IMG/VR virus record: IMGVR_UViG_3300038660_000106
Coordinates: 1 to 35,082 of that record
Length of the DNA stretch: 35,082 nucleotides
Direction: 5' to 3' (one strand)
From: a virus
Below the pieces are notes generated by a model. The model worked only from the letters and a program-made list of their open reading frames with translations. It was not told the origin of the DNA and searched no databases. This document shows positions 1-35,082 of the stretch, in pieces. The position numbers and the translations under genes are program-made. Positions within the stretch are counted from its first letter, which is position 1. Each line of letters begins with the position of its first letter.

Positions 1-783
1 AATAAGGTTCGGGCTATCTTTGACTTTGACCACAAGGACACGGGACCAGCGGCGGCACTTCCTCAGAGGTTTTTCTATGAAGCTGGTAAAGGCATCATGG
101 TTGAACGTGAGCTTACAGGAGCAGGGGCTAAGGCTATTAAAGCTAAGGACTACTCCTATTTCTCCCCGGTCTTCCTGATCAATAAACAGGGCATCCCTAG
201 CGGTCTTCCAGATAAGGGACCATTAGGCGCACTAGTCAACGATCCCGCTTTTAGAGATATTGAACGTATCGCAGCTAAACAAGCTGAAACCACAAAACCA
301 GAAACCATGAATGAACTAGTAAAATGCGGTCTTCTCACTGAGGACGAATCCGCCAAAACAAACGCAGGGGAAATCGCAAGCAAGCGCGTTTCCGCAATGA
401 CGGCCGACAACGATAAGGTCACAGAACTCAATAAGCAGATCGAAGCACTTGAAGCTGAGAAGAAAGCACTAGGGGAAACCGTAGAGGCATCTAACAAGGT
501 CATTCTTGACGCTAAAGAAGCTAACGCTGATTCACTCATCGTAGCAGCAGTGGCAGACGGTCGCATCTCCGCTAAAGACGAAGACAGCAAGACATTCTGG
601 AAAGATTCAATCCTTTCTAACGAGTCAGCAGTCAAAGCTCTTAGCGCACTCCCTAAGAAAAACGAGGGAATCACTAAACCAATCGTTCAAGCTGGTAACG
701 GCTCACAAGCGAAGGAAGACGAACTAACCGGGCTTGACGCTGTAGAAGCATCACTCGCCAAAGAAATCGAAAACTCTAACTAA
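1..783 (+). CDS. Mu I-like prohead protease with scaffold-like C-terminus (5' end outside window)
   Basis: The frame is open from base 1 to the TAA at 781-783, so the gene begins upstream of the window. The in-frame ATG at 97 is internal. Codons 7-12 read FDFDHK and codons 51-58 YSYFSPVF. These match the conserved His and Ser-Pro blocks of Mu gpI-type prohead proteases (Mu-like_Pro family), which mature the capsid from inside the prohead. From about codon 100 the protein becomes Lys/Glu/Ala-rich and helical, with a likely coiled coil around codons 137-165, as expected of a scaffolding segment. The major capsid gene follows after 6 bases, the usual protease-scaffold-capsid order. The family is confident; the catalytic residues are inferred by motif only. 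Confidence 0.82.
   Translation, partial: NKVRAIFDFDHKDTGPAAALPQRFFYEAGKGIMVERELTGAGAKAIKAKDYSYFSPVFLINKQGIPSGLPDKGPLGALVNDPAFRDIERIAAKQAETTKPETMNELVKCGLLTEDESAKTNAGEIASKRVSAMTADNDKVTELNKQIEALEAEKKALGETVEASNKVILDAKEANADSLIVAAVADGRISAKDEDSKTFWKDSILSNESAVKALSALPKKNEGITKPIVQAGNGSQAKEDELTGLDAVEASLAKEIENSN
307..783 (+). CDS. Possible nested in-frame scaffolding protein
   Basis: An ATG at 307 lies in the protease frame exactly where the protease domain ends and the helical scaffold-like part begins. Its context (GAAACCATGAATGAA) resembles the AAACCATG(A) leaders of real genes in this window, such as 790, 3100 and 3343. It would yield 158 residues. Phage Mu (I/Z) and lambda (C/Nu3) both make the scaffold from an internal start in the protease gene. 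The sequence shows the start context and domain boundary; use of the start is inference. Confidence 0.35.
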   Translation: MNELVKCGLLTEDESAKTNAGEIASKRVSAMTADNDKVTELNKQIEALEAEKKALGETVEASNKVILDAKEANADSLIVAAVADGRISAKDEDSKTFWKDSILSNESAVKALSALPKKNEGITKPIVQAGNGSQAKEDELTGLDAVEASLAKEIENSN

Positions 784-789
784 AAAACC

Positions 790-1734
790 ATGAAAAACAC
801 ATTACTAGATCTCACTAAGAGAACAGCAGGTGCAAAAGAAGTAGGTCTCATTGAAGAGAATCTACAATACGCACCAGAAGTAGCGATGGTCCCAGCTAAG
901 ACCATTGCAGGGACATCATACACCACACTTGCACGAGTAGGACTACCAACAGTAGGCTTCACTTCTGTAAACCAAGGTGTCACCGCAAGCAAGTCAACCT
1001 ATAAGAATGCGCTAGTCCAGACATTCCCACTTCGTTCACTCGTTAAGGTTGATAAGGCACTCGTAAACGCAGATTCATCACTCCCATCACTTCAGACAGA
1101 CGAAGCAAGTGGAGTAATGGAAGCCGCTCTACGTCATGTAGGTCGTCAATTCTACTACGGTCAAAACGCAGGTGGTGACTCAGAAGGTTCAATCGGTCTT
1201 CAGGATGTTGTAGGTGCTGAACAGACCTTCGATGCTTCTGGAACTACTGCCGACACTGGATCATCTGTTTACCTTGTTAAATTCGGACGTAAGGACGTTC
1301 AAATGGTATTCGGCAACAACTCCACACTTTCACTTGCCCCATTCCGTGACGAGACTCTTACAGACTCAGACGGCGGTGAATTTGACGGTTCAGTTGCTCA
1401 CCTTACCGCTTGGCAGGGTGTCCAATGCACAAACCCTAATTCAGTGGTTCGTATTGCTAACCTTACAGAAGATTCTGGCAAAGGTCTAACAGACGCGATT
1501 CTTGCGAAAGCTCTAGCACTATTCCCTAGCGGAGTAACTCCAGACGCTATCTTTATGACTCGTAGAACTCGCTCACAGCTTCAAGCTGACAGAGCTACCC
1601 GCACCGCTACACGCGGCAACGGTAAAAACGGTTCAGTAGGTGGTGGTTCAACTTACTCCCCTACTCCAACTGACTTTGAAGGAATCGCTTTGACTCCTAC
1701 AGATTCAATTCTCAACACTGAGCCATTAATATAA
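790..1734 (+). CDS. Major capsid protein
   Basis: A 314-residue protein directly downstream of the protease/scaffold gene, starting MKNTLLDLTKRT. It is rich in Thr, Ala and Ser and mixed alpha/beta, as in HK97-fold capsid proteins. The N-terminal part (about residues 20-120: YAPEVAMVPAKTIAGTSY, then a VDKALV segment) resembles major capsid proteins of a siphophage group that I know by pattern rather than by name. It would form the icosahedral shell and be processed with the scaffold. The position supports the call strongly; the exact family is uncertain. The start follows the A-rich leader typical of this genome (TAAAAAACCATG). Confidence 0.78.
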   Translation: MKNTLLDLTKRTAGAKEVGLIEENLQYAPEVAMVPAKTIAGTSYTTLARVGLPTVGFTSVNQGVTASKSTYKNALVQTFPLRSLVKVDKALVNADSSLPSLQTDEASGVMEAALRHVGRQFYYGQNAGGDSEGSIGLQDVVGAEQTFDASGTTADTGSSVYLVKFGRKDVQMVFGNNSTLSLAPFRDETLTDSDGGEFDGSVAHLTAWQGVQCTNPNSVVRIANLTEDSGKGLTDAILAKALALFPSGVTPDAIFMTRRTRSQLQADRATRTATRGNGKNGSVGGGSTYSPTPTDFEGIALTPTDSILNTEPLI

Positions 1735-1761
1735 TCACCTAACCCATAGAAAACTAAAATC

Positions 1762-2163
1762 ATGAGCACTAATTTCTCACGTAATCTAAAAGATAAAGAT
1801 AAAGAAGTAACAGCTACTCTAGCGCAAGCTGGTGTTAATTCACCAAGCATTGACCTAGAGCAGATCGAAGGCGGAGACATCGAGCAGATCGTAGGTCAGC
1901 TAGTAGTCCCAGTCACAGCAGGAATCACCGATGCAAAAGTCCTCACGTTCAAACTAGAGGACAGCGCAGACAATTCGACATTCGCAGCCATTGATCCACT
2001 TATCAGCACCACAGCAACAGGTGCGGGCGGTAACGGAACCCCGGCACTCGATACTCGTTTCAGATTCCCGCCAGTTACTCGCCGCTATGTCCGTATCGCT
2101 CAGACAGCGACTAGTTCATCAGGCACATTCACCAATGATCTAACATTCAGATTATTGTTCTAG
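1762..2163 (+). CDS. Putative head decoration / cement protein
   Basis: A 133-residue beta-rich protein right after the capsid gene. It has a central LVVPVTAG / VLTFKLEDSADNSTF pattern and ends with TRRYVRIAQTAT...FRLLF. This 'difference-of-measurement' beta pattern (paired strands around a D-S-x-D-N-S-T-F turn) is seen in small capsid cement proteins of the Bbp16 type, which sit on the shell surface. The location between capsid and connector genes agrees. The family match is by eye and moderate. A hairpin at 2191-2230 separates it from the connector genes. Confidence 0.5.
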   Translation: MSTNFSRNLKDKDKEVTATLAQAGVNSPSIDLEQIEGGDIEQIVGQLVVPVTAGITDAKVLTFKLEDSADNSTFAAIDPLISTTATGAGGNGTPALDTRFRFPPVTRRYVRIAQTATSSSGTFTNDLTFRLLF

Positions 2164-2190
2164 CACATTTGTTGTCATAATAAAAAACCA

Positions 2191-2230
2191 AGTCACCTCG
2201 CGCTTTTTTCATATTTTGCGCGGGGTGGCT
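2191..2230 (+). terminator. Large intergenic hairpin (partial terminator or mRNA processing site)
   Basis: AGTCACCTCGCGC (2191-2203) can pair with GCGCGGGGTGGCT (2218-2230), allowing G-U pairs, around a T-rich 14-base loop. It is preceded by an A-run and followed by ACTTTTC instead of a clean U-tract. It sits between the very highly expressed head genes and the connector genes. It could therefore attenuate transcription or stabilise the capsid message. Confidence 0.5.
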
Positions 2231-2243
2231 ACTTTTCAAAATC

Positions 2244-2663
2244 ATGCCTTGGATCTCACTCACTAAAGAACACATTCAATCTAGGTTGGCTAGTCACGAA
2301 CTAGACGCAATCGAAGATACGGGCGGTGGCTCAGGTGATCGTTTATCGGGCATTATAGAGCAAGTCACATTTCTTGTGCGCTCAAAAGTCGCAGGGTGTC
2401 ATAAGAACATTCTGGGAACAACAGGCACTATTCCAGATGAGTGTCTTCACGCGGCGGCGACGTTAGCAAAACACGACATCAGGGCATCACTAGGATCTAA
2501 TACAGAAGATACTGAGTTGATGAGAGATGAATATAGAAACGCAAACCAATTTTTAGATAAGGTCGCTACGTGCGACATAGGAATCAACGATACAGGTAAC
2601 GCTGAAACCGTTGATGAGGCAGAATCAGGATGTTACGGGGGGGATGCTACACTTGTATTTTAA
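2244..2663 (+). CDS. Head-tail connector, Mu gp36 / DUF1320-like
   Basis: A 139-residue protein starting MPWISLTKEHIQSRL. The N-terminus is the characteristic 'start of a DUF1320 protein' (W-x-x-L-T-x-x-D/H-I-x-x-R-L). It continues with a helical middle that includes an AAATLAKHDIRASLG segment and ends in a Gly/Asp-rich tail. Mu gp36-type proteins attach to the portal-proximal neck ring. The next gene overlaps its stop (TAATG), implying translational coupling. The assignment rests on the N-terminal pattern, length and location. Confidence 0.65.
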   Translation: MPWISLTKEHIQSRLASHELDAIEDTGGGSGDRLSGIIEQVTFLVRSKVAGCHKNILGTTGTIPDECLHAAATLAKHDIRASLGSNTEDTELMRDEYRNANQFLDKVATCDIGINDTGNAETVDEAESGCYGGDATLVF

Positions 2664-3091
2664 TGAGTAAGTTTCTCGACATAGCAGACGCAATGAAAAC
2701 CGCTATTGAATCAGTGGTTGAGACTACTGACATCAAAGTTGTGGTTGATCGTCAATCCAATTTACAAAGCCATTTTGATCAGCACATCGGCAAAGTAAAA
2801 GCTGGGGTAGCCATAATCAAGTTCAACAGCTCATCAAGCACTAGCGATGATGCAGAGGGACCACGAATGAACGGTAAATACACGATTACCATCGTAGGTT
2901 ACGCAGTCCTAAGAGCCGGTAAGACGCTACTAGATGACATCGTAGAAACTATCTGCAAGAAACTCCATCACTGGAAAGATGTAACGACTAACCACTGCCA
3001 GAACGAGGCCTATGTCACCAATCTGCAAGTGGTAGAGGACGGTAAACACATAGCCTACCAAATTTCACTAAAGAAAGTCATTCAACTCTAA
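2663..3091 (+). CDS. Putative tail completion / terminator protein (Mu gp37-like position)
   Basis: I place the start at the ATG overlapping the preceding stop (TAATG, 2661-2665), giving 142 residues beginning MSKFLDIADAMK. A longer frame to 2630 lies inside the upstream gene and is unlikely. The protein has an N-terminal helix, a beta core (KVVVDR, KYTITIVGYAVLR) and a C-terminal strand (HIAYQISLKKVIQL). This is the outline of tail-terminator proteins that cap the tail tube. Order (gp36-like, this gene, tail tube) supports the role; sequence recognition is weak. Confidence 0.5.
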   Translation: MSKFLDIADAMKTAIESVVETTDIKVVVDRQSNLQSHFDQHIGKVKAGVAIIKFNSSSSTSDDAEGPRMNGKYTITIVGYAVLRAGKTLLDDIVETICKKLHHWKDVTTNHCQNEAYVTNLQVVEDGKHIAYQISLKKVIQL

Positions 3092-3099
3092 CACAAACC

Positions 3100-3309
3100 A
3101 TGAGCGATAAAAAAGAATCACCAAAGAAAGCACCAGCTAAAATAGCTGATGAAGTCCTATTAAAATGCACAGTTCTAAAGCAAGCCGATGGTAAGCCCGT
3201 TCTTATGGGAACTATGTGGTGCGGGTCAGGAGCTAAGACTATCATGACTGAATCAAAAGCCAAAGCAGCGGAAAAACTAGGATGGGTTAAAATCAACGGC
3301 ATCGCTTAA
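3100..3309 (+). CDS. Small basic neck/tail-region protein, unknown
   Basis: A 69-residue Lys-rich protein (start MSDKKESPKKAPAK) with a single small domain ending in ...KAAEKLGWVKI. The pattern 'add this keyword, low-complexity tail, then E-x-x-A-x-x-L' is common in tiny proteins encoded between connector and tube genes. No function is recognised. It is co-directional, 8 bases after the upstream stop. Confidence 0.5.
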   Translation: MSDKKESPKKAPAKIADEVLLKCTVLKQADGKPVLMGTMWCGSGAKTIMTESKAKAAEKLGWVKINGIA

Positions 3310-3342
3310 TCAATTTCACCTAAAACCAAACACTAAAAAACC

Positions 3343-3885
3343 ATGAACGAAAAACTAATACTCGGAACATTTATCTCATTTGCTGAAACTGGAACCACCA
3401 TTGACTCAACAACAGTAGGACCAGCAGCATTTCCAGATGACGAACCTACAACAAATTGGGCATCCATCGGTTGCGTGCTAGAATCTGACTGGGAGACTGA
3501 GAAGGAAACTGACACGGACTATTGCCCTAATGAAGCAGGAGGTTACTCTAAGACGGAAGACGAGCAGACAGTAAGAGACATCATCAAATTCAAGGTTCGT
3601 GAATCAAGCGAACTATTTATGCGAATGATGCTCGGATTTCCTGCAATCATTGTAGATGACGCGGCTCAAGTTCCATTCACCGAAACTAGAAGATTCATCG
3701 AAGGATGGATTAAAGTGCAAGGCGTAGGTGAAGACGGGGATGACAGAGTAGTCATGAAAGTTTACGGCAAGCTCAAACTAGATGAGAACCCTAAGTGGTC
3801 TAAAGACCCTACTAAGCCAGGTTACAAGTTTGAAGTAGCAGCAAACGCAATCGCAACAGCGATACCAAGCAACATCATCGCTTAA
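3343..3885 (+). CDS. Probable major tail (tube) protein
   Basis: A 180-residue acidic, beta-rich protein (start MNEKLILGTFISFAETG). It lies where siphophage and Mu-like gene orders place the tail tube subunit, after the terminator-like gene and before a fibre gene. Visible features are a strand-turn-strand core (RDIIKFKVRESSELFMRMMLG) and a closing segment KVYGKLKLDENPKWSKDPTKPG, reminiscent of tube proteins that end in a hydrophilic arm. The leader AAAAAACCATG matches the capsid gene's and suggests strong expression. Family not named with certainty. Confidence 0.58.
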   Translation: MNEKLILGTFISFAETGTTIDSTTVGPAAFPDDEPTTNWASIGCVLESDWETEKETDTDYCPNEAGGYSKTEDEQTVRDIIKFKVRESSELFMRMMLGFPAIIVDDAAQVPFTETRRFIEGWIKVQGVGEDGDDRVVMKVYGKLKLDENPKWSKDPTKPGYKFEVAANAIATAIPSNIIA

Positions 3886-3894
3886 TCTAACATT

Positions 3895-5775
3895 ATGGCA
3901 ATAGGCGAGAGAATTATCAGGGCAAAGCTGGATTTATCTCTAGCCCCGTCATCACTACTCAGATTTGAAACGTGGCAAGCAAACGCTACCACGTTTCAGA
4001 TCGGAGTCTTTAGCGGAACCACGGTTGAGAGTGTCAGCGATGTCCAGAGTATAAATTGCCGAGTCATGGCAGGTCGTCTCAGCGCGGTCGTTCTCGCTGA
4101 TAAAACCATCACCAGTTTTGACGACACGTTAGCATCTTCTACATGGACAGACGCATCTAAGCAACACGGGGTTTTCGACTTCACGAATGCAGAGATGAAT
4201 CTTGCGGTTGAGGGTAGCGGCTCAGAGTTCTGGATTGTTTTTACTGCTATACTTTCAAGCGGGGAAGAGAGAACCCTGCAAGCTGGCAACCTCATGATTT
4301 ATGAGGATAACAACGAGGCAGCAGACCCAGTTCCTGAGAACACAGGCACAGCTCTAACCTTAGAGCAAGGGGATGCTCGCTACATCAACGAAGAAGACGG
4401 TAACTCAGGCGACCTAATTTCCACAAATAACCTTTCAGACGTAGCAGATGCGCCCACAGCACTAACGAATCTTGGCGCAGAACCAGCGAAAGGCGCGGAT
4501 GATAATTTTGTGACAGACGCGGAAAAGGTGGTCATAGGAAACACAAGCAACACGAATACGGGTGATCAGGATTTATCAACACTCGCAAGTCAGACTGAGC
4601 TTGATGCTAAACAAAACATCCTAACAGAAGGTGCTTTCGTAGATGGTGATAAAACCAAGCTAGAAGGCATCGAAGCAGGAGCTACAGCCAACGAGCCTCT
4701 ATTGCTCGCTACCGATCCTATCAGTCTCGCAGATGCCAGTCTGACAATAACGGGCGATTTGACCAGCGACGGTTCGACGGCGGTGACGTTTCCAGTGATG
4801 GCTCAGGTTAGTTCGGGGCGTTGGCAAAATGGCGACGATTTAGCGGATGATGAATTCTTTTTTCTCAGTTACTTATCACTGACCGCAGACTGGGCATACA
4901 CAGGCTCCATCCTCGCAGGAACCGCAGTATTCACGCCATCAGGCACATCAACAGGAACACCAATACCATCACTGAACACCACCCTCGGAGAGCCAGGACA
5001 ACGCGCCATCGTGGACGATGGGACAAACCCCGTGCGTCATTTCTACAACGCCAAAATCGCGGACGGCGATGCAGATAACTGGGTGATGGTGGCAAGTCAG
5101 ACTGAGCTGGATGCTAAACAAAACATCCTAACAGAAGGTGCTTTCGTAGATGGTGATAAAACCAAGCTAGACCAACAAAGCGGCACGAATACGGGCGATC
5201 AGGATTTGTCAACACTCGCAAGTCAGACTGACGTCGATGCTAAAGTCAGTCTAACAGGAGATCAAACTATCGCAGGTGAAAAGACATTTACAGGTCAACA
5301 AGAGCTAACTGGTCAACAGGCTCTTACTGATGATTCTACGATGACTAGAGGGCTACTAGAGGCACATACTGGTAACCGTTACATTGTAGACGATACACTT
5401 CGCACTTATTATGAAACTGTCTCGACTATTGGTATTGATATATCCACTATGCTGGATGGGTCAATCACAGCGAATTTGTTGGAAGTAGAGGTTATCGGCG
5501 GGGCTGGTATACTGGGTAATACAGGTCGGTTTTGGTATAAAAAGTATTTAATACAATACCGGAGAGTCAACAGTGCGACAGCACTTGAAACCATTGAAAT
5601 GGAATCAGCTTTAGGGTCTTTCCATCAAGTTTCAACGAATATTCCTGTGATTTCTTTCACAAATAATTTTAATATTTTGAGACTAAACATCAACGATACG
5701 GCAGGAGGGGCAACGACAAGTTTCATCCACAAGATAACAATAAAGTCACTACTAATCCCACCATTAACAAATTAA
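3895..5775 (+). CDS. Tail fibre / receptor-binding or baseplate-upper protein with internal repeats
   Basis: A 626-residue protein. Residues 1-140 look like a BppU-type upper-baseplate N-terminal domain (KLDLSLAPSS...FQIGVFSG...VFDFTNAEMNL). They are followed by the fibre motif LEQGDARYI at about 160 and by repeated trimeric-fibre segments: LSTLASQTELDAKQNIL, then GAFVDGDKTKL, then a collagen-like turn GIEAGA. The C-terminal 100 residues form a distinct beta domain, probably the receptor-binding tip. The repeats are nearly identical in DNA (see 4585 and 5092), so the gene can change length by recombination. It lies between the tail tube and lysis genes. Confidence 0.7.
   Translation: MAIGERIIRAKLDLSLAPSSLLRFETWQANATTFQIGVFSGTTVESVSDVQSINCRVMAGRLSAVVLADKTITSFDDTLASSTWTDASKQHGVFDFTNAEMNLAVEGSGSEFWIVFTAILSSGEERTLQAGNLMIYEDNNEAADPVPENTGTALTLEQGDARYINEEDGNSGDLISTNNLSDVADAPTALTNLGAEPAKGADDNFVTDAEKVVIGNTSNTNTGDQDLSTLASQTELDAKQNILTEGAFVDGDKTKLEGIEAGATANEPLLLATDPISLADASLTITGDLTSDGSTAVTFPVMAQVSSGRWQNGDDLADDEFFFLSYLSLTADWAYTGSILAGTAVFTPSGTSTGTPIPSLNTTLGEPGQRAIVDDGTNPVRHFYNAKIADGDADNWVMVASQTELDAKQNILTEGAFVDGDKTKLDQQSGTNTGDQDLSTLASQTDVDAKVSLTGDQTIAGEKTFTGQQELTGQQALTDDSTMTRGLLEAHTGNRYIVDDTLRTYYETVSTIGIDISTMLDGSITANLLEVEVIGGAGILGNTGRFWYKKYLIQYRRVNSATALETIEMESALGSFHQVSTNIPVISFTNNFNILRLNINDTAGGATTSFIHKITIKSLLIPPLTN
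4585..4664 (+). repeat. 80-bp direct repeat copy 1 in fibre gene
   Basis: This 80-base segment recurs at 5092-5171 with a single mismatch (T/G at the fourth codon). It encodes the module ASQTELDAKQNILTEGAF and the VDGDKTKL that follows. A shorter related module also recurs at 5181-5242. Confidence 0.9.
5092..5171 (+). repeat. 80-bp direct repeat copy 2 in fibre gene
   Basis: 79 of 80 bases match copy 1 at 4585-4664, and both are in the same reading frame. Near-identity at synonymous positions implies recent duplication or gene conversion. Confidence 0.9.
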
Positions 5776-5781
5776 AAAATC

Positions 5782-6129
5782 ATGACATACATAAAAACAC
5801 CTACACCAGAAGAAGCACGCAAAAATAAACGTGAAAAGCAGATCCTTAAAGTCGCAGAAGCATTAAATCATACCAATGGTATTATGATAAGCGCTAATGA
5901 TGGTTTTTGGGAGGAAGACCCCGAACTACTAGTAGCAGACCTTAATGCTGACTTAGATAACTCTATTGCTTTAATGACTGCTAACGCAACCATCGGAGCA
6001 GTTAATAATGCTCATTTAGATTCTTTAAATCTACCTAAATATTCAAATCGTGCGCCCCTAGAAATCGGTAATCCTGCTATCACCCTGACTGAACAGGGGT
6101 TCGTTTACACACCGCCAGAAGATGAATAA
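5782..6129 (+). CDS. Hypothetical protein downstream of fibre gene
   Basis: A 115-residue soluble protein starting MTYIKTPTPEEARKNKREKQ. It has a basic N-terminal helix, an acidic centre (NADLDNSIALM) and a C-terminal TEQGFVYTPPEDE. The position just after a fibre gene and just before lysis genes suggests a tail-fibre assembly helper or a small tail accessory protein. I recognise no family and the role is a guess from context. Confidence 0.5.
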   Translation: MTYIKTPTPEEARKNKREKQILKVAEALNHTNGIMISANDGFWEEDPELLVADLNADLDNSIALMTANATIGAVNNAHLDSLNLPKYSNRAPLEIGNPAITLTEQGFVYTPPEDE

Positions 6130-6169
6130 ACAAGACGGAAAAGCTTCAATCCCTGCTACAAAAAACATC

Positions 6170-6550
6170 ATGAAACTAAAACTACTAATAACCACAGCAT
6201 GTATCGCAAATATATCTTGCACTAATCTAACAAAACCAGATGGCACGAATCTAAAAACATTTGGAGCAAATATAGCGATGGCAGATGGGACGACTATCAA
6301 CACGGATACTGGCTGGAAAACAGTAGGTAGCGTGGCTAAATTTGGCATTGTTGGATCAGTCGTCAAAGACGTTACCAGCACGGCAGGCGGGGTGTTTAAG
6401 TCTAAGGACAGCGAGAAAACAATCAGATCAGCGGATGGTAATGGGACTAAAGTAAAGCTAGATGACAACGCGACAGCATTAGAGCAGGCGCGTATCGAAG
6501 CTGATCTTGAGAAATTTAAAACACCACTTGAAACACCTTTACCAGAATAG
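6170..6550 (+). CDS. Putative phage lipoprotein in lysis region
   Basis: I choose the ATG at 6170 instead of 6122. From it the protein starts MKLKLLITTACIANISC, a short positively charged N-terminus, a hydrophobic stretch and a cysteine preceded by I-S, a weak lipobox. That start gives 126 residues; the longer frame would bury the signal. The mature part is Thr/Gly/Asp-rich with a charged C-terminal helix. In a block with a coiled-coil membrane protein, a holin candidate, a second lipoprotein and an amidase, it may be an outer-membrane lysis component or a surface-exclusion lipoprotein. Confidence 0.5.
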   Translation: MKLKLLITTACIANISCTNLTKPDGTNLKTFGANIAMADGTTINTDTGWKTVGSVAKFGIVGSVVKDVTSTAGGVFKSKDSEKTIRSADGNGTKVKLDDNATALEQARIEADLEKFKTPLETPLPE

Positions 6551-6554
6551 TATA

Positions 6555-6971
6555 ATGCCAGATATCATAAAAAATCCATTGCTATTAATAATAAACAACC
6601 GAGTAATCCAGACGGCTATTTTATTAGCGTTCACCGCTGGCATATCGTGGGCGGTAATGGGCGGAAAATTCGAAGAGCAGGCTAAGAACACCGAGGCTTT
6701 AACTCGCTCAGTTGATAGCTTGGTGGTCATCGTTAAGACGCTTGAAAAAGATCAGGCGAAGGATAACGCTTTCAGAATCTCAGGTGATAGATACAGCAGT
6801 GCAGACGCGCTACGCGATCAGATCAGTCTGAGAAAAGAATTTAAAGATGAGGTGGTGAATCTGAGAGTATCAATTAAACACCAAATGGAAAAAGATCGAG
6901 CAGAAAACACGCGAGTCATGGAAAAGCTCATCGATAGAATCCACGATAATAAACTAAACCAAAATAAATAA
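6555..6971 (+). CDS. Membrane-anchored coiled-coil protein, i-spanin-like
   Basis: Starting at the ATG at 6555 (MPDIIKNPLLLI) it has 138 residues. There is one transmembrane segment at about residues 17-36 (IQTAILLAFTAGISWAVMGG), then a long charged helix predicted as coiled coil to the C-terminus. This single-TM plus periplasmic coiled-coil layout is that of inner-membrane spanin subunits (Rz type). These pair with an outer-membrane lipoprotein, and two lipoprotein candidates flank it (6170 and 7172). Functional assignment is by architecture and location only. Confidence 0.5.
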   Translation: MPDIIKNPLLLIINNRVIQTAILLAFTAGISWAVMGGKFEEQAKNTEALTRSVDSLVVIVKTLEKDQAKDNAFRISGDRYSSADALRDQISLRKEFKDEVVNLRVSIKHQMEKDRAENTRVMEKLIDRIHDNKLNQNK

Positions 6972-6975
6972 TAAA

Positions 6976-7167
6976 ATGAATCCATTACAATCATATATAA
7001 GACACTTAATCGTAACGGCGGTTATCATCACAGCTGAAAAATTCAAGCTACCAATAGAAGGTGCTGAGGAAGCTGTAAACGTTATTGCACTATCCCTAGT
7101 CGGCACGGCATCATGGCTATTTGTCAAATATGTCGCGCCATTTTTAAAAGAAACCAAACCCAAATAA
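6976..7167 (+). CDS. Putative holin
   Basis: 63 residues with two hydrophobic segments (about 8-21, HLIVTAVIITAEKF, and 33-53, NVIALSLVGTASWLFVKYVA) and a basic C-terminus (FLKETKPK), the outline of a small class II holin. It lies 4 bases after the coiled-coil gene and two genes before the amidase. Holins permeabilise the cytoplasmic membrane to let the endolysin reach the cell wall. Confidence 0.6.
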   Translation: MNPLQSYIRHLIVTAVIITAEKFKLPIEGAEEAVNVIALSLVGTASWLFVKYVAPFLKETKPK

Positions 7168-7171
7168 TATC

Positions 7172-7390
7172 ATGAAAACACTAATCACAACACTCGCCAT
7201 CGTATCGCTGACCTCATGCACGTCATTAGACGTAATGGTTGATAAGTCACAACTCAAAGCAGAGACAGATACTAACGCATTTTATCCTAGCACAGCTATC
7301 ACTCCAGTAGTTAATGCAGATGCTCTAAACACGATCATTAATGATAACCTAGCCAAGGCTAATGAGTCACTAGCCACAGCGACTAAGTAA
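7172..7390 (+). CDS. Small lipoprotein, o-spanin-like
   Basis: 72 residues with a clear lipoprotein signal: MKTLITTLAIVSLTSC, lipobox L-T-S-C with Cys at residue 16. The mature part is about 57 residues, Asn/Ala/Thr-rich. Size, lipobox and its place directly between the holin candidate and the amidase fit an outer-membrane spanin partner for the 6555 product. The gene ends two bases before the amidase ATG, so translation is probably coupled. Confidence 0.6.
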   Translation: MKTLITTLAIVSLTSCTSLDVMVDKSQLKAETDTNAFYPSTAITPVVNADALNTIINDNLAKANESLATATK

Positions 7391-7392
7391 TC

Positions 7393-7986
7393 ATGGGTTA
7401 TGAGCTAGTAGGCAGAGTATGGAGCGCGGAAACTTTCAAGGGTTACTTTGATAAAGTAAACACTCGCTGGGCTAATAGTGTCACGCTTCATCACACGGCA
7501 TCACCTAGCCTAGCGCAACGTCCTAAAGGATTTCTAGAGCAGCACATGGAAAACTTAAAGTATTTCTATAAAGTCAAATTAGGCTGGAGTCGTGGACCAC
7601 ACCTATTTATTGATGATGATGAAATCCTCGGCTTGTCATCACTTTACCGCTCAGGGACTCACGCTAGATCATTCAACAAAAATTCAATCGGAATCGAAGT
7701 GCTAGGTAATTACGACAAAGAAGACCCTCTGAACGGTCGAGGTCTAGCTTGCTGGACTATAGCGAGCAAAGCAGTTGCGATCATCCTAGCGCGTAAAGGG
7801 TTACCAGCAAATAGCAACACAATCAAATTTCACCGCGACGACCCAAAGACAAGAAAGACATGCCCTGGGACTAAGGTTGTGAAATCTTGGTTTATTGATA
7901 TGGTCAACGCAGAGATGAGCGTAGATGAGTTGACGAATACTCAACGCATCGAGCGAATCGAATCTCACTTGAACCTCAACGGATAA
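7393..7986 (+). CDS. Endolysin: N-acetylmuramoyl-L-alanine amidase (Amidase_2/PGRP fold)
   Basis: 197 residues. The zinc ligands are visible: His33 in TLHHTAS, His147 in KFHRDD and Cys157 in TCPGTKV, as in T7 lysozyme-type amidases that cut the bond between N-acetylmuramic acid and L-alanine. The family blocks WSRGPHLFID (residues 65-74) and SIGIEVLGNY (98-107) are also present. There is no signal peptide, so export through a holin is expected. The last 30 residues are a short helical tail (TNTQRIERIESHLNLNG) that may mediate dimerisation. A terminator follows immediately. Confidence 0.93.
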   Translation: MGYELVGRVWSAETFKGYFDKVNTRWANSVTLHHTASPSLAQRPKGFLEQHMENLKYFYKVKLGWSRGPHLFIDDDEILGLSSLYRSGTHARSFNKNSIGIEVLGNYDKEDPLNGRGLACWTIASKAVAIILARKGLPANSNTIKFHRDDPKTRKTCPGTKVVKSWFIDMVNAEMSVDELTNTQRIERIESHLNLNG

Positions 7987-7987
7987 A

Positions 7988-8040
7988 CCAGCCACCATTA
8001 TCGCTCATTTTAATAAGGGGTAATGGATGGCTGGCTTTCT
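7988..8040 (+). terminator. Rho-independent terminator after lysis operon
   Basis: CCAGCCACCATTA (7988-8000) pairs with TAATGGATGGCTGG (8021-8034) with a one-base bulge, followed by CTTTCT. It closes the rightward late operon just before the oppositely oriented cassette block begins. Confidence 0.75.
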
Positions 8041-8068
8041 GTATTATCCGCTGTGAGATAAACAGGTT

Positions 8069-8075
8069 GTTCGAT
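8069..8075 (-). repeat. Terminal attC half-site (R'' only) of last cassette
   Basis: On the minus strand ATCGAAC (8075-8069), followed by AACCTG, is the R''/L'' start of an attC site and exactly complements the GTTCGAT that begins this cassette (8382-8376). No L'/R' half follows before the amidase terminator, so the array's distal end is truncated. Confidence 0.6.
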
Positions 8076-8081
8076 TAAAGA

Positions 8082-8339
8082 TTAGACCGTTAATGATCCT
8101 TCTCTACTCCAAGTGGAGATGAGTTCATTCAATTCGTCCTGTAGAGTCCTCGCACTTTCTATGTTTCTGAATTCCAGAATCAAATCAAACTGACTCTCGT
8201 CCGCTTTTTTATCCCACTCTTTTGGGGTAGAGTTTATAGGCTTGGCTTCATCGATCTTTTTGATGGTTAAGCACTTTGCACCTTCGTGTGTCGTTCCTTG
8301 TTGTGTTTGCAACTTTCCGTTGCCGTATGTTAGTTTCAT
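8082..8339 (-). CDS. Cassette-encoded hypothetical protein (last cassette)
   Basis: 85 residues, start MKLTYGNGKLQTQQG, mixed charge, with a C-terminal amphipathic helix (ESARTLQDELNELISTW). No family recognised. The ATG is preceded by the conserved leader GCTGGCGAGCTACGC (minus strand, 8365-8351). A short upstream frame reading ...RAGELRKKIL ends in a TGA that overlaps this ATG (ATGA), suggesting coupled translation. It is the terminal cassette and ends at an isolated attC half-site. Confidence 0.6.
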   Translation of the reverse strand: MKLTYGNGKLQTQQGTTHEGAKCLTIKKIDEAKPINSTPKEWDKKADESQFDLILEFRNIESARTLQDELNELISTWSREGSLTV

Positions 8340-8375
8340 AATATTTTTTTGCGTAGCTCGCCAGCACGTTTAAAA

Positions 8376-8487
8376 ATCGAACAACGCAGAGCAGCCAACC
8401 GGCTAGGGCGCATCAGTGTTGTTCGTAGTTAGTTGGTTATTGGTTCAGCCGAGTCTTGCGCCGGTGGCTGTCTTGAGGACGTTAGAT
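8376..8487 (-). repeat. attC-like site 1 (112 bp)
   Basis: Minus strand: R'' ATCTAAC (8487-8481), left arm GTCCTCAAGACAGCCACCGG, right arm CCGGTTGGCTGCTCTGCG, R' GTTCGAT (8382-8376). The arms pair imperfectly around a loop rich in ACCAATAACC. Confidence 0.8.
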
Positions 8488-8494
8488 TAAGATG

Positions 8495-8737
8495 TTATCT
8501 CGCTGGGTGCTTTCCATCTTTCCATTGGCCGATCATAGGTCGATTGCTATGTTTTATTATTCTGTGTCTCCAGCAATCACAATCCCAGCACATCTCTTCA
8601 ATGGATTGATACATACCATTAGTGCCCGTGGTGTGCCACTTGTGCTGTCGTGGGAAAAAATGCCTAACAAGCCGAAGCAGCCGACCACTAGGGCGTGATG
8701 GCTGGCAAGGTTGCTCTATGTCTATCTTTTCTTTCAT
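8495..8737 (-). CDS. Cassette-encoded Cys/Trp/His-rich mini-protein
   Basis: 80 residues from the ATG at 8737. That ATG lies inside the upstream attC-like site, so about the first 26 residues are encoded by the recombination site. An internal ATG at 8614 gives a 39-residue protein (MYQSIEEMCWDCDCWRHR...) wholly within the cassette and may be the true product. The core W-D-C-D-C-W-R-H-R suggests a metal-binding knuckle. Its 5' core (GTTAGGC) and 3' core (ATCTAAC) agree only in five of seven bases, unlike most neighbours. Confidence 0.45.
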   Translation of the reverse strand: MKEKIDIEQPCQPSRPSGRLLRLVRHFFPRQHKWHTTGTNGMYQSIEEMCWDCDCWRHRIIKHSNRPMIGQWKDGKHPAR

Positions 8738-8770
8738 ATCTATCGTGGCGGCTGTTCTAAGACGTTAGAT
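8662..8770 (-). repeat. attC-like site 2 (109 bp)
   Basis: Minus strand: R'' ATCTAAC (8770-8764), left arm AGAACAGCCGCCAC, right arm GTGGTCGGCTGCTTCGGC, R' GTTAGGC (8668-8662), a perfect GTTRRRY core. The loop carries an ATG (8737) opening into the next cassette's frame. Confidence 0.82.
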
Positions 8771-8777
8771 TAAAAAT

Positions 8778-8993
8778 TTATGCGCTAATCTTTTTCCCGC
8801 AGTTGTAGCAGTAGTTAAAATTATTCTGCTCAATACCTCCATCGTTAAACTCAAAGTAGACTCCACATGAACTCTGCCATATCCCGTCATCTTCTGTCCA
8901 TGAGCATGTCTGAGGCTCTTTTTTCTTTTTGCTAGACTCTTTCCCTAATATTGAGCTTTTGAGTTTAGTTCCTGTTTCTTGATATATGTCCAT
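8778..8993 (-). CDS. Cassette-encoded zinc-ribbon mini-protein
   Basis: 71 residues from the ATG at 8993 (MDIYQETGTKLK). The frame stays open upstream to a GTG at 9059, but that part is attC sequence plus the shared leader peptide RAGELR. The C-terminal half shows four cysteines in a C-S-W...S-S-C-G-V-Y-F-E-F...Y-C-Y-N-C-G-K-K-I arrangement. This arrangement is common in small phage and integron hypothetical proteins and is expected to bind one zinc. The 5' core GTTAGAT and 3' core ATCTAAC complement exactly. Function unknown. Confidence 0.7.
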   Translation of the reverse strand: MDIYQETGTKLKSSILGKESSKKKKEPQTCSWTEDDGIWQSSCGVYFEFNDGGIEQNNFNYCYNCGKKISA

Positions 8994-9040
8994 AATGTTT
9001 TCGCGTAGCTCGCCAGCACGTTGTTCTAAATTAAATCCAA

Positions 9041-9158
9041 ATCTAACAAGCCGCTGCACCTAACCACCATGGCGCGCTCTCGTCAGTTTTGGTTGTTTGT
9101 TATTTGTTGTGGTGGTCATCGTTGCTGAGTGGTGGCAGGTGAGCTGAGGACGTTCGTT
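9041..9158 (-). repeat. attC-like site 3 (118 bp)
   Basis: Minus strand: R'' AACGAAC (9158-9152), left arm CTCACCTGCCACCAC, right arm GTGGTTAGGTGCAGCGGC, R' GTTAGAT (9047-9041). Its left arm is identical over 26 bp (9129-9154) to site 10 (11511-11536), so the two sites are of one lineage. Confidence 0.85.
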
Positions 9159-9164
9159 TAAAAA

Positions 9165-9404
9165 TTACACCGCTTTAACTATCCCTGAATCTACTGACTC
9201 TTCAAAAGTTTTCAGAACTTCGCAACTTGAAGCTACCTTCACTAACTCAACTTCATCTCCATCACTCAGACATTTCGCCCAGAATAATCCACTGTGACGA
9301 ATCACCACTGAGTTCCATTCATTGTCATTGTGATCAGATTCTATTCTGATGCAGTCACCTTCCTTTATCTCTCTTCCCGTATGGTCTTCTATTTGTGTAT
9401 TCAT
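9165..9404 (-). CDS. Cassette-encoded small beta-protein (YopX-like pattern)
   Basis: 79 residues from the ATG at 9404 (MNTQIEDHTGREIKEGD). A longer frame starts at 9503 inside the attC-like site and would add 33 residues, including the attC-encoded RCCALF. The pattern 'D-x-x-G-R-E-I-x-E-G-D-x-I-R-I...V-V-I-R-H-S-G-L-F-W' resembles small YopX/DUF-type beta proteins of phages. A 24-bp imperfect palindrome (9418-9441) lies just upstream. Its 5' and 3' cores (GTTCGTT, AACGAAC) complement exactly. Confidence 0.6.
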   Translation of the reverse strand: MNTQIEDHTGREIKEGDCIRIESDHNDNEWNSVVIRHSGLFWAKCLSDGDEVELVKVASSCEVLKTFEESVDSGIVKAV

Positions 9405-9417
9405 TTCACCAAAAGTC

Positions 9418-9441
9418 CTCAGCCAATTCAATGACTGAGGT
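9418..9441 (-). promoter_or_regulatory. Palindrome upstream of cassette gene
   Basis: CCTCAG and CTGAGG arms enclose CCAATTCAATGA; the centre is also partly symmetric. It lies 14 bases upstream of the ATG at 9404, so it may act on translation or as a repressor site. Confidence 0.4.
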
Positions 9442-9449
9442 AAATCCAA

Positions 9450-9576
9450 AACGAACAACGCGCAGCACCTAACGCCTACGGCGTGGGAGCTGCGGAGCTT
9501 CATTTTTAGTTAGTATATTATCAGGTTTATTCATGGTTTCTCTCCCCTAGGGGTTGGCTATGCTTGGACGTTCGTT
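9450..9576 (-). repeat. attC-like site 4 (127 bp)
   Basis: Minus strand: R'' AACGAAC (9576-9570), left arm GTCCAAGCATAGCC, right arm GGCGTTAGGTGCTGCGCG, R' GTTCGTT (9456-9450). The loop contains two ATGs (9534 and 9503); the latter is in frame with the next cassette's gene. Confidence 0.78.
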
Positions 9577-9894
9577 TAACACATCATAGAGCATAGAGCA
9601 TAGCACCGCACCCGCCTCTTCTGATATTCTAAAAGATAATAAACTTTCTTTTCCGCCATCTAGTGGTTTATATATTTTTACAAATATGCCTTTTTCATCA
9701 CTATCCTTAACTGGCACTCCTACAGATATTTTACGCCCATCTGGGAATATTTTTGTAGTTGTATCGGTCATCACCTTATCATCACTCTCTAGAGCTAAAG
9801 TGTGGTAAGGGATCGAACAAATCGCATTAGCCGACTCAGACGGCGGCTTTTCGGTTAAGTTTTCGCTTTCTGGCGTATCGTTATTTTCACTCAT
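9547..9894 (-). CDS. Cassette-encoded hypothetical protein spanning two attC sites
   Basis: 115 residues from the ATG at 9894. Residues 1 to about 27 (MSENNDTPESENLTEKPPSE...) are encoded by attC-like site 5. The last dozen (NERPSIANP) are encoded by the R''/L'' part of site 4. An internal ATG at 9771 (MTDTTTKIFPDGRK) would start within the cassette. The core is a beta-rich domain (KISVGVPVKDSDEKGIFVKIYKP) followed by a helix. No family recognised. The N-terminal S-E-S-A-N-x-x-C is shared with the neighbouring cassette gene at 9945. Confidence 0.6.
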   Translation of the reverse strand: MSENNDTPESENLTEKPPSESANAICSIPYHTLALESDDKVMTDTTTKIFPDGRKISVGVPVKDSDEKGIFVKIYKPLDGGKESLLSFRISEEAGAVLCSMLYDVLNERPSIANP

Positions 9895-9950
9895 AATTTT
9901 ATTTAATGGTTATTCTATGCCGTCTAATCGGCTATGCTACTACGTTATGC
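9812..9950 (-). repeat. attC-like site 5 (139 bp)
   Basis: Minus strand: R'' GCATAAC (9950-9944), left arm GCATAGCCGATTAGACGGC, right arm GCCGTCTGAGTCGGCTAATG, R' GTTCGAT (9818-9812). The arms pair over about 18 bases with bulges. The 50-base loop holds the ATG at 9894. Confidence 0.83.
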
Positions 9951-10229
9951 TAAAATATCCACCTTCATCCTCTTCATCCATTCATCGCTACAATATCCAT
10001 TACTCAATGGATGATCTGCACCCCTAGCGTAAATCATGAGTAACGCTTCTTTTTGAGTTAGCATCACCGCCTCATCACCTGTGTATTCACAGGCTGAGTT
10101 TAAGCAATATTCCCCGTCGTATAAGCCCCAAAAGCAATTAGGGCAACGCCTACTAGCATAACAACGCGTATTAGCCGACTCAGACGGCGCGTTTTCCGTG
10201 GAGATTTCTTTAGGTTTTTCAGTATTCAT
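9945..10229 (-). CDS. Cassette-encoded zinc-ribbon protein with attC-encoded start
   Basis: 94 residues. The only ATG upstream of the zinc-ribbon is at 10229, inside attC-like site 6, so the first ~22 residues (MNTEKPKEISTENAPSESAN) come from the recombination site. Then RRCPNCFWGLYDGEYC-x4-C forms a Cys-rich ribbon, followed by a helical C-terminus (EALLMIYARG). The TAA stop lies within the R'' core. The 5' core GTTATGC and 3' core GCATAAC are exact complements. Function unknown; nucleic-acid or protein binding is typical of such ribbons. Confidence 0.65.
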   Translation of the reverse strand: MNTEKPKEISTENAPSESANTRCYASRRCPNCFWGLYDGEYCLNSACEYTGDEAVMLTQKEALLMIYARGADHPLSNGYCSDEWMKRMKVDILA

Positions 10230-10270
10230 AAGTTATTCAATGCTTAAGGTGTGAGACGGCTATGCTAAGC
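10156..10270 (-). repeat. attC-like site 6 (about 115 bp, degenerate R'')
   Basis: Minus strand: left side AGCATAGCCGTCTCAC, right arm CGCCGTCTGAGTCGGCTAA, R' GTTATGC (10162-10156). The R'' side reads GCTTAGC instead of an NNNNAAC core, so the site may be weakened. The right arm matches site 5. Confidence 0.7.
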
Positions 10271-10441
10271 ATACCAGAATCTTACTCTTTCTTTAGCGTT
10301 CTCAAAAGACTGAGCTATTTCAGCATCTCCAGTGGATTTCAAATACTCAAGTAATATCTCATCAGCTCTTGCGTGTAGAATCTCTTGATCTCCTTTAGAA
10401 TCCATAGATTCCAACTCTTTTATCGCTTCTTTTTTATTCAT
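10265..10441 (-). CDS. Small conserved phage/integron protein (58 aa)
   Basis: Starts ATG at 10441 and ends TAG at 10267-10265: MNKKEAIKELESMDSKGD, then EILHARADEILLEYLKSTGDAEIAQSFENA and a C-terminal FWYA. Highly helical. The pattern H-x-x-A-D-x-I-L-L-x-x-L...A-x-x-x-W-Y-A is one I recognise from many tiny uncharacterised proteins in phages and cassette arrays. Its ATG overlaps the TGA of the upstream gene (ATGA). The 5' side lacks a recognisable R' core, so it may have entered by another route or lost half an attC. Confidence 0.75.
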   Translation of the reverse strand: MNKKEAIKELESMDSKGDQEILHARADEILLEYLKSTGDAEIAQSFENAKERVRFWYA

Positions 10442-10833
10442 AATTTTTCGTTGTTATTCGTGCGGCTATGCTTAGCGTTCGACAGAGAATGAAGAGCGTC
10501 GTCCTGGACATAGCGCTCAGTTTGGCCGGTGAAGGTCATCCCGGCCTCGTCTAGCAGACCGCAATAACCCTCCATGATTCCCGCCACACTTCCCGATTCT
10601 TCTTCCTTCAGGTTGTATCCCTTCAGCATTTCCCGAGCTGCATTCATTGGAACGGCGAGCCACGGATCATCTTCCATGTGCGGGGCGTGATGAGTCTGAA
10701 TGTCGGCGGCTTTTAACGCGGTAAGGCGCGGCGAGTCCAGCGCGACCGAATCCAAGTCGAACAAGGCATCGCAGCCAATGCCTACCGCGTTGGAGTCGGT
10801 GGCGAGGGCGGAGCTATTTGGCGCGGTAGTCAT
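10438..10833 (-). CDS. GC-rich cassette-encoded hypothetical protein with attC-encoded ends
   Basis: 131 residues. The ATG at 10833 is in attC-like site 8, so residues 1 to about 26 (MTTAPNSSALATDSNAVGIG...) are encoded by the site. The last 14 (NAKHSRTNNNEKL) run through the half-site at 10477-10441. Without the attC start the first ATG would be at MEDDPWLAVPM. The body has two helices (MNAAREMLKGYN, VAGIMEGYCGLLDEAG) and ends LDEAGMTFTGQTERY. The DNA is clearly more GC-rich than neighbouring cassettes, suggesting a different source. Cores GTTCGAC and GTCGAAC complement exactly. Confidence 0.6.
   Translation of the reverse strand: MTTAPNSSALATDSNAVGIGCDALFDLDSVALDSPRLTALKAADIQTHHAPHMEDDPWLAVPMNAAREMLKGYNLKEEESGSVAGIMEGYCGLLDEAGMTFTGQTERYVQDDALHSLSNAKHSRTNNNEKL
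10441..10483 (-). repeat. attC-like half-site 7 (R'' and L'' only)
   Basis: Minus strand: R'' GTCGAAC (10483-10477) then GCTAAGCATAGCCGCAC, but no L'/R' partner follows before the next gene's ATG. The segment CTWAGCATAGCCG is shared with site 6, consistent with a deletion or recombination between arms. Confidence 0.6.
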
Positions 10834-10854
10834 GGCTGGATTTGGACGTTCGCC
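10756..10854 (-). repeat. attC-like site 8 (99 bp)
   Basis: Minus strand: R'' GGCGAAC (10854-10848), left arm CCAGCCATGACTACCGCG, right arm CGCGGTAGGCATTGGCTG, R' GTTCGAC (10762-10756). The arms pair almost perfectly (CTACCGCG with CGCGGTAG; CAGCC with GGCTG). The next gene's ATG (10833) is in the left arm. Confidence 0.87.
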
Positions 10855-11096
10855 TAAAAGTTAGACCCTATTTCGTTTCTCAAAAACTCGCTAGCTTTTT
10901 TTACTACACTAGCATCAAAGAAAAACTCGACCTTGTCTAATATTTCGCTCCATTTGCATTCTTGCGTATTGCTGACAAACGCGGCATGACTTAGTAATCG
11001 GGCGCATAATCTTTCTTGACTTGATAAAGGCGAAAAACACGCAGTTGCTGGATCATCTACGGCTAAGGTCGGTTCAGTGTTTTTAGTTTCATTCAT
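10854..11096 (-). CDS. Cassette-encoded hypothetical protein whose only ATG is in the upstream attC
   Basis: 80 residues from the ATG at 11096 in the loop of attC-like site 9. No other ATG exists anywhere in the frame, so if this gene is translated from ATG it must begin in the recombination site of the preceding cassette. The attC part encodes MNETKNTEPTLAVDDPATAC. The cassette part is helical (SSQERLCARLLSHAAF, then SEILDKVEFFFDASVVKKASEFLRNEIG). The stop TAG overlaps the R'' core. No family recognised. The 3' core GGCGAAC matches the 5' sequence except for a T-run insertion there. Confidence 0.55.
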   Translation of the reverse strand: MNETKNTEPTLAVDDPATACFSPLSSQERLCARLLSHAAFVSNTQECKWSEILDKVEFFFDASVVKKASEFLRNEIGSNF

Positions 11097-11160
11097 AATA
11101 TTTTTTTAGTTTTTAAGTTTAATGAGCTGCCCGATGACAGCAATGCTAAGGACGTTCTGC
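11029..11160 (-). repeat. attC-like site 9 (about 130 bp)
   Basis: Minus strand: R'' GCAGAAC (11160-11154), left arm GCATTGCTGTCATCGGGC, right arm GATGATCCAGCAACTGCG, R' GTTTTTCGCC (11038-11029), which looks like GTTCGCC with three extra Ts. The loop carries the ATG at 11096. Confidence 0.75.
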
Positions 11161-11166
11161 TAAAAA

Positions 11167-11373
11167 TTAATAATCTCCCCCCATCACTGCTCGCAGGTTA
11201 GTATTTAATCCATCCCTTAACTGTTTCGCTTGCAAAACAGTTAAACCTAATACCCCAACGTCTCCAATTACAATGTTGATAACATGATTAACTTCACTTC
11301 CGTAACTAGGCTTGCCTACTTGGGTATAAATAGATTCTTGACCATTCTCTTTTAAATTTATTCTCGTTTTCAT
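11167..11373 (-). CDS. Cassette-encoded hypothetical protein
   Basis: 68 residues from the ATG at 11373 (MKTRINLKENGQESIYTQ). Upstream of it the frame is open through the shared leader (LAGELRDKL) and the attC to a GTG at 11445. Beta-rich, with a central hydrophobic stretch (HVINIVIGDVGVLGLTVLQAKQLRDGL) that ends in a helix. No family recognised. The 5' core GTTCTGC and 3' core GCAGAAC are exact complements, so it is a textbook cassette. Confidence 0.62.
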   Translation of the reverse strand: MKTRINLKENGQESIYTQVGKPSYGSEVNHVINIVIGDVGVLGLTVLQAKQLRDGLNTNLRAVMGGDY

Positions 11374-11415
11374 AAGTTTGTCGCGTAGCTCGCCAGCTAA
11401 ATAGTTAATAAAAAT

Positions 11416-11540
11416 GCAGAACAACGCGCTGCACCTAACCACCACGGCTGAGGTCGGCGAAGCTTGTCGTATATTGTTATGTTATTGGTTTATTCACGTC
11501 TTCTGATGTTGTGGTGGCAGGTGAGCTGAGGACGTTATGT
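11416..11540 (-). repeat. attC-like site 10 (125 bp)
   Basis: Minus strand: R'' ACATAAC (11540-11534), left arm CTCACCTGCCACCAC, right arm GTGGTTAGGTGCAGCGCG, R' GTTCTGC (11422-11416). Nearly the same as site 3 in both arms but with a different loop. Confidence 0.85.
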
Positions 11541-11875
11541 TAAAGAGTCCGATAGTTCTGAGCCGCCGTGATTACGGTGGAGCTACCGCGCTGTTCGGTC
11601 GTCAATTCGACAGGGTATAGTTCCATGATTGGCTTTCCGTCCAGAGTCAGTGTTTCTTTCGGAGCGTTACGCAATCGAACTATTCCGAGCCGTCCCTTTA
11701 ATTCAGCGATATTCCATCCATCACCTATTGATGAGGTGATAGCCTCGGCTATGGACTTGTCTGTCTTTTCAGCCATCCCCTGTGCCAAAGATTCATAACA
11801 AGCCGCAATAGTCAACCGCCTTGGGCTGGCTTCCACGGAGTTTTCTGGAGGTAAGTTTTCTATTGGTGTTTTCAT
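11540..11875 (-). CDS. Cassette-encoded hypothetical protein with attC-encoded start
   Basis: 111 residues from the ATG at 11875 in attC-like site 11; residues 1-26 are site-encoded (MKTPIENLPPENSVEASPRR...). The alternative ATG gives MAEKTDKSIAEAI within the cassette. The body has a helix (KSIAEAITSSI), a GDGWNIAELKGRLGIVRLRN segment and a beta-rich C-terminus (LTLDGKPIMELYPVEL). No family recognised. The 3' core ACATAAC matches the 5' core GTTATGA in six of seven bases. Confidence 0.6.
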   Translation of the reverse strand: MKTPIENLPPENSVEASPRRLTIAACYESLAQGMAEKTDKSIAEAITSSIGDGWNIAELKGRLGIVRLRNAPKETLTLDGKPIMELYPVELTTEQRGSSTVITAAQNYRTL

Positions 11876-11915
11876 ATCTTTTCTTGGTCGGCGGCTATGC
11901 TACGGCGATATACTA
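11793..11915 (-). repeat. attC-like site 11 (about 120 bp, degenerate R'')
   Basis: Minus strand: left side CGCCGTAGCATAGCCGCC, right arm AGGCGGTTGACTATTGCGGC, R' GTTATGA (11799-11793). The R'' side is not a clear NNNNAAC. The loop carries the ATG at 11875. Confidence 0.7.
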
Positions 11916-12035
11916 GAAGAGCTTCTTCTTGCTTCTACTCCTTTCATTCGGGCGATATATACCATTAGCAGGTATTATTACTTTTTTCCAGCCGTAGCTT
12001 CTATTCTTTTTTCTTTCTTCCTCTGTTTCGTTCAT
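11913..12035 (-). CDS. Short basic cassette-encoded protein (first in array)
   Basis: 40 residues, MNETEEERKKNRSYGWKK then VIIPANGIYRPNERSRSKKKLF. Very basic, with no cysteines. It is the promoter-proximal gene of the minus-strand block, 33 bases after the predicted transcription start region. Coding status is supported by position and the AGATATG start context seen in other cassette genes; function unknown. Confidence 0.5.
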   Translation of the reverse strand: MNETEEERKKNRSYGWKKVIIPANGIYRPNERSRSKKKLF

Positions 12036-12074
12036 ATCTGTTTTAATAATTGGTTAGTTGCTTGGTATAAAAAA

Positions 12075-12103
12075 CAAATACCTAATGTATCCTATTTTGT
12101 CAA
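12075..12103 (-). promoter_or_regulatory. Candidate promoter for the cassette array
   Basis: On the minus strand TTGACA (12103-12098, perfect -35) is followed after 17 bases by TATTTG (12080-12075, poor -10). It lies in the AT-rich divergent gap upstream of the first cassette gene, where an integron Pc-like promoter would be expected. Confidence 0.45.
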
Positions 12104-12164
12104 ATTTAAAATAAATAAAAATAATATTTGCCATAAATAATTAAATGTGTAACTTGGTGACGAA

Positions 12165-12314
12165 ATGAAAACACTATACGTCCAAGACGACGACCACAAG
12201 AAGGTCAAGACTGCCGCAGCGAAGAGTAGGTTGACGATGAGCGAGACAGTAAGCGCACTTATTAGAGCTGGATTGAAGCAAGTCCGAGAAGGTAAGCTCA
12301 AGCTAACTAAATAA
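12165..12314 (+). CDS. Ribbon-helix-helix (CopG/Arc-like) regulator
   Basis: 49 residues: MKTLYVQDDDHKKVKTAAAK, then SRLTMSETVSALIRAGLKQV and a basic tail. One N-terminal strand (KTLYVQ), then helix-turn-helix with the typical 'M-S-E-T-V-S-A-L-I-R-A-G-L' second helix, as in CopG-family DNA-binding dimers. It stands alone at the start of the early rightward region, beside the divergent promoter of the cassette block. It may repress either or both directions. Confidence 0.7.
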   Translation: MKTLYVQDDDHKKVKTAAAKSRLTMSETVSALIRAGLKQVREGKLKLTK

Positions 12315-12347
12315 AAACAAACAAAATCCAACATAAATTTATATAAT

Positions 12348-12716
12348 ATGACAGACCCACAAAACGAGGTTTTAACCCTCACACTTACACCAGTTGACCT
12401 ACTTGTCATCGAATACGACAAAGGCGAAAGATGCGGTAACGAATGCCTATCTTTCCACGTTCAAAATAAGCGCGGAGGCAAGTTCACTCACATCAGCTCT
12501 GAAGAGTTGATACCGATTATTACCACCTACTCGCCGCATCTGACGATTCGCCAGGTAGTAGCTGAGACCATCGCAATCATGACTTACGTTAGCAGATGGC
12601 TACAGACTTGCGAGAAACCTTTCCAAGAGGAAGCGAGTTATGAGTCTAAGGAGCGAATCAGATACGACCACATGGACGTTAAAGAGGCGATCGAGAACGA
12701 AAGGAGCGCAGTATGA
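12348..12716 (+). CDS. Early-region hypothetical protein
   Basis: 122 residues, start MTDPQNEVLTLTLTPVDLLV. An N-terminal beta part with C-G-N-E-C (residues 30-34), then helices (TIRQVVAETIAIMTYVSRWLQ) and an acidic/basic C-terminus. Its TGA overlaps the next ATG (ATGA). No family recognised. It lies in a block of small early genes before the recombination operon. Confidence 0.6.
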   Translation: MTDPQNEVLTLTLTPVDLLVIEYDKGERCGNECLSFHVQNKRGGKFTHISSEELIPIITTYSPHLTIRQVVAETIAIMTYVSRWLQTCEKPFQEEASYESKERIRYDHMDVKEAIENERSAV

Positions 12717-12868
12717 TTATTTTCTACATCGTCTTAACAATTATAGGGTTAGTTTTTACGACAATCATCGGAGTCACGATTCTAGGAACGCTCCAAGCAG
12801 TCGCAAAGCAAGATAGACGCATCCAGCGACAAATCGACCGCAGAGGAAGCCAAACATTCAGAGGATAA
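12713..12868 (+). CDS. Small single-pass membrane protein
   Basis: 51 residues: an N-terminal hydrophobic segment (about residues 2-27, IIFYIVLTIIGLVFTTIIG...) followed by a basic cytoplasmic tail (KQDRRIQRQIDRRG). Start preceded by AAAGGAG at good spacing, one of the few clear Shine-Dalgarno sites here, and overlapping the previous stop. Role unknown; tiny early membrane proteins of phages often affect host envelope or exclusion. Confidence 0.6.
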   Translation: MIIFYIVLTIIGLVFTTIIGVTILGTLQAVAKQDRRIQRQIDRRGSQTFRG

Positions 12869-12872
12869 CATT

Positions 12873-13073
12873 ATGAAAACTACAATAAAGCAAGTTGAGA
12901 TAGAGAGTTACGAAGGAGCGTTAGGCAAAGACATGATGTTAATCACGCGCAACACTCACGGTGTCACTTTTTCGCCTATATACAATGAGTTTAAATGCTC
13001 AGAAGACGAGCTATGCCAGATCATCGACGCGCTAATAGCCTTCAAAGTCGATGAATCAAACTTAGGCGGCTAA
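12873..13073 (+). CDS. Early-region hypothetical protein
   Basis: 66 residues, MKTTIKQVEIESYEGALGKD, an alpha/beta mini-domain ending in a helix (DELCQIIDALIAFKVDESN). Four bases after the upstream stop. No family recognised. A gap of about 100 bases with no clear terminator follows before the recombination operon. Confidence 0.55.
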   Translation: MKTTIKQVEIESYEGALGKDMMLITRNTHGVTFSPIYNEFKCSEDELCQIIDALIAFKVDESNLGG

Positions 13074-13176
13074 ATTTAACAAGGTCTTGCGGCGGTTTTC
13101 TAATTAATTACCCGTTTTAAACTCACCCCTTCAGTATCGCAATAAAGCTGATGAATTTTAACAACCAATAGAAAAT

Positions 13177-13914
13177 ATGGAAAATACAAATAAAAATACA
13201 GAAATGCTGCAACTATCAGATAGTAGTCCGATGGCTGTGATAGGCAGGGCTATCGACTCTAACGCCTCGGTTGAATCGCTGGAAAAGCTAATGGATCTAC
13301 ATGAGCGGCATGAGTTAAATTTGGCAAAAAAGGAATTTAACCGCTCGTTAGTAAAGGCACAGTCAGAGATGCCCACGGTTTACAAAGGTCGCAGCAATGC
13401 TGGCACAAGATCGAGATACGCATCGTTTGACGACATAATGAGAGTGATTCGTCCCGTGCTAGATAAACACGGACTAGCTTTGACTTTTTCGCAGTCAGAA
13501 ACTGAATCAAACATCACTATCGTATGCAGTATTCTGCACGTCGAAGGTCACTCGACCGATACGCCGTTTACACTGCCAAAAGATGACGTGATAAAGAGTA
13601 ATGCTGGTAAGTTAGTTACTAACTTAGCGCAAGCCCAAGGTAGTGCTAATAGCTACGCTAAGAGATACTGCTTATGTAATGCTCTTAATATAGTTCTAGG
13701 GGATCAAGATGACGATGCAAACGCTATGGATGCTCCTATAAAAGCAGTCACTAAAGATCAGGCTGAAGAATTAAAAACGCTAATTGATGAGTCTGGCGTG
13801 GAACTTGAGAAGTTCCTGCTACATTACAAATCAGAGAGCCTTGAGGGATTCCCTCTCGTTATGTTCGCGAAAGCTAAATCAACTCTCAAAGCTAGAGCGG
13901 AGGAATCAAAATGA
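13177..13914 (+). CDS. ERF-family single-strand annealing protein
   Basis: 245 residues. The ERF core is evident: SRYASFDDIMRVIRPVLDKHGLAL at about residues 75-100, a short beta part (ITIVCSILHVEGH), then GSANSYAKRYCLCNALNIVLGDQDDDAN at 155-185. ERF proteins anneal complementary single strands in phage recombination and DNA repair. The 3' part is helical and ends KAKSTLKARAEE. It is the first gene of an exonuclease-SSB operon and overlaps the next gene by 4 bases (ATGA). High confidence in family. Confidence 0.92.
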   Translation: MENTNKNTEMLQLSDSSPMAVIGRAIDSNASVESLEKLMDLHERHELNLAKKEFNRSLVKAQSEMPTVYKGRSNAGTRSRYASFDDIMRVIRPVLDKHGLALTFSQSETESNITIVCSILHVEGHSTDTPFTLPKDDVIKSNAGKLVTNLAQAQGSANSYAKRYCLCNALNIVLGDQDDDANAMDAPIKAVTKDQAEELKTLIDESGVELEKFLLHYKSESLEGFPLVMFAKAKSTLKARAEESK

Positions 13915-14669
13915 TCCATGAAGTCGATCAAAACAGCCACGCTTGGCAAGATTTGAGAGCGGGAAAGCTAACGGCATCAGAGGCGGGGGAGTGGCTACTA
14001 GCTGAATCTAAATTAACACTCAATGGAGGGGAAATTAAATCTGCACTAGATGAACTCGGGATAACTTACGTCAAGACAGCAAGGGTAGGTGATCTAGCCA
14101 ACTTACTGCCTTCTGATATCATAGCTAATAACCAAGGCTACCTTAAAAAAGACACGGAAGCTAGAAATTCTGCTATGTGCAAAATGATAGGTAGAGAGCT
14201 ATCCCCAGTCACGAATGACTGGATGGGTAATAGGTTCACGGATTTCGGGCATGAATTTGAAGACATGGCAGCGACGGAGTTTGAGCTTAGGACAGGCTAT
14301 ACTTGCAAAAAAGTAGGTTTCGTAACGCTGGACGGCTTCCAATATTTCGGCGCGTCTCCTGATAGATACATTTACGACTCTGACGGCTCATTTATCGGGC
14401 CTTTAGAGATCAAATGCAAGCCAGAAGCTCACGTCAAGATAGTGATAGGTGACGTGCTACCAGATGAACATAAACTGCAAGTCCATTACCAGATCTTACT
14501 AAGTGGAAGTCAGGTGGGTTACTTTTTCGCTTACTCGCCAGATATGCAGCCTTTCACTATCAAAATCCACGCTGACGAATACACCGATAAGCTAGAAAAA
14601 TCACTAATTAAATTCGACGCGGAATATCAACAATTCAGAAATTCACACCTAAATAAACTAACTAACTAA
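13911..14669 (+). CDS. YqaJ/lambda-Exo-like PDDEXK recombination exonuclease
   Basis: 252 residues. Nuclease signatures: W12-x-x-L-R-x-G-K-x-T-A-S-E near the start, E115/E117 in FGHEFEDMAA, D151 in GASPDRYI, and E166-x-K168 in PLEIKCK, followed by HYQILLSG. This is the PDDEXK arrangement of phage 5'-3' exonucleases that resect duplex ends for the annealing partner. It is encoded directly after the ERF protein with a 4-base overlap, forming a two-component recombination pair. Confidence 0.92.
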   Translation: MIHEVDQNSHAWQDLRAGKLTASEAGEWLLAESKLTLNGGEIKSALDELGITYVKTARVGDLANLLPSDIIANNQGYLKKDTEARNSAMCKMIGRELSPVTNDWMGNRFTDFGHEFEDMAATEFELRTGYTCKKVGFVTLDGFQYFGASPDRYIYDSDGSFIGPLEIKCKPEAHVKIVIGDVLPDEHKLQVHYQILLSGSQVGYFFAYSPDMQPFTIKIHADEYTDKLEKSLIKFDAEYQQFRNSHLNKLTN

Positions 14670-14684
14670 ATACAAAATAAAATT

Positions 14685-15158
14685 ATGATTAGAAATACAC
14701 CAATGACAGACGAAGAAATAGCGTCACTAAGTAACTCAGCATGGGAAGATGGAATCTACCCGTTTACCGTAGTGGGAGCGATTGAAGGCCGTAGCAGTAA
14801 AGGAAATGATATGATTACCCTAGATTTGGACATACACAAAGGAGGTCAGACCAGAGCAGTTAAAGCATGGCTCGTCTTTATGGAGTCTATGCAATGGCAG
14901 GTCAAAGCGTTTTACGAGTCGATCCACGGGTTACACGTTTACGAATCTGGGCAAGTTGATGCGAATAAACTCATCGGAAAGAAAGGTCAATGCTCACTGA
15001 CTAGCGAAGAGGGCAAAGACCGAGACGGTGCGCTTACTGGTAAGTTCTACAACCGCATCGATACTTACGAGAAGCCAGCAGCAGGACAGGAGAAAGCACC
15101 CGCTAAGGCTGACCCTATGGCTGATAATTTAGACGATGATTCAGAAATCCCTTTCTGA
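14685..15158 (+). CDS. Single-stranded-DNA-binding protein (DUF669-like) with acidic tip
   Basis: 157 residues. N-terminal OB-like part (DGIYPFTVVGAIEGRSSKGNDMITLDLDI), the G-x-K-G-Q-C repeat region in the middle, a Pro/Ala-rich linker, and an acidic C-terminal tail ending DDDSEIPF. That tip is the hallmark by which SSBs recruit partner enzymes. The operon with ERF and exonuclease agrees. Close families are DUF669 and phage-type SSBs; either way the role is ssDNA protection during replication/recombination. Confidence 0.82.
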   Translation: MIRNTPMTDEEIASLSNSAWEDGIYPFTVVGAIEGRSSKGNDMITLDLDIHKGGQTRAVKAWLVFMESMQWQVKAFYESIHGLHVYESGQVDANKLIGKKGQCSLTSEEGKDRDGALTGKFYNRIDTYEKPAAGQEKAPAKADPMADNLDDDSEIPF

Positions 15159-15185
15159 TCTAACCCCCTTAACCCAACCAAAAAC

Positions 15186-15220
15186 CCAGCCTGACCCTTT
15201 AACGGGGGTCGGGCATTGGT
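15186..15220 (+). terminator. Hairpin terminator after SSB gene
   Basis: CCAGCCTGACCC pairs with GGGTCGGGCATTGG (G-U pairs allowed) around TTTAACGG. The downstream U-tract is poor, so it may be a weak or processing hairpin. Confidence 0.5.
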
Positions 15221-15240
15221 GGTGAAAATACAAATAAAAT

Positions 15241-15567
15241 ATGAGCGATTACCCAGAAATATTCAACCAATCGAACCCTAGAGCTATCAAAGATCATAAA
15301 TGCTCTGAATGTTCAGGCAAAATAAAAAAAGGCGAAAACTACCAATACGTATCAGGATTGTGGGATGAATGGTCGACGATCAAAACATGCACAGAATGCG
15401 CAGAGTTGTGCGAAGACATTCACAAAGGATTTTACGAATGGAGTTACGGAGACATAAACGAATGCGTCAGCGAGATGACCCGTGAAAACCCATTTCGTAT
15501 TCGTTTCATTAAGATAATGCAAAAAAGATGCGATAGAGTTCACCCTAGCTGGACTGAGAGCGCGTAA
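15241..15567 (+). CDS. Zinc-finger-like phage protein
   Basis: 108 residues. Cysteine pairs C-S-E-C (20-23 region: HKCSECSGKIKKGENY) and TCTECAELC form a two-knuckle zinc site of a kind common in small phage hypothetical proteins. After it comes a helical C-terminus with aromatic residues. No enzymatic motif. It follows the SSB gene behind the hairpin and probably starts a separate transcript. Confidence 0.6.
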   Translation: MSDYPEIFNQSNPRAIKDHKCSECSGKIKKGENYQYVSGLWDEWSTIKTCTECAELCEDIHKGFYEWSYGDINECVSEMTRENPFRIRFIKIMQKRCDRVHPSWTESA

Positions 15568-15585
15568 ATTTAATTAAAATTAATC

Positions 15586-16116
15586 ATGAAAACACACACA
15601 ATAAAAGCAGAGTTACCAGACTTACCCAAAGCGGGTGAAGGCATGAAGTGGGCAGAGGTTGAATATCGCAATCCGCAGGACGGTGAATTATATCACAGCG
15701 GCGTATCCTGGATTACATCTTGTTTTGATTATGAACACTCATGGCATCTAACAACCCGCCAAATCCCCATGACTCAATCAGAGTTCGATGAGGCGAAGAA
15801 GCTAGAGATCGACCCTAACGACGATGTGATTCGGGTAGGGGATACGGTGGAGCGGTTGTTTAAATATGACTTTCCTGACGCAAAAATGAGGATAGGTAGT
15901 CGTCATATAGTTAAATCTAACAGATTAGGGTCCTTGATGTTTGAGGGTATTGGTGTTTATTTCTGCGAATCAAAATTCCGCAAAATAACCCCCGCCTACG
16001 AGCTAGAGAAGCTAGAGGATAAGCGGTTAAATCTGATCGAAAAATGCAAAAAAACAGAGGGTAAGCTATCCGCGATAAACTCAAGGATAAACATTCTTAG
16101 AAAGGCTCAATCATAA
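15586..16116 (+). CDS. Hypothetical protein with C-terminal coiled coil
   Basis: 176 residues, start MKTHTIKAELPDLPKAGEG. The first two-thirds are beta-rich (WAEVEYRNPQDGELYHSG, RVGDTVERLFKYDFPDAKMRIG). The last 45 residues are a charged coiled coil (YELEKLEDKRLNLIEKCKKTEGKL). Its stop overlaps the next ATG (TAATG), so it is in an operon with the resolvase. No family recognised. Confidence 0.6.
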   Translation: MKTHTIKAELPDLPKAGEGMKWAEVEYRNPQDGELYHSGVSWITSCFDYEHSWHLTTRQIPMTQSEFDEAKKLEIDPNDDVIRVGDTVERLFKYDFPDAKMRIGSRHIVKSNRLGSLMFEGIGVYFCESKFRKITPAYELEKLEDKRLNLIEKCKKTEGKLSAINSRINILRKAQS

Positions 16117-16553
16117 TGGGTAAACTCTATATAGGAATCGACCCAGGCAAATCAGGAGCAATCGCATTTATCCCACCAGTAGGTGACGCGTGGACGGTCA
16201 AGAATACGTCAACTGACCTTGAACTAGTCGAAGCAGTAGAAGAGGCTCTGGGGCTTTACAGTGAGGTATTCTGCACCATTGAGAAAGTCCATGCGATGCC
16301 GGGTAATGGCGTGACTGGAATGTTCAAGTTTGGCGGATCTTTTCACTCTCTGCAAATGATCTGCACGGTCTTGAGAATCCCCTTTGAGCTGGTCGCGCCG
16401 CAGAAGTGGCAGAAGTCTTTAGGTTGCATGTCAGGAGGGGATAAAAATTTGACTAAAGCTAGAGCTCAGAACCTATTTCCAACGCTTAAAATCATCCACG
16501 CGAACGCAGACGCTCTGCTAATAGCGGAATACGGACGGAGGCTGAATCTATGA
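16116..16553 (+). CDS. RuvC-like Holliday junction resolvase
   Basis: 145 residues with a RNase H-like fold: YIGIDPGKSGAIAF carries the first catalytic Asp (D9), TIEKVHAMPG the Glu (E56) and HANADALLIAEYGRR the last Asp (D132). This is the compact phage/Poxvirus-like RuvC family that cuts four-way junctions, clearing recombination branches before packaging. GNGVTGMFKFGGSFH is also typical of phage members. Overlaps both neighbours. High confidence. Confidence 0.92.
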   Translation: MGKLYIGIDPGKSGAIAFIPPVGDAWTVKNTSTDLELVEAVEEALGLYSEVFCTIEKVHAMPGNGVTGMFKFGGSFHSLQMICTVLRIPFELVAPQKWQKSLGCMSGGDKNLTKARAQNLFPTLKIIHANADALLIAEYGRRLNL

Positions 16554-16705
16554 AAGCACTAAAAGCAAAGAAGCTCGCAGAAGAGAAGCTGGCAGAGATT
16601 AGAAGCGCATACAGCAGATCAAAAGGAGACGACAGAAAGTATCTTGAGGATCTAGGAAAGCTCTTTGCCGAGGCAGTCAAAATAACAAATCTTAAACACA
16701 AATAA
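16550..16705 (+). CDS. Short basic helical protein
   Basis: 51 residues, MKALKAKKLAEEKLAEIRSA then helical to a basic tail. The ATG overlaps the resolvase stop (ATGA). Amphipathic Lys/Glu/Ala helices; no family. Coding support is the coupling overlap and the absence of any other frame here. Confidence 0.5.
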   Translation: MKALKAKKLAEEKLAEIRSAYSRSKGDDRKYLEDLGKLFAEAVKITNLKHK

Positions 16706-16708
16706 AAT

Positions 16709-17026
16709 ATGAAAATACAATCGATAAAACCAATTACGCGAGCATTTAAGCGAGCGCAGAAAGACGGGCTAACTCCGACAGAGTTCTTCGTCGTCATGAC
16801 AATACATGAGGACGGTGAAATCTCATCAGACGAGGCGGCGAAGTTGCTACACCATACCAGGACCAATACGCTTATCGGACTCAGGAAGCTGGTTAAGGAG
16901 CGCTTCATCTACAAGTCACGCCAGACTGACCGACACAATCCACAGCTAAAACCTTTGCCATTCTACAAACTCACCGAAGCAGGCGAGATGATAGCTAAAA
17001 GCTGGGTTAGAAAGGTGGTAGCATGA
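16709..17026 (+). CDS. MarR-like winged-helix regulator
   Basis: 105 residues. The central part (TPTEFFVVMTIHEDGEISSDEAAKLLHHTRTNTLIGLRKLVKERFI) is a winged helix-turn-helix of MarR type with the recognition helix NTLIGLRKLV, followed by the wing and KLTEAGEMIAKSW. A possible transcription factor of the middle region. Overlaps the next gene by 4 bases. Confidence 0.65.
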   Translation: MKIQSIKPITRAFKRAQKDGLTPTEFFVVMTIHEDGEISSDEAAKLLHHTRTNTLIGLRKLVKERFIYKSRQTDRHNPQLKPLPFYKLTEAGEMIAKSWVRKVVA

Positions 17027-17226
17027 ATCAACAAGAACAGGAAGACTTTGCGCTCTACAGGGAGCGCATAAACAAGCAGATTGCTGGACTACTCACAGAG
17101 ACCATGCGCCTTAGAGCCGAGCTGAAAACAGCGCGTGAAGATAGCATGGAGTTATCAGAGAGATATAGGCATATGAAGATGCTATCTCTGGCTGCATCTA
17201 AAGAGCATAGATCAGAATATACTTAA
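17023..17226 (+). CDS. Coiled-coil mini-protein
   Basis: 67 residues: NQQEQEDFALYRERINKQIA then continuous heptads to about residue 55, ending SKEHRSEYT. No family. Coupled to the winged-helix gene (ATGA overlap) and may act with it. Confidence 0.55.
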   Translation: MNQQEQEDFALYRERINKQIAGLLTETMRLRAELKTAREDSMELSERYRHMKMLSLAASKEHRSEYT

Positions 17227-17229
17227 ATT

Positions 17230-17724
17230 ATGCAAACAGAACTACCTAAAATGGAGCGGATAAAGGGCTTCCCTGATTATAGCATTACTAGATGCGGTCG
17301 CGTGTTTAGCCACAGGACAAGTGTATTCAAAGAGCTTAAACCATCTTTAAGCGTAAACGGCTATAAACAGATCACTTTGAGGCAAGGCAACACCCCCCGT
17401 CCCATAAAATTACATCAAATATTAGCAATTCATTTTTTAAACCATGAGCTTAATGGGCTGATTTCTGTAGTGGATCACATTGATGGCGATAGATTAAACA
17501 ATAAACTATCTAATTTGCAAATAATATCAACTAGGGAGAACTGCAGTAAAGATAAACCAGATAGGGGGTTGATGCTGGGGGTTTGCTTAACTCCTTATGG
17601 AAGGTATCGATCAAGAATCGAGATCGAAGGGAAACGTTGTAATATTGGCACGTTTGACACCCCCGAAGAGGCAGGTCAAGCATACCAGAGCAAACTAGCT
17701 GAGATAGAGAGTGAGGTAGGGTAA
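17230..17724 (+). CDS. HNH endonuclease (NUMOD4-HNH-AP2 type)
   Basis: 164 residues in three blocks: NUMOD4 (about 8-45, KGFPDYSITRCGRVFSHRT), HNH_3 nuclease (60-105, with D82-H83 in VVDHIDGDRLNN and N91), and an AP2-like DNA-binding part (115-160, LGVCLTPYGRYRSRIEIEGK...GTFDTPEEAGQAY). This is the layout of phage homing endonucleases. It may be a free-standing homing element in the early operon. Stop is 140 bases before the initiator gene. Confidence 0.9.
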   Translation: MQTELPKMERIKGFPDYSITRCGRVFSHRTSVFKELKPSLSVNGYKQITLRQGNTPRPIKLHQILAIHFLNHELNGLISVVDHIDGDRLNNKLSNLQIISTRENCSKDKPDRGLMLGVCLTPYGRYRSRIEIEGKRCNIGTFDTPEEAGQAYQSKLAEIESEVG

Positions 17725-17771
17725 TGGATAAGGCTGATTTGAAACTAAATGAATAATTTTTTTATAAAAGG

Positions 17772-17829
17772 TTGACTTGAAGCTAATCAATGATTAACGT
17801 AAACTTTGTAAAGATTAACATTTTACAAA
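17772..17829 (+). promoter_or_regulatory. Promoter with an 8-bp inverted-repeat operator before the replication gene
   Basis: TTGACT (17772-17777) and TAACGT (17795-17800) are spaced 17 bases apart. Immediately downstream, TTTGTAAA (17805-17812) and TTTACAAA (17822-17829) form a perfect inverted repeat around a 9-base centre. The dyad would overlap the transcription start, the usual place for a repressor or initiator autoregulatory site. The core TGTAAA also occurs in the phased repeats at 18252-18297. Confidence 0.55.
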
Positions 17830-17863
17830 AACATTAACAAATAAAACCAAACTAAAGTAAATT

Positions 17864-18751
17864 ATGTATGCAAAACTATTCGCGAGAATCGCGCAATCTT
17901 CAATAATGGAAGAGGAAGTAAAAACAAGATACGTCTTCATGATGCTCTTAGCTGTAGCAGACGACAAGGGCGACATTATAGGCACTGACATCGCAATAGC
18001 TAGGATGATCAATATTCCTAAGAGTGATTTCGTAGTCGCTATTGAGAGGCTGAAAGCACCAGACCCAGACAGTAACTCACCATATCACGAAGGCAGGCGA
18101 TTAATCCCTAGCGATTCTGGAAGAGGTTACACGGTGGTAAATTATCTAACTTATCGAGCCATCAAGAGTAATGCTGAAAAACGCGACTACATGAAAAACT
18201 ACATGAGAGATCGCAGAGCTAAAGAGAAGGAAGAGAAGGACTTAGAGAACCCTGTAAACTCTGTAAAACCCTGTAAAACTCTGTTAACCGATGTAACACA
18301 TACAGAAGCAGAAGCAGAAGCAGAAGCAGATACAGAAGAAAAAAAGACTATACATCAGCAAGCTGATAAAGAGTCGATCTTTCCCGCTGGTTCTCGATCA
18401 AAATCAATCCAAGAACAGAAGAGGACTAAAGTTTTAGGGCAAATGCCGCTAATGGCTAAAATAGGCAAATGGCTAGGAAGAAAAGAAACTACACTTTGGA
18501 ACGTGGCAGAAGCTAAAGCATTACAGCAACTCAACCCATCGAAGGATGAGATTGATGCAGTAGAGGCTTACTATTCAGCCAAGATGCCAGATGCGCCGTA
18601 TCGGATGAGCATCGATACTCTGCTCAATAATTGGAGCGGTGAAGTGGATAGGGCTAATACTTACCAGCCACAGCAACGCAAGACAGCGGTGGAGCTAAAC
18701 GAGGAAGCCAAGCAAGCCAGACGTGCCTACAACATGCAAAATATTTTCTAA
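17864..18751 (+). CDS. Replication initiator / replisome-organiser protein
   Basis: 295 residues. The N-terminal 105 are a winged-helix DNA-binding domain of the phage replisome-organiser type (MYAKLFARIAQSSIMEEE, VFMMLLAVADDKGDIIGTD, then a wing). A basic segment YMKNYMRDRRAKEKEEK follows, then a linker with iteron-like DNA repeats and an E-A repeat (EAEAEAEAD). The C-terminal 90 residues are DnaD-like helices that could load the helicase encoded at 19690. It is preceded by a promoter/operator and followed by methylase and helicase genes. Lambda-O-type role is inferred. Confidence 0.75.
   Translation: MYAKLFARIAQSSIMEEEVKTRYVFMMLLAVADDKGDIIGTDIAIARMINIPKSDFVVAIERLKAPDPDSNSPYHEGRRLIPSDSGRGYTVVNYLTYRAIKSNAEKRDYMKNYMRDRRAKEKEEKDLENPVNSVKPCKTLLTDVTHTEAEAEAEADTEEKKTIHQQADKESIFPAGSRSKSIQEQKRTKVLGQMPLMAKIGKWLGRKETTLWNVAEAKALQQLNPSKDEIDAVEAYYSAKMPDAPYRMSIDTLLNNWSGEVDRANTYQPQQRKTAVELNEEAKQARRAYNMQNIF
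18252..18297 (+). repeat. Phased CTGTAAA direct repeats (putative origin iterons)
   Basis: CTGTAAA at 18252, 18261 and 18271, then CTGTTAA at 18281 and ATGTAAC at 18291: five units at 9-10 base spacing, one helical turn, inside the linker of the initiator gene. Lambda's origin likewise lies inside gene O. Confidence 0.5.
18303..18331 (+). repeat. Hexanucleotide GAAGCA tandem repeat
   Basis: About four to five copies of GAAGCA in frame, encoding alternating Glu-Ala (EAEAEAEAD). Likely length-variable by slippage. Confidence 0.8.
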
Positions 18752-18952
18752 ATGACACCCGAAGACTACCGCAACCGAACCAATAAACGCATCCAGCTAC
18801 TCTACGCCAAAGGTCAGGAAACATTCCTGGCAGCCACCACGGACGCAGAACGTCAGCTCGGCGTGGATATGTTCAAGGCAGGATTAGACACGGCAATATT
18901 AGCCACAGCGAACGCAATGATCGAAATGAAGAAAGAGAATAAACACATATGA
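18752..18952 (+). CDS. Hypothetical helical protein
   Basis: 66 residues, MTPEDYRNRTNKRIQLLYAK, one long amphipathic helical hairpin with a DAERQLGVDMFK loop. Abuts the initiator stop directly (TAAATG), so co-translated. No family recognised; a helicase loader subunit is possible from position only. Confidence 0.55.
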   Translation: MTPEDYRNRTNKRIQLLYAKGQETFLAATTDAERQLGVDMFKAGLDTAILATANAMIEMKKENKHI

Positions 18953-18986
18953 AAGCAGACAAACTAGACATTAGAAAGATGATTAA

Positions 18987-19685
18987 ATGAACTATAAAAA
19001 CCTAGGAACACCATACAAGACTGACTCACTCACGCTGTATAACTGCGATTGCATGGAGTTACTCAAGCAGACGCCTGATAACTACTACGATATTTGCGTG
19101 GTTGATCCGCCTTATGGGATTGATGCTGCATCGGATACCAGAGGGGGGCAGAAACACGGGAAAGCGGCAACAGCTAGCAAGACCTATGGGAAGAAAACAT
19201 GGGACAAATACACGCCTGACATTGATTATTTCATTGAGATCCAAAGAGTTTCTAAAAATCAAATAATCTGGGGAGCTAATCACATGATGGACAAGATCCG
19301 CATGTGTTCCCCGTCTTGGATAGTATGGGATAAGCAAAATGGAGATAATGGTTATGCTGACGCTGAGCTAGCTTATACATCACACAAGAAAGCATGTCGA
19401 ATATTCAAATTTCGGTGGCAAGGGATGTTGCAGGGTGACATGAAAAACAAAGAATCACGCATTCACCCCACTCAAAAACCTGTAAAACTCTACGATTGGA
19501 TCTTCGCTAACTACGCAGAAAAGGGAATGAAGATACTAGACACTCATCTAGGCTCAATGAGTAGCGCAATATCAGCACATTACGCTGGGATGCACCTTAC
19601 AGGCTCAGAGCTAGACAAGGACTACTTTGATGCTGGATGCGCTAGAGTCCACAGGGAAACAAGCCAGACCACTTTAAATCTATAA
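18987..19685 (+). CDS. DNA adenine/cytosine-N4 methyltransferase (beta class)
   Basis: 232 residues. Catalytic motif DPPYGI at 40-45, HPTQKP at 160-165 and the SAM-binding motif LDTHLGS at 184-190, where FxGxGx is usual. The order catalytic-then-SAM motif is the beta class that methylates N6-adenine or N4-cytosine. The SAM loop is D-T-H-L-G-S instead of D-P-F-x-G-S, a variant common in phage enzymes. It is probably a stand-alone protective methylase against host restriction, lying between the initiator and helicase genes. Confidence 0.9.
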   Translation: MNYKNLGTPYKTDSLTLYNCDCMELLKQTPDNYYDICVVDPPYGIDAASDTRGGQKHGKAATASKTYGKKTWDKYTPDIDYFIEIQRVSKNQIIWGANHMMDKIRMCSPSWIVWDKQNGDNGYADAELAYTSHKKACRIFKFRWQGMLQGDMKNKESRIHPTQKPVKLYDWIFANYAEKGMKILDTHLGSMSSAISAHYAGMHLTGSELDKDYFDAGCARVHRETSQTTLNL

Positions 19686-19689
19686 AAAC

Positions 19690-20970
19690 ATGAATTTTAC
19701 AAACATTATCAGCGAGGAGTATTTACTAGGATCAGTCCTAATCGACCCAGAGACTAACATCATGAAGCTCAGAGGCGATGGGATCACATCAGCCACCTTT
19801 ACCACCATCGACCACAAGCGGGTTTGGAACATCGCAAGCCAGTTTTACGACTCAAACAAGATCGGGTCCATCGAAATGATGGAATTTGAGCCAGAGGTGA
19901 GAGGTTTGGAGACAGCGTCATCTTTAGCGGTCACTATCGGCAGTTTGAGAGGAAAAGCTAGAGGAACGGCGCATATTGATCAACATGTGATCACTCTGAA
20001 GGGCTTTCAAGCCACGAGGATGGCATACAGCGCGTCGCAAGAGGCGATGGGCATGATTGAGGCAGGAGACAGCCCAGAGGTCGTTATAGGCGAAATACAG
20101 GACAAGTTACTCGAAGCTATGGCAACGATGACATCAGCGAAACCTTGGAAGACTGCTAAGGAGATTACTAACGAGATGAAACAGATCGTCAACAACTCAC
20201 ATAATCCATCCGCAAGTAGGGGATTTACTTCTGGATTGCCTCTACTCGACCACCACACGGGCGGGCTAGAGCCTGAACAGTTATGGGTAGTCGCCGCACC
20301 ATCATCATGCGGTAAGACTCTCTTAATGCTCCAAATAGTCAACGCATTTCTCAGCGCAGGAAAGCACGTCCTGGCGTTCAGCTTTGAGACCTCTGCGGGC
20401 AAGATCAGCCTCCGCAATATGTGCAACAATATGGAGATCTCAGCAAACTCACTAGCTGGCAAGCAAGGCGAGAAGATGAGCGGGAAAGATATATCAAGAT
20501 TTAAGCGCGGTATCGCGGAGATGATAGAAAAGGACAACCTCACCATCTGCGACGATTACGACATGACGATGGAAACCATGATGGCAATCGCCGCAATGAG
20601 AAAGAAGATGGGGTTTGAGATCGATCTCATCATGGTTGATTACATACAGCTCGTCGATCTTAGTAATAACGGCGGAAAGAATAGGGAGCAACAGGTGGCA
20701 GAGATATCCAGAAGCCTAAAGAAGATGGCAAAACAGCACAACTGCCCGCTCATCACAGCATCACAGCTCAACGATGACGGGAAAACGAGAGAGTCTAGGG
20801 CGATCCTGCAAGACGCAGATATATTGTTAAACATTGATCCTAAAGAGGATTGCATATACATTGCAAAAAACAGAGACGGCGAACGAGGGGCGAAGTTACC
20901 ATACTCAATGAACGGCGACTACCAGAGATTTGAAGAAAAACACGAACCTATCAAGAATAGGAAATACTAA
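19690..20970 (+). CDS. DnaB-family replicative helicase
   Basis: 426 residues. The N-terminal DnaB domain begins EEYLLGSVLIDPETN at about 9. A linker at 145-175 leads to the RecA-like core with Walker A APSSCGKT (203-210), Walker B IDLIMVDY (311-318, Asp317), SLKKMAKQHNCPLITASQLN and the arginine-finger region DDGKTRESRAILQDAD. It unwinds DNA as a hexamer in phage replication. A little shorter than E. coli DnaB (about 470), mainly at the C-terminus. Start 4 bases after the methylase stop. Confidence 0.93.
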   Translation: MNFTNIISEEYLLGSVLIDPETNIMKLRGDGITSATFTTIDHKRVWNIASQFYDSNKIGSIEMMEFEPEVRGLETASSLAVTIGSLRGKARGTAHIDQHVITLKGFQATRMAYSASQEAMGMIEAGDSPEVVIGEIQDKLLEAMATMTSAKPWKTAKEITNEMKQIVNNSHNPSASRGFTSGLPLLDHHTGGLEPEQLWVVAAPSSCGKTLLMLQIVNAFLSAGKHVLAFSFETSAGKISLRNMCNNMEISANSLAGKQGEKMSGKDISRFKRGIAEMIEKDNLTICDDYDMTMETMMAIAAMRKKMGFEIDLIMVDYIQLVDLSNNGGKNREQQVAEISRSLKKMAKQHNCPLITASQLNDDGKTRESRAILQDADILLNIDPKEDCIYIAKNRDGERGAKLPYSMNGDYQRFEEKHEPIKNRKY

Positions 20971-21000
20971 CCAAACTAAAAATAAGAAACAACCGAAATT

Positions 21001-21222
21001 ATGAGAAAAACAACAGCACAATTAACCATCATGATAGATGCGGTATGCCCGCACTGCGAAGAGTCAATTGACTTAATAAATGATACACGCCACGAAGCAA
21101 GCGACTTAATAGAGCAAGTCTGCACAGAGGACTGGGCCATAGCAAAAAAAGAATTTAGAGCCACTGAGACTGAATGCCCAGAATGCGGCGAAACTTTTGA
21201 CGTAGAAGGGTTTGAATTTTAA
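21001..21222 (+). CDS. Two-CxxC zinc mini-protein
   Basis: 73 residues with C-P-H-C near residue 16 and C-P-E-C near 60, separated by a 40-residue acidic helical insert. This looks like a zinc-ribbon with a long loop. No family named. It lies after the helicase, in the transition to late genes. Confidence 0.6.
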   Translation: MRKTTAQLTIMIDAVCPHCEESIDLINDTRHEASDLIEQVCTEDWAIAKKEFRATETECPECGETFDVEGFEF

Positions 21223-21224
21223 TC

Positions 21225-21374
21225 ATGAGAACACACGACATTGACGACGACGAGCAAGACGCTAGAGACAGCGTGAGACTACCAAGCGGTTACGCATGCT
21301 CAGACAGATACTGCGGGGCTGATGACTGCGGGACATGTTTTCCGTTTAACCAAGAACCAGACGAGGAAGAGTAA
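21225..21374 (+). CDS. Short acidic Cys-rich protein (conserved phage type)
   Basis: 49 residues: MRTHDIDDDEQDARDSVRLP then C-S-D-R-Y-C-G-A-D-D-C-G-T-C-F-P. The 'C-S-D-x-x-C-G-A-x-D-C-x-x-C-x-P' block is a small motif I have seen in many phage genomes, always unannotated. It is probably a metal-binding knuckle. Starts two bases after the preceding stop. Confidence 0.7.
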   Translation: MRTHDIDDDEQDARDSVRLPSGYACSDRYCGADDCGTCFPFNQEPDEEE

Positions 21375-21419
21375 ACAAACAACACAAAATCCACCTAACT
21401 AACTAAACACAAACAAATA

Positions 21420-21460
21420 AGCACTTATGGGAAAAAAGAGCCCATTCTCCCATAAGTGCT
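21420..21460 (+). promoter_or_regulatory. Perfect 13-bp inverted repeat overlapping possible start
   Basis: AGCACTTATGGGA (21420-21432) and TCCCATAAGTGCT (21448-21460) are perfect reverse complements around a 15-base loop. An ATG at 21427 lies in the left arm, while the next in-frame ATG (21472) is 12 bases downstream of the stem. As RNA the stem would strongly affect translation of the HTH gene; as DNA it is a strong operator-like dyad. Confidence 0.75.
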
Positions 21461-21471
21461 ACTATTCCACC

Positions 21472-21891
21472 ATGAAAAAAAAGCGATTACAGAAAGACGG
21501 TAGACCGAGAATCTACAAGAGAGAAGCAAAAGAAAGGGTGATTACGTTACTTATGCGAGGGATGCCGATAACTGACATTGCCGGAATCAAAGGCAATCCA
21601 AGCACTAGCGTGATTCATAGATGGATGGAAGATCCTGATTTTATGGAGCGCGTTATCAAATCAGGTGCTGGGGCGTATTGCGGTGACAACAGGTATCTCA
21701 AGAAATCAGAGGGCAAGCACTACCAGATGCGCGTGATGATAGACAGGGGTAAGAAGCTAGTAGGAAAGCGCATGACGATGAGTTTAGGAACTAGAGATTT
21801 AGAGAAAGCAAGAGCAGCTAGGGACGCTATATTGAAGCTATTTGACAAGCAGGGCGTGAAGCTATGCCAATTTAACAAGGCGAAGAAATAG
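21472..21891 (+). CDS. HTH protein with AP2/integrase-arm-like domain
   Basis: 139 residues from the ATG at 21472 (MKKKRLQKDGRPRIYKRE). I prefer this to the ATG at 21427, which is buried in a hairpin. The N-terminal 70 residues look like a terminase-small-subunit-type HTH (ERVITLLMRGMPITDIAGI...VIHRWMEDPDF). Residues 75-125 (HYQMRVMIDRGKKLVGKRMT, LGTRDLEKARAARDAIL) resemble the arm-type/AP2 DNA-binding domain found at the N-terminus of tyrosine recombinases, but no catalytic domain follows. A DNA-binding regulator or accessory packaging factor is plausible. Confidence 0.6.
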   Translation: MKKKRLQKDGRPRIYKREAKERVITLLMRGMPITDIAGIKGNPSTSVIHRWMEDPDFMERVIKSGAGAYCGDNRYLKKSEGKHYQMRVMIDRGKKLVGKRMTMSLGTRDLEKARAARDAILKLFDKQGVKLCQFNKAKK

Positions 21892-21898
21892 GGACCAT
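21888..21898 (+). promoter_or_regulatory. Shared AGGGACCAT motif upstream of terminase operon
   Basis: ATAGGGACCAT lies 47 bases upstream of the small terminase ATG. The same 9-mer occurs at 25644-25652 and 28125-28133, also shortly before late genes. It may be a late-gene control site; its statistical significance is not established. Confidence 0.35.
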
Positions 21899-21944
21899 CA
21901 CCCACCATTTACTTTTCAAACACCGTGTATTTATAATTGTCTTC

Positions 21945-22478
21945 ATGCCAAGCAAGAAAGCTACTACCAGAAAGAAAGGGGGGCAACCCTCCGACTACTC
22001 AGATGAACTAGCAGATGAAATATGCGCTAGGATTGCTGATGCTCAATCTATGAGGACTATTTGCAAAGCTGATGATATGCCTTGTAAAGCTACGGTGTTT
22101 AATTGGCTGAGAACTAACAAAGAGTTCTTAGACCAATACACGCGCGCGAAGGAAGAGTCAGCAGATGCTATGCAAGAGGACATGCTAGACATTGCTGATG
22201 ATGGGATAAACGATTGGATGGATGTCAACGCAGGTGGTGATGAAGATGCAAGCTGGAAGATAAATAGTGAGCATGTCCAAAGATCAAAGCTACGTATTGA
22301 TTCCCGTAAATGGCTCATGAGCAAATTGCAACCTAAGAAGTATGGCGACAAAATACAGAGCGAAATAGTCCAGAAATCAGAGCTAGTGATCAGCGATGAA
22401 GTGCAAGACAGAATCCTAGCAGGAATGGAACACGCGGCAATGGTGAAGCCACCAGAGGCGCATATAGAGAGAGAATAA
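21945..22478 (+). CDS. Terminase small subunit
   Basis: 177 residues. Basic start (MPSKKATTRKKGGQPSDYSD), then a helix-turn-helix (ADEICARIADAQSMRTICKADDMPCKATVFNWLRTNKEF) and a YTRAKEESADAMQEDMLDIAD helix. The C-terminal part has KLRIDSRKWLMSKLQPKKYGDK, the conserved block of many small terminases. It recognises the packaging site on the phage DNA and loads the large subunit encoded two genes on. High confidence. Confidence 0.92.
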   Translation: MPSKKATTRKKGGQPSDYSDELADEICARIADAQSMRTICKADDMPCKATVFNWLRTNKEFLDQYTRAKEESADAMQEDMLDIADDGINDWMDVNAGGDEDASWKINSEHVQRSKLRIDSRKWLMSKLQPKKYGDKIQSEIVQKSELVISDEVQDRILAGMEHAAMVKPPEAHIERE

Positions 22479-22479
22479 A

Positions 22480-22638
22480 ATGGATATGGAAGAGGGTGAA
22501 AAGGATCAGAGAAAAGAAATGTCCACTATAAATTGTATAGGGTTAGGTATGATGATTGCGGGACTAGCTATGATCCATCCCTCACTAGGATTTATAGCTT
22601 TTGGATTTATCCTTTTGATAAACAACCATAAACCATGA
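22480..22638 (+). CDS. Small two-helix membrane protein between terminase genes
   Basis: 52 residues: a charged N-terminus (MDMEEGEKDQRKE) and a hydrophobic hairpin (INCIGLGMMIAGLAMIHPSLGFIAFGFILLI). Its TGA overlaps the large terminase ATG (ATGA). Insertion of a membrane protein between terminase subunits is unusual; function unknown. Confidence 0.6.
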   Translation: MDMEEGEKDQRKEMSTINCIGLGMMIAGLAMIHPSLGFIAFGFILLINNHKP

Positions 22639-24020
22639 AACTCAACGCATGGCAACACGCCCTAGTTAAAGGCGAAAAACTCTACCCATGGCAGATTCAA
22701 TTCCTAGAGTCGTTTAGTCGCGGTATCCCTAGTATTGCGATGACATGTAACGGAGCCGGTAAGACCACGATCCTTGCGGGTAATGCTGTGGATTGGTTCT
22801 TTGCTAAATACCCTCAAGGTTGGCTTGTGGCTACCAGCTCATCATTCAACCAGCTACAGAATCAGACATGGGTAGCGATAGACACGAAGCTATCAGGAGA
22901 TTACAAGGTAATGCGCGGTTCATCGCCATTAACCATCAAGACTCCACACCACTTAAAAGAACGCTCAGAGGGTGGCAAAGCTATCGGTGGTGAAGGTATC
23001 GGATTCGCTACAAATGACGCTGGTAGAGCTGAGGGGTGGCATCCAAAGATAGATGAGCTAACAGATCCCGTCATGATTCTTATTGATGAGGGAAAGACAG
23101 TCCCGGATGACATTTGGACAGCATTTGATAGATGCACAGTGAAGTATTTCATGGGGATCTCTTCTGCCGGTCCACCTATGGGGCGTTTCTTTGAGTGTTT
23201 CCATTCTCTAAAGAAATACTACTTCACTATGCAAGTTGACTATACGATGTGTCCACATATCGACATCAACAAAGTGAACAGGATGCGTGATCAATACGGT
23301 GAAGACTCCTATGAGTTCAATTCCATCATGATGGCTAAGTTCACCGAGCAAGGTGAAGACTTCATCATGACCAAGATGCAGTTAGAGGACGCATTGAAGT
23401 TTCAGCCTAAAGAATCAACTAACGGTGAGAAGGTCGCATTCTTTGACTTCGCCAGGGGTGGTGATGAGAACACATTCACTATCCGGGAAGGTAACAAGAT
23501 AAGGATTCTTGATTGCTGGCGAGATAGAGATACGGTCCAAGCTGTCAGAAAGTTCATACGCATAGCCAAGGTGAACGGTCTATCAAGCGGTGAGTGCTGG
23601 GGTGATGCCGATGGCTTAGGCGGTCCAATGATTGATGTATTCCATGATGAGGGGTTCCCGATCAATGAGTTTCATGGTGGTGCTAGGGCATTGGATGAGA
23701 ACTACATGAATCTGATCAGTGAAGCATGGATTCAAGGAGCAAGGAGGATTCAGCGAGGCGACTTCAATTTAGGCGTGTTAGATGTCCAGACCGTAGAGCA
23801 GCTCACTAATCGAAAGTTTGAGTGGAATAAAGCTGGGAAGAAAAAGACAGAATCCAAGGATGACATGAGAAAGCGCGGGGTAACTTCACCAGATAGGGGA
23901 GATGGTATTATGTGCGTGATGATTTGCGGTTCCCATATGTCAGGTGCGATCACTCAAAGCACAGCAGAGTCAGCAGAGATGGGAACCAGCGAGTTTGATA
24001 GCGGGCATCATGTATTCTAG
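22635..24020 (+). CDS. Terminase large subunit
   Basis: 461 residues. ATPase domain: Walker A CNGAGKTT (38-45) and Walker B VMILIDEGK (D151-E152). Nuclease domain: D271 in AFFDFARGGDENT, the pair in CWGDADGLGG (323-330) and the distal SPDRGDGIMC. This motor cuts and pumps DNA into proheads through the portal. The last 30 residues are a Ser/Glu-rich tail. A terminator follows at 24031. Very high confidence in family; class of packaging (pac or cos) cannot be read from this. Confidence 0.96.
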   Translation: MKLNAWQHALVKGEKLYPWQIQFLESFSRGIPSIAMTCNGAGKTTILAGNAVDWFFAKYPQGWLVATSSSFNQLQNQTWVAIDTKLSGDYKVMRGSSPLTIKTPHHLKERSEGGKAIGGEGIGFATNDAGRAEGWHPKIDELTDPVMILIDEGKTVPDDIWTAFDRCTVKYFMGISSAGPPMGRFFECFHSLKKYYFTMQVDYTMCPHIDINKVNRMRDQYGEDSYEFNSIMMAKFTEQGEDFIMTKMQLEDALKFQPKESTNGEKVAFFDFARGGDENTFTIREGNKIRILDCWRDRDTVQAVRKFIRIAKVNGLSSGECWGDADGLGGPMIDVFHDEGFPINEFHGGARALDENYMNLISEAWIQGARRIQRGDFNLGVLDVQTVEQLTNRKFEWNKAGKKKTESKDDMRKRGVTSPDRGDGIMCVMICGSHMSGAITQSTAESAEMGTSEFDSGHHVF

Positions 24021-24030
24021 GGCAAAAGAA

Positions 24031-24053
24031 AAGCCAGCGGGTTAGGCTGGCTT
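24031..24053 (+). terminator. Bidirectional terminator between terminase and minus-strand genes
   Basis: AAGCCAGC (24031-24038) pairs perfectly with GCTGGCTT (24046-24053) around a 7-base loop, with flanking A and T/G runs. It is placed between two convergent transcription units. Confidence 0.75.
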
Positions 24054-24074
24054 GTGGGTGGTGTCATTATAGAG

Positions 24075-24308
24075 TTATATTACCCATCTAATGCTTTCAT
24101 CATGACCTCCACATGCAGATTTCTCTATATCACCTACCATTGTGGATTCTTTAGTGAATCGAAAACCTACTCTGTAAATCATCTTTGATAACTTAGTGAG
24201 GGTTACACATTTTTTCATACCGTTTAATCTATCTGATACCTTGGCTGATTTAGCCTCTTTTATCTTAGTCTTAATAGCTTTTTCTATCCCTGATTTTCTA
24301 GTTTCCAT
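24075..24308 (-). CDS. Small basic hypothetical protein (minus-strand unit)
   Basis: 77 residues, METRKSGIEKAIKTKIKEAK, very basic helical N-terminus, then a beta part (KMIYRVGFRFTKES) and C-G-G-H near the end. No family recognised. It has its own conserved promoter/5'UTR shared with the neighbour at 24437, so each gene is probably expressed separately. Confidence 0.6.
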   Translation of the reverse strand: METRKSGIEKAIKTKIKEAKSAKVSDRLNGMKKCVTLTKLSKMIYRVGFRFTKESTMVGDIEKSACGGHDESIRWVI

Positions 24309-24351
24309 AATATTCTTTCTATTTTAAACCCTAAGAGCCGCTTAGTCGGTG

Positions 24352-24414
24352 GAGGGTGTATCCCTCTTTTCTATACCTAATAATACCAAAATGGGGGGTG
24401 TTTGGCTATTACAA
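24352..24414 (-). promoter_or_regulatory. Conserved promoter and 5'UTR hairpin, copy A
   Basis: On the minus strand TTGTAATAGC (24414-24405), then 19 bases, then TATTAT (24385-24380), then a GAGGG-5-CCCTC hairpin (24366-24352) and an AATAGAAAGA leader before the ATG at 24308. The same elements with the same 19-base spacing occur in copy B. Confidence 0.7.
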
Positions 24415-24436
24415 TGGGGAGGGGTCTTTGTATAGG

Positions 24437-24670
24437 TTATGAACTCCAACATTCTCCGTTAGCCCTCATTTCAAGCATGGTCTCTTCTCCATACTCTCTA
24501 CCGCCATTAGCTTGAGCAAATGCTTCTAGCTCATCGTCAAAGTAATACCTTCCACATACTTCAAGCTCTTTGAAATAATCACCAATAACTTTGCTCCTTT
24601 CGGGGTTTTTATAATCATCTCCTATTACATGCATCTTCTTTTTAAGTTCTATTAATTTTGCAGTTTTCAT
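24437..24670 (-). CDS. Small acidic hypothetical protein (minus-strand unit)
   Basis: 77 residues, MKTAKLIELKKKMHVIGDDY, a basic N-terminal helix followed by an acidic helical body (DDELEAFAQANGGREYGEETMLEM) and a C-terminal C-W. No family. Same promoter/UTR type as 24075, which suggests a common regulator acting on both. Confidence 0.6.
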   Translation of the reverse strand: MKTAKLIELKKKMHVIGDDYKNPERSKVIGDYFKELEVCGRYYFDDELEAFAQANGGREYGEETMLEMRANGECWSS

Positions 24671-24715
24671 ATTTATCTTTCTATTTAATGTTTCCCAGAA
24701 TCCCCTGAGCGGGTG

Positions 24716-24781
24716 GAGGGTCTGTTGCCCTCTCTCTCATATATATATAATAGCAAATACAGCAGGGAATAGCTATTACAA
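24716..24781 (-). promoter_or_regulatory. Conserved promoter and 5'UTR hairpin, copy B
   Basis: On the minus strand TTGTAATAGC (24781-24772), 19 bases, TATTAT (24752-24747), an AT-dinucleotide run, a GAGGG-7-CCCTC hairpin (24732-24716) and the leader ATAGAAAGAT before the ATG at 24670. Confidence 0.7.
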
Positions 24782-24849
24782 CCCCTCACCCTGATTATAA
24801 CGCCTCAAAGCTCAAATCTTTCGACTTGCGCTTGTGGTGTTTGGTTTGG

Positions 24850-25026
24850 TTAACAGTTATTTATCAGTTTTTCGATCTGCTTGGCTTGGCTCAGTCCGTT
24901 AAATGCCGCGACAAATTTCAACTTACCTCTACACTCTGGATCAATCTTCACAGTCAGCGCTACCTTCGCCACCTTGTTAGGCGGTCTGCCTGCGCCTGCT
25001 CGTCTGCCTCCGTTCTTTGGTTTCAT
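24850..25026 (-). CDS. Ribbon-helix-helix regulator (58 aa)
   Basis: MKPKNGGRRAGAGRPPNKVA, then VALTVKIDPECRGKLKFVA and GLSQAKQIEKLINN. One strand (ALTVKI) and two helices with a G-R-P-P basic arm: CopG/Arc-like. Its ATG overlaps the stop of the upstream gene (TAATG on the minus strand), so it is the third gene of a minus-strand operon starting near 25535. It could regulate the minus-strand unit or the flanking late genes. Confidence 0.7.
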   Translation of the reverse strand: MKPKNGGRRAGAGRPPNKVAKVALTVKIDPECRGKLKFVAAFNGLSQAKQIEKLINNC

Positions 25027-25250
25027 TATTTAGCATTAATTGTGAAGGTTCCCTCAAACACATTATCACCAGCAGTATGCCCTTGATTGCAATATAGTTG
25101 AGCATTATTAGCGATACCTTGCTTCGCTTCTGCTAGGTCTTCTATTAGCTCAAGAGCTTCACCTTGATCGCCTGACCAGTCCCCAGAGATCATAAAATCT
25201 TCATTTGAGGTCACTTTGATTGATGCGTTTTCGTTTTGGATAGTTTTCAT
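25026..25250 (-). CDS. Small hypothetical protein in minus-strand operon
   Basis: 74 residues, MKTIQNENASIKVTSNEDFM, beta strands then a helix (EALELIEDLAEAKQGIANN) and a C-terminal strand EGTFTINAK. No family. Followed with a 3-base overlap by the ribbon-helix-helix gene, so the pair may work together. Confidence 0.6.
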   Translation of the reverse strand: MKTIQNENASIKVTSNEDFMISGDWSGDQGEALELIEDLAEAKQGIANNAQLYCNQGHTAGDNVFEGTFTINAK

Positions 25251-25292
25251 AATTTAGTTTTGTTTAATTGTTGGTGTTAGTCTTGGTTAGTA

Positions 25293-25535
25293 TTAAAGTG
25301 AGAAGTAGATCTCAGCCTCGGTAGCTTTGCCAGTCAAGCTATCTTGCTTGGTCACATTAAGATTTTTAGCCCCGTTGGGTAGCTCTCTTGTGAGTTTAGA
25401 TATTTGATTAGCTGTGATTACCGCCATGTGAGTTTCTCTGAATGATATTTGCTCTTGCTCATTGAGATCTGCTACATCTACTTTGATGTTTGATGTTGCG
25501 GCGGTGTATTGGTCTTGTATTTCGATTGTTTTCAT
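25293..25535 (-). CDS. Small hypothetical protein, first of minus-strand operon
   Basis: 80 residues from the ATG at 25535 (MKTIEIQDQYTAATSNIKV). I prefer this to the earlier ATG at 25565, since the AAAATTATGAAA context matches other starts. Residues 15-45 contain DVADLNEQEQISFRETH and the end is beta-rich. No family. Shares the N-terminal MKTI with the next gene. Confidence 0.55.
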   Translation of the reverse strand: MKTIEIQDQYTAATSNIKVDVADLNEQEQISFRETHMAVITANQISKLTRELPNGAKNLNVTKQDSLTGKATEAEIYFSL

Positions 25536-25643
25536 AATTTTATTTAGTTGTTTGTTGTTAATCAAGGCTTCGTTGCCTTTGATGACTAGAGACTACTCTT
25601 AATCTGATTTATTGCAAGTATTAAATTAAATTAAATACCTTAA

Positions 25644-25652
25644 AGGGACCAT
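25644..25652 (+). promoter_or_regulatory. AGGGACCAT motif before tail operon
   Basis: Second of three identical 9-mers, 61 bases upstream of the ATG at 25713. The surrounding gap (25536-25712) is otherwise AT-rich without a clear hairpin. Confidence 0.35.
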
Positions 25653-25712
25653 GTTAATGGGTTCACTAGCTACATCTTAGCGTTTAGCGTCTAATTACTA
25701 CAAACTCACGCA

Positions 25713-26144
25713 ATGGCAGACCTAACATGTAACTCAATCTGGAAGATCACGCACGGCTCAACCGTGTTGCTTGACTTCACCGACCGGCTCACAGCGGAGC
25801 CTGATTTCTCCTTTGATAAAGAGGTTGAGGTTTCACCGATGCTCGAAGGTGAGAATGTGGCTATCTTCGACCGGGGGAACGTGTCGCATGAGCTGAGTTA
25901 TTCCAGGGTAGTGCGCAAAGCTGACATGACAGCAGCTAGAGAATGGCGAATGAGTCATGACGTGGTGGTCTCTGCGCTCGTTAAAGGTATTTTGACCATA
26001 GAGTTCCAAGGTGGCGATAGCTACACGCTCACGGATGCCGTGGTGCAGTCTATGACGACATCAACAGGAAAAGACGTTAGCGGTCATTCATTTGACGTAA
26101 TGGCAGAATACAGCATCATCGGAGGGAAACTAGAAATAGTATAA
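25713..26144 (+). CDS. Tail-region structural protein
   Basis: 143 residues, MADLTCNSIWKITHGSTVLL, almost all beta (SHELSYSRVVRKADMTAARE, LTIEFQGGDSYTLTDAVVQSM). It precedes the tape-measure gene by 4 bases, where siphophages often carry tail assembly chaperones. This protein does not look like a chaperone and shows no frameshift signal. A tail-tube-like or distal-tail protein is more likely; not firmly assigned. Confidence 0.55.
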   Translation: MADLTCNSIWKITHGSTVLLDFTDRLTAEPDFSFDKEVEVSPMLEGENVAIFDRGNVSHELSYSRVVRKADMTAAREWRMSHDVVVSALVKGILTIEFQGGDSYTLTDAVVQSMTTSTGKDVSGHSFDVMAEYSIIGGKLEIV

Positions 26145-26148
26145 AGTT

Positions 26149-27735
26149 ATGGCAGATAAAGACGTAAAGATAGGGATAGAGGTTGTCAAGAAAGGTGAAG
26201 GGGCTAAGGAAGCTAAGAAAGATATTGATGAACTGAATAAATCCGCTGATAACAACACCAAGAAATTTCAGAAGCAGGGTAATAAGGTTGATCAACTCAA
26301 GAGCAAGTTTAGAGGTCTAAGCAGGACGCTATCGAAAAGCAACCCTAAGTTATTCAAAATGGGTAAATACTTGGGGCGGGGTGGATTACTTTATGCTGGA
26401 ATAATGTTTCTTGGTAAAGGCGTTTCTTGGCTCACTGATAAAATAGGGGGTCTAGGTGATAAAGTTAAAGGGTTTGGTGATGATTTAGCTTTGACTGGAT
26501 CAAAGAGCGCGGATGCGGTGCAGGGTGTAGGGTCTTGGTTACAGAAAGCTAAGGAGATAGGACCAGCGATCAATAGGACATTGAACCCATTAGGGGCATA
26601 CATTGACGCTGTGAAGAAAAACGCTGAGGCTCAACGTGAATTAAATCGCATAAACGCTAAAGCTAAGATGTTACAAGCTCAAGCAACAAAAGCGGTGAAT
26701 CAAGCCATAAAAGAATACGAGGAACTAGACTCAACATTAATCAAGTATGAATCCAGTATCGTTAGAGCGGGTCAAAAAGAAAAACGATTAGCTGATTTTC
26801 TTAAATTAGGAAATCATGAGATTTCAGAGAGAGCGAAACTATTAGCCGTCCAGAGTGAACGGAGAAAGATAGACATAAATGACAAAGCCGACACAGCTCT
26901 GGATTCGATAAACCCTAACGATCCTAATGCGGAGAAAATCAGGAGAAAAATAGAGAAGGCTAGAGAGATTGCACTAGAGAAGGTGAGACGTTTTGATTTT
27001 AGAGAGAAACAAAAAAGACTAGGGAAAGAATTTAATTTAGGGGAAGAATCTCGAAAAGCAGAAGCTAATAAAACTAATCGTTTAAAAGGTTTAACCACGG
27101 ACAAGCTAGGGACCAAGCTACTTAGTGATGAGAGGTTTGAGAATCTTCAAAAAAAGGAAAAAAGATTTAAGGATGCTAGAGATCAGAAAGGTGGAGCCAC
27201 GTTACTTGAGGGTGAAGATGAAAATGATTTAGTCAAGATAACAGCAGAGTTAAAAAAACAAGATGCTATCCGTGATAAAATCAGAGAGTCTGGAAGGTCA
27301 GGTGGGGCGGATGGGTTATTGTCAGAAATCCAAAAAAGCAAAGCGAAAGTCAAGGAGCTAGAGGATGAGTTGACCAGCATTAAAATAAGAGCGAGGGATA
27401 ATGTAAATACAGAGGTAACCAGAAAACAAAGAAGAGATATTGGAATAAGGGATTTGAATAGAGATAATGCAAATACAGATAGAGCGGAAGCTAGGGCTAT
27501 AGCCAGCAAACAACTCACTAAGAAGCAAGGAAACGCTAAGACAGCACTCGATAATATCCTGAGTGATGGAGTGGTAACGAAGGGTGAAGAGGCTAAATTC
27601 CTAGAGGTCTTAAAGATACTCAAGCAAAGTAACGACTCTAAAAACACCAGTTTTATTAATGCTATAATCAAGGTGACTGAAAACAACAAAGCACTTGAGA
27701 AGAAAGTGAAAGCTCTTAGGATCAGCCAAAAGTAA
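26149..27735 (+). CDS. Tail tape-measure protein
   Basis: 528 residues. A highly charged coiled coil at the start, a hydrophobic Gly-rich segment at about 75-110 (MGKYLGRGGLLYAGIMFLGKG, then WLTDKIGGLGDKVKG), then several hundred residues of Lys/Arg/Glu-rich helices. This is the composition of small tape-measure proteins; at 0.15 nm per residue it would set a tail of about 80 nm. It precedes tail-hub genes. No lytic enzyme domain is seen. Start 4 bases after the previous stop. Confidence 0.7.
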   Translation: MADKDVKIGIEVVKKGEGAKEAKKDIDELNKSADNNTKKFQKQGNKVDQLKSKFRGLSRTLSKSNPKLFKMGKYLGRGGLLYAGIMFLGKGVSWLTDKIGGLGDKVKGFGDDLALTGSKSADAVQGVGSWLQKAKEIGPAINRTLNPLGAYIDAVKKNAEAQRELNRINAKAKMLQAQATKAVNQAIKEYEELDSTLIKYESSIVRAGQKEKRLADFLKLGNHEISERAKLLAVQSERRKIDINDKADTALDSINPNDPNAEKIRRKIEKAREIALEKVRRFDFREKQKRLGKEFNLGEESRKAEANKTNRLKGLTTDKLGTKLLSDERFENLQKKEKRFKDARDQKGGATLLEGEDENDLVKITAELKKQDAIRDKIRESGRSGGADGLLSEIQKSKAKVKELEDELTSIKIRARDNVNTEVTRKQRRDIGIRDLNRDNANTDRAEARAIASKQLTKKQGNAKTALDNILSDGVVTKGEEAKFLEVLKILKQSNDSKNTSFINAIIKVTENNKALEKKVKALRISQK

Positions 27736-27752
27736 CAGCAATACCGATTTAT

Positions 27753-27781
27753 TTGACAGTATTTGGGATTTCTGTTATACT
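27753..27781 (+). promoter_or_regulatory. Strong sigma70-like promoter for lipoprotein moron
   Basis: TTGACA (27753-27758), 17-base spacer, TATACT (27776-27781). Start of transcription would fall at about 27788, the ATG itself, so the mRNA would be leaderless or nearly so. Confidence 0.8.
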
Positions 27782-27787
27782 GGATAT

Positions 27788-28123
27788 ATGAGAAATAAAA
27801 CGACAACAATATTGAGCATTATCATTTTCAGTATCATTACGTCATGTTCTGAGGAGAGAGTAGAGGCTATTAGTGATTACGGGGTAAATAATAATACCTA
27901 TAAAGAGTCATTGTCTGAATATAAAGAAGATATAGCTAGGGCAGAAAAAGTGGCTTCATACGATGCTGCTCCAAAGTTCAAAAAAGACAGGGAAGAGAGG
28001 CTAAGATTAACAAAACTAGAGTTCCACTACTTCAAGGAGTTGTCTAAAAAAATGCCTTTAAAAGAAGCTATTAAAGAAGCGTATAAACTCGCTAGTTTAG
28101 ACATACTCAAGAATCCTTCTTAA
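27788..28123 (+). CDS. Moron-type lipoprotein from a leaderless transcript
   Basis: 111 residues. Signal: MRNKTTTILSIIIFSIITSC with lipobox I-T-S-C, Cys20; the mature part is a highly charged helical protein (DIARAEKVASYDAAPKFKKD, RLTKLEFHYFKELSKK). It interrupts the tail operon, has its own consensus promoter overlapping its start, and no Shine-Dalgarno can fit between promoter and ATG. Autonomously expressed lipoproteins in phage late regions often alter the host surface, e.g. superinfection exclusion; here that is inference. Confidence 0.72.
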   Translation: MRNKTTTILSIIIFSIITSCSEERVEAISDYGVNNNTYKESLSEYKEDIARAEKVASYDAAPKFKKDREERLRLTKLEFHYFKELSKKMPLKEAIKEAYKLASLDILKNPS

Positions 28124-28124
28124 T

Positions 28125-28133
28125 AGGGACCAT
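28125..28133 (+). promoter_or_regulatory. AGGGACCAT motif before tail-hub gene
   Basis: Third copy of the 9-mer, 44 bases before the ATG at 28177. A small hairpin (AAGCG-8-CGCTT, 28157-28174) lies between it and the gene. Confidence 0.35.
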
Positions 28134-28176
28134 TTCGCATCATTGAGAGAATCCGTAAAGCGTTCAAAGTCGCTTC

Positions 28177-30366
28177 ATGGCAATAACGATCAACGGTCAG
28201 ATCCCGTCCTATTATGGGGTCACAGTAGCAGGATGGAGCGAGGGGACTTTAACCTCTTCCATCCTAACGCTTGACGCGGTGGTGTCTGATTACGCTACAA
28301 CATCCTTAGAATATGGAGATACCGTCACTTTGTTAGATGGTTCCACACAATTATTCACTGGTATAGTCACGATGATACCTACTGAGGGGTCAGGAGGTAG
28401 CCACAACCAATCCTATGAGGTGAGTGACGGCTGGGCATGTCTTGAGCAGATCGTCATGCAGACAGAAAGAGTCTATCCGATCCCGGACGGCGAGGGCGGA
28501 ACCACTCAAGAAACTAAGCTATTCTCAGTCGTATCTTACGAGAAAGATCAGAGCATGGGAGAGCGCATCACCGATGTATTGAACTATGCGATCAGCAAGG
28601 GAGCGAACTTACAGATTGGAACTATCGCAGCGGGTATTGATTGGTGGAGATCAGAATACAAGAACCAGGCATGTTCTGAGGTTCTGAGGGACATCATGAG
28701 GACTATGCCGGACTATCAGCTCTACGTTGATGTGAGAACTAGCCCGGCAACTATCTCCATGAAGCTGAGAAGCGATCTTGATCCTAAGACGGTCAACCTC
28801 ACAGGAGGCAAAGCAGTAAGCCACTCTCACACTGATTTAAATGATCAAATAGCCTCATCTGTCATCTTGCGTTATGAGTTCCAAAACACCGTTGATGATG
28901 AGACTTTCCTGACCGTGGTGGAAGATAGCGCGGGTGGTAACGATGGAGCAAAAGGAACGGTAATTGAAAGCATTGAAATGGCTGGCAGTTCTGCGAATTA
29001 CGAATACTCACCAGTAACCGCTGAAGAGATACCGGATGAAATGGCATCTGAGGCGGAAAAGGTGACATGGTGGGTGAATCATACGCCAGCACTCAAGTTG
29101 ATTGCCGATGAATACGGGATTGATTTTGTGGTCCCTCTTCTGGATATTGCCAACTTCGACAACATCCCAGAGGACATCCACAAGCATAAACTATTCCTCC
29201 AAGGCGAACCAGAACGCCCGGAGCCGATCAACCCGAATGCAACACCAATCACACCAAGCGAGGAACTGACAGACTACCCTAATGAACTAATTGAGGGCGG
29301 TGTAACTGAATGGATGCGTAAGAAATACAGGATGGTAAATGCGGTCGCGTCTCTAGCAATCAAGGATGTTACGAATGATAATATTTCCGATGTCGTATCG
29401 GCGTTATACGGAATCATGAAGCGTAAACAGACATGGGCAGGCGATGATTTGCGTATCTGTAAAGTAGAGGGCGCGGTCATGGCTACCAATGCAAGAACCA
29501 AGAATTACAGACGTTTAGTATCATCAACGCCAGCGGAGGAAATGCCAGTAGGTCTAGCAGCTCAGATCCTAGCGCAATTCTCACAACTCAGGCGCAGAGG
29601 GTCAATCACTCTAAAAGATCAAGGTATTGATAATCAGTATCGAATCGGGCAGAGTCTTAACTTATCGAACGGTAAAACAGCGTGGGCAAGCATGGATGAG
29701 AGTATCGTCGGGGTGAGTCATGATCTAGCATCAGGAAACACAACGATTGAGTATGGACCTACTGAAACCATGGGGGCGCAAGACTTTATAGAACGGCTCA
29801 GAGCATCACGTAGGAACGTTTATGTGATTCTGGGTGGTAGCGGTTCATCTGCGGAGGCTAACGCATCAGGCGGGACGGTAGCTACACCTAGCAGTAGATT
29901 TACACTGACTTCAGAAGCAGGGACAGATAAACCATTCCTTCTCACTGCTAGACGGACAGAAGCGGGTGTTTATAAATACAAAGTGAGCAATGAAACATCA
30001 TCTGTAGTGGACGGGACGGCCAGCGTGATTGATATTTCAGAGGCAGGATTTAACGAGGAAAAGGACATCACAGGTATTAAATACATCGTTCTTGAATTTT
30101 CTTACACCGATAGAGATGCAGAAGGCAATGGTGCTGGGGTCAGGTCAGGGCCAGAGATACTAGACGTAGATAAAGCTGACTCCGTAGAGATTGATTATCA
30201 CGCCAGCGGATTACAAAGCAAAGCTAGATTGATCATCGGGAAAGTAGAAACTACAGGCGGCAACGTGGTAGCGACTCAGCACGCAGAGACATGCCAGATG
30301 CTTCATGACATGTTCGATAGCGGACAACTCGTAAAAGGATTCACCAGCTACCCCTTCACGGACTAA
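28177..30366 (+). CDS. Tail hub / baseplate protein
   Basis: 729 residues. The first 250 look like the beta-rich, phage-D/gp27-like hub fold (VTVAGWSEGTLTSSILTLDA, LLDGSTQLFTGIVTMIP). A helix-rich region follows at 100-190 (SVVSYEKDQSMGERITDVLN, SEVLRDIMRTMPDYQLYV), typical of tail-tip 'DUF' hubs. A C-terminal part of about 150 residues carries a separate beta domain. It should bind the tape-measure end of the tube. The name is by position and fold-like features, so moderate confidence. Confidence 0.6.
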   Translation: MAITINGQIPSYYGVTVAGWSEGTLTSSILTLDAVVSDYATTSLEYGDTVTLLDGSTQLFTGIVTMIPTEGSGGSHNQSYEVSDGWACLEQIVMQTERVYPIPDGEGGTTQETKLFSVVSYEKDQSMGERITDVLNYAISKGANLQIGTIAAGIDWWRSEYKNQACSEVLRDIMRTMPDYQLYVDVRTSPATISMKLRSDLDPKTVNLTGGKAVSHSHTDLNDQIASSVILRYEFQNTVDDETFLTVVEDSAGGNDGAKGTVIESIEMAGSSANYEYSPVTAEEIPDEMASEAEKVTWWVNHTPALKLIADEYGIDFVVPLLDIANFDNIPEDIHKHKLFLQGEPERPEPINPNATPITPSEELTDYPNELIEGGVTEWMRKKYRMVNAVASLAIKDVTNDNISDVVSALYGIMKRKQTWAGDDLRICKVEGAVMATNARTKNYRRLVSSTPAEEMPVGLAAQILAQFSQLRRRGSITLKDQGIDNQYRIGQSLNLSNGKTAWASMDESIVGVSHDLASGNTTIEYGPTETMGAQDFIERLRASRRNVYVILGGSGSSAEANASGGTVATPSSRFTLTSEAGTDKPFLLTARRTEAGVYKYKVSNETSSVVDGTASVIDISEAGFNEEKDITGIKYIVLEFSYTDRDAEGNGAGVRSGPEILDVDKADSVEIDYHASGLQSKARLIIGKVETTGGNVVATQHAETCQMLHDMFDSGQLVKGFTSYPFTD

Positions 30367-31364
30367 TGGGAGAACAAATCACATTCAGACCTAGAGGAAG
30401 AGGATGCGCGGTGCAATTATGGGATGGAGCTGTGAGCATTACTGAGCCAAGGGTGAAGTTTCTCAAAGGCTGGCTGACTGGCGGCACTGACCCAGCAGAC
30501 GGGAGTGTTGAATGTGGAGACGGCACAGCGTATCCGTTAGAGGTGACGTTGGATCAACTGTCAGATATATTTTACCGGGTAAAGGATAGCTGGTTCACGG
30601 CTGGATCTTTGTCGATAACAGTTGGGTTGGTGGATACAGGCTTACCGACAACCACCGCTATAGCAGGCACTCCACCACCGCAGAAGTTTTCCTATTTCAC
30701 TTCATCATTTGCAGACTATGGATACAGTCGCAGAGGTTACAGTTTAGAGGCTGACCCATTCTTCGATTTGATAGACTTGCCAGATTTAGAGTATTATTCC
30801 ACCCCATACGCAGTAGACAGCGGCTTGAATGCTTACGATATGGATAACGTATACGGAATGTGGTCAAGCTTTGGAGGATCTACAGCAGGACATGGATCGT
30901 TGTTTTATTATAACTCCGAACCTCTTTTCCCACTGTATAATAGGAGCGCTTTTGAACACGCGATATTAACGAATACCGATGATGCTGCTGACATTGAAGG
31001 CAACTACGGACTACAGCCCACCAACACTTATGGAGGGTATGAAACACTAGACCTTATTTTCAGCGGTAAAGTAACATGGGTAGGTGCTGATAACCCATTT
31101 GACCCAGCTGCCACGCTTTACGTTGGATTGGATTTCTATGTTAGGGGATCTGGTGGTGATGCATTTTCAAACGCCACTGGAAAATCAGACGCTTCCGCTG
31201 TTCTAAAGCTTGAGTTGACTGCCACGGATTTCGTTTCATGTCCGTTATATACGTTAAATTCAGACACGGTGACAGATTTCGTCATCACCGCGCGGGAATG
31301 GTGGGAATATGATGACGGCAAAGGAAACCCAATTTACAAATCAACCACAGGAAAACGAATTTAA
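30366..31364 (+). CDS. Tail-tip structural protein, unknown
   Basis: 332 residues, MGEQITFRPRGRGCAVQLWD. Tyr/Gly/Ser-rich, beta-type (FSYFTSSFADYGYSRRGYSL, GMWSSFGGSTAGHGSLFYYN). Its ATG overlaps the hub gene stop (TAATG), implying stoichiometric coupling. No family recognised; composition suggests an exposed tail-tip or adhesin protein. Confidence 0.6.
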   Translation: MGEQITFRPRGRGCAVQLWDGAVSITEPRVKFLKGWLTGGTDPADGSVECGDGTAYPLEVTLDQLSDIFYRVKDSWFTAGSLSITVGLVDTGLPTTTAIAGTPPPQKFSYFTSSFADYGYSRRGYSLEADPFFDLIDLPDLEYYSTPYAVDSGLNAYDMDNVYGMWSSFGGSTAGHGSLFYYNSEPLFPLYNRSAFEHAILTNTDDAADIEGNYGLQPTNTYGGYETLDLIFSGKVTWVGADNPFDPAATLYVGLDFYVRGSGGDAFSNATGKSDASAVLKLELTATDFVSCPLYTLNSDTVTDFVITAREWWEYDDGKGNPIYKSTTGKRI

Positions 31365-31383
31365 CAAATAACCATAAAAAACC

Positions 31384-32460
31384 ATGAGCAATATCACAGC
31401 AAATATCAGCGTAAGACACCAAGGGGCGGGAAGCACCGCTACTAATTCAGCTAACAGAATTTCAGCAGAGGAATCATTCAGCATTGACTCTCTGGAGTTC
31501 TCGACAACAGCGGTAGCATTGACACCATCAACCGTTATCACTCCAAAGGATTACTTTGTGCGAAACCTCTCCGGAGACGACATGCTCGTTTCACTAGACA
31601 ATGATAGCACTTATCCCTTAGCAGTTCCAGCGGGTGAAGCTACCTTGATTTCGCTAGACGTAGCTGGGAGCGCAGAAACGTCAACAGTGGTAGCAGAAGC
31701 GGATATTTACGCAGACCTATCAGCAAAGTATTTCGACCTCACGGACAGAGCGGGAAGCGTTCGCGTTTGGTTCAATACTGGAGTCTTTGCCAAAGTCACT
31801 CTCACAATGGACACTCAGCCAGCAGACGGTGACACGATGACCATTGGAGCCAGAACCTACACATGGCAATCAACCCTCACAAATGTGGATGGAAACATCT
31901 GGATTGGCGCGGATCTAGCAGCAGCGAAATTGAACCTAGGATACGCCATCGCAGCAACAGGCGGCACTTCTGGAACTGACTATGCGGCGGCGATGACAGC
32001 AAACACTCAGGTATTTATCGGAGCGTTCGCAACCAATGACGCAATTTTCACAGCACTTACCGTAGGAGTAGCAGGAAATGCTCTAGTATCAACGGAGACA
32101 TTCACAGCAGGAACTAACGTATTTTCAGCGGTAACTCTCACAGGTGGTCTAGCGGAATCAGTTCAGCCAGCAGGATCTCCAAACAGATTCTTGCCAGTAG
32201 TCCTAGTGCCTAACAGCACAGCAATAGTCAACGCGGTAGCGATTGCCTTAGCTTTGACTACCGATGATGAGTTCACTAGCGCAGTGCCTACCACGGCAAC
32301 TCTCACAGTGATAGATCAACACGCAGGGACGAGAACAGACATCGCAGACGGTGACACAACATGGACCGTAGCAACCACTCAGCAAGGAGCGGCACTACCG
32401 GTAGTATTCGCTAAATCAAAAGGAACTAGCCAAGCGCAAATCATGGTGGTTCCATTTTAA
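31384..32460 (+). CDS. Tail/fibre protein with beta-repeat domains
   Basis: 358 residues, start MSNITANISVRHQGAGS, strongly Ala/Thr-rich. The first 140 residues are a beta domain, followed by a DGDTMTIGARTYTWQ module at about 150 with A-A-A-K-L-N-L-G-Y-A-I. This module is one I know from variable phage tail domains (Gly-Asp-T-hydrophobic repeats). The protein ends ...KGTSQAQIMVVPF. It probably decorates the tail tip or fibre, directly before the portal gene. Confidence 0.6.
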   Translation: MSNITANISVRHQGAGSTATNSANRISAEESFSIDSLEFSTTAVALTPSTVITPKDYFVRNLSGDDMLVSLDNDSTYPLAVPAGEATLISLDVAGSAETSTVVAEADIYADLSAKYFDLTDRAGSVRVWFNTGVFAKVTLTMDTQPADGDTMTIGARTYTWQSTLTNVDGNIWIGADLAAAKLNLGYAIAATGGTSGTDYAAAMTANTQVFIGAFATNDAIFTALTVGVAGNALVSTETFTAGTNVFSAVTLTGGLAESVQPAGSPNRFLPVVLVPNSTAIVNAVAIALALTTDDEFTSAVPTTATLTVIDQHAGTRTDIADGDTTWTVATTQQGAALPVVFAKSKGTSQAQIMVVPF

Positions 32461-32506
32461 TAAATGACACTTTACTTTACCTAACTAAAAACATAAAAAC
32501 AAACTT

Positions 32507-35082
32507 ATGAATCACTATCATCAAACCAAGTCAGTTAAATCACAAAAGATTGACGAACCTATTGTTCAAAATAAAGCGCAAGACAGGCTTTTAGAATTAT
32601 TCAATCGTGAAGAGCTACCTGGAACCGTGAGAGAGAATCTTGCAGGAGCATTATCTGGTAACCTAGCGAGACAGCAGCTCATGTTTCAAGCGATGATAGA
32701 TACTACCCCTAGACTTCAGAAGAATCTAGCAGAGGTAGCGGATGCTGTGAAGGGTGCAAAATGGCAGTTCACGGCTAAGAAGATGAGGGGTGAGGAAGAG
32801 CCAAGCAAGGAAGCTATCGAGCGTATGGAGTTCATCGAGGACGCTTTCAAGGACACATCACCAAGCGTTGTTAGGAATGAGAAGAACCACAAGCAAGTTG
32901 TGCGTGATTTAGTCTATGGATACTATATGGGTCATCACGTAACTGAGATTCATTGGCAAAATAGAGATGGGATATATAATCCCCGGGCATACAAGTCAGT
33001 CCCTCCTAGATTCTACGGATACCCGTTCTTTGATGAAGATGATGACAGGCTCATGTTTGATCCAAGCGGTAGAGAGTCACAAGAATACATTGACTTTCCA
33101 GAAGATCGTTTCTTGATAGCGATGAACTCAGGACACACTGGACACATGGCGACATCTGCACCATTACGTGCGCTCACAGGTTATTGGCTGGCTTCTAACT
33201 TTGGATTGAAATGGCTCATGTCATTCTCTCAACTCTATGGAGTGCCTTTCCGCTGGGGAACTTACTCAGATGAATTGGGAAAGAAAGCACTCAGCACAAT
33301 GCTACAGAACATCGGCTCAACTGGCTGGGCATCTGTCCCGAAAGGAACTGATATTGAGTTTAAGGATGCGGCAAAAGGTGTAGGTTCACTACCACAGCAG
33401 GGGCTTATTGATATGGCTAATGAGGCTTTCGATATTTTCATCCTAGGGCAGACTCTCACATCATCACAAGGTGACACAGGCTCACAGGCTCTAGGCAATG
33501 TTCATAACGAGGTAAGGCAAGGTGTATTCCAAAAAGTGGGTGACTACGTGGGTGATATACTCAACACGCAGCTGATACCGTCTATCTCTAAGCTGAACTA
33601 TGGAGACGTTGAAAACCTCCCTACTATCGAGCCAGTATTTGAGAAAAAGGAAGATCCTAAGCTACTAGCTGAGAGAGATGCTATGCTCATCAGCATGGGA
33701 ATGGAAGTTGATAAGGATTGGCTCTATGATCGTCATGGCGTTCCAATTCCTAAAGATGAGAAGAATATATTTAAACCAGCTTCTACTCCGGATGGTGGTC
33801 AGGGAGATCCTGACACGGGGGGCGGCAAGCCTCCTATAGAAACAAAGGAGAAAGAGGGTGAAAAAAAAGATGAGGTAAAGGGGGCGTTCAACCCTAACCA
33901 ATCTAGGGACGAAAACGGGATGTGGACGGATGGGGGTGAGGTTCATGAGAAGATCCAAAGGACGAGGGATTTAATCGCACACGGGAGAACAGAAGAGTCA
34001 ATAATATCTGATTTAAAGTTAGCTTCTGAGGGTGATATTCCCATACCTAAAGACCTCGATGACAAAATAGACGTGCTGGCTTATGGTTATGCAGATGGGG
34101 AAATGATCACCACAGCAACAGAGAATATTGACATATTTTGGACAGAAGACTTGGTTAACCCGCAACACTTATTTGACACACAAGGCATGGATTGGGTAAA
34201 CTCAGTTGACTTCACTGATCCTGTAGAGTTAGGCGTTGATGAGGTCGGCAAACTATACATTGAAGATGGTCATCATAGATGGTTCGCATCTGGAAAACTA
34301 GGAAGAGAAGTGACGGGGCAGATAGTTAAATTCAAAGGGAATCCACTCGTTAAGATAATAAAAGACGGAGTAGCTAACAGAGCGAAACCTGATTATAAAA
34401 TAGAAGGCGCATTCAACCCTAACCAAGACAGGGACGAGAACGGGATGTGGACGGATGGGGGCTTAAATGATACCGAGAAGAAAGCCACGTCAATAATGAG
34501 GGAAAGCTACAGAAAAGCCAAAGCCCTCTATGATATGCCTATAAATGAGCGTATAAAACAAGCTATTGATACAGCTAAATCAGGAGGTTACGCTGGACTA
34601 TCTAAGGTAGATAAATACGCAGTTTCTCCAATGAAAAACGTAAGAGACAGGGATAATCTGCAAGAGGAATTTGCAGAGCGATTTAAGAAGCATTTAGAAA
34701 AACATGAATCAGAGCCATTATACAATGAGGAAGAGTTTTTAAATAAACTCAGGAAATTTCAAACTATACAAAGCGCGTTTAACCCTATGCAACTTCGTGA
34801 TGAGGCTGGAATGTGGACTATGGGCGGCGGTGATGGAGGGGGATCGACTAGCATCCCAACTGATCCGACATTAAAGAAGGATTTAGAATACATGAAAGCA
34901 GTTGAGTCTGGTGACGTGGATGCGCAACAAAGGATGGTTGATGAAGCGGCTAAGAATGCGGGGTATGATTCGCCTAAGGTTTATCATGGAACAGATGCGC
35001 GATTCACTGTTTACGATAAAGATAAAACAGGTTCTAACTTTGGATTAGATAAGCATGGGTTTTTCTTTACTACAGATAAAGA
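32507..35082 (+). CDS. DUF935/Mu gp29-type portal fused to ParB-like, unknown and ART-like domains (3' end outside window)
   Basis: 858 codons with no stop in the window. Residues 1-430 are a DUF935 portal: NLARQQLMFQAMIDTTPRLQ, LVYGYYMGHHVTEIHW, FILGQTLTSSQGDTGSQALG with EVRQGVF. At 459, 634 and 756 a 19-residue motif starts with (G/S)AFNPxQxxRDExGMWT. Between copies 1 and 2 is a ParB/Srx-like domain (IEDGHHRWFASGKLG). Between 2 and 3 is an unknown helical domain. After 3 comes an ADP-ribosyltransferase-like start (PKVYHGTDARFTVYDKDK, then G-F-F-F). Such domains are listed for phage polyvalent proteins. The fusion to a portal is what stands out. Confidence 0.88.
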   Translation, partial: MNHYHQTKSVKSQKIDEPIVQNKAQDRLLELFNREELPGTVRENLAGALSGNLARQQLMFQAMIDTTPRLQKNLAEVADAVKGAKWQFTAKKMRGEEEPSKEAIERMEFIEDAFKDTSPSVVRNEKNHKQVVRDLVYGYYMGHHVTEIHWQNRDGIYNPRAYKSVPPRFYGYPFFDEDDDRLMFDPSGRESQEYIDFPEDRFLIAMNSGHTGHMATSAPLRALTGYWLASNFGLKWLMSFSQLYGVPFRWGTYSDELGKKALSTMLQNIGSTGWASVPKGTDIEFKDAAKGVGSLPQQGLIDMANEAFDIFILGQTLTSSQGDTGSQALGNVHNEVRQGVFQKVGDYVGDILNTQLIPSISKLNYGDVENLPTIEPVFEKKEDPKLLAERDAMLISMGMEVDKDWLYDRHGVPIPKDEKNIFKPASTPDGGQGDPDTGGGKPPIETKEKEGEKKDEVKGAFNPNQSRDENGMWTDGGEVHEKIQRTRDLIAHGRTEESIISDLKLASEGDIPIPKDLDDKIDVLAYGYADGEMITTATENIDIFWTEDLVNPQHLFDTQGMDWVNSVDFTDPVELGVDEVGKLYIEDGHHRWFASGKLGREVTGQIVKFKGNPLVKIIKDGVANRAKPDYKIEGAFNPNQDRDENGMWTDGGLNDTEKKATSIMRESYRKAKALYDMPINERIKQAIDTAKSGGYAGLSKVDKYAVSPMKNVRDRDNLQEEFAERFKKHLEKHESEPLYNEEEFLNKLRKFQTIQSAFNPMQLRDEAGMWTMGGGDGGGSTSIPTDPTLKKDLEYMKAVESGDVDAQQRMVDEAAKNAGYDSPKVYHGTDARFTVYDKDKTGSNFGLDKHGFFFTTDK
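33881..33937 (+). repeat. Linker/processing motif copy 1 (codons 459-477)
   Basis: GAFNPNQSRDENGMWTDGG. About 50 of 57 bases match copy 2, so the repeat is recent at DNA level. It separates the portal from the ParB-like domain. Confidence 0.88.
34406..34462 (+). repeat. Linker/processing motif copy 2 (codons 634-652)
   Basis: GAFNPNQDRDENGMWTDGG. It separates the ParB-like domain from a 100-residue helical domain of unknown type. Confidence 0.88.
34772..34828 (+). repeat. Linker/processing motif copy 3 (codons 756-774)
   Basis: SAFNPMQLRDEAGMWTMGG, diverged in DNA and sequence but keeping F-N-P, R-D-E, G-M-W-T and G-G. It separates the helical domain from the ART-like domain. Confidence 0.85.

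Follow-up and report, generated by a model that had tools for sequence, protein, structure and literature searches.

CALINs in phage genomes were reported in 2023 by Qi et al. (PMC9892861), one example being Tetrasphaera phage TJE1 with three attC sites, and IntI1 recombined five of the six phage attC sites tested (PMC9892861). Phage-borne arrays of this kind are therefore already known. The array described here lies in the virus record IMGVR_UViG_3300038660_000106 of IMG/VR, of which we analyzed positions 1 to 35,082 (the whole stretch, hereafter "the window"). Like those of Qi et al. (PMC9892861), it represents attC cassettes in a phage without an integrase, with methyltransferases among the cargo of the type. 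It differs from that of TJE1, whose genes have the normal orientation, in that at least 10 attC sites are present, two different phages have an array at the same place, and the genes are inverted and usually start inside their own attC. The last three features are what is new. An earlier reading made from the sequence alone (the sequence-only reading) had called a sizeable array in a phage rare; phage CALINs had already been described (PMC9892861).

Bacterial integrons provide two further comparisons. Sedentary chromosomal integrons of Verrucomicrobiales (Persicirhabdus, Luteolibacter, Haloferula and Akkermansiaceae MAGs) contain attC sites of the same type as the phage, with boxes AACAAGNCG ... 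GACGTT, lengths of mostly about 90-127 bp, and cassette-end pairing. Unlike the phage array, these host arrays have intI, their genes are normally oriented in 83 of 92 scorable cassettes, and their attC loops have a conserved interior that was not seen in the phage sites. Class 1 cassettes (R100 aadA1) share the R''-L''-L'-R' site and G/TT cores with the phage, but their gene is sense to its attC. Also, class 1 cassettes without good start signals are aided in translation by ORF-11 in attI1 (reviewed in PMC8876359), whereas the phage start lies within the attC.

The array proper occupies positions 8069-11913. Its complete attC sites number 10 and measure 99-139 bp; a half site and a bare core are also present, and about 11 small minus-strand genes are interleaved. 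The sequence-only reading had recognized these genes and palindromes, as well as their location between the lysis and replication modules, but had extended the array to 12070. In the following list, E-values are those of attC models R1 and R2, of which R1 is a covariance model of 22 bacterial (Verrucomicrobiales chromosomal) attC sites without any site from the window. The plus strand is the canonical attC top strand.

7393-7986: endolysin, left flank of the array
7982-8042, plus strand: imperfect palindrome over the endolysin end, from a structure-only scan; it borders the array on the left and is probably where the late operon terminates
8069-8075, plus strand: left boundary core GTTCGAT, where a cassette starts when read in canonical orientation; its partner is the core at 8376-8382
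8376-8487, plus strand: attC11 (R1, E 1.2e-6)
8662-8770, plus strand: attC10 (R1, E 2.8e-7)
9041-9158, plus strand: attC9 (R1, E 3.7e-5)
9450-9576, plus strand: attC8 (R1, E 3.2e-7)
9812-9950, plus strand: attC7 (R2, E 1.8e-5), with the strongest stem
10156-10273, plus strand: attC6, outer box degenerate; found by neither R1 nor R2
10459-10483, plus strand: attC5 half site, only L' arm and core GTTCGAC
10756-10854, plus strand: attC4 (R1, E 1e-10)
11029-11160, plus strand: attC3 (R2, E 0.05), with cassette-end pairing
11416-11540, plus strand: attC2 (R1, E 2.3e-4)
11793-11913, plus strand: attC1, terminal, outer box degenerate (R1, E 0.048; R2, E 0.002)
12036-12160, minus strand: AT-rich gap with a TTGACA box identified by eye
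from 13177: Erf annealing protein and exonuclease, right flank of the array

The proposal of the sequence-only reading was an integron-type array with attC architecture, to be checked with an attC covariance model; its alternative was a family of phage-specific repeats that merely resemble attC. Model R1 matches six of the 10 complete sites at E-values of 1e-10 to 2.3e-4 and a seventh at 0.05, with all matches inside the array, on one strand, and none elsewhere in the window. The attC models were also run on 31 further viral loci (525 kb), where they match only L021 and L024. Further evidence comes from the terminal 7-mers: those of one and the same cassette are complementary at 36 of 40 variable bases, with seven of 10 pairs perfect. 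Permutation of the cassette ends gave a mean of 18.5 and a maximum of 35 in 200,000 permutations (p < 5e-6), and complementarity is clearly lower within sites than within cassettes. This complementarity is a mark of integron recombination, the ends being paired as IntI leaves them. Hairpins with ordinary folding energies between small genes would suit regulatory elements or terminators, but recognition by a model of bacterial sites, and a pairing that follows the cassette and not the hairpin, make such repeats a most improbable explanation.

Considered by itself, the DNA folding energy of the sites is unexceptional, and the structure-only attC scan gave many chance matches and was nonspecific. 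The claim thus rests on sequence and structure together with the cassette ends. Given the match to a bacterial attC model, the cassette-end pairing and another phage's array at the same position (described below), we conclude from sequence that this phage region is a true integron-type cassette array (CALIN) and not a look-alike repeat, with predicted attC recombination activity. More than the two attC sites of R''-L''-L'-R' architecture that define a CALIN are present, and they are recognized by an independently trained model and accompanied by complementary cassette ends. The integrase gene that would make a complete integron was not detected in the window, in agreement with the sequence-only reading; the window is the whole 35-kb record, which lacks some 3.4 kb of the phage genome. 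The sites are most similar to attCs of the Akkermansiaceae type.

The terminase and head protein are closest to those of Akkermansia phages, and the virus probably infects Akkermansia-like (Verrucomicrobiota) bacteria; phage CALINs would then be known from Verrucomicrobiota too, the phylum to which Akkermansia belongs. A search for intI in host genomes, also proposed earlier, revealed a full IntI in 58 of 195 genomes of the likely host family.

A second phage, represented by contigs L024 and L103 (which overlap by 132 bases inside the array, identical except for the last bases), carries at least 10 attC sites with cassettes other than those of the window. Its array also lies between the endolysin and the exonuclease/RecT-like (replication) genes. 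The two phages are different: their endolysins are 49% identical and their DnaB proteins 32%, and the structural genes differ. Six perfect pairs of cassette ends were identified by eye in the second phage. An attC pattern scan of viral contigs returned seven, with model matches only in the sister contigs L102 and L103 and in the single-site contig L100; a further scan returned only L103, and one scan returned none. The contig is metagenomic and arrays often break assemblies, so a chimera of phage and host array deserves consideration. However, phage genes flank the array on both sides in one contig, the two contigs of the independent second phage together contain both junctions between phage and array, and the inverted genes are unlike those of host arrays, so this origin is very improbable.

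The cassette genes of the window are as follows.

8082-8339, minus strand: own ATG after the leader GCTGGCGAGCTACGC
8495-8737, minus strand: start inside attC10
8778-8993, minus strand: has a leader and its own ATG, and hits the phage family phrog_10312 (E 3e-11)
9165-9404, minus strand: open frame continues to 9503 inside attC8
9547-9894, minus strand: start inside attC7
9945-10229, minus strand: start inside attC6
10265-10441, minus strand: adjoins the attC5 half site
10438-10833, minus strand: start inside attC4
10854-11096, minus strand: start inside attC3
11167-11373, minus strand: own ATG and leader
11540-11875, minus strand: open from an ATG in attC1; alternative ATG near 11776
11913-12035, minus strand: the small ORF that opens the leftward unit, without its own attC

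The canonical orientation of attC was established from host arrays beside intI, with R100 as a control, and was transferred to the phage sites by homology. In 21 of 22 intI-adjacent host loci, the attCs are on the opposite strand and point away from intI. Because the attC top strand is the plus strand of the window, the minus-strand genes are antisense to their own attCs. The sequence-only reading, which had assigned the genes to the correct strand but not the attCs, did not notice this inversion. Instead of reading toward its attC, as in a typical cassette, every gene of the window is inverted; overall, 18 of 20 phage genes are inverted, versus nine of 92 in host arrays (p = 3e-12). Judged from sequence, each phage cassette appears to comprise one gene and one attC, the 5' end of the inverted gene abutting its own attC. 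For most of them, the predicted start codon is in the attC loop, and the attC arm would be translated as a leader.

Fourteen of 18 phage genes have a start in attC, and the frames of the attC start and the gene agree in 14 of 16 cases (p = 2e-4; pooled, long open paths only). Swapping attCs among genes gave p = 0.05 and 0.09. Among same-orientation ORFs, the corresponding Fisher test gave p = 1.0, because nearly all host ORFs have the other orientation. Our first reading was a relay of start codons, in which the minus-strand cassettes have the normal orientation and the attC of the preceding cassette supplies each gene with its start codon, so that translation crosses the recombination point. 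It accords with ORFs that run from attC loops via the core into the gene, and with near-identical attCs that stand before different genes in L103. We dropped it after the orientation had been fixed from the intI loci, which indicates that an attC and the gene that follows form one cassette; the frame agreement is likewise expected if the two are inherited together. We now regard a relay as improbable.

Three DNA methyltransferases are among the second phage's cassettes, and their domains begin right at the core, without their own Met. Most cassette proteins of the window have no family match, so counter-defence cargo is seen for the second phage only. PADLOC gave weak matches for the cassette proteins, and a search of 244 host-family genomes with two of them found no relative. 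Against 260 host-family genomes, the array DNA gave short matches, mostly at attC sites, with no cassette body matched, and named phages gave no match. The leader motif has seven matches in IMG/VR, all by chance, in coding sequence.

We consider it likely that the locus is a tailed-phage CALIN of Akkermansiaceae-type cassettes with inverted genes, served by host IntI in trans. IntI would act on single-stranded phage DNA, and cuts at G/TT would allow cassettes to be inserted, excised and swapped between infecting phages and host arrays. Once in a host array, such inverted genes would run antisense to the promoter normally used there and would therefore stay quiet. The cargo may be accessory phage genes that serve at least partly in counter-defence, as the methyltransferases suggest. 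Cassette shuffling by the phage is inferred rather than observed: the comparison with near-identical phages yielded none whose array differs and is uninformative, because the closest contig, L119, ends 1.8 kb before the array. It would also suit a single past capture, through illegitimate recombination, of a piece of a host's chromosomal integron that is now a fixed block with immobile cassettes, as would the lack of IntI in the record and the degenerate or halved attC1, attC5 and attC6. Such a fossil is nevertheless unlikely: the pairing of cassette ends is still perfect in seven of 10 cases, other cassettes occupy this place in a different phage, and an all-inverted block is not a random piece of host arrays with 83 normal and nine inverted genes.

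More tentatively, Verrucomicrobiota phages might keep a dedicated bay, always by the endolysin gene, for a distinct class of reversed cassettes, in which a 5' attC gives the start codon and counter-defence genes are shuffled by host IntI and silent in the host. If so, the bay would mirror the bacterial integron on the phage side, and phages would be a mobile reservoir that exchanges counter-defence genes with host integrons via the host recombinase. It would also suggest a second route of cassette birth, an old open question in integron biology: an attC that is at the 5' end, partly translated and concentrated in phages is a lead that phage genes may gain attCs by a different route.

Leftward transcription of the array by the phage would start from a promoter at about 12.05-12.1 kb, and such a promoter probably sits in the gap at 12036-12160; in a promoter scan, no minus-strand promoter passed there and no enrichment was seen. 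Scans of the record for tRNAs and Rfam families gave no match. Within the array, attC6 and attC7 have an arm sequence in common.

The window carries the gene set of a tailed phage, namely a Mu-type portal, a head protein, an endolysin, an Erf annealing protein, a YqaJ exonuclease and a DnaB helicase. The endolysin is separated from the recombination and replication genes by a block of small minus-strand genes with imperfect palindromes between them. Ten of the palindromes are complete attC-like sites, each 99-139 bp long; numbering runs from right to left, attC1 to attC11. The block and its neighbors are as follows.

7393-7986, plus strand: endolysin, left neighbor of the array
8069-8075: bare core, left edge of the array
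10459-10483: attC half site (attC5)
from ~12.35 kb, plus strand: recombination and replication genes, right neighbor of the array

The window spans an entire IMG/VR virus record of 35,082 bp, in which no integron integrase was found. Because a near-identical contig (L119/L133) joins both window ends with ~3.4 kb of extra sequence between them, the record is incomplete and was opened at an arbitrary point.

In an integron cassette, the starting 7-mer (GTTRRRY) is complementary to the ending 7-mer, because the two are adjacent in the circular form; once the cassette is integrated, each belongs to a separate attC site. In the window, ends of the same cassette match at 36 of 40 variable bases, and seven of ten pairs are perfect. 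The observed 36 was never attained in 200,000 permutations of the cassette-end pairing (maximum, 35; mean, 18.5). The two boxes within a single site match more poorly than same-cassette ends; ordinary hairpin repeats would be expected to give the reverse pattern, with pairing better within the site than within the cassette. Covariance models, whose E-values are rough, were also applied. The first, trained on 22 attCs from Verrucomicrobiales genomes and on no window sites, matched attC4, 10, 8, 11, 9 and 2 (E = 1e-10 to 2.3e-4) and attC1 (E = 0.05), with all matches inside the array and on a single strand. A second model that included six window sites gained attC7 and, weakly, attC3; attC6, missed by both, was identified through arms common to attC7. 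The array elements are thus almost certainly genuine attC cassettes, as the sequence-only reading had proposed.

A one-pass scan of 84,980 species genomes for the attC right arm returned 35 places, many of them in Verrucomicrobiota. Matches were foremost in Persicirhabdus sediminis and Luteolibacter pohnpeiensis (several contigs each), and others occurred in Haloferula luteola and Akkermansiaceae MAGs. The nearest named phages are the Akkermansia phages Chambord, DTMo-2021a and Chantilly (terminase and head protein, 33-38% identity). In the family of Persicirhabdus, 58 of 195 genomes sampled carry a full integron integrase above the curated cut-off. Since the record has no integrase, any recombination would have to rely on a host enzyme, and IntI would likely act in trans. 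Two contigs (L071 and L072) are binned as Methylobacillus and Microbacteriaceae MAGs, yet have Akkermansiaceae-type attC arrays; they are probably misbinned.

Cassette-end pairing is symmetric and so cannot tell the top strand of an attC from the bottom one. We assigned the top strand from integrons that possess an integrase. The aadA1 attC of R100 has the form RYYYAACAA...GCGTTRRRY, reading away from intI1. At host loci with an attC near a complete intI, the strand matching the model was opposite to the strand reading away in 21 of 22 cases, the exception being L149. Because the window sites match on the minus strand, their canonical top strand is plus, and all window genes are antisense to their attCs. 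Among host cassettes in which a single main ORF stood out, 83 were normal and nine were inverted; the scoring was automatic, used the longest ORF, and covered loci partly retrieved by attC pattern, which are thus not a random sample. Of the inverted ones, two resemble IS transposases by sequence, and five are in a single array. In the window phage and the sister phage described below, 18 of 20 cassettes are inverted (p = 2.6e-12, which is only indicative because arrays contain near-duplicate attCs that are not independent of each other). By homology with the host arrays, inversion of the genes relative to attC is very likely. In contrast to the window genes, those of phage TJE1 (2023 survey) are normally oriented at the two clearest sites.

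The host array with five inverted cassettes (L117, 7114-13249) is chromosomal, and they lie amid many normal ones. Three were examined, all encoding phage-type DNA methyltransferases, a possible trace of phage-host cassette exchange.

Of 18 inverted phage cassettes, 14 have a main ORF that starts in the attC loop and exits through the attC arm. At sites with a long open path, the attC ATG shares the frame of the gene in 14 of 16, with 6.7 expected (p = 2e-4, indicative for the same reason). In the sister phage, methyltransferase domains start at the core and lack their own Met. One junction reads QRL, then VRHLDLFSGIGGF (Pfam DNA_methylase position 2 is residue 24), and another reads LV, then VPLRVLVACESSG. 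Three window attCs (2, 9 and 11) lack such a start, and these precede exactly the three genes that have their own ATG behind a common leader, GCTGGCGAGCTACGC. This identical 15-mer lies on the minus strand at 8351-8365, 9003-9017 and 11383-11397, followed by an A-rich stretch and the ATG; matches elsewhere in IMG/VR are chance. It is possibly a promoter, operator or translation signal. In the canonical orientation, each attC and its gene make up one cassette, and the start codon therefore travels with the gene it serves, which removes the need for an earlier proposal in which start codons were relayed across the recombination point.

Homologs of the window endolysin (49%) and DnaB (32%) occur on a sister contig (3300049893_001295), whose other structural genes differ from those of the window. 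This contig stops ~1 kb beyond the endolysin, inside an array of attC sites that lies on the opposite strand. The same metagenome yielded contig 3300049893_001484 (L103), which opens with exonuclease and RecT-like genes and continues into an array whose end is the same 132 bases, with only the last few differing; the two are therefore most likely a single genome, joined here from two contigs. Six cassettes of the sister could be read as having perfectly paired ends (GTTCTCC/GGAGAAC, GTTGTGC/GCACAAC, GTTGTGG/CCACAAC, GTTCGGT/ACCGAAC, GTTCGAC/GTCGAAC and GTTGAGT/ACTCAAC). The window and sister arrays occupy the same genomic place with different cargo: none of the window cassette genes was seen in the sister array, and three sister cassettes encode DNA methyltransferases. 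A stretch near the attC loop, CATAACAATATACGAC, is common to both phages (window attC2, 11416-11540; L103, ~4950). Phage L021 (endolysin, 50%) has three attC sites and a few inverted cassettes, and L136 (terminase, 45%) has an inverted cassette at ~6040-6454 with ends GTTAGCC/GGCTAAC. In a third phage contig (L100, whose head protein is 40% identical), the only attC lies at 4412-4527 next to the head genes, and its gene has the normal orientation.

Integrase-free attC clusters (CALINs) in phages, virulent ones included, their function with IntI1 and their methyltransferase cargo have been published (PMC9892861), so the window belongs to a known kind. The open-access papers searched contained no report of the inverted class whose starts lie in attC, of how it is concentrated in these phages or of the common position.

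Integron integrases recombine the folded attC bottom strand at G/TT. Host IntI may do so while the phage DNA is single-stranded, inserting or excising cassettes. The phage would transcribe the array leftward from an AT-rich gap (12.04-12.16 kb) toward a putative late-operon terminator (~7.98-8.04 kb). The cassettes would supply accessory genes, and those of the sister clearly include genes for DNA methyltransferases, a usual counter-restriction tool; whether the cargo serves counter-defense is about evenly balanced.

The contig that bridges the window ends represents the closest relative of the phage, 97-100% identical over most genes. It ends at window position 6280, short of the array, so cassette turnover within the lineage is not observable there. 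The gene at 30366-31364 is only 37% identical to this relative, whereas its neighbors are mostly 97-100% identical; it is a swapped module, perhaps for receptor binding. The Mu-type portal gene (32507-35080) has a long C-terminal extension in which the motif GAFNPNQ.RDENGMWTDGG recurs and whose end resembles a toxin-like enzymatic domain.

What the first reader, a model, noticed from the sequence alone, without database searches (positions are those of the whole stretch)
33881..35082. Portal protein that carries effector-like domains divided by a repeated 19-residue motif
A complete DUF935 portal continues, without a stop, into ParB-like, unknown and ART-like domains, each preceded by F-N-P-x-Q-x-x-R-D-E-x-G-M-W-T-x-G-G. 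Similar R-D-x-x-G-R/M-W/F-T motifs occur at domain borders of phage head proteins. The Mu I-type protease is encoded just downstream if the genome continues in the usual order. I propose the motif is a protease site or packaging tag that lets the portal bring enzymes into the capsid for delivery with the DNA.
Basis: partly seen in the sequence, partly recalled or inferred. Interest (0 to 1): 0.85.

Follow-up and report, generated by a model that had tools for sequence, protein, structure and literature searches.

The report
Portable header of phage-head effector domains
A short, strongly conserved protein motif, repeated three times in this phage's portal protein, turns out to head toxin-like domains in many unrelated phage head proteins and in some bacterial gene-transfer particles, so it is probably the label that gets these enzymes carried in virus-like heads.

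Summary
ORF 32507-35080 is a Mu-type portal (Portal_Mu, E 4e-74) that runs on without a stop into ParB-like, helical and ART-like modules. Each is headed by one of three copies of F-N-P-x-Q-x-R-D-E-x-G-M-W-T-x-G-G. The contig end cuts the ART. A 93%-identical sister contig confirms the frame and shows the Mu-I protease downstream; this window's own copy lies at its 5' end.

The motif is not local. It follows portals of seven Pfam families, MuF, prohead protease and capsid proteins, and precedes ARTs, nucleases, Zeta toxins and kinases. It also starts stand-alone proteins beside head genes. In some Rhizobiales it tags toxin-like genes inside gene-transfer-agent head clusters.

Best reading: a modular header marking effector domains for carriage in tailed-phage-type heads. 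A pure Mu-I cleavage site is unlikely: that protease was recognised in 1-2 of 41 motif-bearing contigs, and many copies are N-terminal. Sister phages differ at motif borders, so it is also where modules swap. Loading, cleavage and injection are untested.

The parts
32507..35080 (+). Portal-effector fusion ORF, 858 aa read, 3' end cut by the contig end
   Evidence: frame confirmed in sister contig L004
32681..33742 (+). Portal_Mu (DUF935) domain, residues 59-412
   Evidence: PF06074 E 4.3e-74; phrog_113 portal protein E 8e-72
33881..33937 (+). Motif copy 1, residues 459-477, GAFNPNQSRDENGMWTDGG; the patch that differs between sister phages
   Evidence: DNA identity to L004 is 100% before it, about 57-80% across 33857-33946, 93-100% after
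33938..34405 (+). ParB-like module, residues 478-633 (DGHHRWFASGKLG)
   Evidence: phrog_1033 E 0.0023 and phrog_26754 E 0.0044 on the isolated module, no Pfam ParB match; weak
34406..34462 (+). Motif copy 2, residues 634-652, GAFNPNQDRDENGMWTDGG
   Evidence: 50/57 bases identical to copy 1
34463..34771 (+). Helical module of unknown family, residues 653-755
   Evidence: No Pfam match, PHROG hits only to unknown families; secondary structure from a low-confidence model
34772..34828 (+). Motif copy 3, residues 756-774, SAFNPMQLRDEAGMWTMGG; homology to the sister phage ends just before it
34829..35080 (+). Gly-rich linker, helical linker (EYMKAVESGDVDAQQRMVDEAAKNAGY) and start of an ART-like domain (residues 824-858), cut by the contig end
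   Evidence: ART-PolyVal PF18760 E 5.3e-4 over 35 residues
1..783 (+). Mu gpI-type protease/scaffold protein, 5' end cut by the contig start; in gene order it lies downstream of the portal
   Evidence: PF10123 E 9.6e-18; L004 order portal, 879-aa head-block protein, 218-aa protein, protease I, major head protein
790..1734 (+). Major head protein
   Evidence: PF20911 GP7 E 2.9e-24

Best explanation
The repeat is a portable 'header' for effector domains carried in tailed-phage-type heads. Each header is a short element, probably a beta-hairpin ([FY]-[DNS]-P-x-Q-P-R, a short or long loop, [RKQM]-[WF]-[TS]), followed by a flexible Gly-rich linker and then one effector domain. A module made of header, linker and effector can stand alone as a small protein with the header at its N-terminus, or be fused in series behind a protein already built into the head (portal, MuF protein, protease, capsid protein).

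I propose that the header is recognised during head assembly (docking or packaging) and keeps its effector accessible in the head until it leaves with the DNA. In this phage it would let the portal subunits (12 in a typical portal) carry ParB-like, helical and ART-like domains. A head protease may also cut there in some phages.

Shown: anatomy, distribution, polarity, head-gene context, GTA linkage and module exchange at the header. Inferred: hairpin, recognition, loading, release and injection.
For: (1) Frequency: the exact pattern for F[ND]PxQxRDxxGR[W/F] stopped at the 120-stretch limit in IMG/VR; the same pattern with codon order reversed gave 0. The loop variant QPRVPAGxxxGGQW also reached 120, with the same flanks (K-[YF]-x-P-D before, T-x-G-G-G after), and both forms occur in the same proteins.

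(2) Carriers before the motif are head proteins: portals of seven Pfam families (PF04860, PF06074, PF06381, PF05136, PF21919, PF07230, PF05133), MuF, prohead protease S78, and major head protein by PHROG.

(3) Cargo after it: ADPrib_exo_Tox, ART, ART-PolyVal, Zeta, PI3/4-kinase-like, CDI nucleases, PBECR, TopoIB, 2H, CdiA RNase A (11 members), barnase-like, deaminases.

(4) Polarity: 114 of 115 ORFs of the first type with a closed end have at least 68 residues after the last copy; spacing between copies is 128 or more; Gly is 0.28 of the next ten residues against 0.09 overall.

(5) In 31 of 138 ORFs the motif starts within 25 residues of the N-terminus, e.g. MAFNPRQPRDRHGRW. Sampled neighbours are portal, terminase, head morphogenesis and protease genes. 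The cultivated Mycobacterium phage Damien has MSFNPRQPRDRFGRW at the start of a head-block protein.

(6) GTA: four motif-tagged genes lie 11-12 kb upstream of GTA_TIM on the same strand in 16 GTA-positive motif genomes, P about 6e-7 under random placement. L236 and L237 carry tagged HHIVE toxin-like genes with DUF2019 partners overlapping by 4 bases; in L236 the pair lies between S78 protease and capsid genes. L239 and L285 are GTA portal-motif-cargo fusions.

(7) In divergent stand-alone toxin-like proteins the motif is as invariant as the presumed catalytic residues.
Against: No virion proteomics, binding or injection data. In fusions to a portal or MuF protein no extra packaging signal should be needed, which suits cleavage or a mere linker better. 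Many tagged genes in Rhizobiales are unlinked to the GTA, and four of 20 such genomes show no GTA_TIM (three are MAGs, one is an isolate assembly). GTA presence is not enriched in motif genomes (16/20 against 47/61), and only 1 of 37 random GTA clusters carries the motif. In the loop-variant set a few proteins end within 6-27 residues of the motif. Structure models were too poor to show a fold. Virus contigs were the collection searched most, so the virus bias is partly by design, though genomes gave only 64 hits in 257 Gb.
Confidence: 0.55

Rival explanations
1. Protease site: the header is cut by the head maturation protease, freeing each effector from its carrier inside the prohead.
For: One copy precedes each domain; a flexible Gly linker follows; this phage has a Mu-I protease in the right place. 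Many carriers (HK97-type and Mu-type portals) belong to lineages with proteases. P1 DarA is known to be processed and packaged (PMC5512222), and T4 tags are cut off (established knowledge).
Against: Mu-I protease in only 1-2 of 41 motif-bearing contigs; S78 in 11, S49 in 1, 26 with none of four families. The motif is constant across unrelated proteases, and present on an SPP1-type portal. In 31 of 138 ORFs it is near the N-terminus with little or nothing to release.
Confidence: 0.2
2. Module joint only: the motif is a structural cap or linker kept because its DNA offers homology for shuffling domains, with no recognition in the head.
For: Between sister phages the DNA is 100% identical up to the motif, drops sharply over just the motif patch, recovers after it, and homology ends for good just before copy 3. 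Copies 1 and 2 share 50 of 57 bases. By eye the genome encodes an ERF-like annealing protein and a YqaJ-like exonuclease (13177-14669), not tested.
Against: The amino-acid motif is conserved across phages and bacteria whose DNA differs; it is invariant in stand-alone proteins; two loop variants keep the same flanks. DNA homology cannot explain these.
Confidence: 0.15
3. General pre-toxin motif of polymorphic toxins, comparable to Rhs or CDI junction motifs, with heads as only one of several delivery routes.
For: Orphan Rhizobiales toxin-like genes with immunity-like partners sit among housekeeping genes; cargo overlaps CDI toxin families.
Against: Annotated carrier families are overwhelmingly head and packaging proteins; no T5/T6/T7 secretion domain was among the listed families.
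Confidence: 0.1

Closest known systems
Polyvalent proteins of phages (Iyer et al. 2017, PMC5512222)
   Same: Multi-domain phage proteins joining virion parts to ART, ParB, RNase and other effectors; portal and MuF fusions to PBECR and 2H were reported
   Different: Passages found in that paper describe no short repeated header motif, no stand-alone tagged modules and no GTA versions; release is ascribed to peptidase domains
MuF polymorphic toxins of temperate phages (Jamet et al. 2017, PMC5576092)
   Same: Toxin domains at the C-terminus of a head protein next to the portal
   Different: Here the carrier is the portal itself; the words motif, linker and cleave do not occur in that paper
T4 capsid targeting sequence on Alt and internal proteins
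   Same: Short N-terminal signal on proteins loaded into the head and injected (established knowledge)
   Different: Different sequence as known from memory (not aligned here); here the tag also occurs internally, repeated, and across many phage lineages and GTAs
Encapsulin cargo-loading peptides
   Same: Short peptide plus flexible linker directing cargo into an HK97-fold shell (analogy from established knowledge)
   Different: Those are mostly C-terminal and of other sequence; no binding shown here
RcGTA-like gene transfer agents
   Same: Motif-tagged loci lie in clusters with GTA-type portal, S78 protease, capsid and GTA_TIM genes
   Different: Tagged toxin-like genes inside GTA clusters were not found described in the papers searched

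Membership tests
Portal_Mu / DUF935 portal | Full-length match to the family profile | tested here: met
   PF06074 3-336 of 336, E 4.3e-74
Portal_Mu / DUF935 portal | Gene order portal, F-like, G-like, I protease, major head | tested here: inconclusive
   Portal, protease I and major head in that order in L004, confirmed by Pfam; the two genes between portal and protease stand where F and G should but have no Pfam match
Polyvalent protein | Several functionally unrelated domains in one polypeptide of a mobile element | tested here: met
   Portal plus ParB-like, helical and ART-like modules
Polyvalent protein | Domains from the published inventory (ART-PolyVal, DdrB-like ParB) | tested here: inconclusive
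   ART-PolyVal E 5e-4 over 35 residues, below cut-off, cut by contig end; ParB only by weak PHROG hits
Polyvalent protein | Packaged and injected with the DNA | not testable with these tools
   Needs virion proteomics and infection assays
MuF polymorphic toxin | MuF domain | tested here: not met
   No MuF match in the window ORF or in the L004 neighbour; other carriers of the motif do have MuF
Mu-I protease cleavage site | Occurs only where that protease is encoded | tested here: not met
   PF10123 in 1-2 of 41 motif-bearing contigs; contigs may be fragments
Mu-I protease cleavage site | Peptide bond cut in virions | not testable with these tools
   Needs mass spectrometry of virions
T4-type capsid targeting sequence (works-like) | N-terminal tag on stand-alone head-internal proteins | tested here: inconclusive
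   N-terminal position and head-gene neighbours met; location inside the head unknown
RcGTA-like gene transfer agent (for L236, L237, L239, L285) | GTA-type portal, S78 protease, capsid and GTA_TIM in one collinear block between chromosomal genes | tested here: met
   L236 terminase, portal, S78, capsid by Pfam; L239 and L285 portals by Pfam; GTA_TIM E about 1e-129 or lower in G034, G032, G029, G019; L237 genes otherwise read by eye. L238 is a more divergent cluster

The most novel reading that the evidence does not exclude
One short header is a general cargo signal for HK97-type heads, shared by unrelated tailed phages of many bacterial phyla and by gene transfer agents. Phages use it to inject enzymes with their DNA, and some alphaproteobacteria use it to arm GTA particles with toxins for which they hold the immunity genes.
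Probability: 0.35. Interest if true: 0.93.

Novelty: new variant of a known kind. Interest (0 to 1): 0.78.

Why it matters
How phages outside T4 and P1 choose which proteins to carry in the head is an open question. A 12-20-residue signature that can be read from sequence would let head-borne effectors be listed across environmental phages, most of them unannotated. It would also raise a testable claim that gene transfer agents can carry toxins, which bears on why hosts keep them. Cultivated phages of M. smegmatis carry an N-terminal copy, so the idea can be tested in a laboratory strain.

Tried and rejected
This hints at a hairpin but is too weak to count. No fold search was run on such models.

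PDB search with the motif profile gave only tail-hub proteins of phages 7-7-1 and Milano (QPRDASGRF, E about 1) and unrelated enzymes: rejected as relatives, since they lack the F-D-P part and lie inside a baseplate hub.

GTA presence or absence as an explanation of orphan tagged toxins: no enrichment (16/20 against 47/61). First-type motif in random GTA clusters: none; with the loop variant 1 of 37.

Search of host genomes with the portal itself found no relative. Text searches for the motif letters found no paper on it.

Full report
What is in the window. The window is a whole 35,082-base virus contig. ORF 32507-35080 reads 858 residues with no stop before the contig ends. Residues 59-412 are a complete Mu-type portal (PF06074, E 4.3e-74). 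Three near-identical motif copies follow at residues 459-477, 634-652 and 756-774. They head a ParB-like module (weak PHROG hits and a DGHHRW signature), a helical module without a family, and the first 35 matched residues of an ART-PolyVal domain.

A sister phage completes the picture. Contig L004 (93% identical over the ORF) has the portal (800 aa, two motif copies, no ART), then an 879-aa head-block protein with two more motif copies, a 218-aa protein, the protease I and the major head protein. The last module of the 879-aa protein matches a T7-like protein kinase PHROG (E 6e-6). Between the two phages the DNA is 100% identical through the portal. It falls to 17/30 matching bases at the worst point over the motif-1 patch and returns to 93-100% in the ParB-like module. 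Homology ends for good just before motif 3. The two large differences between these close relatives therefore fall at motif borders.

The motif is widespread. From 175 copies the consensus is [FY]-[DN]-P-[DNS]-Q-P-R-D-[ED]-x-G-[RK]-[WF]-[TS]-x-G-G-G. A second form, QPRVPAGxxxGGQWT with the same flanks, first seen in a GTA cluster, also reached 120 stretches. Both forms occur in the same proteins (L309, L332, L350, L396, L403), so they are loop variants of one element.

What it connects. Segments before the motif match portals of seven Pfam families, MuF, prohead protease and, by PHROG, major head proteins. The annotated PHROGs among the 25 commonest are all head and packaging families. Segments after it match ARTs, Zeta toxins, CDI nucleases, CdiA RNase A, PBECR, topoisomerase IB, 2H phosphoesterase, kinase-like, deaminase and peptidoglycan-acting domains, and sometimes MuF. 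Spacing between copies is at least 128 residues, a domain nearly always follows the last copy, and the ten residues after it are three times richer in glycine than the ORFs overall. In 31 of 138 ORFs (some near-identical) the motif starts in the first 25 residues. Sampled neighbours of such stand-alone genes are portal, terminase, head morphogenesis, protease and capsid genes. Among cultivated phages, Damien gp10 of the M. smegmatis phages begins MSFNPRQPRDRFGRW and lies between portal and capsid genes; the same match falls at the start of the equivalent gene in Predator and in Nocardia phage P3.1.

Gene transfer agents. In GTDB species genomes the first pattern gave 64 stretches in about ten phyla, some of them probably chance. 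Many are ~200-aa Rhizobiales proteins made of a helical N-terminus, the motif and a variable toxin-like domain, often followed by a small overlapping gene. In two alignments of such families the motif is as invariant as the presumed catalytic residues. Most sit among unrelated chromosomal genes. In four of 16 GTA-positive genomes, however, a tagged gene lies 11-12 kb upstream of GTA_TIM on the same strand, P about 6e-7 for random placement (this ignores insertion hot spots). L236 shows terminase, portal, S78 protease, tagged HHIVE gene, DUF2019 gene, capsid gene, second tagged gene and a small partner. L237 has the same toxin-partner pair; L239 and L285 are GTA portal-motif-cargo fusions. Of 13 GTA clusters from motif genomes six carry the motif (five by the scan, L239 by that), and one of 37 from a random sample of the order (reversed control 0). 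They are thus rare accessory genes. GTA presence as such is not enriched.

Mechanism. A pure Mu-I cleavage site does not fit the distribution. That protease was recognised in 1-2 of 41 contigs, S78 in 11, S49 in one, and 26 had none of the four families at E 0.001 (contigs may be incomplete). The motif is constant across these phages and occurs at extreme N-termini. A header recognised in the head explains stand-alone tags, fusions, polarity and GTA linkage together. It does not by itself explain why portal fusions keep a copy before every domain; cleavage, accessibility or recent module exchange may explain that. The module-joint role is supported directly by the sister comparison but cannot explain amino-acid conservation across unrelated DNA. 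Recognition, loading, release and injection are inferred.

Known and new. Portal and MuF proteins with effector domains are known (polyvalent proteins, PMC5512222; MuF toxins, PMC5576092), and so are T4 head-targeting peptides. The passages and text searches I could make found no description of this header or of toxin genes tagged with it in GTA clusters; the library lacks most subscription journals. I therefore rate it a new variant of a known kind. The header as a general element, and its use in GTAs, are the new parts.

Noticed in passing
L236 6050-9752, L237 5435-6609, L238 5362-6027, L239 4117-6117, L282 12621-16302, L285 15377-17113, L265 2328-3413: Motif-tagged toxin-like genes, or portal fusions, inside GTA or GTA-like head clusters of Rhizobiales; in L236 and L237 the tagged gene has a DUF2019 partner overlapping by 4 bases.
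   Followed up: partly
L283 11914-12610, L251 5056-5424, L242 17727-18101, L282 12241-12621: DUF2019 genes also lie in GTA clusters without an exact copy of the first motif type; L283 keeps a short HHVVE remnant beside its DUF2019 gene.
   Followed up: partly
L282 12621-16302, L146 1447-2295, L237 5435-6241: A second repeated N-terminal element RPDxxRW/F (for example MRPDAARWMRPDAARWIRPDVARF) precedes the motif in several Rhizobiales tagged proteins.
   Followed up: no
L004 10457-11041: Last module of the 879-aa head-block protein resembles T7-like protein kinase (phrog_15752, E 5.8e-6), behind its own motif copy.
   Followed up: no
L152 373-1743: Three consecutive small ORFs of a Bacillota MAG all begin MAGFDPNQPRDEIGRWT with different bodies, a tandem of tagged modules.
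   Followed up: no
window 13177-14669: By eye an ERF-like single-strand annealing protein followed by a YqaJ-like exonuclease; such a pair could drive exchange at the short motif repeats. Families not tested.
   Followed up: no
window 1 and 35082: Contig is cut inside protease I at one end and inside the portal gene at the other; L004 bridges the missing stretch (rest of the portal gene, the 879-aa and 218-aa genes and the start of protease I).
   Followed up: yes
9rku chain Af residues 82-96 and 8fqc chain C1 residues 81-95 (PDB): Tail hub proteins of Agrobacterium phages 7-7-1 and Milano contain QPRDASGRF/QNRDASGRF without the F-D-P part; judged unrelated.
   Followed up: partly
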